The position numbers and the translations under genes are program-made. Shown one piece after another: positions 1 to 64,000 of a DNA stretch of 64,000 bases (positions are counted from its first letter, which is position 1; each line of letters opens with the position of its first letter). This DNA comes from a gamma proteobacterium symbiont of Stewartia floridana (lineage in GTDB: Bacteria; Pseudomonadota; Gammaproteobacteria; Chromatiales; Chromatiaceae), in assembly GCA_003676145.1 (NCBI GenBank), contig NAUB01000023.1:186001-250000 (forward strand). Direction: 5' to 3'. The notes under the pieces are model-generated. The model saw nothing but the letters and a program-made list of their open reading frames with translations. It was not told the DNA's origin and searched no databases.

Positions 1-98
1 GCAAGAACACTGCGCTGCCAGGGTTCGACCCCCAGATTCGCGCAACCAGCAAGTGATAAGACGACAGCAACTGTCACCAGGAACAACTTTACCGACAT
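1..98 (-). CDS. DUF4266-type small lipoprotein, N-terminal part (runs off the window)
   Basis: Only the first 32 codons are inside the window, read leftwards from an ATG at 98. They encode a hydrophobic signal segment ending in a lipobox (SLAGC) and then ANLGVEPWQRSVL. A Cys lipobox followed by a 'V(x)PW(E/Q)R..L' stretch is typical of the short DUF4266 lipoproteins. A purine-rich AAGGA lies about ten bases upstream. The TlpA-like gene directly upstream on the same strand fits the usual TlpA / DUF4266 / DUF3570 / ApbE neighbourhood, so a DUF3570 gene and a flavin transferase gene are expected just off the left edge. The family has no established biochemical role. The gene is too short to appear as a long open frame because it is cut by the window edge. 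Confidence 0.6.
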   Translation of the reverse strand, partial: MSVKLFLVTVAVVLSLAGCANLGVEPWQRSVL

Positions 99-169
99 AC
101 TCTCATCATCCTTATACTTCGCAGCAATACAGGAAACGGACATTTTGACAAAGTTTTATTTAACCAATC

Positions 170-667
170 TTAATGGACAGGATTCAATGCCCGCAAGATC
201 TCCGCCTCACGTTCGGCTGCTTGAGATCGAAAGAAACCGGTATGCGTGACAAGAAGCCTGCCATCCCTGCCGATCAAATAGGACGCAGGCATGCCTTGCA
301 GGTCGTAGCGTTTGGCTAAAAGCCCCTTCGGGTCGTAGTGAATGGTGAACTCAACTGGTGTGTTAATCAGGAACTGCTGCGCCTCTCCACGTACCTCATC
401 GAGATTGATGCCAATAATCTCCAGACCGGCACCCTGATACTTTCGATGCATCTCATTCAACCATGGAAAGGCTTCACGACAAGGGCCACACCAGGACGCC
501 CAGAAATCGAGCAGTACCACCCGACCCCGGTATTGTTCAAGATCGAATTCCGATCCCTGTTCGTCTCTCCTTGGCTGCTGCGCCGCGTCCATCTCTGCAA
601 CGAAGAAGAGCAGCAATGGAATCAGGGTGATAACAAATAGAGAGGGATTGATGTGTCTCATATTCAA
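170..667 (-). CDS. TlpA-like periplasmic thioredoxin-fold protein
   Basis: This is a 165-residue protein with an N-terminal hydrophobic signal or anchor segment (about residues 8-28) followed by a single thioredoxin-fold domain. The redox motif WASWCGPC sits near residues 56-63, and the TlpA/ResA-type cis-proline region (GMPASYLIG) lies about 65 residues later. Proteins of this family reduce or isomerise disulfides of exported proteins, often apocytochromes. It precedes the DUF4266 lipoprotein gene on the same strand with about 70 bp between them, so the two are probably co-transcribed. The export signal suggests a periplasmic or membrane-tethered location. The family assignment is secure; the specific client protein is unknown. 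Confidence 0.85.
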   Translation of the reverse strand: MNMRHINPSLFVITLIPLLLFFVAEMDAAQQPRRDEQGSEFDLEQYRGRVVLLDFWASWCGPCREAFPWLNEMHRKYQGAGLEIIGINLDEVRGEAQQFLINTPVEFTIHYDPKGLLAKRYDLQGMPASYLIGRDGRLLVTHTGFFRSQAAEREAEILRALNPVH

Positions 668-1073
668 AATCCGGACTGTTGTGGTTTTAACAGGGGTTAT
701 GCTCTTTGTAGTAAGTACAATAACATTCAGTATACAAGTTGTTTACCAGAGCCTTTTCAACTGGTGACTCTCCACTAAAAGACCGAGTAACATCGATAAA
801 GGACAGTTCCGAAGTGATCCGGCAAGGTTTGAATGGTCTTGTAGAAACAACAGAACTTAATAAGCTTCGTTTAAAAAGAATCCACCCAGGCAAATCTTTC
901 GGCACCATCATAATAAAACAGTGACAACAAATAGAGGCCGGCGATAGAAGCGGGTTATTCAGCTCTTAAATAGTGGAGCACCTTGAAACGGTGATATATA
1001 CTCCGGAATAGATTATCTAATATGAAATAATCAAAATCGTTTAAATGTCTCATGCCGATAAAGGAGTATTGTC
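668..1073. other. Intergenic region, no gene recognised
   Basis: About 400 bp lie between the divergent TlpA-like and VPLPA-CTERM genes. Short open frames of 60-75 codons occur on both strands, but they lack plausible ribosome binding sites and recognisable sequence. The right end carries a good Shine-Dalgarno sequence (AAGGAG, 1061-1066) for the gene starting at 1074. I looked for a sigma-54 promoter (GG-N10-GC) here, because the other CTERM gene of the window has one, and found none. Confidence 0.5.
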
Positions 1074-1769
1074 ATGCTTAAAGGACTTCCTATACATTTT
1101 TCAAAACTCTCTTTCATTATCGGACTAAGCCTGTGGTGCAGCGTCGCATCCTCAGCCATTCTCTCTCCTGGCAGCAGCATCACGCTTAGTGGCACAACAT
1201 CCACCATCGAGCCGGATCTCGCAGGCACGATTATTCATGAAAACCTGATTGGATTTGAAGTCACAGATCCCAGTGGCGCCACACTGCTAACCGGCAACTA
1301 CCTGGATAGAGTGGTCAGGTCCAGCAATACCAATCAGCTTATCTTTTCAGGACGTATCCAGGACCTGGCCGTCACCAGCGAAAACAGTCTTGGGATCTAT
1401 GATTGGTTGGTAACAGGATTCAGCGGCTATCTGACCGATGTGGATTATCGCAGCGATGACATAGGTGATTTGGCTCCTGATCAGGCAACCAGATTGAATG
1501 ATGGCAACGATATCCTGCTCGATTTTCCCACAGAGTTGGAGCCACCCGAGTCCAGCCTGTTCTCATCGATTGCTACCGATGCGGCTCTATTTGACCTGTC
1601 CGGCAGCGCTTTTTTTGGCATCGAGGACTTCGTCAATGACACGGGTTATCTGCTGGAGCTCAACGGTATCGCTGCCCCCTCCCCGGTTCCTCTGCCCGCT
1701 GCGTTCTGGCTGTTCGGTTCGGCAATGATCGGTCTGATCGGATTTCAGAAACAATGCCGTAACGAGTGA
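1074..1769 (+). CDS. VPLPA-CTERM sorting-domain secreted protein
   Basis: This is a 231-residue exported protein. It has an N-terminal signal peptide (hydrophobic residues about 8-26, ending near SSA) and an uncharacterised, Ser/Asp-rich central region. The C-terminal sorting segment is [17 protein letters not shown], followed by a basic tail (QKQCRNE). That tripartite end (VPLPA motif, transmembrane helix, basic residues) is the signature of the VPLPA variant of the PEP-CTERM/exosortase system. Such proteins are cleaved and probably modified by an exosortase on the way to the surface or extracellular matrix. The start is supported by AAGGAG seven bases upstream. The central domain is not recognised, so its surface role is unknown. 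No exosortase gene is in the window. Confidence 0.85.
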   Translation: MLKGLPIHFSKLSFIIGLSLWCSVASSAILSPGSSITLSGTTSTIEPDLAGTIIHENLIGFEVTDPSGATLLTGNYLDRVVRSSNTNQLIFSGRIQDLAVTSENSLGIYDWLVTGFSGYLTDVDYRSDDIGDLAPDQATRLNDGNDILLDFPTELEPPESSLFSSIATDAALFDLSGSAFFGIEDFVNDTGYLLELNGIAAPSPVPLPAAFWLFGSAMIGLIGFQKQCRNE

Positions 1770-1777
1770 TGGGTCAA

Positions 1778-1798
1778 AGGCCGTCTGAAAGGCGGCCT
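1778..1798. terminator. Hairpin between convergent genes
   Basis: AGGCCGTC and GGCGGCCT pair with one G-U wobble around a TGAAA loop. The hairpin lies between the stop of the VPLPA-CTERM gene and the convergent stop of the adenylate kinase fusion. There is no strong T-run on either side, so termination efficiency is uncertain. Confidence 0.45.
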
Positions 1799-1808
1799 GA
1801 TCCGTTAC

Positions 1809-3422
1809 TCACTTTTTCAACTTTTTCTTCAGCGCCTTTTTCGAGGTGCTTGCCTTCTTCCTGGTTACAGCCTTTTTCGCCAGCGACTTTTTCCCTGTTG
1901 GTTTCTTAGCTCTCTTTGCCGTGACCTTTTTGACCTGGCTGCCCTTGCTCTTTTTCAGCGAACTCTTTTTCTTGGCGGCCGTTGATTTTTTGCTTAGCGA
2001 TTTCCTGGCAGTCTTTGTCACCTGCTTTTTCACAGTTTTCTTTGCGGCTGGCTTCTTCTTAACCAGCTTTTTTCTACTCCTTGTCTTCGCTGCCTGAAGC
2101 GGCTTTTTCACAACCTTCTTCTTTGATGGCAGCGCTTTTTTACGGGTTACCTTGGATTTGGCTTTCTTAGCGGTGTTTACAGAGGTTCTGGTTTTTGCAC
2201 TGACCTTCTTTTTCGACAGGGTTGTCGGTTTACCCTTCTTGGCAACCGATTTTTTCACAACCTTAGCCTTTGAGGGGCTCTTGGTTGTCACCTTTTTCTT
2301 TGTTTGGGTGGTCTTTTTACGGCTTACTACAGGCTTACTTCGCTTGCTGGCTGATTTTTTGACAACTTTTGCCTTGGTTTTAGCCTTACTGCTGAGTTTT
2401 TTCTTCTTCTTAACCTGAGCCGGCTTTTCAGATGAGACTTTGGCCCGCTTCACCGCCGGCTTGGCACTTTGCTTGGATTTACGCTTCGGTTTGCTCGCTT
2501 CGGCCTTTTTTGTCTTGCTCGGCCTGGTAGGCTTCTGCGGGGGCTTTTTTGAAGCTTTGGCCGCTTTTGCGGCGCTCTTTTTTGAAGGCTGTTTGGATGG
2601 GCGCTTGGCAGATTTCAGCGCTTCGCTCGCGCGCTTCTCATGCTTGCCCTGGGCTACCTCCGCGGAGTCACCCCCTGACTTTGTCTCAGCCTGCGTCGCG
2701 GCCTTGGAACCTGATCTCTTTCCAGACCCGGCAACCGCTTTGTTCGCCCTGGCTGAAATTGCCCCTGTGTCACTCTCGGCATCTTCGATCGCCTGCATCA
2801 GATGCCCGAAAACCGTCTCAAGGCTTCCATTGCCATCCACCCGGACCAACCGGTCGCTTTTTTCATAATGTGTGATGAGTGGCGCAATCAGATGATCGAA
2901 AACGTGAATCCGGCTGCTGACTGTCTCCTCGTTGTCATCTGAGCGCTGGTGCAGTCGGCCACCGCAGGTATCGCAGACTCCATCGACTATGGGTGGATTG
3001 CGGTAGATATTGTAGAGCTGACCGCAGCTACGACAGGTGCGCCTGCCGACCAGGCGCTCCATCAGATGGTCATTATCGATATCGATCAATAACACCAGAT
3101 CCAGTGGCTGGCTGATCTCCTGCAAAAGCTCATCCAGAGTCAGTGCCTGTAACAGATTTCTGGGAAATCCGTCGAGAATGAAGCCATCCGCCATGGCTGG
3201 AAGCAGCAGTTGCTCACGTATCAGCCCAAGAATGATATCTTCCGTTACAACCCGACCCGCATCCTGCAGCGCCTTCACCTCCAGGCCCAACTCGCTCTCT
3301 TCAGCGATCGCCTGCTTGAGCAGATCACCCGTGGTAACGATGGCAAGAGCAAGCTTTTCTGCCAACAGAGCGGACTGGGTTCTCTTACCGGCCCCAGGCG
3401 CCCCGAGTATCACGATACGCAT
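1809..3422 (-). CDS. adk: Adenylate kinase fused to a long Lys/Ala/Ser-rich histone H1-like tail
   Basis: Residues 1-~215 are a complete adenylate kinase (ATP + AMP = 2 ADP): the P-loop is GAPGAGKRTQ, TGDLL follows, LDGFPR binds AMP, and the LID has a four-Cys zinc knuckle (CRSCG...CDTCG) followed by RSDDNEETV. The usual GKGT of the P-loop is GKRT here. From about residue 220 to 537 the protein is low complexity, made almost only of Lys, Ala, Ser, Thr, Arg, Pro and Val in KK/AKK/KKS clusters. This resembles AlgP or histone H1-like bacterial C-terminal domains. Ordinary adenylate kinases have about 215 residues. The tail should be disordered, strongly basic and nucleic-acid binding. The fusion is in one uninterrupted frame. 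The start has AAGGA just upstream. Kinase identity is secure; the purpose of the tail is unknown. Confidence 0.93.
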   Translation of the reverse strand: MRIVILGAPGAGKRTQSALLAEKLALAIVTTGDLLKQAIAEESELGLEVKALQDAGRVVTEDIILGLIREQLLLPAMADGFILDGFPRNLLQALTLDELLQEISQPLDLVLLIDIDNDHLMERLVGRRTCRSCGQLYNIYRNPPIVDGVCDTCGGRLHQRSDDNEETVSSRIHVFDHLIAPLITHYEKSDRLVRVDGNGSLETVFGHLMQAIEDAESDTGAISARANKAVAGSGKRSGSKAATQAETKSGGDSAEVAQGKHEKRASEALKSAKRPSKQPSKKSAAKAAKASKKPPQKPTRPSKTKKAEASKPKRKSKQSAKPAVKRAKVSSEKPAQVKKKKKLSSKAKTKAKVVKKSASKRSKPVVSRKKTTQTKKKVTTKSPSKAKVVKKSVAKKGKPTTLSKKKVSAKTRTSVNTAKKAKSKVTRKKALPSKKKVVKKPLQAAKTRSRKKLVKKKPAAKKTVKKQVTKTARKSLSKKSTAAKKKSSLKKSKGSQVKKVTAKRAKKPTGKKSLAKKAVTRKKASTSKKALKKKLKK

Positions 3423-4096
3423 TCCTTACAATTCCCCCCTTGGCCAGATCACATTATTGTATAATCCTTTTCAATACAGCAGCTTACATAGCCCCACCCC
3501 GTTTGAACCAGGGCCGTTGCCGATGCCTGATCAGCTCTGCTGCAGATAGAAATTATGTTTGTTAGTTAAACCTTGGCCCAGGGCACAAAGGACGTCTACT
3601 GCATGATACATAGGCTCTACGAATCAAAAAGATAATCGAATTGCCGAGTTGCGTTCACTGATGTCAACTGACTAACAATTAAGAAATTCCATGGCTCCAT
3701 CCAACTTTTGGATTAGCCGAATCTGGTTCGCTTGGTTAAGCTAATCCAAGATTTCCCGTAAAGTCAACGGACTTTACCAACCAGACACAAGGATCCTGAC
3801 ACACTGGACGACCGGAATGACTTAGACAGAGGGGCAACTCGCAGGTAAAGGGCGATCTCCGGTCTGAAGAGGTCTCAGCAGGCTGAGCGATTCATAAATC
3901 CCCACGGCTTGGATATTCGGTGACCCGCCAGCTGTTGAACCACGGACTGCAGGATCGAAACCGGCAGTGACCGCAGGATGGCGCCATCTTGATGGCTCAG
4001 TGCGCGTCAACACCCAGGATTGGGGTACTACGGTCCGGTCAGTATGTACTAAAAGGGTCGATTAGATTATTCTTCTCTGCCTCAGGAAGTGACTGC
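3423..4096. other. Long non-coding region with strong hairpins
   Basis: No convincing gene is seen in about 670 bp between the divergent adk fusion and the next small ORF. Short open frames exist on both strands but lack ribosome binding sites and recognisable content. The region contains two adjacent perfect hairpins at 3708-3777 and a 12-bp palindrome GATGGCGCCATC at 3977-3988. A structured leader or small RNA is possible. No known riboswitch consensus (TPP, GEMM, glycine) was recognised. Confidence 0.4.
3708..3777. repeat. Two adjacent perfect inverted repeats
   Basis: TTGGATTAGC (3708-3717) pairs perfectly with GCTAATCCAA (3740-3749) across a 22-base loop. Eight bases further on, GTAAAGTC (3758-3765) pairs with GACTTTAC (3770-3777) around AACG. 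Neither is followed by a T-run, so these look like a structured RNA or protein-binding dyads, not a simple terminator. Confidence 0.5.
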
Positions 4097-4357
4097 ATGC
4101 AGAGTAACCTCATGTCTGAAATACCAGACATTACAGATTCTGAGCTCTGGATCATCGAAACCACACTGGCCGAACGATATGGTTGCAAGGTGGAGAGACA
4201 GACCGCAGACGCTGAGATTCGTCTGATGCCATCAGACCGGGCGCTGAGCAGCTGCCCGGCCAGCGATTGGCATCTGGAGGGGTGCAACTTCATCATTTTC
4301 AAAACCGGTAGCCGAAAAAACCGCTGCCAGTTCTTTTACCATGGGTATCAGCAGTAG
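4097..4357 (+). CDS. Small hypothetical protein, apparently cut short by an in-frame TAG
   Basis: The 86-residue frame starts at the ATG at 4097, with AGGAAG about eight bases upstream (a second ATG lies at 4112). It contains SELWIIETTLAERYG, an acidic/polar middle and a CQFFYHGYQQ end. I do not recognise the family. Directly after the TAG (4355-4357) the same frame stays open for 32 more codons, reading GTGVREYDDLTNCVVSLLQA and so on to a TAA at 4454-4456. That extension looks like a coherent amphipathic C-terminal helix. The gene may therefore be a nonsense-truncated pseudogene, or the TAG may be read through. It lies upstream of pfp on the same strand with a gap of about 150 bp. No cofactor, membrane or export motif is visible. 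Confidence 0.5.
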   Translation: MQSNLMSEIPDITDSELWIIETTLAERYGCKVERQTADAEIRLMPSDRALSSCPASDWHLEGCNFIIFKTGSRKNRCQFFYHGYQQ

Positions 4358-4510
4358 GGTACCGGGGTGCGCGAATACGACGACCTGACAAATTGTGTGG
4401 TGTCACTGCTGCAGGCCCAAGCGGACCATTCGGCTCGGGAAAAAGGTGATATCTAAACGACCGAATTAAATTAAAAATATTGCAATATCAATAACATAAG
4501 GGGATCATCA

Positions 4511-5767
4511 ATGACAGCAAAAAATGCATTCTATGCACAATCAGGGGGCGTTACCGCAGTAATCAATGCTTCCGCCAGTGGTGTGATCGAAACTGCGCGT
4601 AAACATCCCGACCAGATTGCCAATGTCTACGCCGGCCGTAATGGCATCATCGGCGCACTCACAGAAGATCTGATCGACACCAGCCAGGAGTCTGCAGAAG
4701 ATATCGCAGCACTCAAGCACACCCCCTCCGGCGGTTTCGGCTCCTGCCGCTTCAAACTGAAGAGCCTGGAAGACAACAAGCGTGAATATGAGCGCCTGAT
4801 CGAAATCTTCAAAGCACACAATATCGGCTACTTCTTCTACAACGGCGGCGGTGACTCTGCCGATACCTGCTACAAAGTGTCCCAACTCTCTGAAAAAATG
4901 GGATTTCCTGTACAGGCCATCCATGTCCCGAAAACCGTCGACAACGATCTGCCAATCACTGACAACTGCCCGGGCTTCGGCTCCGTCGCCAAATACATCG
5001 CCGTTTCCACGCTGGAAGCCTCCTACGATGTTCGCTCCATGGCAGCCACCTCCACCAAGATCTTTGTCATCGAGGTGATGGGGCGCCATGCGGGCTGGAT
5101 TGCCGCCGCAGGTGGATTGGTCGAAGACCAGGGTATCCCGGTTGTGGTACTGTTTCCTGAAATCGAATTCGATCAGGAGAAGTTCCTTGCCAATGTGGAT
5201 GCGAAGGTCAAGGAGTTCGGATACTGCACCATCGTGGTATCGGAAGGCTGTCACTGGCCTGACGGCAAGTTCCTCGCCGAACAGGGTACCCGGGATGCCT
5301 TTGGCCATGCCCAGCTGGGCGGTGCCGCACCGGTTGTCGCCAACATGATCAAAGATGCCCTGGGACACAAATTCCACTGGGCGGTTGCAGACTACCTGCA
5401 ACGGGCAGCACGCCATCTCGCCTCTGAATCTGACGTGGAACAGGCCTACGCCCTGGGTCAGGCCGCTGTGGAGAAGGCCCTGCAGGGTAAAAACTCCATC
5501 ATGCCCACCGTGGTTCGTGAATCCTCCAACCCTTATAAGTGGTCCATCGGTGAAGCGCCGCTCAGCGAAGTCGCCAATGTTGAAAAGATGATGCCGATGG
5601 AGTTCATCACCGAGGATGGCTTCGGTATCACTGAGGCCTGCAAAGAGTACCTCTACCCACTGATCAAGGGTGAGGCCTACCCTCCATACCTGGATAACGG
5701 CATGCCTGATTATGTCACCATGAAAGGGGTAGCCGTACCGAAAAAACTCGACGTTTTCGAACTATAG
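4511..5767 (+). CDS. pfp: Pyrophosphate-dependent 6-phosphofructokinase
   Basis: This 418-residue PfkA-fold enzyme interconverts fructose 6-phosphate + PPi and fructose 1,6-bisphosphate + Pi. Signatures are the N-terminal QSGG loop, the phosphate-donor motif NGGGDSADT (near residue 115), the PKTVDND loop whose Lys marks PPi-using enzymes (ATP enzymes have PGT), and MGRHAGW for sugar phosphate binding. Length fits the ~400-residue PPi-PFK clade. AAGGGGA lies upstream of the ATG and a strong terminator follows. The next gene is a membrane pyrophosphatase, so PPi made in the gluconeogenic/Calvin direction could be used to pump protons. This pairing is reported in sulfur-oxidising symbionts and methanotrophs. 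PPi specificity is inferred from motifs. Confidence 0.93.
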   Translation: MTAKNAFYAQSGGVTAVINASASGVIETARKHPDQIANVYAGRNGIIGALTEDLIDTSQESAEDIAALKHTPSGGFGSCRFKLKSLEDNKREYERLIEIFKAHNIGYFFYNGGGDSADTCYKVSQLSEKMGFPVQAIHVPKTVDNDLPITDNCPGFGSVAKYIAVSTLEASYDVRSMAATSTKIFVIEVMGRHAGWIAAAGGLVEDQGIPVVVLFPEIEFDQEKFLANVDAKVKEFGYCTIVVSEGCHWPDGKFLAEQGTRDAFGHAQLGGAAPVVANMIKDALGHKFHWAVADYLQRAARHLASESDVEQAYALGQAAVEKALQGKNSIMPTVVRESSNPYKWSIGEAPLSEVANVEKMMPMEFITEDGFGITEACKEYLYPLIKGEAYPPYLDNGMPDYVTMKGVAVPKKLDVFEL

Positions 5768-5779
5768 ATAACGACAAAC

Positions 5780-5804
5780 AGGGGCTGCTTCAGCCCCTTT
5801 TTTG
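5780..5804 (+). terminator. Rho-independent terminator after pfp
   Basis: GGGGCTG-CTT-CAGCCCC is followed by a run of six T. It lies 15-20 bases after the pfp stop codon and separates pfp from hppA transcription, so hppA probably has its own promoter. Confidence 0.9.
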
Positions 5805-5920
5805 TGCTCAGCAAGCGAAAACGATTGAGCGGGAGATTCAATCGTAGTGGAGGTCGGTGAATGCGGAGCACACAAAATGAATAAAGTTTTATTTTTTTAA
5901 TATCTCAGGAGGATCTATAA

Positions 5921-7969
5921 GTGAATACAGAACTGATCTTTGCCCTGGCCTGTGCCGCAGCAGCACTGGCCTACGGCTTCATATCCGTGAAGTGGATTCT
6001 CGCGCAGCCGGAAGGCGATGATAAAATGCGTGAGATCGCCGGTGCGGTACAGGAGGGTGCTCAAGCCTATTTGAACCGCCAGTACACGGCGATCGGCTTT
6101 GTCGGTATCGTGGTTTTGGTGGTGATCTACTTCGGTCTGGATAGTGCCACCGCCATCGGATTTGCGATTGGCGCCATCTTCTCCGGTCTGGCGGGCTATA
6201 TCGGCATGAACATCTCGGTTCGCGCCAACCTGCGTACCGCGGAAGCGGCCCACAACGGCATCAACGCCGCACTCCAGGTCGCCTTCCGTGGCGGTGCCAT
6301 CACCGGCCTGCTGGTGGTTGGCCTGGCGTTGCTGGGTGTTGCCGGTTACTACTATGTTCTGAACATGATGGGTGTCTCAGACAGCCAGGCGCTGCACGCT
6401 CTGGTCGGTCTCGCCTTCGGTGGTTCGCTGATCTCCATTTTCGCCCGACTGGGTGGCGGCATCTTCACCAAGGGTGCGGATGTGGGCGCCGATATCGTCG
6501 GTAAGGTTGAAGCCGGCATCCCGGAGGATGATCCACGTAACCCTGCCGTCATCGCCGACAACGTGGGTGACAATGTGGGTGACTGTGCCGGTATGGCTGC
6601 GGATCTGTTCGAGACCTATGCGGTAACCGTGGTTGCCACCATGCTGCTCGGCAGTCTTCTGGTCACAGGCGTTGGCAACGAAGCCGTCATCTATCCGCTG
6701 GTACTGGGTGGTGTCTCCATCATCGCCTCTGTCATCGGTACCTACTTCGTCAGAGCCAAGGACAGCGATACCAACGTGATGCCTGCCCTCTACAAGGGTT
6801 TGATAGTCGCAGGTGTACTGGCCGCAGTGGCCTTCTACTATGTCACAGACTATATGATGGGCAGTGTGGTGCTGACCACAGGTGATACCACGGTATCCGA
6901 TCCGGTCATGGCGCTCTTCGGCTCTGCCATGATCGGCCTGGTTTTGACCGCTGCCATGGTGGTCATCACCGAGTACTACACCTCCACCGAGTACAACCCG
7001 GTGCGCTACATTGCGGAAGCCTCCACCACCGGTGACGGCACCAATGTCATCGCCGGCCTGGGTATTTCGATGAAAGCCACCGCCGCCCCGGTACTGGTGA
7101 TCTGCGCGGCCATCTGGGGTGCCTATGATATGGCCGGCCTCTACGGTATCGCCGTGGCAGCCACCTCGATGCTCTCCATGACCGGCATCATCGTCGCCCT
7201 CGATGCCTACGGCCCGATCACCGACAACGCCGGTGGCATCGCCGAGATGGCCGAGCTGGACGAGAAGATCCGTAACATCACCGATCCGCTGGATGCGGTG
7301 GGCAATACCACCAAAGCGGTCACCAAAGGCTATGCCATCGGCTCCGCCGGTCTGGCTGCTCTGGTGCTGTTTGCTGACTACACCCACAGCCTGGAGAGCC
7401 ATACAGGTACCGCGATCAGCTTCGACCTCTCCAATCACATGGTCCTGATCGGCCTGTTGATCGGCGGTCTGGTGCCGTTCCTGTTCGGCGCCATGGCGAT
7501 GGAAGCCGTGGGGCGTGCGGCAGGTGGTATCGTCAACGAGGTACGTCGTCAGTTTCGTGAGAAACCGGGCATCATGGACCACAGTGAAAAACCGGATTAC
7601 GGCAAGGCTGTGGACATGCTGACCAAAGCCGCGATCAAGGAGATGATCATCCCTTCACTGCTGCCGATTGCGGTACCCGTGCTGGTCGGTCTGTTCCTCG
7701 GCGCGCAAGCCCTGGGTGGTCTGCTGATCGGTACCATTGTCACCGGCCTGTTCGTGGCCATCTCGATGACCGCTGGCGGCGGTGCCTGGGACAATGCGAA
7801 AAAGTACATCGAAGATGGTAACTTCGGTGGTAAAGGGTCTGATGCCCATAAGGCAGCTGTCACCGGTGACACTGTCGGCGACCCCTACAAAGACACCGCT
7901 GGTCCTGCGATCAATCCGTTGATCAAGATCATCAACATCGTCGCCCTGTTGATTGTGCCGATTATCTAA
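5921..7969 (+). CDS. hppA: Membrane-bound proton-translocating pyrophosphatase, K+-independent type
   Basis: This 682-residue integral membrane protein has about 16 hydrophobic helices and hydrolyses PPi to pump H+. The PPi/Mg-binding loop [31 protein letters not shown] is present around residues 180-215, as are the downstream [19 protein letters not shown] and the C-terminal [20 protein letters not shown]. The GNTTKA motif carries Lys where K+-dependent enzymes carry Ala, which by family knowledge predicts a K+-independent H+ pump. The start is a GTG at 5921 with CAGGAGGA seven bases upstream. It sits between pfp and ppa and has its own terminator. H+ and not Na+ coupling is inferred from subfamily only. 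Confidence 0.96.
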
Positions 7970-7992
7970 CAGAGCACAGCGACAAACCTTCA

Positions 7993-8018
7993 AGGGGAGC
8001 CTCGGCTCCCCTTTTTTA
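7993..8018 (+). terminator. Rho-independent terminator after hppA
   Basis: AGGGGAGC-CTCG-GCTCCCCT is followed directly by TTTTT. It lies about 25 bases after the hppA stop codon. Confidence 0.92.
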
Positions 8019-8365
8019 TGGCGCAAGACCATTTTGATATTAGGGTTTTGAATCAAATCCTTCACGCAGACCGATCCAGTCCGGATTAGTCAAGCCCATC
8101 TTATTGATAATCAATGGATTTTCGAGTTCGCTCCAGAAATGGTAACGATCTCATTCCAGGCACCAAACCACACCAGGCAGGGCATTACAACCAACCCCTC
8201 AGCCTTGCCAGGATAATCCATGCGGCAATACGACCCACCCGTCGAGCCAACCGGCAGGCTTCTACTGGACACCCGCTCTGGTAATCCGTACTCTTCACCT
8301 CTCACACTCCACCGGCCCACCGGCTGGATTCGATCACCGCTGTTTTTCACTGCAAGGTAAGACAA
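8019..8365. other. Intergenic region upstream of ppa
   Basis: About 350 bp without a supported gene. An 84-codon frame on the minus strand (8111-8365) begins at the base before the ppa start codon and is rejected for lack of a ribosome binding site and recognisable sequence. The region probably holds the ppa promoter, but no clear -35/-10 pair was identified. Confidence 0.4.
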
Positions 8366-8914
8366 ATGAACCTAGACCGTGTCTCTTCAGGAAAGAGTAT
8401 TCCTGACGAAATCAACGTCATTATTGAAATCCCCTCGAACGCCGACCCTGTCAAGTATGAAGTGGACAAGGAGACCGGTGCGATGTTCGTCGACCGTATC
8501 CTGCGCACCGCCATGCACTACCCGGCCAACTACGGTTACATCCCCCATACCTTGTCAGACGATGGAGATCCCTGTGATGTCATGGTACCCACGGCGTTTC
8601 CTCTGATTCCCGGTTCCGTGATCCGTTGTCGACCTGTAGCGGTACTGAAAATGACCGACGAATCCGGTGACGACGCCAAGGTGGTCGCAGTGCCTGCGGA
8701 CGATGTCTCGAGCCGCTGGACCCATGTAAAATCCTACGAAGACATGCCGGAAGAGCTGATGGAGCGAATTGCCCATTTCTTCGAACACTACAAAGACCTC
8801 GATGAGGGCAAATGGGTTCGTGTCTCCGGTTGGGAAGGGGCTGAAGCGGCCAAACAAGAGGTCAGCAACTCAGTTAAGATGTTCCAGGATGCACCGGAAA
8901 AACCAAACTTTTAA
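8366..8914 (+). CDS. ppa: Soluble inorganic pyrophosphatase (family I)
   Basis: This 182-residue cytoplasmic Mg2+ enzyme hydrolyses PPi to two Pi. The family I signature [10 protein letters not shown] lies at about residues 65-75, the N-terminal substrate loop [19 protein letters not shown] includes the usual Lys/Glu/Tyr residues, and [20 protein letters not shown] is typical. Length fits bacterial hexameric enzymes. It is the third pyrophosphate gene in a row (pfp, hppA, ppa), all on the same strand but separated by terminators. Having a soluble PPase beside a PPi-using PFK implies that PPi level is balanced between energy conservation and disposal. Identity is secure. Confidence 0.95.
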
Positions 8915-8952
8915 AGCGTCAGGGTGCCAAGCTTTCCATGCAGGAGTGAAGT

Positions 8953-9492
8953 ATGAAGGTCTGTATCGTATCTGACAGTCATGACCATATTCCGCTGTTG
9001 GACGCCGCAGTGGAATCGGCCAAGGCCGATGGTGCGGAAGCGGTACTTCACTGTGGTGACGTTGTAGCTCCAAGCACCCTCCACTGCCTGCAGAAATATG
9101 GCCTGCCGGTCCATGTGATTCACGGCAACAACAGCGGTGATCTGTATACCCTGGCGCGGCTGGCCAATAATGATGACAGCCACATCCACTACCACGGCAT
9201 GGATGCCGGGGTGGAGCTGGCCGGGCGGAAGATCTTCCTGGTCCACTACCCCCACTACGCAAAGGCGATGGCGGCAACCGGTGACTGGGATCTGGTCTGT
9301 TGCGGACACAGCCACAAGCTGAGTTTCGAACAGTTCACCAATATCAGAGGCGGCACCACTCATCTGGTCAACCCGGGAACCATCGGTGGGGTGGGAAAAT
9401 CCCCAGCCACCTTTGTGATGGCGGATCTGCAGGATATGACCTTCGAAGCCCGGGAGGTTTCCAAACAGATCGAGCGGGAGGCGGGTTACTGA
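8953..9492 (+). CDS. YfcE/MJ0936-type metallophosphoesterase
   Basis: This 179-residue calcineurin-like phosphodiesterase has the expected metal-binding blocks in order: SDSHDH near the N terminus, HCGDVV, HGNNSGD, a central HYPH and C-terminal CGHSHK. The HGN block carries the extra Asn/Asp pattern seen in YfcE relatives. Such enzymes hydrolyse phosphodiesters in vitro and the physiological substrate is generally unknown. Its stop overlaps the moaC start (TGATG), so the two genes are translationally coupled. No signal peptide is present, so it should be cytoplasmic. A ribosome binding site (AGGAGTGA) precedes the ATG. Confidence 0.85.
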
Positions 9493-9971
9493 TGGCGGAA
9501 TTCACCCATTTCAACGCCTCTGGCGAAGCCCACATGGTGGATGTTGGCGACAAAGCCTCAACCCGCAGAAAAGCGGTGACTGAGGGCCACATCTCGATGC
9601 AGCCGGAAACCCTTGAAATGGTCATCGAGGGTCGCCACAAAAAGGGGGATGTGCTGGGTATCGCCCGGGTAGCCGGCATTATGGCGGCGAAGAGAGCGCC
9701 AGACCTGATACCCCTCTGCCACCCACTGGCGATCACCAAGGTCGAGATCGATCTGCAAGCCGATCGGCAAAGCAGCACCATCCACTGCCGCACCCATGTG
9801 GAGACCATTGGTCAGACCGGTGTCGAGATTGAAGCGCTCTGTGCCACCCAGATCGCCTTGCTGACCATCTATGACATGTGCAAGGCGGTGGACCGGGGCA
9901 TGGCGATCCACCAGGTACAGCTGATGGAGAAGAGTGGCGGAAAATCAGGAACCTGGGAAAGGAGTGATTAA
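9492..9971 (+). CDS. moaC: Cyclic pyranopterin monophosphate synthase MoaC
   Basis: This 159-residue protein catalyses the second half of the first step of molybdenum cofactor synthesis, making cyclic pyranopterin monophosphate from the MoaA product. The signatures are [18 protein letters not shown] at the N terminus, [14 protein letters not shown], the catalytic Lys/Asp region [11 protein letters not shown], and C-terminal EKSGGKSG. The correct start is the ATG at 9492, which overlaps the preceding stop codon; a longer open frame extends upstream only because the yfcE-like gene overlaps it in another frame. The presence of moaC is consistent with the molybdopterin enzyme encoded 5 kb downstream, although the other moa genes are not in the window. 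Confidence 0.95.
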
Positions 9972-10041
9972 AGTTTATTTGCCACCTGCCGTATATGTTT
10001 GTGCATTTACGTGAAGCCTGTCACAATCTAACACTGCCAAA

Positions 10042-10061
10042 TTGACAGACTATTAGTAACT
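10042..10061 (+). promoter_or_regulatory. Possible promoter/operator of the hemerythrin gene
   Basis: A consensus TTGACA (10042-10047) lies upstream of the hemerythrin start; no good -10 hexamer is evident. Three bases further comes TATTAGTAACT (10051-10061). These 11 bases match, in complementary orientation, 11 of the 15 bases of the palindrome in front of the arsR-like gene at 38549-38563. A chance 11-base match is unlikely in 64 kb, so shared control by that ArsR protein is possible but unproven. Confidence 0.35.
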
Positions 10062-10084
10062 TTCTGAGTAGTAAGGATGCACAA

Positions 10085-10537
10085 ATGGGTAAATTCGTAG
10101 AGTGGTCCGATGCCTTGAGCGTCGGTATCGAAGAGATCGATGAACAGCATAAGATGCTGGTCGATCTGGTCAACAAAATGCATGAAGCGATTCATCAACG
10201 CCACGGCAGTGATGTTGTCAAAAGCATCCTGGGCGACCTTGCAGAATACACCCGCATCCATTTTGCCGTGGAAGAGAGCCTGATGCGGATCCTCAATTAT
10301 CCCGGTTATGAAGAGCACAAAGAGGTCCACGAGGAGCTGCTCGAATCGGTTTCGGATCTGCTCGACAAGGTTGCTGCCGGCAAGACAGCCATCGGTTTCG
10401 AGCTGATGCACTTCCTCAAGACCTGGCTGACCAAACACATCATGGAAGAGGATATGCAGTACAGCAGCTTCTTCATCCAGGCCGGCGCACAACCAAAACT
10501 GGGTAAGAAATCCTGGATTCAGAGACTCTGGGGCTAG
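10085..10537 (+). CDS. Bacteriohemerythrin
   Basis: This 150-residue four-helix protein binds a non-haem di-iron centre that carries O2 or senses O2/NO. The iron ligands are visible in order: an N-terminal His in DEQHKMLVD, HFAVEE (HxxxE), HKEVH (HxxxH) and a C-terminal KHIMEEDMQY (HxxxxD). The length (about 130-150 residues) is typical of stand-alone bacteriohemerythrins, which are common in microaerophiles. It stands alone between moaC and engB, with AGTAAGGATG upstream. Roles suggested for the family are O2 delivery to high-affinity oxidases or buffering; which applies here cannot be told from sequence. Confidence 0.92.
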   Translation: MGKFVEWSDALSVGIEEIDEQHKMLVDLVNKMHEAIHQRHGSDVVKSILGDLAEYTRIHFAVEESLMRILNYPGYEEHKEVHEELLESVSDLLDKVAAGKTAIGFELMHFLKTWLTKHIMEEDMQYSSFFIQAGAQPKLGKKSWIQRLWG

Positions 10538-10590
10538 TTGCCTAACACCCATACAGGCTAGAATCGAGGGTTCATTGAGCTAGGAAGAAC

Positions 10591-11202
10591 ATGAACCCTT
10601 ACTACCATCGGGCGCACTTTCTTAAAAGTGCCGCCAAACTCTCCCAATCACCTGCAGACGAAGGCTACGAAGTCGCTTTTGCCGGCCGCTCCAATGCGGG
10701 CAAATCGAGCGCACTGAATACCCTCTGCAGCCAGAAATCCCTGGCGCGCACCAGTAAAACGCCAGGCAGGACCCAGCTGTTGAACTTCTTTGAACTGGAC
10801 GAGCAGCGCAGGCTCGTTGACCTGCCCGGCTATGGCTATGCAAAGGTCGCAGAGTCGGTGAAAAAGCAGTGGCAAAGGAGCCTCGCAAACTATATTGAGC
10901 AACGCAAGTGCCTCAGAGGGTTGATCCTGCTGATGGATATTCGGCATCCACTCACTCCCTATGACTTGCAAATGCTGCAGTGGAATACCCATCACGGCCT
11001 GCCTACCCATATTCTGCTGACCAAGGCGGACAAGCTCAAAACCGGAGCGGCAAAGAGCACTCAGCTGAAGGTGCAGCGAAGCCTGAGCGATCACCCGGAA
11101 ATTTCCGTTCAACGCTTCTCTTCTCTGAAGAAAGAGGGCATCGAGACCTGTCATCAGGTTCTGGACATTTGGTTCGAACTGCCAGATCCAGCGGATGAGT
11201 GA
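10591..11202 (+). CDS. engB: Ribosome biogenesis GTPase YihA/EngB
   Basis: This 203-residue TRAFAC GTPase acts in assembly of the large ribosomal subunit. G1 is GRSNAGKSS (around residues 33-41), switch I contains [14 protein letters not shown]3 is DLPGYGYA, and G4 is TKADK. These are diagnostic for the EngB family, as is the length of about 200 residues. GGAAGAAC precedes the ATG. In many gammaproteobacteria engB is near polA, which here is about 10 kb downstream; the Met/Gly repeat and molybdoenzyme cluster lies between them. That arrangement suggests, but does not prove, an insertion of the cluster between engB and polA. Confidence 0.95.
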
Positions 11203-11657
11203 GTCCATTTTGCAGCTCAGCCATACCCCGCGAATCCACAAATACCCCAAGCCCAACTAAGCACGCCAGCCCCCGCAAACAACCCTGGGATCGATATCCA
11301 CAATCACTTTAGCCTCGATCCGCCGGGTAGAGGTGGTGCTGATGACAACTTGTCAGGCAATAAATTCGCAAACAGGATAAGGACTTACAAAAAATAGGGC
11401 AGGTTCAGCCTGTCAGATTGACAGTTAAATGGATCTGCAGGCAGGCCTTCTGGGAGGCCTACCTGGCCATCTTTTCATCCCATCACAGACTTATCAGATA
11501 CCAGCTAACTCTTTGTTAAATCTGAGATAAGTAGCATTCCAACAAGAAAATTTCCAATCCGCTCCAACCTCTCAGCCCAAGAGTTGGTGCACTTATTGAA
11601 TGAGGAGTCTGTTTACTGCGATTCATAAAAAAAACATTCTTGAGGGAGAAGATCACC
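11203..11657. other. Intergenic region with two hairpins and a candidate dyad
   Basis: This 455-bp stretch separates engB from the Met/Gly repeat gene and carries no supported gene. A 6-bp perfect hairpin CTGTCA-GAT-TGACAG occurs at 11410-11424. A larger hairpin, AGGcAGGCCT-TCTGGG-AGGCCTaCCT, spans 11439-11464 and is followed within ten bases by CTTTT, so it may terminate engB transcription. A dyad CTAAC-N5-GTTAA at 11505-11519 resembles, with one extra spacer base, the palindrome upstream of the cytochrome operon at 13896-13911. Confidence 0.4.
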
Positions 11658-12824
11658 ATGAAAGTCAAAAAAATAACCCAAGCCATGATTCTGCTCATAA
11701 CCAGTGGCGCCTTGAGTATTCCTCAAGTCCACGCACAAATGAGTCAGAACAATATGTATGGTATGGGGGGCATGAGCGGGATGTCCGGCATGGGTGGTAT
11801 GGGCGGCATGTCCGGTATGGGTGGTATGAGCGGGATGTCCGGCATGGGTGGTATGAGCGGCATGTCCGGTATGGGTGGCATGAGCGGCATGTCCGGCATG
11901 GGTGGTATGAGCGGCATGTCCGGTATGGGTGGTATGAGCGGCATGTCCGGTATGGGTGGTATGAGCGGTATGTCCGGCATGGGTGGTATGAGCGGCATGT
12001 CCGGCATGGGGGGCATGAGCGGCATGTCCGGCATGGGGGGCATGAGCGGGATGTCCGGCATGGGTGGCATGAGCGGGATGTCCGGCATGGGTGGCATGAG
12101 CGGGATGTCCGGCATGGGTGGAACGTATGGCACTTACCGTGTAACACCTCAAGGAATTCAACTCTATCCAACTGGTATGAGCGGCATGTCCGGCATGGGC
12201 GGAATGAGTGGAATGTCCGGTATGGGTGGCATGAGTGGAATGTCCGGCATGGGCGGTATGAGTGGGATGTCCGGCATGGGCGGGATGTCCGGCATGGGCG
12301 GTATGTCCGGCATGGGCGGCATGAGTGGAATGGGCGGCATGGGTGGCATGAGTGGAATGTCCGGCATGGGCGGGATGTCCGGCATGGGCGGGATGTCCGG
12401 CATGGGTGGCATGAGTGGAATGTCCGGTATGGGCGGCATGAGCGGGATGTCCGGCATGGGCGGTATGAGCGGGATGTCCGGCATGGGCGGTATGTCCGGC
12501 ATGGGCGGCATGAGTGGAATGTCCGGCATGGGCGGCATGAGCGGAATGTCCGGCATGGGCGGCATGAGTGGAATGTCCGGCATGGGCGGAATGTCCGGCA
12601 TGGGCGGAATGTCCGGCATGGGCGGAATGTCCGGCATGGGCGGTATGTCCGGCATGGGCGGCATGAACGGGATGTCCGGCATGGGCGGTATGTCCGGCAT
12701 GAACGGGATGTCCGGCATGAGCGGTATGTCCGGTATGGGGGGCATGTCTGGGATGAGTGGTATGGCCGGAATGGACGGTATGGGCGGCCAGCAGAGCCGT
12801 GCCTGGTACCAATTCTGGCGATAA
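11658..12824 (+). CDS. Secreted Met/Gly-rich tandem-repeat protein (MSGMGG repeats)
   Basis: This 388-residue protein begins with a Sec signal peptide (MKVKKITQAMILLITSGALS, cleavage near VHAQ). The rest is almost entirely repeats of MSGMSGMGG and MSGMGG, so about every third residue is Met. The repeats are broken once by a non-repetitive spacer, TYGTYRVTPQGIQLYP (residues 156-171), and end with GQQSRAWYQFWR. No Cys or His is present in the repeat region. The ATG at 11658 has GAGGGAGA nine bases upstream. The protein should be exported. The spacer motif recurs twice in the C-terminal tail of the diheme cytochrome encoded at 18306, tying this gene to that operon. I recognise no family. Possible roles are an oxidant-scavenging Met sink, metal binding, or an extracellular structural polymer. 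Confidence 0.8.
   Translation: MKVKKITQAMILLITSGALSIPQVHAQMSQNNMYGMGGMSGMSGMGGMGGMSGMGGMSGMSGMGGMSGMSGMGGMSGMSGMGGMSGMSGMGGMSGMSGMGGMSGMSGMGGMSGMSGMGGMSGMSGMGGMSGMSGMGGMSGMSGMGGMSGMSGMGGTYGTYRVTPQGIQLYPTGMSGMSGMGGMSGMSGMGGMSGMSGMGGMSGMSGMGGMSGMGGMSGMGGMSGMGGMGGMSGMSGMGGMSGMGGMSGMGGMSGMSGMGGMSGMSGMGGMSGMSGMGGMSGMGGMSGMSGMGGMSGMSGMGGMSGMSGMGGMSGMGGMSGMGGMSGMGGMSGMGGMNGMSGMGGMSGMNGMSGMSGMSGMGGMSGMSGMAGMDGMGGQQSRAWYQFWR
11763..12780 (+). repeat. Tandem array of 18- and 27-nt units
   Basis: The DNA is built from degenerate copies of a 27-nt unit encoding MSGMSGMGG and an 18-nt unit encoding MSGMGG, interrupted at about 12120-12176 by the unique spacer. Codon differences (GGC/GGT/GGG, AGC/AGT/TCC) are scattered, so the array has diverged and is not a recent expansion. 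The composition keeps several frames on both strands open for nearly 400 codons, which explains the long spurious ORFs here. Confidence 0.95.
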
Positions 12825-12860
12825 GCAAGGGTGCTCCTCACCGAGCTATTGAAACAACAT

Positions 12861-12895
12861 GGCTGCCATCGGATTCACGGTGGCAGCCTATTCAT
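12861..12895 (+). terminator. Terminator after the Met/Gly repeat gene
   Basis: GGCTGCCA (12861-12868) pairs perfectly with TGGCAGCC (12881-12888), followed by TATTCATT. It lies about 37 bases after the stop codon. It also overlaps the longest possible start of the next open frame, which supports the later start at 12946 for the regulator gene. Confidence 0.75.
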
Positions 12896-12945
12896 TGCGC
12901 CAGCAATATGCAGTGCAATCCTGTGGCGGCCCTGGCGACAACAGA

Positions 12946-13719
12946 ATGTTAGATAGCGTAAGAGAGAAGCAAAAAAACGAGACTCAATGCGAAGTCTGCC
13001 CGATACGCAGCATGGCTTTGTTCAAGCGTGTTCCAGAGGATCAACTGGGAAAAACACAGAATCACCGCTCTTCTCAGATGACCTACGAGGCAAAATCGCA
13101 CCTCTACCATGAAGGGGAAACGAGCGCTCATGTCTACACGCTTTTCAGTGGTTGTGTGAAATTATATAAGACCTTAAAAAACGGCAAGATCCAGGGACTG
13201 CGGTTTGCCACGCCAGGAGATTTTTTAGGCTTCCAGGGCGACCTGGAAGGGGCAATGCATCATGGCGCAGTCGCCCTCACGGATATCACAGTGTGTGCTT
13301 TTCCAAAGGATGAGGTTTACAGAATGATCTGTGAGCATAAGGATATCGCATCCGAGTTAATCATGAAAAACGCCAAGATGATGGCTTTCTGTCAGGAGCA
13401 TTTAGCCAGTACAGGAGCCAAAAGCGCGGTAGAGAGCATCGCTTTTACACTGATTGAATTCAATCATCGCCTTAAACAGCTCAACAAGACCAACAAATTA
13501 TCCGATGATAACGATCCGATTGACTTACCGATCACTCAGGAAGATCTTGCAGATGCCGTTGGCTTGACAGCTATTCATGTGAACAGAACACTCAAACAAC
13601 TCAAACAGGATAACCTGATTGCTTGCGGCAAAGGAAAGATACAGGTTTTGAATGAAGAAAAACTCAAGTTGCTCGCCCACTTTGATCCGAATTGCCTGCA
13701 TGTAAGCAATATTCTTTAA
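12946..13719 (+). CDS. Crp/Fnr-family transcriptional regulator with an incomplete FNR cysteine motif
   Basis: This 257-residue regulator starts at the ATG at 12946; upstream codons of the open frame overlap a terminator. It has an N-terminal Cys pair (TQCEVCPIRS), a cyclic-nucleotide-binding-like beta-roll (about residues 40-150) with a further Cys in FSGCVKLYK, a long dimerisation helix, and a winged helix-turn-helix with ITQEDLADAVGLTAIHVNRTLKQL. FNR proteins bind 4Fe-4S through C-x2-C-x5-C plus a central Cys; here the third Cys of the N-terminal motif is absent. It may sense redox with fewer Cys ligands or by another cofactor. It lies directly upstream of the cytochrome/molybdoenzyme operon, whose leader contains a Crp/Fnr-format palindrome, and is the likely regulator. 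Confidence 0.88.
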   Translation: MLDSVREKQKNETQCEVCPIRSMALFKRVPEDQLGKTQNHRSSQMTYEAKSHLYHEGETSAHVYTLFSGCVKLYKTLKNGKIQGLRFATPGDFLGFQGDLEGAMHHGAVALTDITVCAFPKDEVYRMICEHKDIASELIMKNAKMMAFCQEHLASTGAKSAVESIAFTLIEFNHRLKQLNKTNKLSDDNDPIDLPITQEDLADAVGLTAIHVNRTLKQLKQDNLIACGKGKIQVLNEEKLKLLAHFDPNCLHVSNIL

Positions 13720-13742
13720 TCAGTTTCAATTTCAACCTGTCT

Positions 13743-13769
13743 CTTAGGGCCTGTTAACACTAATCCAAT
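13743..13769 (+). repeat. Dispersed repeat, copy A
   Basis: CTTAGGGCC-TG-TTAACACTAATCCAAT, 23 bases after a stop codon. Close copies occur at 32495-32521 and 46939-46961; see the finding on this repeat. Confidence 0.7.
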
Positions 13770-13895
13770 ACGCCCTGCTGTTATTTTCAACTCAATTTTT
13801 GTGCCCTTCGCTTGATAAATCTTATTGGCTAAAAAAGCCAACCAGAAAAACGCTTTTGTAAGTGTGGTTATTTTGTCATCAGATTTTCGAAAATC

Positions 13896-13911
13896 ATTAA
13901 CATAAGTTAAT
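13896..13911. promoter_or_regulatory. Candidate Crp/Fnr-type operator (ATTAAC-N4-GTTAAT)
   Basis: ATTAAC-ATAA-GTTAAT is a perfect dyad with 6-base arms and a 4-base centre. This is the geometry of Crp/Fnr sites (FNR: TTGAT-N4-ATCAA), with different half-site bases. It lies between the Crp/Fnr-family gene and the operon starting at 14151, about 240 bases from the start codon. Binding is inferred from format and position only. Confidence 0.5.
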
Positions 13912-14150
13912 TACAACCTCCCCACTGAACAATAGCATTCACTCGTGTCAGAAAAATCTCACCCATGAGAATCTCACAAAAATAAACTGACCAATCGTTT
14001 CACAAGCACTAATTACAGATTCAACAGCAGTTTGGTTGTCTAGCAATAGAGTTACTTTCGGATGTTGAAGGTTATTGCGTTAGCGGCAAACCAGCACAAT
14101 AACGAAATCACTGTTACTCATAGATTGTATGAGTAGCTGAGGAGATTGCT

Positions 14151-14933
14151 ATGAAACAAAGCCAAACGGCACTCATATTACGGATTATGAGTTTGATGCT
14201 TTGTGTTACACAGATTCAGGCAAAGGATGCAGAAGACCCAGAACATGACTATCTTGGCTCCCGCTGGGACCCAATTCACTTCAAACCTGCCATAGATCAG
14301 GCCAGCGATGAGCAGTGCCTCAAATGCCACCAGGAGATCCTGAAAAGAACGACTCGAAGCGAATCGCCAGCAGGAATCAAATCAGAAGAGAGTATTGCCT
14401 GGTATCAGACCAACCAGAACTATAGCGGCCCCCAAGAGACATTTCATCGTCGCCATCTGGTTACCCCTGAAGCCAGACGCTTCATGCAATTCAAATGCAT
14501 CACCTGTCACCAGGGACATGACCCAAAAGATGAAGTTTCGGGCAGCTCGGAAACAGCCCAATCCGGGCTGATTTTACGCAAGAGTGTTGATCCCGATATC
14601 TGCCTGATGTGCCACGGGAGTTTCGATTACAAAGTGATGTCAGGTCTATCCGGTGATTGGCCTGAAGTCGCCGCTAAGTTTGAAAATGATTGTGTTACTT
14701 GTCACAAGGAGTATCGGACTGTCCGGCATAAATTGAACTTTCTAAATGAATATGAAATTGAAAATTTGCAAGCCAATGAGAGCGACCTTTGTTATGGCTG
14801 TCATGGGGGGCGCGCCTGGTATGCCATTCCCTACCCCTATGTAAGACGTCCCTGGTTGCAAAGAATGCCGGGGGCACTACCTGAGTGGGCAAAAAACCGT
14901 CCCACAAAATACGATGCTCGCTTCACGAATTAG
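14151..14933 (+). CDS. Periplasmic pentaheme c-type cytochrome
   Basis: This 260-residue exported protein has a signal peptide (residues 1-24, ending IQA) and five CxxCH haem-c sites: CLKCH (56-60), CITCH (116-120), CLMCH (151-155), CVTCH (181-185) and CYGCH (214-218). Several further His residues (HRRH, H193) could be distal ligands. It resembles the small multihaem electron-transfer cytochromes of the NapC/NrfB/MtrA type in general layout, but I cannot name the family. It is the first gene of an apparent operon with the DmsA-like catalytic subunit, the Fe-S subunit and a diheme cytochrome. It probably passes electrons between the quinone pool or periplasmic carriers and the molybdoenzyme. 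No membrane anchor other than the signal peptide is seen. Confidence 0.87.
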   Translation: MKQSQTALILRIMSLMLCVTQIQAKDAEDPEHDYLGSRWDPIHFKPAIDQASDEQCLKCHQEILKRTTRSESPAGIKSEESIAWYQTNQNYSGPQETFHRRHLVTPEARRFMQFKCITCHQGHDPKDEVSGSSETAQSGLILRKSVDPDICLMCHGSFDYKVMSGLSGDWPEVAAKFENDCVTCHKEYRTVRHKLNFLNEYEIENLQANESDLCYGCHGGRAWYAIPYPYVRRPWLQRMPGALPEWAKNRPTKYDARFTN

Positions 14934-14978
14934 TCTCGACAACCAACATTTGCTGTGACAAAAACCGGAACGGTGACG

Positions 14979-17567
14979 ATGATAAAGAAACAGGTACTTA
15001 GCAAGCTGATCAACTCATCCCTGAATCAGCAACGCAGAAATTTTCTCAAGGCATCAGCAACTGGTTTTGCAACATTGGCTGCTGGCGGGCTTGTCAAAAT
15101 TAACAAAGCAAAAGCACAAGCGTATCAACCCTATCCTACCGACAACCAATTGGAAACGGTTGTAACCAGTTGTGCGCATAACTGCGGTTCACGTCATATG
15201 CTGGTAGCGCATAAACAGAATGATGTGATTGTGCGGCTCTCTTCGGATGATGGACGCTATCAGCGAGACGGTTGCTACGGTAAGGATACGGATGAAGAAC
15301 CTCAGCTCAGGGCCTGTCTTCGCGGCAGGGCCTACCGGGAACGCATCTACTGCGCCGAAAGATTACTCTATCCAATGATGCGTGTCGGTGAAAGAGGATC
15401 AGGAAAATTCAAACGTGTCTCCTGGGATGAAGCGCTGGATTTCATTGCCAATAAACTGATCGAAATAAAAGCTCAATATGGATCTCAGGCGATACTAGAT
15501 CAAAGTTATGCTGGCGCCTCTTATGGTGTTTTACATAAATCAGATCAGATCGAAGGTTTACAGGGGCGCTTTCTGGGAATGTTTGCCTGTCGCACAAGCT
15601 GCTGGTCCGTTCCCTCCTATCAGGGCACTACCACCAGTTCACGTTGGACCTTTGGAACCATCGAAGACGGCAACGAAGATGATACTTTCGCCCATTCGAA
15701 ACTCATGATCATGTGGGGCTGGAACCCTGCGTATACATTTCATGGCGGCAATACCATCTATTACATGCGTAAGGCGAAACAGAACGGCTGTAAGTTCGTC
15801 GTTATCGATCCCCTATACACTGATACAGCAGCCACTTTCGATGCCTGGTGGATTCCAATCAAGCCCAATACCGATGCCGCAATGATGGCGGGCATGGCGC
15901 ATTACATCTTCACCAACAATCTGCAGGATCAGGAATTCATTGATAAGTTTGTGCAGGGCATGGATGCAGGCACCATGCCTGAGTGGTCGAAAAATTCCCC
16001 CAACGGCACGGAGAATTTCAAGGACTATATCCTGGGCAAATATGATGGCCAGCCAAAAACACCCGAGTGGGCTGAAACGATCTGTGGCGTCAAGGCAGCA
16101 GACATCAGAAAGCTTGCTGACATGTATGCCAAAACCAAACCAGCCGCACTCAAAGCGTGCTGGGGGCCGGGACGCAACGACTACGGTGAACAGTATAATC
16201 GTATGGCGGCAGCACTACAGGCGATGACCGGTAATATCGGCGTACTCGGCGGCTGCGCCGAAGGTGTGGGCAAGGCCTGGCATGCTGAAGGGGTTGCCCA
16301 CCCATACGACAGTTATTCCAATATCTGGTTCTCATCGATCAAATCGGACCGTTGGGCTCATATCGTCAACAACTATCCCAACGTAACCCGTCAGGAAGCG
16401 GGACTCTGGCCACGTGATGACAATCTTGATGGAGTGATTCCCAATATTCGGGGGATATTCTATCAAGGATCAAACTGGTTCAACCAACTCACCAATATCA
16501 ATGCAGAGATCGAAGCCATCAATAAATTGGACCTGGTGGTTTGCCTCGATCAGACGATTACAACATCCGGCCTCTATTCCGATGTATTACTGCCAATCTG
16601 CACACACTTCGAAAGGCATGATGTCGCCCTACCCTGGTACAAAGGCCACTACTATATACACAGGCCTAAAGTGATCGAACCATTGGGTGAAAGCAAATCT
16701 GACTTCCAGGTGTTTACGGAACTTGCCTATCGCCTGGGCAACATGACCGGAATGGGCGATAAGTTCGGCCAGGCTTACAACCCGAAAGCCACACGCGACT
16801 ATTGGAACAATCCAGATCCTGTCGACGAGGACTATCTGCGTACCTGGTGGGAAGAGCGTGTGATGCATCATCAACATGTTGAGATGCCTTGGGTCGAGTT
16901 CAAAAAACACGGCGTCTACAAAGTCAAACTTGAGCGTCCGCATATCGCCTTTCAGGATCAGGTGGAGCTTGGTCTACCATTTCAAACCCCATCGGGAAAA
17001 ATTGAGATTCTGTGTGACGAATTGGCCCGCATCAATGACTGGACAAAAACACGTTACGGTTATCATATACCTTCAATTCCAAAGTGGATAGAACCTTTCG
17101 AATCCCTCAATCACCCAACCAAAACAAAAAAGTATCCCTTTCATTTGATCACACCGCATCCGCGACATAGAACACATTCGATTTTCAATAACAGCGCCAT
17201 CCTGAGAGAGACCTATGATCAGGAGATCACAATCAATGCCAGTGACGCGAAGAAGCTTGGCATCTCTACAGGGGACAAGATTGAAGTCTGGAACGATCGT
17301 GGCAGATTGGTGGTGCCGGCTTATGTGACACAAAGATGCTTACCCGGCGTCGTCGCGATCCCCGAAGGCGCATGGATCGACCTTGACAGCAAAGGCATAG
17401 ATCGCGCCGGCAATCCCAACATGCTCAGTGCAGACACACCCAGTCCTGCAGGATCATTTGCCTACAACACCATACTCGTCAACATACGTAAAACCACACT
17501 ACAACATCGTGCGGGCTGGGATGAAACATCCGTATCCAGAACCCATGTCTTTGGCCGCGACATCTAG
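14979..17567 (+). CDS. DmsA-like molybdopterin oxidoreductase, catalytic subunit (Tat-exported)
   Basis: This 862-residue protein is a complete DMSO-reductase-family enzyme. The N terminus has a Tat signal (QRRNFLKASATG). The following stretch, SCAHNCGSRHML...RACLRGRAYRERIY...RLLYPMMRVGERG, parallels E. coli DmsA closely, but the third cluster ligand position (CGSRC in DmsA) is His. Other family blocks are VVIDPLYTDTAA, the Mo-bis-PGD domains, PSGKIEI and the C-terminal domain with SADTPSP. Alignment by eye puts a Ser (VPSYQG) at the Mo-ligand position used by DmsA. Start: the ATG at 14979 is preferred over a GTG at 14955. Substrate is unknown; S-oxides or N-oxides are family possibilities. 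It lacks a DmsC-like membrane anchor and a DmsD/TorD chaperone gene nearby. Confidence 0.88.
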   Translation: MIKKQVLSKLINSSLNQQRRNFLKASATGFATLAAGGLVKINKAKAQAYQPYPTDNQLETVVTSCAHNCGSRHMLVAHKQNDVIVRLSSDDGRYQRDGCYGKDTDEEPQLRACLRGRAYRERIYCAERLLYPMMRVGERGSGKFKRVSWDEALDFIANKLIEIKAQYGSQAILDQSYAGASYGVLHKSDQIEGLQGRFLGMFACRTSCWSVPSYQGTTTSSRWTFGTIEDGNEDDTFAHSKLMIMWGWNPAYTFHGGNTIYYMRKAKQNGCKFVVIDPLYTDTAATFDAWWIPIKPNTDAAMMAGMAHYIFTNNLQDQEFIDKFVQGMDAGTMPEWSKNSPNGTENFKDYILGKYDGQPKTPEWAETICGVKAADIRKLADMYAKTKPAALKACWGPGRNDYGEQYNRMAAALQAMTGNIGVLGGCAEGVGKAWHAEGVAHPYDSYSNIWFSSIKSDRWAHIVNNYPNVTRQEAGLWPRDDNLDGVIPNIRGIFYQGSNWFNQLTNINAEIEAINKLDLVVCLDQTITTSGLYSDVLLPICTHFERHDVALPWYKGHYYIHRPKVIEPLGESKSDFQVFTELAYRLGNMTGMGDKFGQAYNPKATRDYWNNPDPVDEDYLRTWWEERVMHHQHVEMPWVEFKKHGVYKVKLERPHIAFQDQVELGLPFQTPSGKIEILCDELARINDWTKTRYGYHIPSIPKWIEPFESLNHPTKTKKYPFHLITPHPRHRTHSIFNNSAILRETYDQEITINASDAKKLGISTGDKIEVWNDRGRLVVPAYVTQRCLPGVVAIPEGAWIDLDSKGIDRAGNPNMLSADTPSPAGSFAYNTILVNIRKTTLQHRAGWDETSVSRTHVFGRDI

Positions 17568-17590
17568 TTGACCAACAGGAATTCATCCAC

Positions 17591-18268
17591 ATGAAAAAGT
17601 CCCTGGATAAATCAAAAGTAAAAGCAGCGGTCAAACGGCGCAAGCAACAGGTCTACACGCCCGTTGACCCGCAACAACAACTTGGCTTCATACATCATAA
17701 TGTCGACTGTATCGGTTGCCGTGCCTGCGAGATTGCCTGTAAAGATAAAAACGGACTGGCACCAGGACCACGCTTCCGCAGAGTCAGCTACATCGAGGGT
17801 GGTGATTTTCCCGATGTTTATGCTTATAAAGTCAATATGTCGTGCAACCACTGCGCACAACCTGCCTGTCTGCCAACCTGTCCAACAGGTGCTATTTTCA
17901 AACGTCAACAAGACGGCATTGTCGATATTGACTCTTCACTCTGTATCGGTTGCAGACGTTGTGAAGCCGCCTGTCCATACGGCGCACCTCAATTTGATGC
18001 CAGCGATAATCTGGTAAAAAAATGCAACATGTGCGTTGACGAGATCGATGCCGGACGCAAACCTTATTGCGTGATGGCCTGCATGATGCGGGTATTGGAT
18101 ATCGGCCCAATCGATCAACTCGATAGCGGTAATTTAGATACCACAGCGATTGGGCCAAATGACAAGCCTGTCAGACAGGTCAAGAACATGGCTGATCCAA
18201 AACTGACCAACCCTTCGATTCGTTTCATTGCCCACAGCAAAGGCAACGTGGATAACGATAACTCTTAA
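17591..18268 (+). CDS. DmsB-like ferredoxin subunit with four 4Fe-4S clusters
   Basis: This 225-residue protein has four Cys clusters in the DmsB/NrfC/PhsB pattern: CIGCRACEIACKD, CNHCAQPACLPTCPTGA, CIGCRRCEAACPYGAPQ and CNMCVDEIDAGRKPYCVMAC. The following MRVLDIGPIDQL is close to the DmsB segment ALDFGPIDEL. It should dock on the DmsA-like subunit and relay electrons to the cytochromes. It has no signal peptide and is presumably carried across the membrane with the Tat-exported partner, as in DmsAB. It starts 23 bases after the catalytic gene. The N terminus is unusually basic (KKSLDKSKVKAAVKRRKQQ), a short extension compared with DmsB. Confidence 0.93.
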   Translation: MKKSLDKSKVKAAVKRRKQQVYTPVDPQQQLGFIHHNVDCIGCRACEIACKDKNGLAPGPRFRRVSYIEGGDFPDVYAYKVNMSCNHCAQPACLPTCPTGAIFKRQQDGIVDIDSSLCIGCRRCEAACPYGAPQFDASDNLVKKCNMCVDEIDAGRKPYCVMACMMRVLDIGPIDQLDSGNLDTTAIGPNDKPVRQVKNMADPKLTNPSIRFIAHSKGNVDNDNS

Positions 18269-18305
18269 CGTAACAACATTGAATCAATTACCCAGGAGTC
18301 AATGA

Positions 18306-19145
18306 ATGCTGCTTAAAACTGTATTGATACTCTTACTGCTACTACCCGCTCTTTGTCAGGCTTTGAATATCGAGAATGGCAAAAGGATCAACAGAAGCTG
18401 TGCACTCTGTCACGGTGACTATGGTCAGGGGACACCGGGCACCATGTCTCCAAGATTGGCCGGCTTACCCGCCGACTACCTGGAAAAAGAACTCAAATAC
18501 TATCGTTCCGGTGAGCGACGTTACGCTCCCATGGTTATCGCATCCTCTATCAAAAAAATGACTGATGAAGATATCAGGGATATTTCAGAATACCTGGCCG
18601 GGGTCAATTTACGCAATCTCAACCTGCCCAAAATTCCAGAATACCCCAATGGCAAACCCAACAAAGGCAAAGAGATATTCAACGATGAATGCAAATCCTG
18701 CCACAAGAAAACAGGCTTGGGTAAACCTAAAAAGGACATCCCACCGGTAGCCGGTCAATACGGTAGTTATATCTTCAGCCAAATCAAGAAATTTCAGGAC
18801 AAGCAACGCCACCATGACGATGACCCTGAGGACGATACATTCGATGACTACGCTGACACTGAGATCGATGACATTATCGCCTATGTCACAACGCTACCCG
18901 CACATCCACCTCTACCTGCATCAGAAGAGTTTTCGGTAGGCATGTCGGACGTAATGGACAGTATGGGCATGGTTGGTATGGTACAGGGAGGTGACCAGAG
19001 TGATCTCAATATCTCCGGGCAATTCAGAGTAACACCCTCAGGCGACATTGTTCTCAAGCCTCTCAACCAGGATATGCGCTCGATCGCCGGCCTATCCGGT
19101 AACTTCAGAATCACTCCAACAGGCATACTGTTCATGCCCAATTAA
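18306..19145 (+). CDS. Diheme c4-like cytochrome with a C-terminal FRVTPxG tail
   Basis: This 279-residue exported protein has a signal peptide (residues 1-19) and two class I cytochrome c domains with CALCH (32-36) and CKSCH (129-133), resembling cytochrome c4/c553 tandem domains. After an acidic linker the last ~70 residues form an unusual tail. It has a Met/Gly-rich piece (VGMSDVMDSMGMVGMVQGG) and two copies of a motif, GQFRVTPSGDIVLKP (238-252) and GNFRITPTGILFMP (265-278). The same motif is the only non-repetitive interruption in the Met/Gly protein encoded at 11658. The cytochrome therefore probably interacts or co-assembles with that protein. AGGAGTCA precedes the start. Electron exchange with the pentaheme cytochrome or terminal oxidases is inferred. 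Confidence 0.85.
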   Translation: MLLKTVLILLLLLPALCQALNIENGKRINRSCALCHGDYGQGTPGTMSPRLAGLPADYLEKELKYYRSGERRYAPMVIASSIKKMTDEDIRDISEYLAGVNLRNLNLPKIPEYPNGKPNKGKEIFNDECKSCHKKTGLGKPKKDIPPVAGQYGSYIFSQIKKFQDKQRHHDDDPEDDTFDDYADTEIDDIIAYVTTLPAHPPLPASEEFSVGMSDVMDSMGMVGMVQGGDQSDLNISGQFRVTPSGDIVLKPLNQDMRSIAGLSGNFRITPTGILFMPN

Positions 19146-19241
19146 CTTTAAAAGACTCTAACAGTATGCGTTTATCGATTGGAAACCATTTTGCAAGTGA
19201 AGAGACCTGCCTCTATTTTCATCGGCCCAGGAGAGACGACA

Positions 19242-19751
19242 ATGAAATCATTCAATAAATATAATCTCTGCTTTTTAGCTTTATTACTCCTTTCACTTGA
19301 TCTGACCGCGGGCGAAGACCCTGAGGTAGAGATTGCCGATATCTATCAATCCGTCATAAAAATGAGTCTTGCCAGTGGTGTCAGCCTGGCTGATGCTGGT
19401 GAAGCCATGACATCCAAAGCGGCTGAATTGAACCTACGCCTTGTGGGACGCCAGAAGGTGCATGAAGCGGTACGAGCCCGTGGATTGAAGTCACCGCATC
19501 TGGAGATTCTGCAATTCTGTGACCCGGAGGATGCGGTACAGATGGTGGTCAGTGACCCTCTCTATTCAGCCTATATGCCATGCCGTATATCTTTGGTGGA
19601 GGACCAGAACGGCAAGGCCTGGCTCTATATGCTCAACTTGGACATGTTGATCAACAGCGCCTCCCTCCCCCCTGAATTGCAGACCATCGCAATTCGAGTC
19701 AATCAAGCGATGCTTGCGGTGATGACGGCGGGTGCAACCGGAGAGTTCTAG
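19242..19751 (+). CDS. DUF302-domain exported protein
   Basis: This 169-residue protein starts at the ATG at 19242, which has CAGGAGAGACGAC upstream; the frame is open further upstream without a good start. A signal peptide (about residues 1-23, ending LTAG) is followed by one DUF302 domain. Typical features are LEILQFCDPEDAVQMVVSDPLYSAYMPCRISLVED and a C-terminal helix pair around an NLDMLI stretch. DUF302 proteins are small alpha/beta proteins of unknown biochemical function, frequently near sulfur-oxidation or redox genes. It follows the diheme cytochrome by about 95 bp on the same strand and probably belongs to the operon. Two Cys (C in QFCDPED and YMPCRIS) could matter for redox chemistry, but this is speculative. 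Confidence 0.8.
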   Translation: MKSFNKYNLCFLALLLLSLDLTAGEDPEVEIADIYQSVIKMSLASGVSLADAGEAMTSKAAELNLRLVGRQKVHEAVRARGLKSPHLEILQFCDPEDAVQMVVSDPLYSAYMPCRISLVEDQNGKAWLYMLNLDMLINSASLPPELQTIAIRVNQAMLAVMTAGATGEF

Positions 19752-19835
19752 TAATGAAACAGTGGCCAAACGGTTAGCACTCAGCCTACATACTGGACCA
19801 ATGACTGGAAACCCTGAATAGATTACGGATCACTC

Positions 19836-20291
19836 ATGGAACACTGGATCAAAATTATCGATAAACAGTTAGCCAAAAAAAAAGAGTGGTCTGGATTGAT
19901 CGTCGCCTTTCCTGAATATCGCCCAGATCTACTCAAAACCCTGGCGAATGAACTGAACTATTCCTTTTACGACTATCGCGAGGCCGAGATGGCGCCGCTT
20001 GGCATGAAGGCCGCCGAGCTGACCCTTGCTGAACTCGACCGTACTCTATACAAAACGATCCAGGCAGGGCCCACGGTACTGCACAATATTGAATCGTTAC
20101 TGCTCTCCAAACAGAATCAGTCGGTGATAACCTGGCTAACGGAATTCAGTACCAAACCCTGGGGACATAATGTGGTGCTACCGGTTGTCATTCTGGCCGA
20201 CGTGGCGCTCAATCTACAGCCGGATGCCGTCGTCGATCTCACTCAAACCACATTTCCTGAACAGTCACTGATCTCTCGCCTGATGCACTGA
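19836..20291 (+). CDS. Hypothetical protein at the end of the cytochrome operon
   Basis: This is a 151-residue soluble protein with no signal peptide and no Cys. It has alternating hydrophobic strands (WSGLIVAFPEY, PTVLHNIESLLL, NVVLPVVILADVALN) and amphipathic helices. The pattern suggests an alpha/beta Rossmann or degenerate P-loop fold, but there is no Walker A motif and I do not recognise the family. It lies about 85 bp after the DUF302 gene in the same orientation and is the last gene before a strong hairpin region and the convergent polA. Being cytoplasmic, it could act in maturation or regulation of the exported complex, since no TorD/DmsD-type chaperone gene is present. That is only a positional inference. 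Confidence 0.6.
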   Translation: MEHWIKIIDKQLAKKKEWSGLIVAFPEYRPDLLKTLANELNYSFYDYREAEMAPLGMKAAELTLAELDRTLYKTIQAGPTVLHNIESLLLSKQNQSVITWLTEFSTKPWGHNVVLPVVILADVALNLQPDAVVDLTQTTFPEQSLISRLMH

Positions 20292-20602
20292 AGTTGGGTT
20301 ATCGCAGAAACCTCTCTACAGACACAATGGGTCTGTCTGCAATCAAATACCTCACAAAGCATGCGTAATGGGCTCGAGGCAATCCTGCCCGAAAGAGATT
20401 GAAGTGATTATTAAAGGCTAAAAAAAGTGGCCCCATCAGCCTAAGGGGAGAGACTGATGGGGCCGGATCTTCCCGGATGGGGTCACCGGGAAGGGGTGGG
20501 TCGCAAAGGGAGGAAAGCGACCCGTGCCGTACGACTTACAGAATCTCTGACTGGGTTGCCGGGAAAAAGTTCAGCAAGATACTCAACTATTTTACAATTC
20601 CC
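20292..20602. other. Convergent intergenic region rich in hairpins
   Basis: About 310 bp between the hypothetical gene and polA. Three hairpins are visible: ACAGAC...GTCTGT (20318-20336), the polA terminator at 20421-20464, and CTTCCCGG...CCGGGAAG (20469-20493). No coding sequence is supported. Confidence 0.6.
20421..20464 (-). terminator. Rho-independent terminator of polA
   Basis: GGCCCCATCAG (20429-20439) pairs perfectly over 11 bp with CTGATGGGGCC (20454-20464). On the minus strand the stem is followed, two bases later, by a run of six T (AAAAAA at 20421-20426 on the plus strand). It lies about 140 bp beyond the polA stop codon. Confidence 0.8.
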
Positions 20603-23308
20603 TCAATGGGCCTGGTCCCAGTTGTCGCCTACGCCAACTTCCACCAGCAGGGGCACATCGAGTTTCGCCGCCCCCTGCATACGCTCCGTCAGCACACGCT
20701 TGGCTTCATCCAGATAGCCCGGCTCAACCTCAAAGACCAACTCATCGTGCACCTGCATCAACATCTGCACCGGCGGCTTCTCCCCTTCAATCCACTCGTC
20801 GACTGCAAGCATGGCCCGCTTGATGATATCCGCTGCGGTGCCCTGCATGGGCGCATTGATGGCCGTGCGTTCAGCGGCTGTACGGCGCTGGTGATTGCGG
20901 GCGTTGATATCGGGCAGATAGAGGCGACGACCGAACAGGGTCTCCACATAGCCCTGTTGATGGGCCTGCTCACGGATTCGATCCATAAATTCAGCCACAC
21001 CGGGGTAGCGGTCGAAATAGAGGTCGACATACTCCTGGGCCGCCTTGCGCTCGATACCCAGCTGACGCGCCAGTCCGAAGGCCGACATGCCGTAGATCAA
21101 GCCAAAATTGATCGCTTTGGCTGAACGGCGCTGATCTGAGCTCACCGCTTCCAGGTCGGCACCGAAAACCTCTGCCGCCGTGGCGGTATGGATGTCCTTA
21201 CCCTCTGAAAAGGCCTTTAACAGCCCCTGGTCCTGTGACAGGTGGGCCATGATGCGCAGTTCGATCTGGGAATAGTCGGCCGCCACCATCTTCCAGCCGG
21301 CCTGGGGTATAAAGGCCTGCCGGATTCGACGCCCCTCCTCGCTGCGAATCGGGATATTCTGCAGATTCGGATCGGTAGAGGAGAGTCTGCCGGTGGCAGC
21401 GACAGCCTGATGGTAGGAGGTATGCACCCGCCCCGTGGTCGGATTGACCATCTCGGGTAGCTTATCGGTGTAGGTGGATTTGAGTTTAGCCAACCCCCGA
21501 TGCTGCAGGATCACCGACGGCAGTTGATGCCCCTGATGGGCCAGTTCAACCAGCACCGACTCGGCAGTGGACGGTGCCCCTTTTGGGGTTTTACTGATCA
21601 CCGGCAGCTGCAGCTCATTGAAAAAGACCTCACCGATCTGCTTTGGCGAGCCCAGATTGAAATTGTGCCCAGCCAGCGTATAGGCCTGCTGCTCCAGCTC
21701 ATGCAGCTGCCGGGCAAAGGCGTCACTCTGCTCGCGCAGCATGGTGCTATCGACGCTGACCCCGTTACGCTCAATGCGCGAGAGTACCGGTACCAGTGCC
21801 ACCTCCAGCTCATTGAAGAGTTTTGTAAGTGAAGACTCACTTTCAAGTTTTGGCCAGAGTGTCTCGTGCAGTCTTAAGGTTACATCCGCATCTTCAGCGG
21901 CGTAGGGTGAGGCTTGATCCAGCTCGATCTGATTGAAGGTGAGCTGTTTTTTGCCCTTCCCGGCAATATCTTCAAAATGGATTGTGGCGTGGTTCAGATA
22001 GTTTTTCGCCAACGAATCCATGTCATGGCGGGTTGCGGTGGAATCGAGTACATAGGACTCCAGCATGGTGTCAAACGCAATACCCCGCATCTGGATGCCG
22101 TAGCGGGCCAGCACGCTCATATCGTATTTCAGATTCTGACCCACTTTTTTCTGCTCAGGATCCTCCAGCAGTGGTTTGAGCTGCTGCAACACCCACTCCA
22201 GGGGAAGCTGTTCGGGGGCCCCCGGATAGTCGTGGGCGAGGGGCACATAGGCCGCCTCTCCCGCTGAGATGGCAAAGGAGATACCCACCAGTTCCGCCTG
22301 CATGTAGTCGAGACTGGTCGTCTCCGTATCAAAAGCGAACAGTTCGCTCGATCTCAGACGTTCTACCCATTTGAGCAGCTCCGCCTGGCTGAGGATGGTT
22401 TGATAATCGGTCTCGACAGCGACTTCCGGCTCCGCTTGCGGGGCCTCCTGCCCGGCATCCTCCAGGCTTGCCAGCAGGCGGCTCGACTCCATACGCTGAA
22501 AATGGCTTCTCAGCAGATCTGTGTCCTGTTTGCCGATGCTGTGGTCTGTGGGAGCCTGATCGAGCGCCACATCCAGTTTGATTGTCGCCAACTCTCTCGA
22601 CAATGGCAGCTGTTCCAGACTAGATCGGAGATTATCGCCGATTTTCCCACCTATCTCATCCGCATGACTGATCAGCTCATCGAGCGTTTCGTAGCTTTTA
22701 AGCCATTTTGCGGCGGTTTTCGGACCACACTTGGGCACACCCGGGATATTGTCCGCACTGTCCCCCACCAGGGCCAGATAATCGATGATCTGGTCAGGCC
22801 TGACACCGAACTTATCCACCACTCCCTGTTGATCCGTGGTGGTCTCGGACATGGTGTTGACCAGGCTGACCGAGGGATTGACCAGCTGAGCCATATCCTT
22901 GTCACCCGTGGAGATCACCGTCTCCATTCCGGCCTCCGTGGCCTGCACAGCCAGGGTGCCGATCACATCATCCGCCTCCACCCCAGCCACCATTACCAGC
23001 GGCAGTCCCATGGCCTGAACGATTTCATGCAGGGGTTCGATCTGGCAACGCAGATCTTCCGGCATCGGCGGCCGGTTGGCCTTGTACTCCGGATAGAGCT
23101 CATTGCGGAAGCTGCCTCCAGGCGCGTCGAAGACCACCGCCATATAGTGCGGCTGATAATCACCGATCAGGCGACGCAGCATGTTGAGCACCCCGACAAT
23201 CGCTCCTGTCGGCTCTCCCTGAGAGTTACTGAGGTCCGGAAGGGCGTGGTAGGCGCGAAACAGGTAGGATGACCCATCAACCAGAACAAATGGCGGCTTA
23301 TCTGACAT
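20603..23308 (-). CDS. polA: DNA polymerase I
   Basis: This 901-residue protein has the three canonical parts: an N-terminal 5'-3' exonuclease (FLVDGSSYLFRAYHALP-type start, YKANRPPMPEDL, GDSADNIPGVPKCGPKTA), a 3'-5' exonuclease with its DTET motif (FAFDTETTSL), and a family A polymerase domain (DYSQIELRIMAHLS, the O-helix RRSAKAINFGLIYG, QVHDELVFEV). It functions in Okazaki-fragment processing and excision repair. The length is normal and no part is missing. It is transcribed leftwards and converges on the cytochrome operon. Identity is secure. Confidence 0.98.
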   Translation of the reverse strand: MSDKPPFVLVDGSSYLFRAYHALPDLSNSQGEPTGAIVGVLNMLRRLIGDYQPHYMAVVFDAPGGSFRNELYPEYKANRPPMPEDLRCQIEPLHEIVQAMGLPLVMVAGVEADDVIGTLAVQATEAGMETVISTGDKDMAQLVNPSVSLVNTMSETTTDQQGVVDKFGVRPDQIIDYLALVGDSADNIPGVPKCGPKTAAKWLKSYETLDELISHADEIGGKIGDNLRSSLEQLPLSRELATIKLDVALDQAPTDHSIGKQDTDLLRSHFQRMESSRLLASLEDAGQEAPQAEPEVAVETDYQTILSQAELLKWVERLRSSELFAFDTETTSLDYMQAELVGISFAISAGEAAYVPLAHDYPGAPEQLPLEWVLQQLKPLLEDPEQKKVGQNLKYDMSVLARYGIQMRGIAFDTMLESYVLDSTATRHDMDSLAKNYLNHATIHFEDIAGKGKKQLTFNQIELDQASPYAAEDADVTLRLHETLWPKLESESSLTKLFNELEVALVPVLSRIERNGVSVDSTMLREQSDAFARQLHELEQQAYTLAGHNFNLGSPKQIGEVFFNELQLPVISKTPKGAPSTAESVLVELAHQGHQLPSVILQHRGLAKLKSTYTDKLPEMVNPTTGRVHTSYHQAVAATGRLSSTDPNLQNIPIRSEEGRRIRQAFIPQAGWKMVAADYSQIELRIMAHLSQDQGLLKAFSEGKDIHTATAAEVFGADLEAVSSDQRRSAKAINFGLIYGMSAFGLARQLGIERKAAQEYVDLYFDRYPGVAEFMDRIREQAHQQGYVETLFGRRLYLPDINARNHQRRTAAERTAINAPMQGTAADIIKRAMLAVDEWIEGEKPPVQMLMQVHDELVFEVEPGYLDEAKRVLTERMQGAAKLDVPLLVEVGVGDNWDQAH

Positions 23309-23543
23309 AACTTACTGTTAATCCTATGAAATTTAGATCTTGAGTGGCGATCCAGGCTGCTCATATTAGCGGAAAACAGAGTGCCTTGTCGCCTCTGCAG
23401 GACGATTTTCCAAGCCTCGACAACATTCCTTACTATTTTTCTTGGTCTTTATTCAGATCTGATCTATCTTTAATTTCGTGGGGCACAAAAAAACCCAATA
23501 AAACGACCACTAAAAATACAACCACCACCACTGGAGAATACCA

Positions 23544-23888
23544 ATGCCCGAGATGAATCCTATGGCTGTGGAGAACAGCAATACACCCGAAGGCTTCGAG
23601 GATTGGACAGAGCAAAGAGCCATCGAGCTTGCCGCCGAAGAGAGTATCGAATTGACCGATGCCCATTGGGAAGTGATCCATTTCCTACGCAGTCACTGTG
23701 AAGAGAATGGTGCCACCTGCAGCGCCAGACTGGTACTCAAAGCCATGACCGGACAGGTTAAAGACCGGGGTGGCAAGAAATATCTCTACAGCCTCTTCCC
23801 GAGAGGCCCGGTAGTACAGGCCTGCAAGATTGCCGGCATCCCCCTGCCACCCTATTCACTGGATCTGTCATTTGGCAGTGTTCACTGA
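23544..23888 (+). CDS. DsrC/TusE-family protein lacking the C-terminal CysA
   Basis: This 114-residue protein has the DsrC fold signature: RAIELAAEESIELTDAHWEVIHFLRS, then YLYSLFPRGPVVQACKIAGIP. Canonical DsrC, the persulfide/trisulfide carrier of dissimilatory sulfur metabolism, ends CKIAGLPKPTGCV with two Cys. Here the first of these (CysB, C94) is present but the penultimate CysA is gone, and the chain continues as LPPYSLDLSFGSVH. Two further Cys (C52 and C59) lie in the middle helix region. TusE keeps only CysA, so this Cys pattern is neither classical DsrC nor TusE. It is monocistronic with its own terminator. Sulfur-carrier or regulatory roles are possible. Family assignment is strong; function is uncertain. 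Confidence 0.88.
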   Translation: MPEMNPMAVENSNTPEGFEDWTEQRAIELAAEESIELTDAHWEVIHFLRSHCEENGATCSARLVLKAMTGQVKDRGGKKYLYSLFPRGPVVQACKIAGIPLPPYSLDLSFGSVH

Positions 23889-23909
23889 TTGCTAAACCAA
23901 CAATGATGA

Positions 23910-23938
23910 AAGAGGGGCGAAAAGCCCCTCTTTTTTTT
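23910..23938 (+). terminator. Rho-independent terminator after the DsrC-like gene
   Basis: AGAGGGGC-GAAAA-GCCCCTCT is followed by seven further T. It lies about 20 bases after the stop codon. Confidence 0.95.
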
Positions 23939-23975
23939 GCCGCGCAATCGATCCGCTTTCAATCTGGCAGCTGAC

Positions 23976-24308
23976 TCAAACGCCACCGGTAGCCGGAACC
24001 ACCATATTGCCAGCATTTGGCCGTTTACGAATCGGCGGTGGCCCCGCCTCCAGGCTCGCCAGCGTCATGGGACCGACGATGCCATCGGCCACCAATCGTC
24101 GACTTGCCTGATACTGCTTGACCCGACTATCGGTCTTAGGCCCAAAGATACCATCGACCCAGAGCGGGGGAGGGGGCATTCGCGCATTCAGCAGATTCTG
24201 CACATAGGCAACGGCAAGACCTGAGGTACCTCTTTGCGGATATTTTTTTCTACCATAGTGCTGCTGGTTACCTTTATCCCCTAGGTCGGGCAAGTCGGCT
24301 TTTTCCAT
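23976..24308 (-). CDS. Small peptidoglycan-binding-domain (PG_binding_1) protein
   Basis: This 110-residue protein starts at the ATG at 24308, with GAGGAG nine bases upstream. A single PG_binding_1-type three-helix domain occupies about residues 28-88 (VAYVQNLLNARMP...VDGIFGPKTDSRVKQYQASRRLVADGIVGPMTLASL). The tail is Pro/Gly-rich. No signal peptide is visible, which is unusual for a protein whose domain normally binds murein outside the cytoplasm; it may be exported by another route or act inside. There is no catalytic domain. Its neighbours are the DsrC-like gene (convergent) and a DUF4124 protein on the same strand, and neither helps define its function. Confidence 0.75.
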   Translation of the reverse strand: MEKADLPDLGDKGNQQHYGRKKYPQRGTSGLAVAYVQNLLNARMPPPPLWVDGIFGPKTDSRVKQYQASRRLVADGIVGPMTLASLEAGPPPIRKRPNAGNMVVPATGGV

Positions 24309-24641
24309 CGCGCGTCTCCTCGCAGGTTTCGATTTTTTGTCCGCCAGCAAGGCTTAGAGCCGATACAAGCAGACGTGTTATAGCTGCAACAATTATCTTC
24401 TTGTGTAATTCGAGCTGAAGATCAATTCAGCCCTGCAGAGCACTTTGTCAGCCTATGAATGTTAATAATATATGATGGCGTTCAATAATGAAGGTGAATA
24501 AAACACCGGGGAAAATGCGTAAAATTTACTTTTTTGTGCTGATAATCCGGGGATATTTGGGATCTCTCCCTGATCGATCCAAGGGGAAGGCAAACTGCGT
24601 CCATTCAAGCAGAGCCTTTGTGCTGGAAAAACATTCAGTCA

Positions 24642-25091
24642 CTACTTGCACCAGCGATCAACATCCGCCTTCAACCGCTGCATGTGGCTTTTACGCTCGG
24701 CATCGTTGAGATAACTTTTCTGCCCGTCTTTCTTATAGTTGTAGATACCGGATGCACGGATATGTGAGTTATAGCGGTCTTTCGCATAGATGCACTTTTT
24801 GTTTCTTTTTTCCCGCTCCTGTTTTGCTTTCTGCTTGGCCTCCTTCTTCTCGCTGCGCTCCTCTTCAAAGGCATCGAGCATTTTTCTCATCTTCTGCTGC
24901 CGTTGCTGAGGTGATTCCGCAGAGGAACCGGAGGAGGGGGTCTGCTTGATCTTCACCTCGGTGGAGGATTCGGAAACAGGGCGATCGCTGAAGTGTACCC
25001 GCCCATGCTCATCGGTCCATTTATAGACACCCGCACAGAGGCTCTGAGAAAAGATGGCACTGAACAGCATCACCGGTAATAGATATTTCAT
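24642..25091 (-). CDS. DUF4124-domain exported protein
   Basis: This 149-residue protein starts at the ATG at 25091 (AAGGAATTGACG upstream). A signal peptide (about residues 1-19, ending LCA) precedes the DUF4124 motif GVYKWTDEHGRVHFSDRP. A long charged Lys/Glu/Arg coiled-coil-like stretch follows (about residues 60-105), with a C-terminal segment holding two Cys (KKCIYAKD and DRWCK) that could form a disulfide. DUF4124 proteins are common small periplasmic proteins in Gammaproteobacteria and have no established function. It lies alone between the PG-binding protein and amtB. Confidence 0.82.
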   Translation of the reverse strand: MKYLLPVMLFSAIFSQSLCAGVYKWTDEHGRVHFSDRPVSESSTEVKIKQTPSSGSSAESPQQRQQKMRKMLDAFEEERSEKKEAKQKAKQEREKRNKKCIYAKDRYNSHIRASGIYNYKKDGQKSYLNDAERKSHMQRLKADVDRWCK

Positions 25092-25250
25092 CGTCAATTC
25101 CTTGATCAAGAGATAAGTCCTGCAAAAGCTGATTCAACAGCCGTTCCTTGAATAGACTAACAAAAAAACATCCGGAACAATACGCAAGCCTGGTCACACC
25201 AAGCCGGCCGAATTAATGCCCGCAGACCATGCAACAAGAGTAAAAATCCT

Positions 25251-25280
25251 TATTTGCGTTTATTGGCGTTGATTCGCGGA
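25251..25280. repeat. Three tandem degenerate decamers
   Basis: Three successive 10-base units (TATTTGCGTT, then TATTGGCGTT, then GATTCGCGGA) follow the pattern KATTNGCGKW. A similar array of four units occurs at 32451-32490. It lies just beyond the amtB terminator. Confidence 0.6.
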
Positions 25281-25284
25281 CTGA

Positions 25285-25310
25285 ATAAAAAAGGGCGCCG
25301 AAGCGCCCTT
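25285..25310 (-). terminator. Rho-independent terminator of amtB
   Basis: AAGGGCGC-CGAA-GCGCCCTT (25291-25310) is followed on the minus strand by TTTTTTAT. It lies about 28 bases after the amtB stop codon. Confidence 0.88.
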
Positions 25311-25337
25311 TGCGTAGTCAATCCCATCAAGATGAGA

Positions 25338-26600
25338 TCAGAGTCCGGACCCCCGATTACCCGTGAATTCCGGATAGGCTTCCATGCCACATTCCCCGAG
25401 GTCGACGCCTTCGTACTCCTCCTCTTCGCTCACACGGATACCCATGATCACTTTGAGGACCAGCCATACGATGAAGCTGGCGATGAAAGTCCAGGCGAAG
25501 ATGACGCCAAGTCCCAGGAACTGTGCACCGAATGCGGCATCGGTATTGGAGAAAGGCACGGCAATCAGGCCCCACATGCCAACCACACCATGCACCGAGA
25601 TCGCACCAACAGGATCGTCGATCTTGATCTTATCCATGGTAATGATGGAGAAGACCACCAGGATACCGCCGATGGCGCCAACAATGGTTGCCCAGAGAGG
25701 AGTCGGTGCCAAAGGTTCAGCAGTGATCGCCACCAGGCCGGCCAGTGCACCATTCAATGCCATGGTCAGATCAGCCTTACCGAACAGGGCACGGGCGGTC
25801 AGCAGCGCAGCAATCACACCACCGGCAGCCGCCGCATTGGTGTTGACGAATACCGCAGCTACCGCATTGGCCTCGCCGATGTCAGAGACTTTCAGCTCGG
25901 ATCCACCGTTGAAGCCGAACCAGCCCAACCAGAGGATGAAGGTACCCAGAGTTGCCAGCGGCATGTTGGCGCCAGGAATGGCGTTTACCCGACCGTCAGC
26001 GGAGTATTTACCCTTACGAGCGCCGAGCAGGATGACACCGGCCAGAGCGGCAGAAGCACCACACAGATGCACCACGCCGGAACCAGCAAAGTCATTGAAG
26101 CCGGCTGCATCCAGGAAACCGCCGCCCCACTTCCAGTAGCCCTGCAGAGGATAGATAACACCGGTCATCACCACGGCGAAGAGCAGGAATGACCACAGCT
26201 TCATACGCTCAGCCACGGCGCCTGAGACGATCGACATGGCGGTAGCCACGAAGACCACCTGGAAGAAGAAGTCTGACATACCAGAGTAGTAGGTATCGCC
26301 ATTGCTGGCCAGTACGTCTTCGACACTGTTGTCACCGCCGAACATGAAACTCAGGTCCAGTGCAGGGAAGATGCCGTTGCCGTCAGCCGGATACATGATG
26401 TTGTAGCCCATCAGCATGTACATGATACAGGCGATAGCAAACAGGGCGACGTTTTTGGTAAGGATTTCAGCAGTATTCTTAGCTCGGACCAGACCGGCCT
26501 CGAGCATGGCGAAACCTGCTGCCATCCACATTACGAGTGCACCTGACACCAGAAAATAGAAGGTGTCCAGCGCGTAGCTTAAATGTGTAATCGCTTCCAC
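25338..26600 (-). CDS. amtB: Ammonium transporter AmtB
   Basis: This 420-residue membrane protein has about 11 transmembrane helices. Family motifs include MLEAGLVRAKNTAEILTKN in the first third, DFAGSGVVHLCGASAALAG and the C-terminal VHGVVGMWGLIAVPF. The N terminus has no cleavable signal. The start is a GTG at 26600, with GGAGAG upstream. Amt proteins conduct ammonium into the cell and are blocked by GlnK. The glnK gene lies 30 bp upstream in the same operon, and the operon has NtrC-type sites in its leader, so expression should rise under nitrogen limitation. A terminator follows. Confidence 0.96.
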   Translation of the reverse strand: MEAITHLSYALDTFYFLVSGALVMWMAAGFAMLEAGLVRAKNTAEILTKNVALFAIACIMYMLMGYNIMYPADGNGIFPALDLSFMFGGDNSVEDVLASNGDTYYSGMSDFFFQVVFVATAMSIVSGAVAERMKLWSFLLFAVVMTGVIYPLQGYWKWGGGFLDAAGFNDFAGSGVVHLCGASAALAGVILLGARKGKYSADGRVNAIPGANMPLATLGTFILWLGWFGFNGGSELKVSDIGEANAVAAVFVNTNAAAAGGVIAALLTARALFGKADLTMALNGALAGLVAITAEPLAPTPLWATIVGAIGGILVVFSIITMDKIKIDDPVGAISVHGVVGMWGLIAVPFSNTDAAFGAQFLGLGVIFAWTFIASFIVWLVLKVIMGIRVSEEEEYEGVDLGECGMEAYPEFTGNRGSGL

Positions 26601-26630
26601 GATACTCTCCAGAAAGTAGTTACAAATCGG

Positions 26631-26984
<354 letters not shown>

Positions 26985-27039
26985 TTATCGAGTCCGCCCG
27001 AAGGCGGACGTATGATTAGTCACGAAAAAAAGGGATCAC

Positions 27040-27726
27040 TTAGAACTCTTTTGAATAAGAGACGAAGAAACGCATATCGGAGTCTTCACCCGGGGCGTCG
27101 GTATCATCCAGGTCGGTGTCAGAGAGACTGAAGGTCACATCACCGAAGTCACCGGCTGACTTGCTGACGTCGATCTGATAGTGGGTGTAATCATCCGCGT
27201 CGGCATCATCATCACCATCAGGCTCGACAAAACCAACGGTCAGACCAATCGAGAAGTCTTCGGGAAGATCGAAGCTACCGCCGATATAGAAGTAGAGGTC
27301 CTCTTCAACAGCCTCTACGGCATCTTCAGCAGAGATCACATAGGCAACACCGGCTGAGAGGAAATTCCATCCCACGTTGGCATTGACTTCAGCAAAGTCA
27401 GATTCCGAATCACTTGAGTAGGAGTAGTAGATCAGACCGGCGTCATAGCTGACGCCAGCGATTTCACCGCCATAACCGCCATAGAAATCCAACTCGTAAT
27501 CATCCCAAGCCTCAGAGATCCAGGTACCGGCATAGAGGCCGCTATCGTGAGCGTAATCAACACCACCGGAGAAAGCGGTACTGTTGGCAGACTGGGTCAG
27601 GCCACGCCAGACGTAGTTACTGGTGACACCGATGTTGGCACTGATTTCAGCGGCGGCGACAGATGAGAGCCCCAGCAAAGCAACACCACAGGCCAGAGCG
27701 ATTTTGTTCATTTTCATGGTTTTCAA
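27040..27726 (-). CDS. TorF-family putative outer-membrane porin
   Basis: This 228-residue protein has a signal peptide (about residues 1-25, ending VAAA) followed by SANIGVTSNYVWRGLTQS, the characteristic start of the TorF/TIGR02001 family. Alternating aromatic/hydrophobic beta strands run to a C-terminal VSYSKEF ending in Phe, as expected for an outer-membrane beta barrel. The protein is very acidic (Asp/Glu-rich loops). It is the first gene of the torF-glnK-amtB operon and probably helps small nitrogenous solutes cross the outer membrane during nitrogen limitation. That role is inferred from the operon and not demonstrated. Confidence 0.88.
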   Translation of the reverse strand: MKTMKMNKIALACGVALLGLSSVAAAEISANIGVTSNYVWRGLTQSANSTAFSGGVDYAHDSGLYAGTWISEAWDDYELDFYGGYGGEIAGVSYDAGLIYYSYSSDSESDFAEVNANVGWNFLSAGVAYVISAEDAVEAVEEDLYFYIGGSFDLPEDFSIGLTVGFVEPDGDDDADADDYTHYQIDVSKSAGDFGDVTFSLSDTDLDDTDAPGEDSDMRFFVSYSKEF

Positions 27727-27807
27727 TTCCTCTACTAAACGATCATGACAAAGTTGAAATATTGGGTTCAGCTATTTCATGTGATAAGCCGAATGTGACA
27801 ATTACAT

Positions 27808-27823
27808 ATCAGACTTCGTGCCA
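27808..27823 (-). promoter_or_regulatory. Probable sigma-54 promoter of torF-glnK-amtB
   Basis: The minus strand reads TGGCACGAAGTCTGAT. The -24 element TGGCACG is perfect; the -12 element is imperfect (CTGAT where TTGCW is expected). It lies about 85 bases before the torF start. NtrC-type sites 110-140 bp upstream make it plausible despite the weak -12 part. Confidence 0.5.
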
Positions 27824-27928
27824 ACCATTGCAACGCATTGTTTACCAAGAGAAATTTCAGAAATATCGCTTTTTTGTTACAGCCAGATAAATAAGCTATG
27901 CCTTATTTGGATTCACAAAAAGCGGGCA

Positions 27929-27958
27929 TGCACTGCTCTGGTGCACCAAAGCGGTGCA
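27929..27958. promoter_or_regulatory. Two overlapping NtrC-binding sites
   Basis: TGCACC-AAAGC-GGTGCA (27942-27958) is a perfect match to the NtrC consensus TGCACC-N5-GGTGCA. The overlapping TGCACT-GCTCT-GGTGCA (27929-27945) differs in one base. Paired sites about 140 bp upstream of a sigma-54 promoter are the classical enhancer arrangement. Confidence 0.85.
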
Positions 27959-28096
27959 AATAATTCAAACTGGGAGCAGGTTCACAACAGCGTCTCGTCA
28001 GAGCGACACAGGTCAATACTGTTGTAATAAAGCGACACTAAATCCGATTCAGAGGCTCTCTGGACAAGCGGTTCAACACTGGCTATTGTCTGCTGC

Positions 28097-28342
28097 ATGA
28101 TAGATTCAAAACTGATTGACGATCTGGCCCAACGGCTCGCAAACACTCTTCCAGCAGGCATTCAGAGCATGCAGGGGGATGTGATGAAGAACCTGCGTGC
28201 CGGTCTGGAGTCCGGACTGGCCCGGCTCGAACTGGTCAGCCGGGAGGAGTTCGAGGTTCAGGCGGCTGTCTTATCCCGCACACGGGAGAAACTGAAACGC
28301 CTGGAGGAACAGGTCAAAGCGTTGGAAGAACAACAGCGCTGA
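28097..28342 (+). CDS. ubiK: Ubiquinone biosynthesis accessory factor UbiK (BMFP family)
   Basis: This 81-residue protein is made of an N-terminal amphipathic helix (IDDLAQRLANTLPAG) and a C-terminal coiled coil (LSRTREKLKRLEEQVKALEEQQ). It matches the YqiC/BMFP family in length and in the conserved VSREEFEVQ segment. UbiK associates with UbiJ and aids aerobic ubiquinone synthesis near the membrane. It lies upstream of the comM-like gene on the same strand. The short length and conserved REEFEVQ core make the assignment firm. Confidence 0.9.
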   Translation: MIDSKLIDDLAQRLANTLPAGIQSMQGDVMKNLRAGLESGLARLELVSREEFEVQAAVLSRTREKLKRLEEQVKALEEQQR

Positions 28343-28457
28343 ATGGCCCGATTGCGTCACCCAGCCAGACCGGCAGGGAGTGTTGGAAACAGTTTACGCA
28401 CCATTTTTGTAACGTCGATACCGGAACCATCGACCCGCTACACCATGCAAGGAAGCC

Positions 28458-29972
28458 ATGTCTCTCGCGATCCTCTATTCCCGTGCCCAGGAGGGCATCA
28501 ACTCACCCCTGGTGACCGTCGAGGTCCATCTCGCCAACGGTCTCCCTGCACTCTCCATCGTCGGCCTGCCGGAGATGGCGGTGCGGGAGAGCAAGGATCG
28601 GGTCAGGGGCGCCCTGATCAACAGTCAGTTCGAATTTCCCGCCCGCCGTATCACCATCAATCTGGCCCCGGCGGATTTACCCAAAGAGGGGGGACGTTTC
28701 GACCTGCCGATCGCCCTGGGCATTCTCGCCGCCTCCGGGCAGATCCCGAAACAGACCCTGGATCAGTATGAGTTTGCCGGCGAGCTGGCCCTGTCGGGTC
28801 AACTGCGTCGGGTACATGGCATACTGCCCGCCGCCCTGGCTGCCCGGGATGCCAAGCGGGCGCTGATCCTTGCTGAAGAGAATGCGGCGGAAGCCGCTCT
28901 GGTCGAAGGCCTGACCTGCCAGCCCGCCACTCATCTGTTACAGGTCTGCGCTCACCTCAAAGGTCTGGAGACTCTACCGACCCAGCAAAAGGCCCTGGTC
29001 GAGTCGACATTGGAGCAGCCCGATATGGCCGATGTGATCGGTCAACATCAGGCGAAACGCGCCCTGGAGATCTCAGCGGCCGGTGCACACTCCCTACTCT
29101 ACATAGGACCACCCGGAACCGGGAAGTCGATGCTGGCCGCCAGACTGCCCGGGATCCTGCCGCCGATGACCGATCAGGAGGCCCTGGAGAGTGCTGCGAT
29201 CCGCTCACTTGCCCAGCAACAGCCGTTCGATGCGAGGGGCTGGAACCGACGTCCATTCCGTGCTCCGCACCATACCGCCTCTGCGGTGGCACTGGTCGGC
29301 GGTGGCAGTCATCCAAAACCAGGGGAGATCTCCCTGGCCCACCATGGGGTGCTGTTTCTTGATGAGCTGCCCGAGTATGACCGGCATGTACTTGAGGTGC
29401 TGCGTGAACCGATGGAGAACGGAAGTATTACTATCTCGCGGGCCAATCGACAGGCGGACTACCCGGCCCGCTTCCAGCTGCTCGCCGCCATGAACCCCTG
29501 CCCCTGCGGCCACCTGGGAGACGGCAGCAACCGCTGCCACTGCACGCTCGAACAGATCAGCCGCTATCGTAACCGCATCTCCGGCCCGCTGCTCGACCGC
29601 ATCGATATGCATGTGGAAGTCCCCAGACAACCGATCCCGATCGGCGCCACACAGAGCAATAGCCGGGAGGAGGGGAGTGAGCAGATCCAGGCGCGGATCC
29701 TGGCCGCCAGGAGACGTCAGTATGAAAGACAGGGAAAGACCAATCAGGCCCTCGCCGGGAGTGAAATCGAGACCCATATCCACATCGACAAGCCGGGGCA
29801 GAAACTGCTGCAGAAGGCGGTCGATCAACTGGGGCTGTCGATGCGCGCCTATCACCGCATCATCAAGGTGGCCCGCACCATTGCCGACCTCGAAGCCAGC
29901 TCAGCGATCCACACCCAGCATCTGAGTGAGGCGATTGGCTATCGGCGGCTCGACCGGCGGCAGCAATACTGA
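28458..29972 (+). CDS. YifB/ComM-family Mg-chelatase-like AAA ATPase
   Basis: This 504-residue protein has an N-terminal Lon-protease-like domain (VEVHLANGLPALSIVGLPEMAVRESKDRVRGA), then an AAA+ module with Walker A GPPGTGKS and a Walker B region ending FLDELPEYD, then a C-terminal Mg-chelatase helical domain with a conserved Cys motif (NPCPCGHLGD). In naturally competent bacteria the homologue ComM is a DNA helicase that promotes branch migration during transformation. ComM-like genes are broadly present even in organisms not known to be competent. The start has AAGGAAGCC just before the ATG. Confidence 0.93.
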   Translation: MSLAILYSRAQEGINSPLVTVEVHLANGLPALSIVGLPEMAVRESKDRVRGALINSQFEFPARRITINLAPADLPKEGGRFDLPIALGILAASGQIPKQTLDQYEFAGELALSGQLRRVHGILPAALAARDAKRALILAEENAAEAALVEGLTCQPATHLLQVCAHLKGLETLPTQQKALVESTLEQPDMADVIGQHQAKRALEISAAGAHSLLYIGPPGTGKSMLAARLPGILPPMTDQEALESAAIRSLAQQQPFDARGWNRRPFRAPHHTASAVALVGGGSHPKPGEISLAHHGVLFLDELPEYDRHVLEVLREPMENGSITISRANRQADYPARFQLLAAMNPCPCGHLGDGSNRCHCTLEQISRYRNRISGPLLDRIDMHVEVPRQPIPIGATQSNSREEGSEQIQARILAARRRQYERQGKTNQALAGSEIETHIHIDKPGQKLLQKAVDQLGLSMRAYHRIIKVARTIADLEASSAIHTQHLSEAIGYRRLDRRQQY

Positions 29973-29980
29973 GCTATCGG

Positions 29981-32140
29981 TTAGAAGGAGCCTTTCAACC
30001 CCTGCAGCTTGGCTCGGAAGGACTCCACCACCTGGCGGTTGTCGTCAGAGTTGAATACTACGGTCGGCACCAGCACCACCACCAGTTCCGTTCGTTTGCT
30101 GAAAGTCGACTCCTGTCCAAACAGCCAGCCAATCAAAGGCAGTTTGCTTAAGAACGGCAGACCAGAGGTGCCTTCGTTATCCCGGTCGGTGATCAGTCCC
30201 CCGAGCACAAGAACTTCTCCATTCTTTACCGCAACGGTACTGGTGATCTTCCTTGTAGAGATGGTTGGCGACCCCGAAGTACTGGATGCCACCACATCAG
30301 AGACATCACTCACCTCCTGAGTTACATCCAGAGTTACCAGCCCACCTGGATTGACCCGTGGTGTGACTTCCAGCATCACGCCGGTTTCACGATAGCTGAT
30401 GCTGTTGATGATGGGTGAATCGGAATCAGTTGTGGATTGACGCTGCTGGTCGACAATCGGGACTTCATCACCCACCTGGATTGAGGCGGTCTCATTATCA
30501 AGCACCATCACAGAGGGGGAAGAGAGCACCCGGATCAGAGAGTCTTCGGCCAGAGCATTGAAGACCGCCCTCACGTCCGACGCTGAACGCAGAACAGAAA
30601 AGTTGAAGCCGGGTAGTGTGTTGCCCAATACAGCGGACGTGGTACTGCTCAGCACACCTTCACCGATATAGTTGGAACCTACATCCGAATTGAAAGCCCA
30701 CTGCAGTCCATATTTGAACTCATCCTGCAGGGCCACTTCTATAATGGTTGCCTCGACCATCACTTGAAGCTGGCGTACATCCAGTTTCTCCAGGGCATCC
30801 AGCATGTTGGCGTATTGGGAAGGGGTTGCCGTGATCACCAGGGAGTTGTGTTTATCATCGGCGACAACCCTGATCTCGCTCTTGGCCTCACTACCCCCGG
30901 CGCCAAAAAAAGTCATACGAGCCACGGAGGTTGTGGATAGGCTCTTTGACTCACTGTCGGTGGAACTGCTGAGGGTTTTCTTCGTTTTGCCTGGGGCCAC
31001 CTCGGCGGATTTGCTCTTTTTCTGGGTTGCTCCTGAGGCAGAGAAGAGCTGCTGCAGCATATCCGCAAGCTCCACGGCTTCCCCATTCTGAACCCGATAG
31101 ACATAGAGCTTCTGCCCGGTGCCCGACTCCTGGCTGTCGACCCGGTCGAGCCTGGGTATCCACTCCGCCACCCGGTCCAGGTAGCGCTTCTGCGGGGTGA
31201 CCACCAGAATCCCGCCAGCCTCATCCACAGGCACCACCCGAAACATCCCCTCCAGGGGATTGCTGTCCATGCTGCCGACAATCGCCTGCAGTTCCTTGGT
31301 CACGGTGGAGACTTTGGCGTACTTAAGGGGGAAAAAACCGACCGAGAGTCCTTCCATCCAATCCACGTCAAACAGTTGAATGGTCTCCAGCATGCTGGCC
31401 AGTTCACCACCGGTGCCACCAAGCACCAGCAGGTTACGGGTGGCGTCGACCCGGATAACGCTGTTGACCGGCGCCAGGGGCTGGAGGATCTGGGCCATCT
31501 CCCGTACGCCGATATATTTCACCGGCACCACCTGCAGGGCGTAACCGGCCGGTATCGGCGCACTGCCGTCTGCCAGCCGCGGCACCTGTTGACCCTGGAT
31601 CGCCTTGCTCAGGGGTAGAATCCGGTAGATCCCATCCACCAGCACCATCGCCGCACCGTTCATGCGCAGCAGGGTTTCCAAGGTGGGCAGCAGATCCGCT
31701 CTGGGCAGGGATTTGCCGGTCTGGATGGTCACGGTGCCCTTCACCGCCGGATCGAGAATGTAGTTTTCGTCCAGCAATTGACCGAGCACCGTCTGCACCA
31801 CTTCCCGCAGATCCGCCTTTTCGAAATTCAGAGTGATATCGCCGGTCGCCGACTCACGGGCACCCCTGCGGCCGCCACTCCGTCCCTGTTTGACAAATTT
31901 GCCGGTACCGTAAAAGAGTTCCGGTTTCTCTGTTTTGCTTTTCGCCTCTGATGCCTCCTCCCGGCCTGGAGCAACAACACCCCTATCCACCTCTTCGGAG
32001 GTCCGGCCTGGTATCAGATGACCTGGAGGAACCTTACTTGCAGCACTGCTCTGGCCTTCACTTTCGCTTCGACTGTTAAAGTTGGCGCAACCGGTGACGA
32101 AGACCAGCAGGAGGAGGGGGAGGAGGGTGTTAATTGACAT
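29981..32140 (-). CDS. gspD: Type II secretion system secretin GspD
   Basis: This 719-residue outer-membrane channel protein has a lipobox (VFVTGCANF), so it may be a lipoprotein. It contains an N0 domain (ITLNFEKADLREVVQTVLGQL, about residues 100-170), N1-N3 repeats and the C-terminal secretin core with VPIVDQQRQ, the LEVTPRVN segment and VLGGLITDRD. A Ser/Lys-rich insert (about residues 370-415) interrupts the N-domain region. The gene stands alone here, with no other gsp gene in the window; the remainder of the T2SS must be elsewhere. PilQ-type AMIN domains are absent, which argues against a type IV pilus secretin. Confidence 0.9.
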   Translation of the reverse strand: MSINTLLPLLLLVFVTGCANFNSRSESEGQSSAASKVPPGHLIPGRTSEEVDRGVVAPGREEASEAKSKTEKPELFYGTGKFVKQGRSGGRRGARESATGDITLNFEKADLREVVQTVLGQLLDENYILDPAVKGTVTIQTGKSLPRADLLPTLETLLRMNGAAMVLVDGIYRILPLSKAIQGQQVPRLADGSAPIPAGYALQVVPVKYIGVREMAQILQPLAPVNSVIRVDATRNLLVLGGTGGELASMLETIQLFDVDWMEGLSVGFFPLKYAKVSTVTKELQAIVGSMDSNPLEGMFRVVPVDEAGGILVVTPQKRYLDRVAEWIPRLDRVDSQESGTGQKLYVYRVQNGEAVELADMLQQLFSASGATQKKSKSAEVAPGKTKKTLSSSTDSESKSLSTTSVARMTFFGAGGSEAKSEIRVVADDKHNSLVITATPSQYANMLDALEKLDVRQLQVMVEATIIEVALQDEFKYGLQWAFNSDVGSNYIGEGVLSSTTSAVLGNTLPGFNFSVLRSASDVRAVFNALAEDSLIRVLSSPSVMVLDNETASIQVGDEVPIVDQQRQSTTDSDSPIINSISYRETGVMLEVTPRVNPGGLVTLDVTQEVSDVSDVVASSTSGSPTISTRKITSTVAVKNGEVLVLGGLITDRDNEGTSGLPFLSKLPLIGWLFGQESTFSKRTELVVVLVPTVVFNSDDNRQVVESFRAKLQGLKGSF

Positions 32141-32450
32141 CAGATGTTGTTTGTCTGCAAAAAATATCTCTTGGGAAATCTATGCCCGGATAGGCTATCT
32201 ACCGGGCAGTCGGGCATTTTAGCCTGAATGGGCCCGCCGGTCACTTGAGAGTGAAAATCCCGTTTGAGAGTTCCATCCGATCCGAGGCCGGTACGAGAAG
32301 CTGTCCTGCACCAGCCTCTCCATTCTGCTCAGCTTTTTCAGCAGTCAGTTAAGCAGCTGGAAAACGATTGGCAGTTGCTTGGAGAGAATAAACCGCAAAC
32401 GATCGCCAATCACTGCATAATGGCGCAACCAACATTCACGTTACTGCCTC

Positions 32451-32490
32451 TATTTGCGTAAATTCGCGGTGGTTGGCGTTGATTGGCGGT
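32451..32490. repeat. Four tandem degenerate decamers
   Basis: Four consecutive 10-base units beginning with TATTTGCGTA and ending with GATTGGCGGT share the KATTNGCGKW pattern. They match the array at 25251-25280. Confidence 0.6.
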
Positions 32491-32494
32491 TAAT

Positions 32495-32521
32495 CTTAGG
32501 GCCCGATAACACTAATCCAAT
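32495..32521 (+). repeat. Dispersed repeat, copy B
   Basis: CTTAGGGCC-CGA-TAACACTAATCCAAT, directly after the decamer array and about 30 bases beyond the yajL stop codon. It differs from copy A at two positions. Confidence 0.7.
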
Positions 32522-32548
32522 TTCGCAAGCAACATTGGGGCGTAAATG

Positions 32549-33097
32549 TTATCGACAAAGCCCCTGTTCCACTTCGTTGCGCATCTCCCTGCCCTGCAAC
32601 TTCTCAATCAGTTCCAGGGCAAAATCCATGGCGGTTCCCGGCCCCCTTGAGGTGATCACCTTATCGTCACTGATCACCGCATCGGGTTTCACATCGACCT
32701 GCGGCAGGTCCATACCATCGAGCACACCAGGATAGCTGGTCGCCTGGCGCCCATCCAGCAGACCGGCGCCAGCCAATACCTTCGGTGCGGCGCAGATCGC
32801 AGCCGTATATTTACCCTGCTGATGCAGCTGCTTGAGGATCGCATGAATCCTCGGATCCGCGTCGAGATAGTCGGCCCCGGGCAAGCCGCCAGGCAGCACC
32901 ACCATATCGAATTCATCCGCATTGACATCGTCAAGAGTGGTATCGGGTAGCAGTGTCACGCCACGTGACGCCTTGACCGGATTCTCATCGAGCCCGGCGG
33001 TGACCACCGTTACACCGGCCCGGGTCAGCAGGTCGGTGATGGTGACCGCTTCCAACTCTTCACACCCTTGTGCTAGGGGGACGAGGACGCGTGCCAT
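32549..33097 (-). CDS. yajL: DJ-1/PfpI-family protein, YajL-like
   Basis: This 182-residue protein has the flavodoxin-like DJ-1 fold. The nucleophilic Cys lies in the elbow AAICAAP (about residue 105), with the conserved Glu (GCEELEAVTITDLL) near the N terminus, and PGGLPGADYL and SRGPGTAMDFAL downstream. YajL/DJ-1 proteins protect against oxidative and carbonyl stress; the reported deglycase activity is debated. The gene starts inside the end of the yibQ-like gene (25-bp overlap), so they are probably translationally coupled. Confidence 0.92.
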   Translation of the reverse strand: MARVLVPLAQGCEELEAVTITDLLTRAGVTVVTAGLDENPVKASRGVTLLPDTTLDDVNADEFDMVVLPGGLPGADYLDADPRIHAILKQLHQQGKYTAAICAAPKVLAGAGLLDGRQATSYPGVLDGMDLPQVDVKPDAVISDDKVITSRGPGTAMDFALELIEKLQGREMRNEVEQGLCR

Positions 33098-33858
33098 TGT
33101 ACTCTCCTATCTTTGATGATTTGCGAAACCGGGACCAGTTCGATCCCCTGCTGTTTAAGTTTAGGCAACTCTTCCTGCAATACATCCAGTGTCGCCCGGT
33201 AGGGGTGGCCGATGCCGATCGCTTCACCCCGCTCCCGGGCGATCGCCACCAGTTTCTGCAACTGCTCTCTGATCAGCGGCTGTTCCGGTACATTGTCGAG
33301 AAACACATCCCGACGTCCACTGCTGATCAGATGGCGTTGCGCCACCCGTTCGGCCACGGTCAGTTCGGTGGTCCGGCTGTCGATGAAATAGAGTCCCTGA
33401 CGGCGTAACTCCGACATGATCCAGCGCATCGCCGTGGGATCCCGTGTCAGCAGACTCCCCATGTGGTTGTTGACCCCTACAACATAGGGGACCGAGGCGA
33501 GATTACGCTTCAACGTCGCCACAAAATGGGATTTTGGCATCGCCAGGGTCAGCGCCCCATTGCCCAGGGGATTGCCCAGATCGGACTCCATCGGTAGATG
33601 CAGCATCACCTCTTTATCGAGTTCGTGGGCGCGGATGGCCAACTGCCAGGTAAAGGGTGTTTGCGGCAGAAAGGCGTAAGTCACCGGACCGGGCAGATTG
33701 ATCGCCCGTTCGCCGGCGGCTTTCTGATTGCCCAGGTCATCGATGATCAGGCCGATCCTGACCGTTGGCTGCGGTTGAGGAGTCTGCTGAACGTCAGCTT
33801 TGAGGGCAGGGGAGAAGGCGATAACTGTCCATAGTCCGATCAGAAGCAGTCTGCTCAT
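33073..33858 (-). CDS. yibQ: Divergent polysaccharide deacetylase family protein (YibQ-like)
   Basis: This protein has 261 residues if started at the ATG at 33858, which gives a signal peptide (MSRLLLIGLWTVIAFSPALKA). Upstream codons are open but look non-coding. The NodB-like fold of the DUF610/YibQ group is seen in GLIIDDLGNQ, VMLHLPMES, GVNNHMGSLLT, YFIDSRTT and IGIGHPY. Probable metal-binding Asp/His residues are kept. In this group the enzymatic activity on peptidoglycan or polysaccharide is unproven. It lies in the conserved block gpmI-envC-ctpA-yibQ, which points to an envelope or division-associated role. Confidence 0.87.
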   Translation of the reverse strand: MSRLLLIGLWTVIAFSPALKADVQQTPQPQPTVRIGLIIDDLGNQKAAGERAINLPGPVTYAFLPQTPFTWQLAIRAHELDKEVMLHLPMESDLGNPLGNGALTLAMPKSHFVATLKRNLASVPYVVGVNNHMGSLLTRDPTAMRWIMSELRRQGLYFIDSRTTELTVAERVAQRHLISSGRRDVFLDNVPEQPLIREQLQKLVAIARERGEAIGIGHPYRATLDVLQEELPKLKQQGIELVPVSQIIKDRRVQWHASSSP

Positions 33859-33970
33859 CGGGTAGATGCTGTGGGCCTGCCGTTGCCGGCGTGGCAGGCC
33901 CTGAATTGGAGGCCATGGAAGCCTCCGTTGATACATATTCGAATCGGATAGTGCACAAGCTATCGGTTGT

Positions 33971-35296
33971 TTAACCCGCCCCTTTTCTGGCATTCAGGAT
34001 GGCGAGGCCCTTCAGCAGATTCAGCGCCTCACCCAGTTGATAATCTTTAGCGGCCACCGACTCGTCCCCTTGATCCGACTCGGATGACTGGCTCTCCTCA
34101 CCCTCCTCGTTGCCGTTCTCCAGGTGCCCGGTCAGATTCGACTCCTTGATCGGTCCAACCTGATCTTTCTCCACCTTGGAGAGGGTGAAGTCCTCCAACT
34201 CGATATCCGGCTTGATCCCTTCCGCCTGAATCGATCGCCCGGATGGGGTGAAGTAACGTGCGGTGGTCAGTTTCACTGCGGCGGTATCGGTGATCGGAAT
34301 GATGGTCTGGACAGATCCTTTACCGAAGGTCTGACTGCCCATGATGACAGCGCGCCCATGGTCCTGCAGCGCACCGGCCACGATCTCCGAAGCGGAGGCG
34401 GAGCCTTCATTCACCAGCACCACGATCGGCGCCCCTTCGAGCACATCGTCCGGCGCCGCTTCAAAACGCAGCTGGGAGTCGCTCTCACGTCCTTTGGTAT
34501 AGACGATCAGGCCATCTTCGAGAAAGGCGTCACTGACCGAGACAGCGGCATTCAACACGCCGCCCGGATTGTTGCGCAGATCCAGCACCATACCCTGCAG
34601 ATCGCCTTCGGACTCGCCTTTCAGCTTACGCAGCACTTTCAGCATGTCCCGTGCGGTATGGGTCTGAAACTGGGAGATGCGCAAATAGGCAAAGCGATCG
34701 TCCAGCAGCCGGCTCTTGACGCTGGCGACCCGAATCACATCCCGCACCACGGTGATCTTGATCGGCTTCTCTTCACCTTTGCGGATGATGGTCAGCTCCA
34801 GTGGGGTACCCGGTTTGCCGCGCATCAGGGCAACCGCCTCATTCAGGCTCATGCCCTTAACCGGTGTCTCATCGAGGCGCACGATCAGATCGCCGCTGCG
34901 TACACCGGCCCTGGCCGCCGGCGTGTCATCGATCGGCGCGATCACTTTGACAAAGCCATCTTCCATGCCCACCTCGATGCCCAGGCCACCAAACTCACCT
35001 TTGGTGCCGACCTGCAGGTCCTTATAGTCTTCCGCATCCAGGTAGTTGGAGTGGGGATCGAGCCCGGAAACCATGCCGCGGATGGCGTTTTCCAGCAACA
35101 CCTCATCCTCCACAGGCTCCACATAGTTGGCTTTGATCCGTCCGAAAATATCCGCAAAGGTTCTCAGCTGCTGCAGCGGCAGGTTGTTCTTGGACTCCCC
35201 ATCCTCCTCTGCAGGCAGTGCCAAAGGTATCAGCATGACAGCCATTACTATCAGGCTGAAACCCAGTCGGTTATTCCGCATAACGGCTTTCATCAT
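33971..35296 (-). CDS. ctpA: Carboxyl-terminal processing protease (S41)
   Basis: This 441-residue exported serine protease has a signal peptide (residues 1-29, ending LPA), a short N-terminal helical domain, a PDZ domain (FGGLGIEVGMEDGFVKVIAPIDDTPA, about residues 100-185) and the S41 catalytic domain. The Ser nucleophile is in GSASASEIVAG and the catalytic Lys in GSQTFGKGSV. It cleaves C-termini of periplasmic proteins, including murein hydrolases in relatives. Its position between envC and yibQ suggests it acts on cell-wall remodelling. The C-terminal tail is acidic, Glu/Ser-rich and variable. Confidence 0.94.
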   Translation of the reverse strand: MMKAVMRNNRLGFSLIVMAVMLIPLALPAEEDGESKNNLPLQQLRTFADIFGRIKANYVEPVEDEVLLENAIRGMVSGLDPHSNYLDAEDYKDLQVGTKGEFGGLGIEVGMEDGFVKVIAPIDDTPAARAGVRSGDLIVRLDETPVKGMSLNEAVALMRGKPGTPLELTIIRKGEEKPIKITVVRDVIRVASVKSRLLDDRFAYLRISQFQTHTARDMLKVLRKLKGESEGDLQGMVLDLRNNPGGVLNAAVSVSDAFLEDGLIVYTKGRESDSQLRFEAAPDDVLEGAPIVVLVNEGSASASEIVAGALQDHGRAVIMGSQTFGKGSVQTIIPITDTAAVKLTTARYFTPSGRSIQAEGIKPDIELEDFTLSKVEKDQVGPIKESNLTGHLENGNEEGEESQSSESDQGDESVAAKDYQLGEALNLLKGLAILNARKGAG

Positions 35297-35431
35297 CTGC
35301 TTTTCCTACATTTGTCCCGCTACTTCAGTAGCTGGCTCATTATTCGATGCGGCCGGGGCATCTCAACAGGGTCTGCCAATGCTCAACCCGCCGCTTGAAA
35401 CACACTACTGAGCGATCTCCGTCCATGATCT

Positions 35432-36679
35432 TCAGCGTCGTGCCAATCTGTCGCTCTGTGTGTTGTGAGTAACTGGATAAAAAGATAGTTCCTTCACAGC
35501 CTTACCCGCAATCACCCGACCCCGGATCCGACGACACCATTGGGTTGGATTTTTCGGCTTTCCGTTATGCCTGATTCCAAAATAGACACCCGATGAGGAG
35601 CGGCCCCCGCTATTACCCACCTGGGCAACCACCTCACCTGGCTCCACCCACTCTCCGGTCTCTTTGAAAAGACTTTGGTTGTGCCCGTAAAGACTCATAA
35701 AGCCTTCACCATGATCAATGATCAACAGCAGGCCAAACCCCCTTAACCAGTCGGCAAATGCCACTCTGCCGTGGTGAATCGCCCGCACCTCCTGTCCTTC
35801 CGGTGCGGAGATCAGCACCCCGTCCCATTTCAGTTTACCCACCTCCCGGGTGGAACCGAATCGGGCAACCAGCTTGCCGCTGGATGGCCAGGGCAGCTTG
35901 CCTTTGCGCTTTTGAAAGGAGACATGGGCGGTTGGATTGATCGGGATATCCACCAGCGCCTGTTGTATCTCCTGCAGCAGAGACTGCAGCTGCTTCTCAT
36001 CGCTCTTCAGACTTTGCAGCTCCTGCCCTTTGTTTTTCAATCGGCTGTTGAGACTGGCGATGATCTTTTTACGCCCCGACTGAGCCGCTTCGAGCTGCTT
36101 CTTCTGAGTCAGGTTTTTAGCTTGGAGTTGTTGCAGGCGCTGCTCCTCCCGAGCAATTTGCTGCTCAATCGCGTTCAATTTCTGCAGATTCACCCGAATC
36201 TGTTCCATCTGTTTCAGGCGGGCCGTATTAAAGTAATCGTAATACACCATCACCCGACTGACTACTGCTGGATCTTGTTGATTGAGCAGGATTTTCATTT
36301 TTTCCTGCCGCCCCATGGCGTAGGCGGCGCGCAGCTGTCGTTCCAGCGATGATCGATGTTGATCCAGGCGCAGACGGGCATCCGCCCGCTCACCCTCCAA
36401 CTCCGACAGACGACGCTGTTGGCGCTTCAAAGTCTGCCCGGTGACCCGAATCCGGCGGGCCAGGGTACCGATCTGTGTCTCCATCTCCTGCAGTGCCTGG
36501 CTCTGCTCCTGCCGCTTGCCTTCCGTACTGCGTAGCTGCTGCTGCAGCGTCTGAATCTTGCGTTTGACCTCTTCGAGTTTTGTCTTTGCCTCCTTTTCCG
36601 AGGCCTCCGCGGCTACCTGCGACGCCGTCAAGGCGAGACAGCCAGCAACACAGAGCGCCGCAAGGCGACTCAGACGCAC
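35432..36679 (-). CDS. envC: EnvC-like murein hydrolase activator (coiled coil + LytM/M23)
   Basis: This 415-residue exported protein has a signal peptide (ending VAAEA), two long coiled coils (about residues 25-260, full of Gln/Arg/Leu heptads) and a C-terminal LytM domain. EnvC-type LytM domains are degenerate: the usual HxxxD and HxH metal ligands are largely missing (RFGSTREVGKLKWDGVLI, HHGRVAFADWLRGFGLLLIIDHG). They activate amidases AmiA/B at the septum and do not cut murein directly. It is recruited by FtsEX in relatives. Only three bases separate it from gpmI, consistent with the conserved operon. Confidence 0.92.
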   Translation of the reverse strand: MRLSRLAALCVAGCLALTASQVAAEASEKEAKTKLEEVKRKIQTLQQQLRSTEGKRQEQSQALQEMETQIGTLARRIRVTGQTLKRQQRRLSELEGERADARLRLDQHRSSLERQLRAAYAMGRQEKMKILLNQQDPAVVSRVMVYYDYFNTARLKQMEQIRVNLQKLNAIEQQIAREEQRLQQLQAKNLTQKKQLEAAQSGRKKIIASLNSRLKNKGQELQSLKSDEKQLQSLLQEIQQALVDIPINPTAHVSFQKRKGKLPWPSSGKLVARFGSTREVGKLKWDGVLISAPEGQEVRAIHHGRVAFADWLRGFGLLLIIDHGEGFMSLYGHNQSLFKETGEWVEPGEVVAQVGNSGGRSSSGVYFGIRHNGKPKNPTQWCRRIRGRVIAGKAVKELSFYPVTHNTQSDRLARR

Positions 36680-36682
36680 AGA

Positions 36683-38236
36683 TCAAGCCTCATCAAACTC
36701 AATCAGAGAGCGCCCCTTCATCTCATCCGGTTGTGACAATCCCATGATCTTCAGCAGCGTCGGGGAGATATCGCAGAGTGCGCCGCCTTCCAGCAGCTGG
36801 GCATTATGCCGGCCGATATAGATCAGCGGCACCGGATTGGTGGTGTGAGCCGTATGTGGCTGATGGTTGATATGATCCTCCATCTGTTCCGCATTGCCGT
36901 GGTCGGCGGTGACCAGCATCTCCCCATCGACCCGATGCAGCGCCTTGAGCACACGACCCAGGCAGTGGTCCAGGGTTTCGATGGCCAGCTTGGCTGCCTC
37001 GAACTTGCCGGTATGACCCACCATATCGCTGTTGGCAAAGTTACAGATGATGGCGTCGTATTTGCCGCTCTCGATGGCTTCCACAAGATGGTCCGTCACC
37101 TCTTCCGCGCTCATCTCCGGCTTCAGATCGTAGGTCGCTACCTGGGGAGAGGGCACCAGAATCCGGTCTTCACCTTCAAACGGTTTTTCACGACCGCCAT
37201 TGAAGAAGAAAGTGACATGGGCATACTTCTCCGTCTCAGCCAGACGCAACTGCAGCAGACCCTGTTTGGCAATGTATTCACCAAACACATTGCGCAATTT
37301 CTCGGGAGGAAAGGCGACCGGGATATCAAACTGTTTGTGGTAACGGGTCAGGCTGACAAACTCCGCCAGGGCCGGAACCCGCTCCCGTTTGAAGGCATCA
37401 AAGTCAGCCTCGACAAAAGACTTGGTGAGCTGTCTTGCCCGGTCCGCCCGATAGTTGAGAAACAGCATCACATCACCATCTTCCACTCTGGCAGGGGATG
37501 CGCCCGCCGGGGTCACCGAGGTCGAGGCGACAAACTCATCGGTCTCACCCCGTTGATAGGCGTCGTGCAGTCCGCTGATCGCATCTTCCACCTGATATTC
37601 CGCTTTGCCGTCCACCAGCAGATTGTAGGCCTGTTCCACCCGCTCCCAGCGATTGTCCCGATCCATTGCGTAGTAGCGGCCGATCAGACTGGCGATACGC
37701 CCCACACCCAAAGATTCAAACACTTCATTCAGGGCGACCAGAGAGGCTTCGGCACTTTTCGGCGGAGTATCCCGACCATCCAGAAACGCATGGAAATAGA
37801 CCTGCTTGGCACCACGATCGACCGCCAGCTTGGCCATCGCATGAATGTGTTCTTCATGGCTGTGCACACCGCCTGGAGAGAGCAGCCCGAGCAGATGCAC
37901 GGTCTTGCCGCTCTCGGCCGCCTTGTCCACAGCAGCGGTCAATGTCTGATTGGTGAAGAACGAGCCGGTGCGGATTGAACGGGAGACCCGGGTAAACTCC
38001 TGGTATACGACTCGACCGGCCCCCAGGTTGAGATGACCCACTTCGGAGTTGCCCATCTGTCCGCCCGGCAAACCCACGGCTGCCCCCGTCGTGGTAATCA
38101 GGGTATGCGGATGCTCACGCCACAATCGATCCCAAACCGGAGTACGGGCTTCTGTGATGGCATTTACTTCTGTGTCTTCACTATAACCCCAACCATCCAG
38201 AATGGTCAGGACGACCGGTTTAGGTCTGTCGCTCAT
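36683..38236 (-). CDS. gpmI: 2,3-bisphosphoglycerate-independent phosphoglycerate mutase
   Basis: This 517-residue Mn2+-dependent enzyme interconverts 3- and 2-phosphoglycerate. The metal site is TILDGWGYS, the phosphorylated Ser is in [14 protein letters not shown], and C-terminal metal ligands are in SDMVGHTG and TADHGNAEQ. The start is the ATG at 38236 (AAAGAGAATCAAC upstream); an upstream extension of the frame is rejected. The enzyme needs no 2,3-BPG. It is the first gene of the gpmI-envC-ctpA-yibQ-yajL run. Identity is secure. Confidence 0.96.
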
Positions 38237-38578
38237 GTTGATTCTCTTTAACTCAAGACTTTTTTGCGCGGTAAGCGGTGGTAATTGGTGGTCAAAAAAA
38301 ACTGTCTGATAATTCAGTCGCAATTAAATCACCAAATAACAGAGCAGACCAGAAAAGCAACGGGATTTGATGGGTGATAAACGGGGTTTACCGGTTTTTT
38401 GGTTCAGATTGGGATGGAAAACGGTTTATCCCTGCAAACTGTAAGGCTTGAGGGCTGGCTGGGGGCCCCTGTTACGCAAAAAAATGGACAAAAAGTAACC
38501 AGAACAAATAAAGGGGTTCTCATTGCCACGAAAAACAGCGTATTATTGTATTAGTTACTAATAAAAGGCTGGACGTAT
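38237..38578. other. Divergent gpmI/arsR intergenic region
   Basis: This 342-bp region has no supported gene. A GCG-containing decamer-like stretch (about 38261-38293) lies near the gpmI start, resembling the arrays at 25251 and 32451 but more degenerate. The right end contains a possible promoter (TTGCCA at 38523-38528, TTGTAT at 38546-38551, 17-base spacer) and the palindrome of the ArsR gene. Confidence 0.45.
38549..38563. promoter_or_regulatory. Probable operator of the ArsR gene (15-bp palindrome)
   Basis: TATTAGT-T-ACTAATA is a perfect palindrome with a 1-base centre, 16 bases before the ArsR start and overlapping the putative -10 element and the likely transcription start. This is the expected place for an autorepressor site. 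Confidence 0.6.
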
Positions 38579-38941
38579 ATGGAACACAAGTACAGTAAAA
38601 GCGCCCAACCCCTGGAGTTGAATGAACCCGAGGGCATGAGTAATCTGTTTGCCACAGATGACGATGTCGACCGCGCCTCCCGCTCTCTGAAGGCCATGTC
38701 ACATCCACTGAGGTTGAAGATTCTGTGCACCCTTGGCGGTCAGGAAGTCAGTGTCCAGGAGATTGTCGAACAGGTGGGCACCTCTCAGAGCAATATCTCG
38801 CAGCACCTTGCGATATTGCGGGACAAGGGCATTCTCGCCTCGCGTAAGGATGCCAACCGGGTCTACTACCGGGTCAGCGATTTCCGCACCCTGAAATTGA
38901 TCGGCATGATGCGGGAAGTCTTCTGTACCCACACCCCCTGA
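38579..38941 (+). CDS. ArsR-family repressor, probable persulfide sensor (SqrR/BigR type)
   Basis: This 120-residue winged helix-turn-helix protein contains SHPLRLKILCTLGGQEVSVQEI, the recognition region TSQSNISQHLAILRDKGI and the beta wing NRVYYRVSD. There are exactly two Cys, C50 in the ILC segment and C116 in REVFC. Their 66-residue spacing equals that of the reactive pairs in SqrR (C41/C107) and BigR (C42/C108), which form a tetrasulfide with persulfides and release DNA. The arsenic-type metal motif (ELCVCDL) is absent. The next gene is a rhodanese, consistent with sulfur control. It is inserted between the otherwise conserved gpmI and yibN blocks. Sensing of reactive sulfur is inferred. 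Confidence 0.82.
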   Translation: MEHKYSKSAQPLELNEPEGMSNLFATDDDVDRASRSLKAMSHPLRLKILCTLGGQEVSVQEIVEQVGTSQSNISQHLAILRDKGILASRKDANRVYYRVSDFRTLKLIGMMREVFCTHTP

Positions 38942-39117
38942 TCGCTCAACAGCAAAGCCTCATCCTGCTGCCGCCCCGTAGAATCAGATAAAAACTCCCA
39001 TGGCTGTGCACTGCACAGCCATTTTTAGCTGCTCTGGCCACTCACCCCTTAACCATTGCTGCTGGCTGGTATAAACTCCGCTCCCTGTAGAACAATCAGC
39101 TGCACATGAGGCGCCGA

Positions 39118-39540
39118 ATGGAACAACTCATCGAATTTGCGATGAATCACTGGGTACTCGTCACGTCCTTTTCACTGGTCGCGGGCCTTTTGATCTTCAA
39201 TCTCTCTCACAGCGACAAGAGCGCTGTCGGGCCCTCTGCCGCCACAGAGTTGATCAACAGCCGGGAAGCGGTGGTGGTCGATGTGAGGCCGGCGGCGGAC
39301 TTCAACAAAGGCCACATCATCAATGCCATCAATATTCCCAGCAATGGCTTCGCCAGCCAGATCGGTGCATTGAACAAGTATAAGGACAAACCGATCATCG
39401 TCAGCTGTCGATCCGGTGCTCAGTCATCCGCCGCCTGCCAACATTTGAAGAAAGCCGGGTTTGAAGAGGTGTTCAACCTAAAAGGCGGTATACTCGCCTG
39501 GCAGAGTGACAACCTGCCTGTCACACGTAAGAAAAAGTAG
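39118..39540 (+). CDS. yibN: Membrane-anchored rhodanese-like sulfurtransferase (YibN)
   Basis: This 140-residue protein has one N-terminal transmembrane helix (about residues 10-28) and a single rhodanese domain: VVDVRPAADFNKGHI, then the active-site loop VSCRSGAQS with the catalytic Cys, and LKGGILAWQ at the end. Start: the ATG at 39118 has GAGG upstream and is preferred over the ATG at 39106. It lies in the conserved yibN-secB-gpsA order (grxC, often present between yibN and secB, is absent). The soluble domain orientation should be cytoplasmic. The physiological sulfur donor is unknown. Confidence 0.9.
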   Translation: MEQLIEFAMNHWVLVTSFSLVAGLLIFNLSHSDKSAVGPSAATELINSREAVVVDVRPAADFNKGHIINAINIPSNGFASQIGALNKYKDKPIIVSCRSGAQSSAACQHLKKAGFEEVFNLKGGILAWQSDNLPVTRKKK

Positions 39541-39561
39541 TCTCACCACCAGGAAACCAAC

Positions 39562-40047
39562 ATGACCGAAGAAGCCAAGCAAGACGCGCCGAACCGAGAA
39601 TTTGCCGTTCAACGCATCTACACCAAGGATATCTCTTTTGAGACCCCCAACTCTCCGGCTGTTTTCCAGCAGGAGTGGAAGCCGGAAACCGGGGTCAATC
39701 TGAATACCGAAGTCAACAAACTCACCGATGATGTTTTCGAGGTCACCCTGACGGTCACGGTCACCACAAAACTGGGTGAGCAGACCGCCTACCTGGCAGA
39801 AGTCAAACAGGCCGGGATCTTCACCGCCAAGGGCTTCCCGGAACAGGAGATGGGCCCTCTGCTGGGTGCCTTCTGTCCCAACCAGCTGTTTCCCTATGTG
39901 CGGGAAGTGGTCTCTGATCTGATCACCAAGGGCAGTTTTCCGCAGATGGTTCTGCAGCCGGTCAATTTCGACATGATCTACGCGCAACACCAGCAGGAGC
40001 GGGCAAAACGTGCCGAGGCAGAGACTGAAGGCCAAAGTCAGCATTAA
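39562..40047 (+). CDS. secB: Protein-export chaperone SecB
   Basis: This 161-residue tetrameric chaperone keeps precursors unfolded for SecA. Family segments are FAVQRIYTKDISFETPNSP near the N terminus, QEWKPETGVNLNT, and LFPYVREVVSDLITKGSFPQMVLQPVNFD in the C-terminal half. The C-terminal tail is charged. It lies 21 bases after yibN and its stop overlaps the gpsA start by one base (TAATG), showing translational coupling. Identity is secure. Confidence 0.96.
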   Translation: MTEEAKQDAPNREFAVQRIYTKDISFETPNSPAVFQQEWKPETGVNLNTEVNKLTDDVFEVTLTVTVTTKLGEQTAYLAEVKQAGIFTAKGFPEQEMGPLLGAFCPNQLFPYVREVVSDLITKGSFPQMVLQPVNFDMIYAQHQQERAKRAEAETEGQSQH

Positions 40048-41057
40048 TGAGCGGCACCAGGGAACAAGCCGTAGCGGTTCTGGGTGCCGGTTCCTGGGGG
40101 ACCGCACTCGCCATACTGCTGAGCAGTGAGGGACAGCCAGTACGAATCTGGGGACATCTACAGGCCGAAGTCGATGCACTGATCGAGGACCGGGAGAATC
40201 GACAGTTTCTTCCAGGCGTCCCGCTGCCCCCCTCCCTGACCCCGGAAGCAGACCTGCAGCGAACCCTGGCAGAGGCTTCTGAGGTAATCATCGCCGTACC
40301 CAGCCACGCCTTCAGCGCGGTTACCAAAGCCATCGCACCGCTGATCGATGGCAATCCGGGTATTGCCTGGGCCACCAAGGGATTCGAACCGGGCAGCCAG
40401 CGACTGCTCAGCGAAGTGGCCGCCAACCATCTGCCCGGCCGGGATCTGGCCGTGATCTCAGGCCCCACCTTTGCCGGTGAAGTGGCCAGAGGACTACCGA
40501 CTGCGATTACGGTCGCCTCAACCAACCCGACTCATGCCGAGCGCCTGGCCAACAGACTGCATACCTCCTGGTTTCGTGCCTATACCAGCAGCGACATGAT
40601 CGGTGTGCAGGTAGGTGGTGCCAGTAAAAACGTGCTGGCGATCGCCGCCGGCATCGCCGACGGACTCGGATTCGGCGCCAACACCCGATCCGCCCTGATT
40701 ACCCGTGGCCTCACAGAAATCATGCGCCTGGGGCTGAAACTCGGTGGAAAATCCGAAACTTTCATGGGGCTGGCCGGATTGGGCGATCTACTGCTCACCT
40801 GTACCGACAACCAGTCCCGCAATCGCCGCATGGGTCTCGCCCTGGCCGAGGGTCAGACACTCGACACCGCGAGGGCGAAAATCGGGCAGGAGGTTGAGGG
40901 TGTGCATACCGCTAAAGAGGTCTACGCCCTGGCTCAACGACTGCAGGTCGAAATGCCGATTTCGGAGCAGGTCTACCGGGTGCTTTATGAGGACCTGAGC
41001 CCGAAAACCGCGGTCCAGAACCTGTTGGACAGAAGTCAGAAGGCAGAAGGGCTCTGA
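40047..41057 (+). CDS. gpsA: Glycerol-3-phosphate dehydrogenase [NAD(P)+]
   Basis: This 336-residue cytoplasmic enzyme reduces dihydroxyacetone phosphate to sn-glycerol 3-phosphate for phospholipids. The Rossmann motif is VLGAGSWGTALA. ISGPTFAGEVARG and the catalytic Lys region GGASKNVLAIAAGIADGLGFGANTRSALITRG are as in the family, followed by MGLAGLGDLLLTCTDNQSRNR. The start overlaps the secB stop. Identity is secure. Confidence 0.96.
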   Translation: MSGTREQAVAVLGAGSWGTALAILLSSEGQPVRIWGHLQAEVDALIEDRENRQFLPGVPLPPSLTPEADLQRTLAEASEVIIAVPSHAFSAVTKAIAPLIDGNPGIAWATKGFEPGSQRLLSEVAANHLPGRDLAVISGPTFAGEVARGLPTAITVASTNPTHAERLANRLHTSWFRAYTSSDMIGVQVGGASKNVLAIAAGIADGLGFGANTRSALITRGLTEIMRLGLKLGGKSETFMGLAGLGDLLLTCTDNQSRNRRMGLALAEGQTLDTARAKIGQEVEGVHTAKEVYALAQRLQVEMPISEQVYRVLYEDLSPKTAVQNLLDRSQKAEGL

Positions 41058-41211
41058 GCTAACGGCTCAGCCAGGGCGTACGGTAACCGTATGGTGCTGA
41101 GTTAAAGCGTACTTGGTGGGGCATGGCCCCAGCAAAATCCCTCTAATACACTGGATGCGATGTATCTCCTGGCGCTTAAGATAAGTGCCATTCATGCCGG
41201 AACCCGATTGA

Positions 41212-41676
41212 TCACTCACCGCCGAGATAGTCACACTGGCGCCAGGCTTCATACAGGATCAAAGCCACCGCATTGGAGAGATTGAGACTGCGGCTGTGAG
41301 GCTTCATCGGTATACGGATACGCTGCTGGGGATCCAGTGCCTGCAGAACTTCTGCCGGCAGCCCCCGGCTCTCGGGGCCGAACAGCAGCGCATCGCCAGG
41401 CTTGTAATCAACCGCAGCATAGCCACGCTGCCCCTTGGTTGTGCAGGCAAACAGTCGCTCGGGCCTCAGCTCGGCAAGAAATTCATCGAGCGAAGCATAT
41501 TCCCCAACATCGGCCCATTCATGATAGTCGAGACCTGCCCGCCGTAAACGTTTATCATCCAGCTTGAAACCCAGGGGGTGAATCAAATGCAATTTGCTGC
41601 CACTATTGGCACACAGGCGTATGATGTTACCTGTATTCGGTGGGATCTCTGGCTCATAGAGTACGATATGAAACAC
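41212..41676 (-). CDS. trmL: tRNA (cytidine/uridine-2'-O-)-methyltransferase TrmL
   Basis: This 154-residue SPOUT-class methyltransferase modifies the wobble base of tRNA-Leu. The N terminus [26 protein letters not shown] and the trefoil-knot motifs [11 protein letters not shown] and [26 protein letters not shown] are diagnostic. The length is typical for TrmL (about 155 residues, no N-terminal RNA-binding extension). It converges with gpsA and diverges from the DHOD gene. In E. coli trmL is also close to gpsA. Confidence 0.95.
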
Positions 41677-41710
41677 CCCACCCTCCTAACTGAAGATTAT
41701 ATGAAGGTTC

Positions 41711-42679
41711 ATGAGCAGCAATAGCCAGCCAACATTGAATACCGAATTTTGTGGTATGTCGTTCAACAGCCCCATTGTTCTCCTCTCCGGGTGCGTCGGA
41801 TTTGGTGAAGAGTACACAAGGGTAAACGGGTTTAGCAATCGGGATGTGGGGGCTGTCTGCCTCAAAGGAACAACCCAGGAAGCCCGTCTCGGCAATCAGC
41901 CGCATCGGGTCTACGAGACACCCCAGGGCATGCTCAACGCCATCGGACTGCAGAACCCCGGGGTCGACCATGTGGTCAATCAGATATTGCCCAACCTGGA
42001 CTTTACCGAGACCCGCTTCATCGCCAATGTATCCGGATCGAGTGTGGAGGAGTATCACGAGGTAACCCGCCGCTTCGACGACTCACCCATCGATGCCATC
42101 GAGATCAATATCTCCTGCCCGAATGTGAAAGAGGGGGGAGTGGCCTTCGGTAACGATCCTGCGATGTCCGCCAGGGTGGTTGAAACCTGTCGCAAAGCGA
42201 CGGACAAACCACTGATCACCAAACTCTCCCCCAATCAAACCGACATCGCGTCCAATGCAAAGGGGTGCATCGAAGCCGGCAGTGACGCCTTTTCAGTGAT
42301 CAACACCCTGATGGGCATGGCGATCGATATCGAGAGCAGAACCCCCATCATAGGCAATAACCAGGGGGGATTGTCAGGTCCGGCGATCAAACCTGTGGCG
42401 CTGCTCAAGGTTCATCAGGTCTATCAGGTCTGTAAAACCCATCAGATCCCGATCATTGGCCAAGGTGGTATCACCACCGCTGAGGACGCCCTGGAGTTCA
42501 TCATTGCGGGTGCCAGTGCGGTCGGTATCGGTACCGCACTGTTCTACGATCCTTTGGTGTGCAAATCGATCAATTCAGGCATTAACGACTATCTTAAATC
42601 CCATCAGCTCTCCTCGGTGGATCAGCTGGTAGGTACACTCCAGATGAATCAATCGCAACCCAGCAAGTGTGGCTGCTGA
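41711..42679 (+). CDS. Dihydroorotate dehydrogenase, class 1 (PyrD-like)
   Basis: This 322-residue FMN-binding TIM barrel oxidises dihydroorotate to orotate in pyrimidine synthesis. The catalytic base is Cys in INISCPNVKEGG, as in class 1 enzymes (class 2 uses Ser). KLSPNQTDI, NTLMGMAIDI and GQGGITTAEDALEFIIAGASAVGIGTA follow the family. No PyrK electron-transfer subunit is adjacent, and the usual gammaproteobacterial membrane class 2 PyrD has a different N terminus. The chain ends with an unusual KCGC. Whether it uses NAD, fumarate or another acceptor cannot be told. Related preA-type dehydrogenases are an alternative but lack this exact motif set. Confidence 0.85.
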   Translation: MSSNSQPTLNTEFCGMSFNSPIVLLSGCVGFGEEYTRVNGFSNRDVGAVCLKGTTQEARLGNQPHRVYETPQGMLNAIGLQNPGVDHVVNQILPNLDFTETRFIANVSGSSVEEYHEVTRRFDDSPIDAIEINISCPNVKEGGVAFGNDPAMSARVVETCRKATDKPLITKLSPNQTDIASNAKGCIEAGSDAFSVINTLMGMAIDIESRTPIIGNNQGGLSGPAIKPVALLKVHQVYQVCKTHQIPIIGQGGITTAEDALEFIIAGASAVGIGTALFYDPLVCKSINSGINDYLKSHQLSSVDQLVGTLQMNQSQPSKCGC

Positions 42680-42696
42680 TCATCGCGAAAGGAACA

Positions 42697-43956
42697 ATGA
42701 GTGAGAATATGAGCCATCCATCTCCAGAAATCCTAAAACAACTAAACCCCTTGCATCATCTGACGGATGACCAGCTTGAACTCCTGAGTCGCTCCCTCAA
42801 GACCTATTCAGCTGGCAAGGGGCTGATGATCATACAACTGGGTGACACAACGGAATTCAGCCTCTACCTGCTGAAAGGCAGGGTAGAGCTCGTTTCTGAG
42901 GATGGACGCATCAGTGAAATCAGCGCCGACACGCCCAAGGCGCAAAACCCCATCGCCAGCCTGATACCCCGTCGCTACAGTGTCGAGGCGATCTCCCCGG
43001 TTGAATACCTGATGGTGGACAACGCCCTGATAAAGGGTTTGATCAATGATGAGGCGGAGGGAATAACCGCCACTGAAATCGAAGGGATGGACAAACCCTA
43101 TGACAAAGACAGCGCAGAGAACAACCTGACCGAAGCACTGCTGGCGGATCTCAATGAGGACAAACTGGTACTGCCCAGTCTGCCGGATGTGGCGGTGCGT
43201 GTCGGCAGAGCGATGCGTGACGAAAACACCAACGCCCGAAAACTGGCGGAAATCGTACAGACCGATCCCGCCATCACCACCAAATTGATCCGCGCTGCAA
43301 ACAGCCCGTTGTATGCGGGTGTCACACCGGTTGACTCCTGTGCTGCCGCGATCGTGCGACTCGGTGCCGACACCACACACAAACTGGTACTCACCTTTGC
43401 CTTGCGCGACCTGTTCAATACCCGCTCCAGCATCTTAAAGGATCACATGCGGGATCTTTGGATGCACAGCGTCAAGGTCAGTGCCGTCTGCTACATCCTC
43501 TCGAAGGTCACCAAGCGTTTCAATCCGGAGCATGCCATGCTGGCCGGACTGCTGCATGACATCGGGAACGTGGCGATTCTCAGTTATGCCGAGCGCTTTC
43601 CGGAAGTTGCCAACGATGCTGAAAAACTCGATCAGGTTATCGCCGATATGCGTGGCAGAATCGGTAGTGTCATCCTGCGTAATTGGGGTTTTATCGAGGA
43701 CTTGATCGAAGTCACCCTGCACGCGGAAGACTGGCTTCGTGAGAGCGAGGGTGAAGCGGATTATGCCGATCTTGTGATCGTTGCACAGTTGCATACATTC
43801 ATAGGCAGCCCCGCAATGAGCAACCTGCCGAGTCTTGATCAGGTACCTGCCTTTGAACGGCTCAATCTGGGTGAATTGACACCCAAATTAAGCTTGAAGA
43901 TTCTTGATAAAGCCGACGAAAAAATTGCCCATGCCGAAGCGATGCTGATAGGTTGA
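42697..43956 (+). CDS. Cyclic-nucleotide-binding-like + HDOD signalling protein
   Basis: This 419-residue cytoplasmic protein starts at the ATG at 42697, with AAAGGAAC upstream. The N-terminal ~130 residues form a cNMP-binding-type beta roll (LNPLHHLTDDQLELLSRSLK, GKGLMIIQLGDTTEFSLYLLKGRVELV). A linker of about 40 residues leads to an HDOD domain (LPSLPDVAVRVGRAMRDENTNARKLAEIVQTDPAITTKLIRAANSP... HAMLAGLLHDIGNVAIL). The HDOD fold lacks full HD-GYP catalysis. Such two-domain proteins are assumed to act in signal transduction or gene regulation. No ligand is known. It does not contain a DNA-binding domain. Confidence 0.87.
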   Translation: MSENMSHPSPEILKQLNPLHHLTDDQLELLSRSLKTYSAGKGLMIIQLGDTTEFSLYLLKGRVELVSEDGRISEISADTPKAQNPIASLIPRRYSVEAISPVEYLMVDNALIKGLINDEAEGITATEIEGMDKPYDKDSAENNLTEALLADLNEDKLVLPSLPDVAVRVGRAMRDENTNARKLAEIVQTDPAITTKLIRAANSPLYAGVTPVDSCAAAIVRLGADTTHKLVLTFALRDLFNTRSSILKDHMRDLWMHSVKVSAVCYILSKVTKRFNPEHAMLAGLLHDIGNVAILSYAERFPEVANDAEKLDQVIADMRGRIGSVILRNWGFIEDLIEVTLHAEDWLRESEGEADYADLVIVAQLHTFIGSPAMSNLPSLDQVPAFERLNLGELTPKLSLKILDKADEKIAHAEAMLIG

Positions 43957-44094
43957 TTGGGCTCGCGAGCCAATTCAAACCGACGCTACAAACTCCCGGT
44001 TATTCGCTGCTAGTCCATCACCAGCGAATACCAGGATTCGTCGTCACTCAATAGTGTCTACCCACCAATTGGGTTAGAGTCTGATTTAGCAGAT

Positions 44095-44898
44095 TTAAGC
44101 TGACTTGAGATAGCGTCTCGCACCGATACCCAAAAGGCCCAGCCCCAACAATAAGAAGGTTGAAGGTTCAGGCACAGAATAGCGGGGCATACCACCTTCT
44201 GTTCCAGCTCCGCCTGTGATACCGGAAACCAGAGAAGCATCCGAAGCGGAGGGGTTGGCGTTGGAAATGGCGGTCAATCTCAAATCTGATCTGAATGTGG
44301 AACGATCACCGCTCTGGTGTCCGTTTAAGGCTGTCATATTGTCCGCTGACATGGTGGTGCCAATTTCCCATTTCGACATGTCACTGTAGATATAGAGGCC
44401 GCTGGAGCCAAGTGACTCGGAGCTGCCAAACAGGGAGACTTCAGCAAAACCCTCGTCCAACAGACCATTCCGATAGGCCGAGTTCGAGTAGCCGCTGCCA
44501 CTCCATGGATCGTCGGCGCCCCGGTCCGGATAGAGGCCCTGCACCAGATCAAACACGGATGACTCTACCAGTTCCACATGAAAGCTATCGTGGAGTATGT
44601 AATTCTCGAGGGCACCAGGACCATTCTGCATGCCGGGAAATATCCTGTCCTGATCTTCAACGATCTCACCATTCGGTCCGCGACGGGTACCCTGGCGTCC
44701 TTTGTCGATCATGAAAGTGAATGAGACATTGTCACCTGCTGCCAGACCGATGTCCCCTAAGAAACCCGACTGATCGGAAATTGGATAGGAGGCGACAGTG
44801 CCTTCGAAAGAGTAGTAGAGAGGAATCGCCTGTGCTGACCCGAGGAAGAGCAACGATGCCAGACCCGTGGCAATGAGTTGAGGAATTCCAAATTTCAT
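44095..44898 (-). CDS. PEP-CTERM sorting-domain secreted protein
   Basis: This 267-residue exported protein has a signal peptide (about residues 1-24, ending SAQA) and an uncharacterised beta-rich body (YSFEGTVASYPISDQSGFLG...). The C-terminal sorting signal is VPEPSTFLLLGLGLLGIGARRYLKSA: PEP motif, transmembrane helix and basic end. PEP-CTERM proteins are processed by exosortase and released to the extracellular matrix. The gene has a near-perfect sigma-54 promoter about 37 bp upstream, as seen for many PEP-CTERM genes under PrsK/PrsR control. GGGAGCATC precedes the ATG. Function of the body is unknown. Confidence 0.92.
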   Translation of the reverse strand: MKFGIPQLIATGLASLLFLGSAQAIPLYYSFEGTVASYPISDQSGFLGDIGLAAGDNVSFTFMIDKGRQGTRRGPNGEIVEDQDRIFPGMQNGPGALENYILHDSFHVELVESSVFDLVQGLYPDRGADDPWSGSGYSNSAYRNGLLDEGFAEVSLFGSSESLGSSGLYIYSDMSKWEIGTTMSADNMTALNGHQSGDRSTFRSDLRLTAISNANPSASDASLVSGITGGAGTEGGMPRYSVPEPSTFLLLGLGLLGIGARRYLKSA

Positions 44899-45653
44899 GA
44901 GTGATGCTCCCTATTGTATTTGCTCGTATGCTTGAGCAAAAAATGGGCCAAATGCTTTTATTTCCCAAAAACAATGGGATAGAAAAAACCAACTAATGCG
45001 TTGTGTAAATTATCCCGACACACAATAAAGACAACTGAACAGAGACTAATTCATTTAACCGTGAATACCACCTCTGTCCAGCCAGATCAATCCAGCGCAA
45101 AGATGAGCCAAACAGGCCCGTCGATCCTGGCTCAATGAGAGAATTGCATCACACAGAATAAAGCGCCGTCAATTGAAACAAATTAAACAATGCTTTAATT
45201 AATAACCCTTTTTTAACACCCCAATCACTGCACAAGTCGAGACAGGTTTATCGATCAAACAGACCTTTCACGATGCTCAACATGAAGCCTTCTGTATCGG
45301 CACTGTAAAACTTCTCCGGAGGGGAACAACAACACAGGAGCGCCACTATCCCTCGCCTGAAGAGTTCATGGTCATCCATTTCACATGATCATGAAACAAC
45401 CAACCGGAAGATCGATTTGGTTGATTGCTCACTTTATAAAAAAGCATATATCCATCAGGTCGACGACATGAACACAATAGGGAAAGGGTAGAGACGCCAA
45501 CAACACTTCATGAAGACGCCTCGCAGACAGTTCGGTTGTTGATTGACTGAAAACTGACGAACTTCACTAATCAGGGCTTTACAAATATAATGTGTTGACG
45601 GTTCACAACCCTGCCACACATCACAACAGTGATATCAACGTTGCCAAAACCCT
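44899..45653. other. Long intergenic region around the PEP-CTERM promoter
   Basis: This 755-bp region is AT-rich and holds no supported gene. Beyond the sigma-54 promoter at its left end I see no strong repeat, tRNA or riboswitch. An SD-like CTCCGGAGGGGA (about 45318-45329) is not followed by a convincing reading frame. A promoter for the O-antigen ligase-like gene is expected at its right end, but no strong -35/-10 pair was identified. Confidence 0.45.
44935..44950 (-). promoter_or_regulatory. Sigma-54 promoter of the PEP-CTERM gene
   Basis: The minus strand reads TGGCCCATTTTTTGCT. GG and GC are separated by exactly 10 bases, and the -12 element TTGCT is perfect. The predicted transcript starts about 25 bases before the start codon. 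Confidence 0.8.
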
Positions 45654-46889
45654 ATGCTGTTATACATATTTCTATTCCTCATTGCAGCAGATTATGCCGG
45701 TCTAGGCACCTTTGTTCCGGCCTTTAAAGCGCTTCCGTTTACACTGATCATATCGATCCTGCTGTTTCTCTATGTGGTATCGAAAAACAAAGTCTTAGAG
45801 CTGTTTCAGTATAAGACTGTCGTCTATACCTCTATCTTTGTTCTGCTGACCGCATTTGCCGGTGTCCACGGTTTGATAAAGAACTATGCCATTGAACCGC
45901 TGAAGGTACAGATCGGCTATTTGATTTTCATGTTCATCTGTATCTATCTGGTGACAAACCTCAAGCAGTTCCGCTTGTTCACCCTGGTATTCACCCTCGT
46001 TCACGCCGCTCTGGTGGTGTTGAATATCGACAAAGTCGGCGGGGAACGGGTCGGCTTCTATATCGGCGGATTCTTTCTCGGTGACGGTAATGATTTCGCA
46101 TGGTCACAGAATGTTGCCTTTCCTCTGGCCATTCACCTCGCCTTCACAACCAAGAACACATTATTCAAGTATGGCTACGTAGCACTGGCACTAATCATCC
46201 TGGTCGGTATCGTGGGCACCCAATCCAGAGGGGCTTCGCTTGCTCTTGCAGCAGGCATGCTCTACTACCTGAGTTTCATATCGAACAAAAGGGTGGCCGG
46301 TTTTATCCTTATCGGCATCATTGGGATTGGGGTTATCGCACTCTCACCGACAAGTTATTTCGCAAGGATGGGAACCATTGTTGATTACGAGGAGGACTCC
46401 TCGGCAATGGGACGTCTCAAGGCCTGGCGTACGGCCACGGAGATGGCCATCGACAATCCGATCCTGGGCGTCGGTGCAGGCAGTTTCAATTCAGCCTATG
46501 GCCGGTTCTATAAAAAGCCGGACGATCCGGCGAGATGGATCTCAACCCACAGTGTCTATTTCAAGGTACTGGCTGAATATGGTTTCCCCGGCATCATCAT
46601 ATACATTTTGAGTATCCTGCATAATCTGAAGATCAATCGGGAAACCCAGAGACTGATCTCGGAGAATCAGCAACGGCTCGAAATAACACCTTTCTGGCCA
46701 CAGGCACTCAACTGGGCAACCATCTCCTGGGCGATCTGCGCGATGTTTCTTACCGGTTATGTCTACCCACATCTTTTTCTGTTGATGGGTCTGACGATTG
46801 CTGTGCATCGCATCGTAGTGAAGGAGTTGGAAAAGAGTGCTGAACCCGTTGAGGAGACACCCGCTCCAGCCCGGCCACGATACTTCTAA
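45654..46889 (+). CDS. O-antigen ligase/Wzy-like membrane protein, possibly exosortase-associated
   Basis: This 411-residue protein has about 10-12 hydrophobic helices. The large periplasmic loop and the Wzy_C-type motif (GTQSRGASLALAAGML) with NPILGVGAGSFNSAYGRF are typical of O-antigen ligase/polymerase superfamily proteins. These transfer or polymerise surface glycans, and a subgroup is linked with exosortase A as putative O-glycosylation ligases. The nearby PEP-CTERM gene and a glycosyltransferase gene support that link, but no exosortase, EpsI or PrsK/R gene is in the window. The C-terminus is a short charged tail. No ribosome binding site is evident. Confidence 0.82.
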   Translation: MLLYIFLFLIAADYAGLGTFVPAFKALPFTLIISILLFLYVVSKNKVLELFQYKTVVYTSIFVLLTAFAGVHGLIKNYAIEPLKVQIGYLIFMFICIYLVTNLKQFRLFTLVFTLVHAALVVLNIDKVGGERVGFYIGGFFLGDGNDFAWSQNVAFPLAIHLAFTTKNTLFKYGYVALALIILVGIVGTQSRGASLALAAGMLYYLSFISNKRVAGFILIGIIGIGVIALSPTSYFARMGTIVDYEEDSSAMGRLKAWRTATEMAIDNPILGVGAGSFNSAYGRFYKKPDDPARWISTHSVYFKVLAEYGFPGIIIYILSILHNLKINRETQRLISENQQRLEITPFWPQALNWATISWAICAMFLTGYVYPHLFLLMGLTIAVHRIVVKELEKSAEPVEETPAPARPRYF

Positions 46890-46938
46890 AAGGGTAGGCT
46901 GTGACTCCCATCAACTGGTAATTGCAAAGGCGCAAAGC

Positions 46939-46961
46939 CTTAGGGCCTGTTAACACTAATC
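46939..46961 (+). repeat. Dispersed repeat, copy C
   Basis: CTTAGGGCC-TG-TTAACACTAATC, about 50 bases after the stop codon of the O-antigen ligase-like gene. It is identical to copy A over 23 bases. Confidence 0.7.
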
Positions 46962-46983
46962 GGTCATCAGAGGATGAACCGGC

Positions 46984-48093
46984 TTATGACTTCATCATCG
47001 AATCGTACAACGCATCATAGTTGTCTGCCATCTGCTGAACGGTAAAGTTCTCGGCAAACCGCTGTTTTGCATTTTCACCAAAGGTACGTCTCAGCTCACT
47101 GTCCAACAGCAGTCTCTCCATCGCATCAGCCAGCATCTCTGCCTGATTGGGTGGTACGATCAGACCACATGAATCGTGCTCGATCACGACACCGTTTTCA
47201 CCGACTTCCGTAGCGACGATTGGCTTTCCGGCCGACATGGCTTCGAGAATCACCATCGACATGGCTTCCCATTTTGAGCTTTGTACAAAGACATCAAACT
47301 TGGGTAACAGATTGACATTGGCATCCCTTACCCAGCCGGTAAACTCGATGATCTCAGAGAGATTTTTCTGTTCACACAACTTCAATAATTCATCCATCAT
47401 GTAGCCATCACCGGCAATGATGAACTTGGATCGGCCGGGGTGCCTTTTCTCCAGTATTTCGACAGCATCGATCAGCACAGGTATGCCTTTCTGCTCAATC
47501 AGCGTACTCAGCGAGCCAAACAGGATTGGACGATCCTGATCTTGCGACTCAACCGCCATGGGTTGAGAATCCAATGCATGTACTCCGTTGTAGATGACCT
47601 GTAATCGCTCGGCCGGGTAGTTGTAGGTATCCCTGATTGCTTTTGCCTGTTTGGTGCCTACAGCGATCAAGACATCAATAAACCGGGTAAAGATTTTCTC
47701 AAAATAGTAAATCTTCTTATCGATATTGGGGTAGTTGCCGAAATGAAAGGTGTAGATCGTTTTGATTTTCGGCATCAGTAATTTGACCTGTGACGCATTC
47801 ATCATGGAGTGGATATCATGGGTATGTATCAGGTCAATATTGTGCTCCTTCACAAACTTTCTCAGGTCGAGAAAATTAAGATAATTTCTGTTTTTTCGCT
47901 CCGATTTTTTAATTTTAATAACCTTGATGCCTTTCTCCTTCAAGGCTTCACCGCGATCGCCACACTCCTTGTAGTAACCACAAATCACCTCATATTTATC
48001 ACCCAGCAGCTCACATAGATGCTCTACGACGTGCTCGGCACCGCCACCTGTAATCGAGGATATTGTGATCAGAACTCTCTTTTTATTGGGCAT
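46984..48093 (-). CDS. GT4-family glycosyltransferase
   Basis: This 369-residue GT-B enzyme starts at the ATG at 48093 (a TTG five codons upstream is also in frame). The N-terminal acceptor-binding half has ISSITGGGAEHVVEHL and DLIHTHDIHSM. The C-terminal half contains the nucleotide-sugar-binding motif FVQSSKWEAMSMVILEAMSAGKPIVATEVGENGVVI, with the EX7E pattern of retaining family 4 enzymes. It probably adds a sugar to a lipid-linked glycan for surface polysaccharide or glycoprotein. The substrate is not predictable. It converges with the O-antigen ligase-like gene. Confidence 0.88.
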   Translation of the reverse strand: MPNKKRVLITISSITGGGAEHVVEHLCELLGDKYEVICGYYKECGDRGEALKEKGIKVIKIKKSERKNRNYLNFLDLRKFVKEHNIDLIHTHDIHSMMNASQVKLLMPKIKTIYTFHFGNYPNIDKKIYYFEKIFTRFIDVLIAVGTKQAKAIRDTYNYPAERLQVIYNGVHALDSQPMAVESQDQDRPILFGSLSTLIEQKGIPVLIDAVEILEKRHPGRSKFIIAGDGYMMDELLKLCEQKNLSEIIEFTGWVRDANVNLLPKFDVFVQSSKWEAMSMVILEAMSAGKPIVATEVGENGVVIEHDSCGLIVPPNQAEMLADAMERLLLDSELRRTFGENAKQRFAENFTVQQMADNYDALYDSMMKS

Positions 48094-48191
48094 GCTTAAA
48101 GTATCCAACGTTACATAAAGGACCGTTCAAATCACAATGAGTGTTATCAGGTCCATCAGGGCTGATCGGCTGTACGCAATCAGATCCTAGA

Positions 48192-50018
48192 TCATTCTAC
48201 GGTTACCGATTTGGCCAGATTCCTCGGCTGATCCACATCCGTACCTTTCAACAGCGCAACATGATAGGCAAGCAGTTGCAGTGGAATACTGTAGACAATG
48301 GGTGATGTGGATGGATAGATATCAGAAAGCGTCAGGTTTTGATAATGATCCAGTCCAATCTTCACATTGTGGTCACTGAAAAGAAACAGCTCACCGCCGC
48401 GGGCGCGAACCTCCTGTAGATTGGAAATGACCTTTTCCAACAGTGGATCGTCCGGCAGGGCGCAGATTACCGGCATTTCCGCATCAACCAGTGCAAGTGG
48501 ACCATGTTTCAGTTCACCGGCCGGGTAGGCTTCGGCATGGATATAGGATATCTCCTTGAGTTTCAGGGCACCCTCCATGGCGATCGGATAGAAACAGCCG
48601 CGTCCCAGAAACAGAGCGTGATGGCGTTCTGCAAAGGCATTCGCCATCTGCTTGATCTGGTCATTCAGTTTCAGAATCACTTCGACCTGACGGGGTAGGG
48701 CGTGCAGTTCGTTGACCAGCTCCTGCTCTCTCTCTTCAGACATGCCGCGACGTTTTGCCAATGCCAGAGTGAACAATCTCAAGGCCACCAACTGGGTGGT
48801 AAAAGCCTTGGTAGACGCCACTCCAATCTCTGGTCCTGCACGGGTCATCAGAGCAACATTCGATTCACGCACCAGGGAGCTTTCCGGAACATTACAGATC
48901 ACCAGACTGCCCAGATAACCTTTCGACTCCGAACCTCTCAGTGCTGCCAGGGTATCTGCGGTTTCACCGGACTGGGAGATGGTGACAAACAGGGTGTCGT
49001 CCGGAACGACAACCTCCCGGTAGCGAAATTCGCTGGCCACTTCGACACTACAGTGAACGCCGATCTCTTCGAGCCAGTATCTGGCTACCAGGCCAGCATG
49101 AAAGCTGGTTCCACAGGCGACAATATGAACATTGCGGGTTTTATCGAGCAAAGTTTTCGCCTCATGCCCGAATGACTCTTCCAGTAGACGGCCTTTGTGT
49201 ATCCGCCCCTCGAGGGTCTCGGCGATAACAGCGGGTTGCTCAAAAATCTCCTTCAGCATGTAGTGGCGATAGGGGCCTTTTTCCGCTTTCGCTGCAGACA
49301 CCTGTGAGGTACGGATTTCCCGCTCAACCGGTTCTCCATGGAGATCGGCAATTGTCACTTTTTCACGTGTGATGTGGGCCAGATCGCCCTCTTCCAGAAA
49401 GATGAACTGCTGGGTAACCGGTAGCAGGGCAAACACATCCGAAGCGATGAAGTTTTCCTGATCACCCAAACCAATGACCAACGGACTGCCGGCACGGATC
49501 ACCACCATCTGGTCCGGGTCATCCGGGCTGACCACTGCCAGAGCGTAGGCGCCAATCAGTTTGTTCGAGGCCTGACGTACCGCCTCGACTATATCTGTCT
49601 GGCTTTTCATGATGTCGGCCAGCAGATGGGCAATCACTTCCGTATCCGTTTCAGAAGTAAAGACAAAGCCTTTGTCGGATAGCTCTTCTCTGAGGTCGGC
49701 ATAGTTCTCGATGATGCCATTGTGCACGATGGCAACCTGCTCACCACTCATGTGAGGATGAGCGTTTCGCTCAGATGGCATGCCATGGGTGGCCCAACGG
49801 GTATGGGCGATGCCCAGTTTGCTGCTCAAATCAGCCTGATCGATCAAACCTTTAAGACTCGATACCTTGCCGACAGAGCGAATCCGTTGCAGATGCTGGT
49901 TCTCATCCAGCACCGCCACGCCGGCTGAATCATAGCCGCGATATTCCAAGCGCTTGAGTCCTTCCATGAGGACCGGTACAACATCCCTGTGTGCTATACC
50001 GCCTACAATGCCACACAT
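48192..50018 (-). CDS. glmS: Glutamine-fructose-6-phosphate aminotransferase
   Basis: This 608-residue enzyme makes glucosamine 6-phosphate from fructose 6-phosphate and glutamine. Cys2 of MCGIVGGIAHRDVVPV is the glutaminase nucleophile. THTRWATHGMPSERNAHPH and the two SIS domains (CGTSFHAGL, ISQSGETADTLAAL, AEAYPAGELKHGPLAL) follow, with the C-terminal LAKSVTVE. It supplies UDP-GlcNAc with GlmU, which lies 23 bp upstream in the same operon. No GlmS ribozyme or GlmY/Z site was identified. Identity is secure. Confidence 0.97.
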   Translation of the reverse strand: MCGIVGGIAHRDVVPVLMEGLKRLEYRGYDSAGVAVLDENQHLQRIRSVGKVSSLKGLIDQADLSSKLGIAHTRWATHGMPSERNAHPHMSGEQVAIVHNGIIENYADLREELSDKGFVFTSETDTEVIAHLLADIMKSQTDIVEAVRQASNKLIGAYALAVVSPDDPDQMVVIRAGSPLVIGLGDQENFIASDVFALLPVTQQFIFLEEGDLAHITREKVTIADLHGEPVEREIRTSQVSAAKAEKGPYRHYMLKEIFEQPAVIAETLEGRIHKGRLLEESFGHEAKTLLDKTRNVHIVACGTSFHAGLVARYWLEEIGVHCSVEVASEFRYREVVVPDDTLFVTISQSGETADTLAALRGSESKGYLGSLVICNVPESSLVRESNVALMTRAGPEIGVASTKAFTTQLVALRLFTLALAKRRGMSEEREQELVNELHALPRQVEVILKLNDQIKQMANAFAERHHALFLGRGCFYPIAMEGALKLKEISYIHAEAYPAGELKHGPLALVDAEMPVICALPDDPLLEKVISNLQEVRARGGELFLFSDHNVKIGLDHYQNLTLSDIYPSTSPIVYSIPLQLLAYHVALLKGTDVDQPRNLAKSVTVE

Positions 50019-50040
50019 ATTGAAATCTCCCGTTCCTTGC

Positions 50041-51411
50041 TTAATCTTTCGCTTTTTTGACTGGTCGCACCCAATTGTCGATGCTGAACTGTTTGGCTCG
50101 GCTCAGGGTCAGTTGTTCCGCCGGGGCATCCTTGGTAATCGTTGAACCCGCTCCAATGGTTGCGCCTTCACCCACCGTTACCGGTGCGACCAATTGGGTA
50201 TCGGAACCGATAAAGGCCCGATCGCCAATCACCGTACGAAATTTGTTCGCACCATCATAATTGCAGGTAATCGTACCTGCACCAATGTTGACCTTGCTGC
50301 CAATCTCCGAGTCACCGATATAACTGAGGTGATTGATTTTACTGCCATCTGCAACCTGGCTTTTTTTAATTTCCACAAAGTTACCCACATGGACCTGATC
50401 GGCAAGTCGAGCTTCCGGTCTCAAGCGGGCAAACGGGCCAATCCGACAGCCGCTGCCCACCGTGCAATCCTCCAGCACGCTGTTTGCGAGAATCTCCGTA
50501 TCGGCTCCGATGACACAGTTCTTCAGCACTACGTTAGGCCCGATAGAGACGCCATCCGCCAGGCTGACGCTACCCTCGGTAATCACGTTACAGTCGATGA
50601 ATACATCCTGTCCTGTCTTCAATTCACCACGGATATCGATTCTGCCGGGATCGGCCAGGGTAACACCCGACTGCATCAGCTCATCGGCCCTGTTGCGGTG
50701 ATAAAAGCGTTCAAGATAGGCGAGCTGCTTGCGATCGTTGACACCCATCACCTCTTCTTCATTGTGAGGATGGACCGCCTGGATGTTCACCCCGTCAGCA
50801 ACAGCCAGAGCGATGATGTCGGTCAGATAGTACTCGTTTTGTGCATTGTTATTGTTGATCCGCGATAACCAGGCCTCCAGTTTGGCCCGCTTCACCGCCA
50901 TGATACCGGTGTTGATTTCACTGATCTCAAGCTCCCTTGCAGAAGCGTCCTTCTGCTCAACAATCCGGGTAATTCGGTCGTCACGGTCTCTTACGATGCG
51001 GCCATAACCTGTCGGGTCTTCCAGATCCACGGTCAGCAACGCCAGGTCACTGCTATGCAGGCAACTCAAAAGACTCACCAATGTGGGGCCGCTGATCAGG
51101 GGTACATCCCCATACAGAATCAATACCTGATCCACCTGCTGAAGATAGGGCAGGGCCTGAATCACGGCATGCCCGGTACCAAGCCTCTCCTTCTGTTCGA
51201 TCCAATCCAGATCGTCTGCCGCCAGGTGGTTTTTGACCGCTTCTCCCCCATGACCGTAGATCACCGAGATCTCATCCGGATTGATCGTACGCGAGGTTTC
51301 GATTACATGGGAAAGTAGTGGCTTTCCGGCCAATGAGTGCAGAACTTTCGGAAGCTTGGAGCGCATACGCGTCCCTTCCCCGGCAGCTAGAATCAGTGCA
51401 CCAAGATGCAT
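50041..51411 (-). CDS. glmU: Bifunctional UDP-N-acetylglucosamine pyrophosphorylase / glucosamine-1-phosphate acetyltransferase
   Basis: This 456-residue enzyme has an N-terminal uridyltransferase domain (LILAAGEGTRMRSKLPKVLHSLAGKP; GDVPL) and a C-terminal left-handed beta helix of hexapeptide repeats with the acetyltransferase site (NIGAGTITCNYDGANKF). It produces UDP-GlcNAc for peptidoglycan and LPS. It directly precedes glmS and follows the atp operon in direction, the standard gammaproteobacterial order. Identity is secure. Confidence 0.97.
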   Translation of the reverse strand: MHLGALILAAGEGTRMRSKLPKVLHSLAGKPLLSHVIETSRTINPDEISVIYGHGGEAVKNHLAADDLDWIEQKERLGTGHAVIQALPYLQQVDQVLILYGDVPLISGPTLVSLLSCLHSSDLALLTVDLEDPTGYGRIVRDRDDRITRIVEQKDASARELEISEINTGIMAVKRAKLEAWLSRINNNNAQNEYYLTDIIALAVADGVNIQAVHPHNEEEVMGVNDRKQLAYLERFYHRNRADELMQSGVTLADPGRIDIRGELKTGQDVFIDCNVITEGSVSLADGVSIGPNVVLKNCVIGADTEILANSVLEDCTVGSGCRIGPFARLRPEARLADQVHVGNFVEIKKSQVADGSKINHLSYIGDSEIGSKVNIGAGTITCNYDGANKFRTVIGDRAFIGSDTQLVAPVTVGEGATIGAGSTITKDAPAEQLTLSRAKQFSIDNWVRPVKKAKD

Positions 51412-51594
51412 CCCTCTCTCCCCTAAATGACAAAAGTATTAGCGTTTTCAGGCCCGCATGGCCGTTGCAAAAACCGCATTGCAGCTCACCACGACGTATA
51501 GACTGATTAAATGACCAGCCTACAACAGTCTCAGCAAACTTAAAACTTCGAAAAAGAGATTTCCACTGCAATCTTCCCTGACAGCTTTTGCAGA

Positions 51595-52083
51595 TTAATT
51601 GACGGTTTGTGACTGCCCCGGCATGCCAAATTGCAACATATCTTCCTGACTGGCATCCCTGACCTGGAGAATTTTTAATTTTACCTGCAGCGTTTTACCT
51701 GCCAACGGATGATTACCATCGACGGTCAGCCTATCGCCTTCGATTTTGGTCACATAGAAACTTCTGACCTCCCCGGCTTCATTCTGCATCTGAACCTCTG
51801 CGCCAAGCTGGCGAAGTTCGACAGGCACATTTTCGATGTTGTCGGTAATGACTAAATCGGGATTGTAGTCACCAAAACCGTTCTCCGCCGGGATGGTCAT
51901 GGTCACCTCTTCACCCTGAGCCTTGCCGAGTACAGCCTGGTCCATACCACCAATCAATTCGGTCTCGCCACCATGGATGTAACCAACCGGCAGGTCACTC
52001 TGCTCAAGCACATTGCCATCCATATCCTGGATCATGTAGCTAAGCGATACGAATTTACCGGGTTTGACGGTCTCTTGGGACAT
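51595..52083 (-). CDS. FKBP-type peptidyl-prolyl isomerase (SlyD/FkpB-like)
   Basis: This 162-residue protein has the SlyD-type FKBP fold with an insert-in-flap domain: SYMIQDMDGNVLEQSDLPVGYIHGGETELIGGMDQAVLGKAQGEEVTMTIPAENGFGDYN, followed by the IF domain and VDGNHPLAGKTLQVKLKILQV. The His/Cys-rich metal-binding tail of E. coli SlyD is absent; the C terminus is short (MLQFGMPGQSQTVN). It therefore acts as a folding helper without the nickel role. It lies between the atp operon end and glmU, on the same strand. Confidence 0.92.
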   Translation of the reverse strand: MSQETVKPGKFVSLSYMIQDMDGNVLEQSDLPVGYIHGGETELIGGMDQAVLGKAQGEEVTMTIPAENGFGDYNPDLVITDNIENVPVELRQLGAEVQMQNEAGEVRSFYVTKIEGDRLTVDGNHPLAGKTLQVKLKILQVRDASQEDMLQFGMPGQSQTVN

Positions 52084-52137
52084 CAGGGATAGGGTAGTGG
52101 GTCTGGCTATCCAGACCCACTATAACAAGGAGGGGAA

Positions 52138-52566
52138 TTAACCGCGCTTACCTTTGCGAATACGTTCTATAGCGCGTAACTGGGCAACCGCCTCGGCAAG
52201 TTCCGACTGGGCTTTTGCGTATTCAAACTCAGCACTGCGATCAGCCATTGCCTCTTCGGCGCGTCGCTTGGCTTCCTGGGCTGCGGCTTCATCAAGATCG
52301 GCAGCACGGATCGCAGTATCTGCAAGCACAGTCACCACGTGAGGCTGAATTTCAAGAATGCCTCCTGAGACATAGAAGTGCTGCATATCCTTACCGCTGC
52401 CAGTATCGACCCGGACTTCACCCGGCTTGAGCTGAGTGACCAGGGGGGTATGACGGGGTGCGATACCCACCTCACCCATGACAGCCGGAGCATAGACCAT
52501 TTCAGCTACACCGCTGAAGATCTCGCCCTCCGCACTGACGATGTCCACATGAATGGTCATGGCCAT
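52138..52566 (-). CDS. atpC: ATP synthase F1 epsilon subunit
   Basis: This 142-residue central-stalk subunit has an N-terminal beta sandwich ([49 protein letters not shown]) and two C-terminal helices ([17 protein letters not shown]...). It regulates ATPase activity. It is the last gene of the atpIBEFHAGDC operon, 18 bp after atpD. Confidence 0.97.
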
Positions 52567-52584
52567 CTTAAATCTCCCGGGCTA

Positions 52585-54018
<1,434 letters not shown>

Positions 54019-54024
54019 TCAGTA

Positions 54025-54139
54025 GGCCCATCTCTTTGGGCCATCTGAGTGGTTACACCCCAGCTTTTGGGGTTTCCAAAGGGGAGCAGTCTCACTCTCC
54101 CCTTTGGTCAGCCCTAAAAATCGCACTTTTTAGGGCTGA
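54025..54139 (-). repeat. Array of four hairpins between atpG and atpD
   Basis: Four perfect inverted repeats follow one another: GGCCCA/TGGGCC (54025-54042), ACCCCA/TGGGGT (54057-54073), CCAAAGGGGAG/CTCCCCTTTGG (54076-54107) and TCAGCCCTAAAAA/TTTTTAGGGCTGA (54108-54139). Stems are 6, 6, 11 and 13 bp. They fill a 221-bp gap inside the atp operon. Confidence 0.85.
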
Positions 54140-54182
54140 TCTGAATAGCTACAAAAACAAAATTCTGTTACTGATCCTGCCA

Positions 54183-55043
54183 TCAAACGGCGGCTGCACC
54201 ACCCACGATCTCGGAGATCTCCTGGGTAATCGCGGCCTGACGGGCCTTGTTGTAGATCAGCTGCAATTCGTCAATCAGGTTCTTCGCATTGTCGGATGCG
54301 GACTTCATCGCAACCATTCGTGCCGACTGCTCACAGGCGCCATTCTCAACCACTGCCTGATAGACCAGAGACTCGACATATCGACCCAACAGGTTGTCGA
54401 GAACCTCCTTCGAATCAGGCTCGTAGATGTAGTCCCAGTGATGCTTAAGGTCCTCTTCCATGGTCGATGGAATGGGTACCAGCTGCTCAAAGGTGGGACT
54501 CTGCGTCATTGTGTTGACGAAGTTGTTGTAGGCGATGTAGATACGGTCGATCTTACCTTCTGCATAGGCATCCAGCATGACCTTCACGGTACCGATCAGA
54601 TCCTCGATGTGCGGCATGTCACCCAGGTGTGTTGCCTGACTGACGATGTTGCCACCGAAACGCCCGAAGAAACCCAATGCCTTGTTACCGATGGTGCAGA
54701 ATTCAACCTCGGTACCGGCATCCCGGTGTTCCTTCAACTCTTTGACCAGCTTACGGAACAGGTTGTTGTTCAGACCGCCGCACAGACCCCGGTCTGATGA
54801 GACGATGATGTAGCCAACCCGTTTCACTTCACGTTCAATCATGAACGTGTGCTTGTATTCCGGATGAGCATGAAAAAGGTGACCGATTACTTTGCGCATC
54901 TTTTCAGCATAGGGACGCGTCGCCGCCATGCGGTTCTGCGCCTTACGCATCTTGGAAGCGGCGACCATCTCCATAGCCTTGGTGATCTTGCTCGTATTCT
55001 TGATACTGCCGATCTGTGTCCGGATCTCTTTTGCACCCGCCAT
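54183..55043 (-). CDS. atpG: ATP synthase F1 gamma subunit
   Basis: This 286-residue rotor-shaft subunit has the conserved N terminus [35 protein letters not shown] and C-terminal [37 protein letters not shown]. It couples proton-driven rotation to catalysis. It lies between atpA and atpD; the following intergenic region holds the hairpin array. Identity is secure. Confidence 0.97.
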
Positions 55044-55075
55044 TGCTTAAACCCTATTTCGTGATTGCCCGACGT

Positions 55076-56617
55076 TTACCAAGTGTGGTTGGCCTTGAAG
55101 TCTTTCAGAGCATCGTGAAGGGCTTGCTCGATCTCGGCGTTGTAGTCGCCGGACTCATCGATCTTGTCCATCAGCTCTTTCTGGTTACTCTTCATATAGC
55201 CCTGAAGCGATGATTCGAAGTCCACAACTTTGTTCGCATCAACGTCATCCAGGTAGCCTTCGTTGGCGGCAAACAGTGAGACACCCATGCCGGCTACGGA
55301 GAGGGGTGAATATTGCGCCTGCTTCATCAACTCGGTTACACGCTCACCACGTTCCAGCTGCTTACGGGTCGCTTCGTCAAGATCGGAAGCAAACTGAGAG
55401 AAAGCCGCCAGCTCACGATACTGGGCCAGCGCCAGACGAACACCGCCACCCAGCTTCTTGATGATCTTGGTCTGAGCAGAGCCACCCACACGGGATACAG
55501 AGAGACCCGCGTTGATCGCAGGACGAATACCCGCGTTGAACAGATCCGCTTCAAGGAAGATCTGACCGTCGGTGATCGAGATTACGTTGGTTGGTACGAA
55601 TGCGGATACGTCACCAGCCTGGGTTTCGATGATCGGCAGCGCGGTCAGTGAACCGGTCTGTCCTTTCACCTTACCGCCGGTGTTCTTCTCCACATAGGCG
55701 GCGTTGACTCGCGCCGCACGCTCCAGCAGACGGGAGTGCAGATAGAAAACGTCACCAGGATAGGCTTCACGACCTGGCGGACGACGCAGCAACAGGGATA
55801 CCTGACGATAGGCCCAGGCCTGTTTGGTCAGATCGTCATAGATGATCAGTGCATCTTCACCCTTGTCGCGGAAGTATTCACCCATGGTGCAACCGGAGTA
55901 GGGGGCGATGAACTGCATCGCTGCAGAGTCTGCCGCCGGGGCTGCCACGATGATGGTGTGGTCCATGGCGCCATGCTCTTCGAGCTTGCGCACTACCTGG
56001 GCGATGGTTGAGTTCTTCTGGCCAACCGCCACGTAGATACATTTTACGCCGGTGCCCTTCTGATTGATGATCGCATCGATGGCTACCGCAGACTTACCGG
56101 TCTGACGGTCACCGATGATCAACTCACGCTGACCTCGACCGATCGGCACCATGGCGTCGATCGCCTTGATACCGGTCTGTACCGGCTGGTCAACCGACTT
56201 ACGTTCGATAACGCCAGGGGCTACCTTCTCAATAGGTGAGGACTCATCGGCTTTGATATCGCCTTTGCCGTCCATGGGGTTACCCAGGGAGTCGACAACA
56301 CGTCCCAGCAAACCTTCACCAACCGGGACTTCCAGAACGCGACCGGTACATTTTACTGCATCGCCTTCACTCAGGTGCTTGTAGTCACCCAGCACCACGG
56401 CGCCGACTGAGTCGCGCTCAAGGTTAAGCGCCAGACCGTAAGTGTTACCCGGGAACTCCAACATCTCGTAAGACATGACATCTTCGAGACCGTGGATGCG
56501 GGCAATACCATCAGTCAGGCTGATGATCGTACCCTCGTTACGGGCTTCGGTTTTAAGATCGAATTTTTCGATCTTGCTTTTGATCAGTTCGCTGATCTCG
56601 GATGGATTGAGTTGCAT
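55076..56617 (-). CDS. atpA: ATP synthase F1 alpha subunit
   Basis: This 513-residue subunit starts at the ATG at 56617 ([20 protein letters not shown]), 14 bases after atpH; an upstream extension overlaps atpH and is rejected. It contains [19 protein letters not shown] (P-loop) and the alpha signature [17 protein letters not shown]. It binds nucleotide non-catalytically and contacts delta. Identity is secure. Confidence 0.98.
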
Positions 56618-56630
56618 GATGGCTTCTCGC

Positions 56631-57170
56631 TTAGATTCCCAATTCGTTAGCCAGTTGCTGAAGTTGACCACGGACGGAGCCGTCGATCACCATATCCCCG
56701 GCGCGGATGTGAACACCACCGATCAGGTCGGTGTCCTTGTCGCTGGTGATGGTGATATCGCGTCCCAACTTGGCCTTCAAGGCATCGGCAATAAGTTTTT
56801 CCTGCGCGGGCTTGAGTGCATAAGCAGTGGTGACGTGGACATTCATCACCTTCTCTTTTTCCGCTTTGAGCTCAGCAAAGAGTGCATTGATCTCGGGTAG
56901 CACCTGAAGACGGCGGTTCTGAACCAGCACACGGATCAGATTACTGCCTTCCTCGGTTACCCGGCCGCCGGCAATTTCCAGCAGCAGCTCAGTCAATGCC
57001 GGCTGATCGATCAGTGGGTTGCCGACAACTTTGGCAACCGCTTCATCCTCTACGACAGAGGATAGAAAGGTCAGCATCTCATGCCACAGCTCGAGCTTGC
57101 CCTGCTCATCGGCATGAGCAAACACGGCTTCCGCGTAGGGGCGGGCGATTGTGGTAGCTTCACCGGCCAT
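56631..57170 (-). CDS. atpH: ATP synthase F1 delta subunit
   Basis: This 179-residue peripheral-stalk subunit links F1 to the b dimer. [21 protein letters not shown] near the N terminus and C-terminal [30 protein letters not shown] are characteristic. It lies between atpF and atpA in the expected order. Identity is secure. Confidence 0.95.
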
Positions 57171-57179
57171 AGTTCTGCC

Positions 57180-57650
57180 CTAAATCTCTTTGGCCAAGGC
57201 CGTAACGATGTCCTGATGTGCGTCGGCGCTGATCTCTTTCTTGAGAATCTTTTCAGCACCGGCCACAGCAAGCATTCCGACCTTTTCACGCAGCTGTTCA
57301 CGTGCGCGGTTGGCTTCCTGCTCGATTTCAGACTGTGCGGCGGTGAGGATACGGTCGCCTTCTACGCGAGCTGTATCCTTGGACTCATCGACGATTTCGG
57401 CTGCGCGCTTTTGAGCCTGGGCTACGATCTCCGCAGCCTGTGCCTTGGCTTCATGCAGCACATCCTTGGCCCGCTCCTTGGCAAGCTCCTGCTCGTGCTG
57501 GCCTCGCTCGGCTGCTGCCAGTCCGTCGGCTATCTCCTTTTTACGGGTTTCCAGCGCTCCCATGATCGGGGTCCAGACATACTTCATGGTGAACCACACG
57601 AACACCGCGAAAGAGAGCAGCTGACCTATAAGAGTCAGATTGATGTTCAT
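57180..57650 (-). CDS. atpF: ATP synthase F0 b subunit
   Basis: This 156-residue subunit has an N-terminal membrane helix (INLTLIGQLLSFAVFVWFTMKYVW) and a long charged coiled coil that forms the peripheral stalk. The length and sequence match gammaproteobacterial AtpF. It lies between atpE and atpH. Confidence 0.96.
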   Translation of the reverse strand: MNINLTLIGQLLSFAVFVWFTMKYVWTPIMGALETRKKEIADGLAAAERGQHEQELAKERAKDVLHEAKAQAAEIVAQAQKRAAEIVDESKDTARVEGDRILTAAQSEIEQEANRAREQLREKVGMLAVAGAEKILKKEISADAHQDIVTALAKEI

Positions 57651-57702
57651 CCCGGAATTACCTCTCGTTGGACGAGATGAGAGAGAGTTCGCTCAAAGCT
57701 TA

Positions 57703-57963
<261 letters not shown>

Positions 57964-57976
57964 TTAAGAAAAAAGA

Positions 57977-59229
<1,253 letters not shown>

Positions 59230-59277
59230 GCCGGTTTCCCGGAACCCCTATACGAGCCTATCCAGCAAGGAGGGAGG

Positions 59278-59306
59278 AGTATAAGGGGTCTGGAATATAA
59301 GGTCAA
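59278..59306 (-). promoter_or_regulatory. Sigma-70 promoter of the atp operon
   Basis: The minus strand has TTGACC (59306-59301), a 17-base spacer and TATACT (59283-59278). The predicted start is about 40 bases before the atpI ATG. Spacing is optimal and each hexamer has one mismatch. Confidence 0.75.
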
Positions 59307-59412
59307 AGGATAGATACATAAATTTTTTAATAGACAATATCTATAAATGGCTATTTTTTGCTTTTGAACGCTGCTTTTTGGTTTAAAACAGCAGCTTACG
59401 GATAGTGTTCAT

Positions 59413-59463
59413 GATCGACCACCCCGCGAGCCGGGTTGCGCGCCTCAGAGGTGGTGATCGATC
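59413..59463. terminator. Long imperfect hairpin between the bufferin operon and atpI
   Basis: GATCGACCACC and GGTGGTGATCGATC pair with a small bulge around a GC-rich loop. It lies about 20 bases beyond the stop of the DoxX gene and may end the bufferin operon transcript. It has no T-run. Confidence 0.4.
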
Positions 59464-59479
59464 TTCAGTCAGACAATTC

Positions 59480-59920
59480 CTAACGGCGCCAGAATAACCG
59501 GTCGAGTGACACCTGGCCAGCGCCGTGACGGATCAGATAGAGCAGTGCGATGGCCCACCACATGTGTACGTTCCAGGCATCCGGATAGACGAACAGCTGA
59601 ATCACGGCGGTCATACCCAGCAGGGAGAGGGCGGCGAAGCGGGTGAACAGTCCGAATACCAACAGGATGGGAAACAGATGCTCCGCATAGGTCGCCAGGT
59701 GGGCGGCAATCTCATGGGGGATCAGTGGGACCTTGTACTCATGCTCAAACAGGAAGTAGGTCGATTGGGAGATATCGAGAAAGCCCGATACCTTGGTACG
59801 GCCAGAGCTCCAGAATGTATAGGCGACAGCACCCCGGGCAAGCAGGGCGATCAGCCAGTCGGGAACCAGTTTTGCAATCAAGTCGAAAAGAGAGATCAGG
59901 CCGTTAACTATTGTATTCAT
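59480..59920 (-). CDS. bufD: DoxX-family membrane protein of the bufferin operon (BufD-like)
   Basis: This 146-residue protein has four transmembrane helices and the DoxX-type start LLARGAVAYTFWSSGRTKV, then LATYAEHLFPILLVFGLFTRFAAL. DoxX-like proteins are the fourth gene of bufferin (bufABCD) operons. Function is not established; a role in membrane association or export of the bufferin is a guess. It lies about 140 bp after bufC on the same strand, a larger gap than between the other three genes, so a separate promoter is possible. Confidence 0.82.
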   Translation of the reverse strand: MNTIVNGLISLFDLIAKLVPDWLIALLARGAVAYTFWSSGRTKVSGFLDISQSTYFLFEHEYKVPLIPHEIAAHLATYAEHLFPILLVFGLFTRFAALSLLGMTAVIQLFVYPDAWNVHMWWAIALLYLIRHGAGQVSLDRLFWRR

Positions 59921-60061
59921 AATGTCACTAGTTGGTATCGTTATTGATTAGGGAACCTCAGAAGAGACCTCCTGACGCAGAAGGCGGTTCTTCATCGGCT
60001 CGACACGCCCGTCATCGCGGGATTGGGATCGTCGCTTCGATCCGGGTTTGCAGCGTTGTGC

Positions 60062-60826
60062 TCACATGGCACAAAACGTCCCATCAAACAGATGACGGGA
60101 GAAAAACCGGCCCAAATCGAATTGCGGATCCGTTTGGCTCGTCGCTTCGAAGGCCTCACCGATGGTTGCCGAGGCAAGCAGCCTTTCGACGAACTCGAAT
60201 TCACCCGGGGTGACAACTCTTACCTGAACCTCGTTGTCCGGCCTCACGACGATCAACCGGCAGGCTCCCTCATCCAGCGAGATCAGCTCATCCTGATCAT
60301 CGGACTGATTGACAGACCAGATCCGATGGACGGGAAAATCGGAGGCCAGTAGCTGCAACGAAGGGTGGAGACGAAGCTGAAGCCCGGCAAACGCCTCTTC
60401 AGACAGATTCTGCAGTTGATCCGGCTGCAGTGGGTGTGCATCCGCCGCGTGATAGGCTGCAGTCCAGGCAAACTCCAGACGGGCCACATCACTCAGGTAG
60501 GGCAACTCCGACAGCTCGGGTATGGCCTGCAAAAAGTCGGCGAACAGGTCACCATACAACAGCAGGGTGCGATCCCTGGGGGGGTGTTGCCGCACATAAG
60601 CGGTTGCCAGCATACGAAAGGCTTTTTCTCCCACCAGCCGTTTCACTACCGGGAACATGTCCGCCAGCGCATCCCCATTCAGCACGATGAAGTTATTCCG
60701 GTAGACCTGGAATCTCTGCAGTGCCAGATCGTCATCCTGCACCATCGCCAACAGAGCGCCATCCGGCGCCTCGGCGGTTCTCAATGCATCACAAAAGCTC
60801 TTTTGCAGCTCAGCCAGTAACGACAT
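60062..60826 (-). CDS. bufC: BufC/HvfC-family bufferin maturation partner (DUF2063)
   Basis: This 254-residue protein has the DUF2063/HvfC N-terminal domain (LLAELQKSFCDALRTAEAPDG, LQRFQVYRNNFIVLNGDALADMFPVVKRLVGEKAFRMLATAYVRQHPPRDRTLLLYGDLFADFLQAIPELSELPYLSDVARLEFAWTAAYHA). This domain is the usual partner of MNIO (DUF692) enzymes and probably presents the precursor peptide to BufB. The family is also annotated as putative DNA-binding, which is probably misleading here. The start overlaps the end of bufB by 17 bases, showing translational coupling. Confidence 0.9.
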   Translation of the reverse strand: MSLLAELQKSFCDALRTAEAPDGALLAMVQDDDLALQRFQVYRNNFIVLNGDALADMFPVVKRLVGEKAFRMLATAYVRQHPPRDRTLLLYGDLFADFLQAIPELSELPYLSDVARLEFAWTAAYHAADAHPLQPDQLQNLSEEAFAGLQLRLHPSLQLLASDFPVHRIWSVNQSDDQDELISLDEGACRLIVVRPDNEVQVRVVTPGEFEFVERLLASATIGEAFEATSQTDPQFDLGRFFSRHLFDGTFCAM

Positions 60827-61700
60827 TTCTGACCTCCGTTTCAGCCACGCCGTCCATCAGACTCTGCGCGGCAGAGACCTCCTCCAGCAGTTGAGGAAAT
60901 TCGGGAATGTTACTGTCCCACTCGATCAGGGTTGGCGCCAATCCGAACTGGGAGATGAACTGCTGATAGAGACTCCACACCTCGGAACAGACCGGTGAAC
61001 CGTGATCGTCGATCCTCAAGGTGCGGCCTTCGACCTGCTGCACCGAATGTCCCGACAGGTGAATCTCCCCGATCAGCGAAATCGGTATCTCCGACAGATA
61101 GTCTTCGATGTTCCAGCCATGATTGGTACAGGAGACAAACACATTGTTTACATCTACCAGCAGACCGGCACCACTGCGCTTTGCCGCCTCCACATAGAAG
61201 ACCTGCTCAGGCATCTCACTGGCCTTGAACTGCAGATAGCTGGAGGGATTTTCGATCAGTATCTGCCTCTGCAGGTGATCTTGTACCTGGTCGATGTGTT
61301 CCACCATGACCTGCAGACTCTCCTCCGTATAGACCAGAGGCATCAGATCGTGGGTATACCATTCGTAACCATGGCTCCAGGAGAGATGCTCTGAAACCAG
61401 GCCCGGTTCGAACCTGTCCACCAGGTGCTTCAACTGCTGCAGATGTTGCCTGTCCAAAGGCAGGTGACTGCCGAGGGAGGTACCGACACTGTGCAGCGAG
61501 ATGGGATAGTCCTGGCGTATCTTTTCAAGATAGCGCAAGGGTGGCCCACCCCGGCCCATATAGTTTTCGGGATGAATCTCAAACCAGCCGATATCCGGCT
61601 GATCCTCGATTACGGATTGATAGTGCTGCGGCTTCAAACCTGCCCCGGCCCTGATTGGAACCGGGGTGGGTTTTCTGCCGGACTTGTGGATCGTTTCCAT
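60810..61700 (-). CDS. bufB: BufB-like multinuclear non-haem iron oxidase (MNIO, DUF692)
   Basis: This 296-residue TIM-barrel protein belongs to the DUF692/MNIO family, which oxidises Cys residues of ribosomally made peptides. The His/Asp/Glu metal ligand blocks are all visible: WFEIHPENYM, SLHSVGTSLGS, SEHLSWS, LIENPSSYL, LLVDVNNVFVSCTNHG, EIHLSGH, DDHGSPV and LIEWDSNIP. In characterised bufferin systems BufB converts Cys residues to thiooxazoles that bind copper. It lies 20 bp after bufA. Chemistry on this precursor is inferred. Confidence 0.93.
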   Translation of the reverse strand: METIHKSGRKPTPVPIRAGAGLKPQHYQSVIEDQPDIGWFEIHPENYMGRGGPPLRYLEKIRQDYPISLHSVGTSLGSHLPLDRQHLQQLKHLVDRFEPGLVSEHLSWSHGYEWYTHDLMPLVYTEESLQVMVEHIDQVQDHLQRQILIENPSSYLQFKASEMPEQVFYVEAAKRSGAGLLVDVNNVFVSCTNHGWNIEDYLSEIPISLIGEIHLSGHSVQQVEGRTLRIDDHGSPVCSEVWSLYQQFISQFGLAPTLIEWDSNIPEFPQLLEEVSAAQSLMDGVAETEVRNVVTG

Positions 61701-61720
61701 ATCAGGTCCAGCAGTTCAGC

Positions 61721-61978
61721 TTATTTTGAAGTCAGGCTGCCACCGACGATCTTTTCACAGGTGCCCTTCAGCACCAGCATCCAGGCATTACCCTGTGCAT
61801 CACTGGTTGAAGTGCCTGCGCAGCTGGTACCCGGACCCGCGGCACAATCGTTTTTACCGGCTTTGGCTACGCCGTAACACTTTTCAGTATCACCCGCGTT
61901 CGCTACACCGACAGGAGAGAGTGCCAAAGCGGTGGTAATTGCGCCGGCGACAAGTGCAGAAGTGTTGGTTTTTTTCAT
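61721..61978 (-). CDS. bufA: Bufferin precursor peptide (BufA1, DUF2282)
   Basis: This 85-residue precursor has a long signal peptide (residues 1-28, ending VANA) and a core with four Cys: C34 in [15 protein letters not shown]45, C53 in GPGTSCAG and C74 in [10 protein letters not shown]. This is the DUF2282 pattern of bufferins, RiPPs that are modified on Cys by BufB/BufC in the cytoplasm and exported through Sec to sequester copper. CGGAGGAGTTAATC gives an excellent ribosome binding site. Copper-related expression is expected from the family; no copper-box was recognised. Confidence 0.92.
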
Positions 61979-62204
61979 GATTAACTCCTCCGAGAGAGTA
62001 TTGTTTAAAAATCGATCTTGATGCGATTACCGCATTTCGTTTAATCGAACATGGAGAAAGAACCCCTTGTGTCTGTTATTACGCCTTCAACACTTTTTCG
62101 GATTCACTTTTCCATCTCTTTTTTACAAATCCCTTCGTTTAATTCATCAGTCAGATTGTGGTTAAAGGTAAAACCTCAATCCGACCTTTCAACTAAACGG
62201 CGGT

Positions 62205-62246
62205 AACACAACAGAGTTCTGAGTTCTGCTTGTGTTGTATACAACA
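62205..62246. promoter_or_regulatory. Palindrome cluster upstream of bufA
   Basis: TGTTGTATACAACA (62233-62246) is a perfect 14-bp palindrome. AACACAA (62205-62211) pairs with TTGTGTT (62230-62236), overlapping it. GAGTTCT is repeated between them. The cluster is about 250 bases before the bufA start; regulator binding is speculative. Confidence 0.4.
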
Positions 62247-62568
62247 TAGCATTTGCCGCTCGGATAGATATTAACGAAAGTATCACAGAGAATAGGGGCT
62301 TTATGAGGTGAAAGCCCATTCGACCAGGCTATTAAAGGGAGCGTTTTCGTGATCAGAAAATGGGCTAACGCATTGATAAATTGACAACTCACCCACAGCG
62401 GCTGAGTGCCCCATCAAGCCGTGGCGTGTCAATTCATCAGATTTGCGGTGCGCCATTTTCTAACTTTTCTGTCACGTCACCTGTGGAACGTCGAACAGAC
62501 CACTGATGAACAGAATGGGGATGATGAAGTTGGCTGAACGCCATGGTTTTTGAAACGCTGTAGGCCGG

Positions 62569-62589
62569 CTCAATTGGACAACAATTGAG
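62569..62589. repeat. Perfect 8-bp inverted repeat beyond parB
   Basis: CTCAATTG-GACAA-CAATTGAG lies about 120 bases after the parB stop codon. It has no T-run on either strand. Confidence 0.5.
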
Positions 62590-62706
62590 ATGGAGAACCT
62601 TATTGTCCTCACCGGTGAAGTCTGGCGAGCGGGAAACGCGAATGCAATCGTGAAACGACGAAGCGTGGAGACGAATCGCGGCCGGCTAAGCGACCCTGGT
62701 GGGCGA

Positions 62707-63609
62707 CTATTTTATGTGGTCCAGGATCCCTTCCAACTCATCCAGACTGTTGTAACCGATCACCAGCTTGCCTTTACCCTTGGAACCCTGTTGCAGATCC
62801 ACTTTGGCACCCAGTTTTTCCGACAGGTCGGTGACCAGGCGTTTGATATCCGGATCGACCGGCTGCGCTGCACGCTTGGGTTTGGGGTTTTCAGACTCAC
62901 TCTGCATCCGTCGCACCAGGCGTTCGGTCTCCCGCACCGACAACCCCTGGCTGACCACCTGGTTGGCCGCTCTGGTCTGATCTTCACTCTTCAATCCAAG
63001 CAGGGTACGGGCATGGCCCATCTCGATTCGACGCGATTCGACCAGCCCTTTGACCTCTTCATTGAGCTCCAGCAGACGCAGCAGATTGGTTACCGTGGTA
63101 CGGGATTTACCCACCGCTTTGGCCACTTCCTGATGGGTCAACCCGAATTCATGCAGCAGTCGACTCAGGGCATTCGCCTCTTCCAGTGGATTGAGATCCT
63201 CCCGCTGGATATTCTCGATCAGCCCCATCGCCATGGCGGCCTCTTCGGTGACCTCCTTGATCACCACCGGGATCTCATCCAGACCCGCCTGCTGGGCGGC
63301 ACGCCAGCGTCGTTCGCCGGCAATCAGTTCGTAGCGGTCGTTCTCAACAGCACGAACCACCACCGGCTGTATCACCCCTTGAGCGGCAATCGAATCGGCC
63401 AGCTCACGCAGACTGTCCGGGTCGAATTCACGGCGTGGTTGATAGCGACCCCGTTGAATCAGGTCCACAGGCAGCCGAGCCAGGTTGTCCCGCTTGCTCT
63501 CTTTACCACTGCCGCTATCGGTTGTTGCAACTTCCTCTTCCGTGTCAGCCTGCATGCCTCCCAAAAGGGCATCCAGTCCACGTCCTAATCCTCGTTTCTT
63601 TGCCGCCAT
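62707..63609 (-). CDS. parB: Chromosome-partitioning protein ParB
   Basis: This 300-residue parS-binding CTPase has the N-terminal CTP-binding blocks LPVDLIQRGRYQPRREFD and AGERRWRAAQQAGLDEIPV, the helix-turn-helix THQEVAKAVGKSRTTVTNLLRLLEL and a C-terminal dimerisation domain. It spreads from parS sites near the origin and works with ParA. The start has GAGATAAAGAG upstream. It follows parA with a 13-bp gap. Genes from parAB to atpI are normally adjacent in gammaproteobacteria, but here the bufferin operon intervenes. Confidence 0.96.
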   Translation of the reverse strand: MAAKKRGLGRGLDALLGGMQADTEEEVATTDSGSGKESKRDNLARLPVDLIQRGRYQPRREFDPDSLRELADSIAAQGVIQPVVVRAVENDRYELIAGERRWRAAQQAGLDEIPVVIKEVTEEAAMAMGLIENIQREDLNPLEEANALSRLLHEFGLTHQEVAKAVGKSRTTVTNLLRLLELNEEVKGLVESRRIEMGHARTLLGLKSEDQTRAANQVVSQGLSVRETERLVRRMQSESENPKPKRAAQPVDPDIKRLVTDLSEKLGAKVDLQQGSKGKGKLVIGYNSLDELEGILDHIK

Positions 63610-63622
63610 GTCTCTTTATCTC

Positions 63623-64000
63623 TTATACCGTTTGGGCTTCGCTTTGACGCATGCGATGCCGGCGTATCAGCTCACTGGCCAGGGCCAGATAGGAGGTTGC
63701 GCCTCGGGATTGTTTATCATAGATCAACACCGGCAAACCGTGACTCGGTGCCTCGGCCACCCTGACATTGCGTGGAATGATGGTGTTGAACACAGCGTCT
63801 TTGAAGTGGGCCAGCAGTTGACCGGACACATCAATGGCCAGATTATTTCGAGGATCGTGCATGGTGCGCAGAAATCCTTCGATCTGCAGATTGCGATTGA
63901 GGTGGGAACGTATCTGTTCAACCGTATTCATCAGTGCCGACAACCCTTCCAGGGCGTAGTACTCCGTCTGGATGGGGATCAATACCCCATTGGCTGCCAC
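63623..64000 (-). CDS. parA: Chromosome-partitioning ATPase ParA/Soj, C-terminal part
   Basis: The last 125 codons of a ParA-type ATPase lie in the window; the N terminus with Walker A is beyond the right edge. Visible are VLIPIQTEYYALEGLSALMNTVEQIR, the TMHDPRNNLA segment, VFNTIIPRNVRVAEAPSHGLPVLIYD and the C-terminal helices. These are typical of chromosomal ParA/Soj, not plasmid relatives. The adjoining parB and atp genes confirm the origin-proximal location. Confidence 0.95.
   Translation of the reverse strand: MAANGVLIPIQTEYYALEGLSALMNTVEQIRSHLNRNLQIEGFLRTMHDPRNNLAIDVSGQLLAHFKDAVFNTIIPRNVRVAEAPSHGLPVLIYDKQSRGATSYLALASELIRRHRMRQSEAQTV

Follow-up and report, generated by a model that had tools for sequence, protein, structure and literature searches.

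The window, a stretch of 64,000 nucleotides from contig NAUB01000023.1 of a gammaproteobacterial symbiont of Stewartia floridana, carries on its forward strand a block of genes in which a Met-repeat protein is joined to a DmsA-like molybdenum enzyme and c-type cytochromes. All the genes that a first-pass annotation had listed for this block are present:

11658..12824, + strand: Met-repeat protein, secreted, 388 aa, organized as (M-x-G)41 - module - (M-x-G)68 (open reading frame)
12123..12176, + strand: Met-free module YGTYRVTPQGIQLYP, internal to the repeat protein (read from the sequence)
12861..12888, + strand: terminator-like hairpin with a weak T tail, directly 3' of the repeat gene (consensus match only)
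12859..13719, + strand: Crp/Fnr-type regulator (PF00027 and PF13545), whose true start may lie further in
14151..14933, + strand: pentaheme c-type cytochrome (five CxxCH motifs, signal-peptide-like start)
14955..17567, + strand: DmsA-like Mo catalytic subunit (RRxFLK signal of Tat type, recognised by eye; Ser as Mo ligand; FS0 positions filled by Cys-Cys-His-Cys)
17591..18268, + strand: DmsB-like four-cluster ferredoxin subunit (TIGR02951 match)
18306..19145, + strand: diheme c-type cytochrome (profile and motif reading)
18936..19142, + strand: tail of the diheme cytochrome, a Met-rich linker and two modules, FRVTPSGDIVLKP and FRITPTGILFMP, which resemble the module of the Met-repeat protein
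19239..19751, + strand: DUF302 protein with an apparent signal peptide (profile match)
19836..20291, + strand: protein of 151 aa, family unassigned, which matches neither Pfam nor NCBIfam

The repeat protein had been described as a secreted protein with Met at about every third residue, and this is borne out by its translation, in which 112 of the 388 residues are Met and 109 M-x-G triplets form two unbroken runs of 41 and 68, separated by a single Met-free module. The M-x-x-M spacing holds across both runs, and the N-terminus resembles a signal peptide by eye. Ser is encoded by both TCN (38) and AGY (30) codons and Gly by all four of its codons, so the DNA varies beneath a peptide pattern that stays constant. 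Matches of the protein to collagen-adhesin and phage tail-fibre profiles are due to Gly at every third position and were rejected as homology. Among related repeat proteins read as complete open reading frames, the number of Met residues ranges from 14 to 122, and in most of those read Ser, Gly, Asn and Gln interchange beside Met. Some alpha- and betaproteobacterial repeat proteins (L121, L122, L125 and L141) are short and interrupted by Gln/Lys/Glu units, and so fit less well with the idea of a pure methionine ladder. For a paralogous repeat protein linked to MsrA, described below, AlphaFold2 predicts the module alone as a fairly confident beta-hairpin and gives the repeats a pLDDT below 50.

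The DmsA-like protein reaches 607.9 bits against TIGR02166, below the cut-off of 777.7, and its DmsB-like partner 191.5 bits against TIGR02951, under the cut-off of 214.1. Its family forms a distinct clade with 36-37% identity to Escherichia coli DmsA. In all 85 aligned rows, which hold 84 distinct family proteins, Ser occupies the position of the Mo ligand, as in E. coli DmsA, YnfF, TorA and BisC, and His occupies the third FS0 Cys position, where E. coli DmsA and YnfF have Cys. The solved structures nearest to the enzyme are DMSO and TMAO reductases. Judged by its sequence, the enzyme belongs to the lineage of Ser-liganded S- and N-oxide reductases, in which DmsA-type enzymes reduce DMSO and, in Shewanella, also iodate.

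No dmsC, torD or DmsF-like gene was found among the window genes scanned, and cytochrome genes stand at the place expected for DmsC. The absence of a DmsC-type anchor, claimed earlier, holds for these genes; the parallel claim of a missing TorD/DmsD chaperone is right for the window copy only. The same genome holds another copy of the operon (contig C13, L009), of more typical make-up; it too has a Met-repeat protein, and it includes a TorD/DmsD-type gene (PF02613; 75 bits against a TorD model with a cut-off of 132), so the organism is not without such a chaperone. The second DmsA-like protein scores 624.5 bits, also below the TIGR02166 cut-off, and the next best match in the genome reaches 160 bits. 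The pentaheme cytochrome of the C13 copy matches the DmsE model weakly (33 bits, cut-off 192).

The module-bearing tail of the diheme cytochrome, absent from the first description of the block, is present with its Met-rich linker in all four window-type diheme cytochromes read. A module suspected in an upstream protein of 281 aa was rejected, as it consists of loosely similar stretches and the strict module pattern matches only 2 of 21 relatives; the same pattern also matches 1 of 41 relatives of the regulator. Across the loci compared, the only matches to the Crp/Fnr-type regulator lie next to operons of the window type (L091, L116 and L219), and relatives of the 151-aa protein are found downstream of the operon in 12 of 80. 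A conserved secreted protein of 94 aa gives a poor AlphaFold2 model (mean pLDDT 64.5). A simple scan for FNR/CRP boxes upstream of the window genes returned one weak site, which overlaps the start of the pentaheme gene, and sigma-70-like sites are fewer than in shuffled sequences (8 vs 11.8). The typical operon has a sigma-54 promoter-like -24/-12 box in 27 of 38 cases, adjoined by a kinase with a CxxCH motif, and a sigma-54 activator gene is found at the canonical operon. The operon is widespread and its gene set not particular to the window, whose copy seems to be a derived paralog.

The operon was compared in 80 named loci from alpha-, beta- and gammaproteobacteria; the record titles mark many of these bacteria as sulfur oxidisers. 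A Met-repeat gene lies upstream of dmsA in 69 of all 80, and among the 39 loci whose upstream sequence extends for 2.5 kb or more, 36 have it directly before the pentaheme-DmsA-DmsB genes; as a control, the region 3' of dmsA holds such a gene in 0 of 74. In a sample of the order, the repeat is found in 59 of 63 genomes with a family DmsA and in 7 of 147 without it, and in 398 genomes drawn evenly across the phylum at least six repeat matches are found in 5 of 5 with a family DmsA and in none of the other 393; the thresholds, at least four matches for the order and at least six for the phylum, were both chosen after the counts had been seen. They were set because the pattern (MxG)x4 also matches GroEL-like tails (by eye) and other Gly/Met repeats, with 1-5 matches per genome, and a phylum threshold of four would make three more genomes (4, 4 and 5 matches) repeat-positive without a family DmsA. 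The order, phylum and named-locus counts overlap through shared assemblies (for example, G010:C23 is L072 and G312:C13 is L142). Of the seven genomes of the order with the repeat and no DmsA match, two (G033 and G043) have the canonical upstream genes, and their repeat gene runs into the contig end, while the reading of two others (G055 and G056) covered the repeat protein; G039, G082, G113 and G198 have a family DmsA and fewer than four pattern matches. Co-occurrence of MSGMGG-type proteins with the dmsA/cytochrome set, which the first-pass annotation had proposed as a check on its reading, is strongly supported by these three counts. The operon, for which no description was met in the literature searched, is widespread in free-living and animal-symbiotic sulfur oxidisers, including two tubeworm symbionts (L091 and L116).

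Of the 17 same-genus genomes with a close MsrA ortholog, 7 place a Met-repeat paralog, separate from dmsA, tail to tail with the gene for a lipoprotein-type MsrA/MsrAB, and in G201, of a different genus, MsrAB follows the whole operon. This link is local, since no MsrA/MsrB relatives were found in the 80 named loci or in the window, and in 10 of the 17 genomes the flanks of 1.5 kb that were read hold no repeat gene. MsrP is found in none of 22 same-genus genomes. A trade-off between MsrP and the operon was looked for and not found outside the genus: overall, MsrP is present in 24 of 63 genomes with a family DmsA and in 61 of 147 without it, and since many genomes outside the genus carry both, no general trade-off exists.

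With E. coli DmsABC and YnfEFGH the operon shares the catalytic and four-cluster ferredoxin subunits, the Tat signal, the Ser Mo ligand and, in its canonical form, a TorD/DmsD-type chaperone, but it differs in its separate clade, its below-cut-off scores, the change of the third FS0 Cys to His, the presence of cytochromes and a Met-repeat partner and, in the window, the lack of DmsC. DorA of Rhodobacter sphaeroides is a periplasmic enzyme of the DMSO-reductase family in which the Ser position aligns. To our knowledge, it has no FS0 cluster, ferredoxin subunit or dedicated Met-rich partner. DorA reduces protein-bound methionine sulfoxide (MetO) about as efficiently as free MetO, with a preference for the peptide G-M(O)-Q (PMC7402097), so the chemistry is possible, and for BisA of Campylobacter concisus a double role is reported, in the respiration of oxides and in the repair of MetO in the periplasm (PMC10653797). 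The dmsEFABGH operon of Shewanella oneidensis likewise has DmsAB without DmsC, a periplasmic c-type cytochrome and a TorD-like chaperone, and as described it lists no Met-repeat protein (PMC11302344); its DmsE-type cytochrome and outer-membrane DmsF were not seen here.

The closest parallels in idea are MrpX/YedY1-YedZ1 of Azospira suillum and BcrXQP of Brucella melitensis, in which a secreted Met-rich repeat protein also accompanies a Mo enzyme of MetO-reductase type, a role that we infer here from lineage. MrpX and BcrX are described as Met-rich HOCl sinks paired with MsrPQ-type reductases, and the systems are proposed to work as oxidant sinks whose reductase is fed from the respiratory chain (PMC8315932). 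The present operon has a DmsA-lineage enzyme instead of MsrP, multiheme cytochromes in place of MsrQ, and, in its typical form, a sigma-54-type box, which may set its control apart from the ECF sigma factor of the Brucella system; its repeat unit is the M-x-G triplet, against a repeat given as MXKDX for the protein of Brucella (PMC8315932). It is best read as similar to the Azospira system in idea and built from other parts.

The operon looks like a rechargeable shield against oxidants, and it probably encodes an envelope methionine-sulfoxide sink that is re-reduced by a cytochrome-fed DmsAB enzyme. The Met-x-Gly protein would be a sacrificial oxygen-atom trap, whose Met residues are converted in the cell to methionine sulfoxide by reactive oxidants, and the Tat-exported DmsAB-type reductase would remove the oxygen again. 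Electrons would flow to the enzyme through dedicated periplasmic c-type cytochromes, the pentaheme one throughout and the diheme one added in the window type, which would replace the quinol-oxidising DmsC. The Met-free beta-hairpin modules that the repeat protein and the diheme cytochrome have in common may keep the components in place by docking. The suggestion that MetO in the repeat protein is re-reduced by this enzyme had been made from the window alone; the repeat paralog beside MsrA/MsrAB and the conserved Ser ligand now lend it some independent support, and the substrate of the enzyme is still a matter of what we infer. A further, tentative reading, to which we give a modest chance, would make the repeat protein a solid-state, protein-bound terminal electron acceptor: oxidants of environmental or host origin would load oxygen onto a Met ladder, the cytochrome-fed DmsAB would respire this store, and detoxification and respiration would be one process. 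With triplets in a polyglycine-II-like or collagen-like geometry, all Met residues would line up along a single edge, to which the cytochromes and the enzyme would be docked by the hairpin modules.

Alternatively, the enzyme could work in respiration or as an electron sink, reducing a small S-oxide, an N-oxide or an oxyanion, DMSO or iodate for instance, with electrons from periplasmic cytochromes as in Shewanella DmsEFAB; the repeat protein would then be a scaffold for reductase and cytochromes and not a substrate. The DmsA lineage with its Ser ligand agrees with this, as do the delivery by cytochromes and the TorD-like chaperone without DmsC, known from Shewanella dmsEFABGH (PMC11302344), and the modules common to this kind of repeat protein and the diheme cytochrome would suit a scaffold; dmsAB of lucinid symbionts has also been read as a DMSO reductase that could serve at low oxygen (PMC11237559). 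A scaffold, however, has no need for Met near every third position while its Ser, Gly, Asn and Gln neighbours change freely, nor for a repeat paralog linked to MsrA/MsrAB away from dmsA, and we regard this reading as unlikely. It seems very unlikely that the repeat protein is a metal trap, with an M-x-x-M spacing fit for binding Cu(I), Ag(I) or Hg(II), and that the reductase has a separate job. The spacing is kept in both runs of the window protein, and Met-rich domains in certain copper proteins have been considered as Cu(I) ligands (PMC11840665), but no metal pump or chaperone appears among the recurring reference genes around the operon, whose neighbours are annotated in part. A metal trap would also leave unexplained why the repeat protein is linked so strictly to an enzyme of sulfoxide-reductase type, and why a repeat gene is linked to MsrA/MsrAB.

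A role for the repeat protein in the handling of elemental sulfur or polysulfide, such as that of a sulfur-globule coat, with an enzyme acting on sulfur compounds, is very unlikely too. Many hosts are sulfur oxidisers by record titles, the C13 operon is followed at a distance of about 6 kb by open reading frames that we take for dsrAB, and the L180 protein (genome G060, same order) has a Gly-rich GGPGFG region fused to MSGMSGMQG repeats, all of which would fit such a role. Other hosts, however, belong to groups such as Thiobacillus, Tepidiphilus and Rhodocyclaceae, for which we know of no sulfur-globule storage, and Ser is found in every family row, whereas the polysulfide and thiosulfate reductases of the DmsA superfamily have a Cys ligand.

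We know of few dedicated examples of methionine as a regenerable antioxidant. As a methionine-sulfoxide sink, the operon seems to reach the idea of the Azospira and Brucella systems by different means, with an enzyme family, a repeat, a route for electrons and a type of promoter unlike theirs. It bears on the genes of lucinid symbionts that have been called DMSO reductase and read as possible DMSO respiration (PMC11237559), as well as on the two tubeworm symbionts that carry the operon, and it raises the question of whether a protein may be the natural substrate of a DmsAB-type enzyme.

The Met-repeat protein, a secreted protein of M-x-G triplets, is encoded in the window operon by the following gene:

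11658-12824: Met-repeat protein gene; the product is secreted and has 388 residues, 112 of them Met

Of these Met residues, 109 fall within M-x-G triplets, which form unbroken runs of 41 and 68 units. The gene mixes its serine codons (38 TCN and 30 AGY) and uses four glycine codons, which argues that the peptide pattern is what is conserved. Genes for a Crp/Fnr-type regulator, a pentaheme cytochrome, DmsA-like and DmsB-like subunits, a diheme cytochrome, a DUF302 protein and a 151-residue protein without known family follow on its 3' side, and the window genes include no DmsC-type anchor. The host genome has 4.55 Mb. Elsewhere in the window, an adenylate-kinase-like ORF (1809-3422, minus strand; read by eye) carries a Lys/Ala/Ser-rich, histone H1-like tail of about 300 residues, two secreted proteins (1074-1769, plus strand; 44095-44898, minus strand) have, by eye, PEP-CTERM-like C-terminal sorting signals, and adjoining ORFs at 60062-61700 (minus strand) resemble a DUF2063/DUF692 pair, presumably of the bufferin (copper-binding peptide) type.

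A second, canonical copy of the operon is present on another contig of the same genome, C13 (locus L009), where the order is a 94-residue small secreted protein, Met-repeat protein, pentaheme cytochrome, DmsA, DmsB, TorD-like chaperone, Fe-S protein and thioredoxin-like/NHL protein. A divergent two-component pair, formed by a sigma-54 activator and a kinase, is located upstream. The predicted periplasmic sensor part of the kinase (L009 5937-7805, minus strand) contains, by eye, a CxxCH motif, and from its sequence this kinase may be a c-heme redox sensor. Two conserved envelope proteins accompany the canonical operon, the 94-residue protein (L009 9402-9686), with 17 invariant columns across 35 sequences, and an upstream protein of about 262-281 residues (7931-8776); neither the 94-residue nor the 281-residue protein matches any family in Pfam and NCBIfam. 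Ahead of the 94-residue gene, 27 of 38 loci (L009 and 37 named ones) carry a sigma-54 -24/-12 box that matches TGGCAC-N5-TTGCW in 10 or more of 11 positions; resampled sequence would give 0.66, and the opposite strand gives none. In 7 of the remaining 11, L009 included, the box scores 9 of 11.

In the scan of named genomes, the best 80 of 208 loci were retained, and by their record titles these belong to alpha-, beta- and gammaproteobacteria, including Thiodiazotropha, the source of many of the best matches, Sedimenticola, Thiolapillus, Thiobacillus, Hydrogenophilales, Thiothrix, Filomicrobium and Thermopetrobacter. One of the 80 loci, L090, lies on a contig titled Clostridia; its DmsA shares 89% identity with that of C13, and the label or the binning is probably wrong. 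Within the bounds set by contig ends, relatives of DmsB are found in all 80 loci, of the pentaheme cytochrome in 79 (the exception, L144, begins at dmsA), of TorD in 78, of the Fe-S protein in 63, of the 94-residue protein in 37 and of the sigma-54 regulator, above 400 bits, in 33. Five CxxCH motifs occur in 78 of the 81 pentaheme-relative ORFs of these loci. One named locus has about 2.4 kb of extra DNA between dmsA and dmsB (L145 5229-7675).

The Met repeat is closely linked to the DmsA-like enzyme encoded beside it. A repeat precedes dmsA in 69 of the 80 named loci, and in 36 of the 39 with at least 2.5 kb of upstream DNA; many of these loci are closely related and so do not amount to 39 independent events. 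As a control, none of the 74 loci whose sequence extends 2 kb or more past dmsA has a repeat there. The three loci without a full upstream repeat are L114, which retains a short MGGMSG remnant, L118 and L143. Of the 210 genomes of the order, 63 have this DmsA, and at least four matches of the (MxG)x4 pattern are found in 59 of these 63 versus 7 of the 147 without it (Fisher's p 4e-39, although these genomes are related to one another). An even draw of 398 genomes of the phylum contains five with this DmsA, including the window genome; pattern matches number 13 to 154 in exactly these five and at most five in any other genome (p 1.2e-11). Within the genus, the enzyme and the MSGMGG pattern occur in the identical 21 of 22 genomes, and the single genome without both has 2.6 Mb. 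Two other Met-repeat genes were noted: one lies off the dmsA contig, beside von Willebrand A-type-like and isocitrate-lyase-like ORFs read by eye (L213 5698-6120, minus strand, genome G046), and one encodes a secreted Gly-rich GGPGFG-repeat protein with C-terminal MSGMSGMQG repeats, which recalls sulfur globule proteins (L180 709-1821, plus strand, genome G060).

This DmsA forms a clade apart, beside E. coli DmsA and YnfF, in a tree with few E. coli rows and with TorA, BisC and YnfF on long branches. It is 36-37% identical to E. coli DmsA, and its score falls short of the DmsA family cut-off. All 85 aligned rows, which stand for 84 distinct proteins because that of L009 is entered twice, have Ser at the Mo ligand position, as do DmsA, YnfF, TorA and BisC, and all have His in place of Cys at the third ligand position of the Fe-S cluster FS0. 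Among solved structures, DMSO and TMAO reductases come closest, and this Ser aligns with theirs.

The window repeat protein contains a Met-free module, YGTYRVTPQGIQLYP, and related modules are found in the diheme cytochrome, whose C-terminus has a Met-rich linker and two such modules in all four window-type copies read (window, L219, L091 and L116). In the named loci, a strict module motif matches 44 of 117 Met-rich ORFs, a set that includes antisense and truncated frames, and 2 of 2 diheme cytochromes. By comparison, it matches 11 of the 5,020 remaining ORFs, 2 of the 21 that are related to the 281-residue protein and 1 of the 41 related to the regulator; it misses the window repeat protein's own module, which has one residue fewer after Gly. 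The four window-type enzymes cluster in the tree (support 93/72). Because the window-type operon lies immediately 3' of the canonical operon in L091 and L116, without a separate repeat gene, and occurs in only 4 of 22 genus genomes, it looks like a derived duplicate, with a repeat gene in front in both genus genomes fully read (G000 and G001).

The module subtype of the window protein, as YGTYKVTPQGVHLYP, also occurs in same-genus genomes in repeat genes distant from dmsA. These genes are tail to tail with MsrA or MsrAB, methionine sulfoxide (MetO) reductases whose N-terminus here resembles a lipoprotein signal, in 7 of 17 genomes having a close MsrA ortholog, and no repeat gene is present in the 1.5 kb MsrA flanks of the other 10. 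The window-type operon is found in 4 of these 10, including the window genome, and in none of the 7. AlphaFold2 predicts a beta-hairpin for the module of an MsrA-linked paralog and unstructured repeats. In a genome of another genus (G201), an entire canonical operon is followed by a DUF1223 gene and then by an MsrAB ortholog whose MsrA part is 69% identical; the window and the 80 named loci yielded no MsrA. The usual periplasmic MetO reductase that depends on Mo, MsrP, was detected in none of the 22 same-genus genomes, and across the order it occurs in 24 of 63 genomes with this DmsA versus 61 of 147 without.

A literature search, beyond whose reach most subscription papers and preprints lay, gave no recognised description of this operon. 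In lucinid symbionts, dmsAB near soxY-S1c and dsrAB have been named DMSO reductase genes, and the accessible portion of that paper does not mention a Met-repeat protein alongside them (PMC11237559). On C13, ORFs that by eye look like dsrAB are found some 6 kb past the last operon gene, so the two may be the same locus. The described Shewanella dmsEFABGH operon has a cytochrome but no DmsC (PMC11302344). DorA, an enzyme of the DMSO-reductase family, can reduce MetO on proteins (PMC7402097), and a dual role in respiration and MetO repair is reported for a Campylobacter BisA (PMC10653797). The sink idea is already known for MrpX/YedYZ and BcrXQP (PMC8315932), but the component parts differ in the present operon. 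The simplest account of this operon is a regenerable oxidant sink, in which oxidants would oxidise the Met repeat and DmsAB, with electrons from the cytochromes, would reduce the repeat sulfoxides; we infer the direction of the electrons, the DmsAB substrate and the docking.
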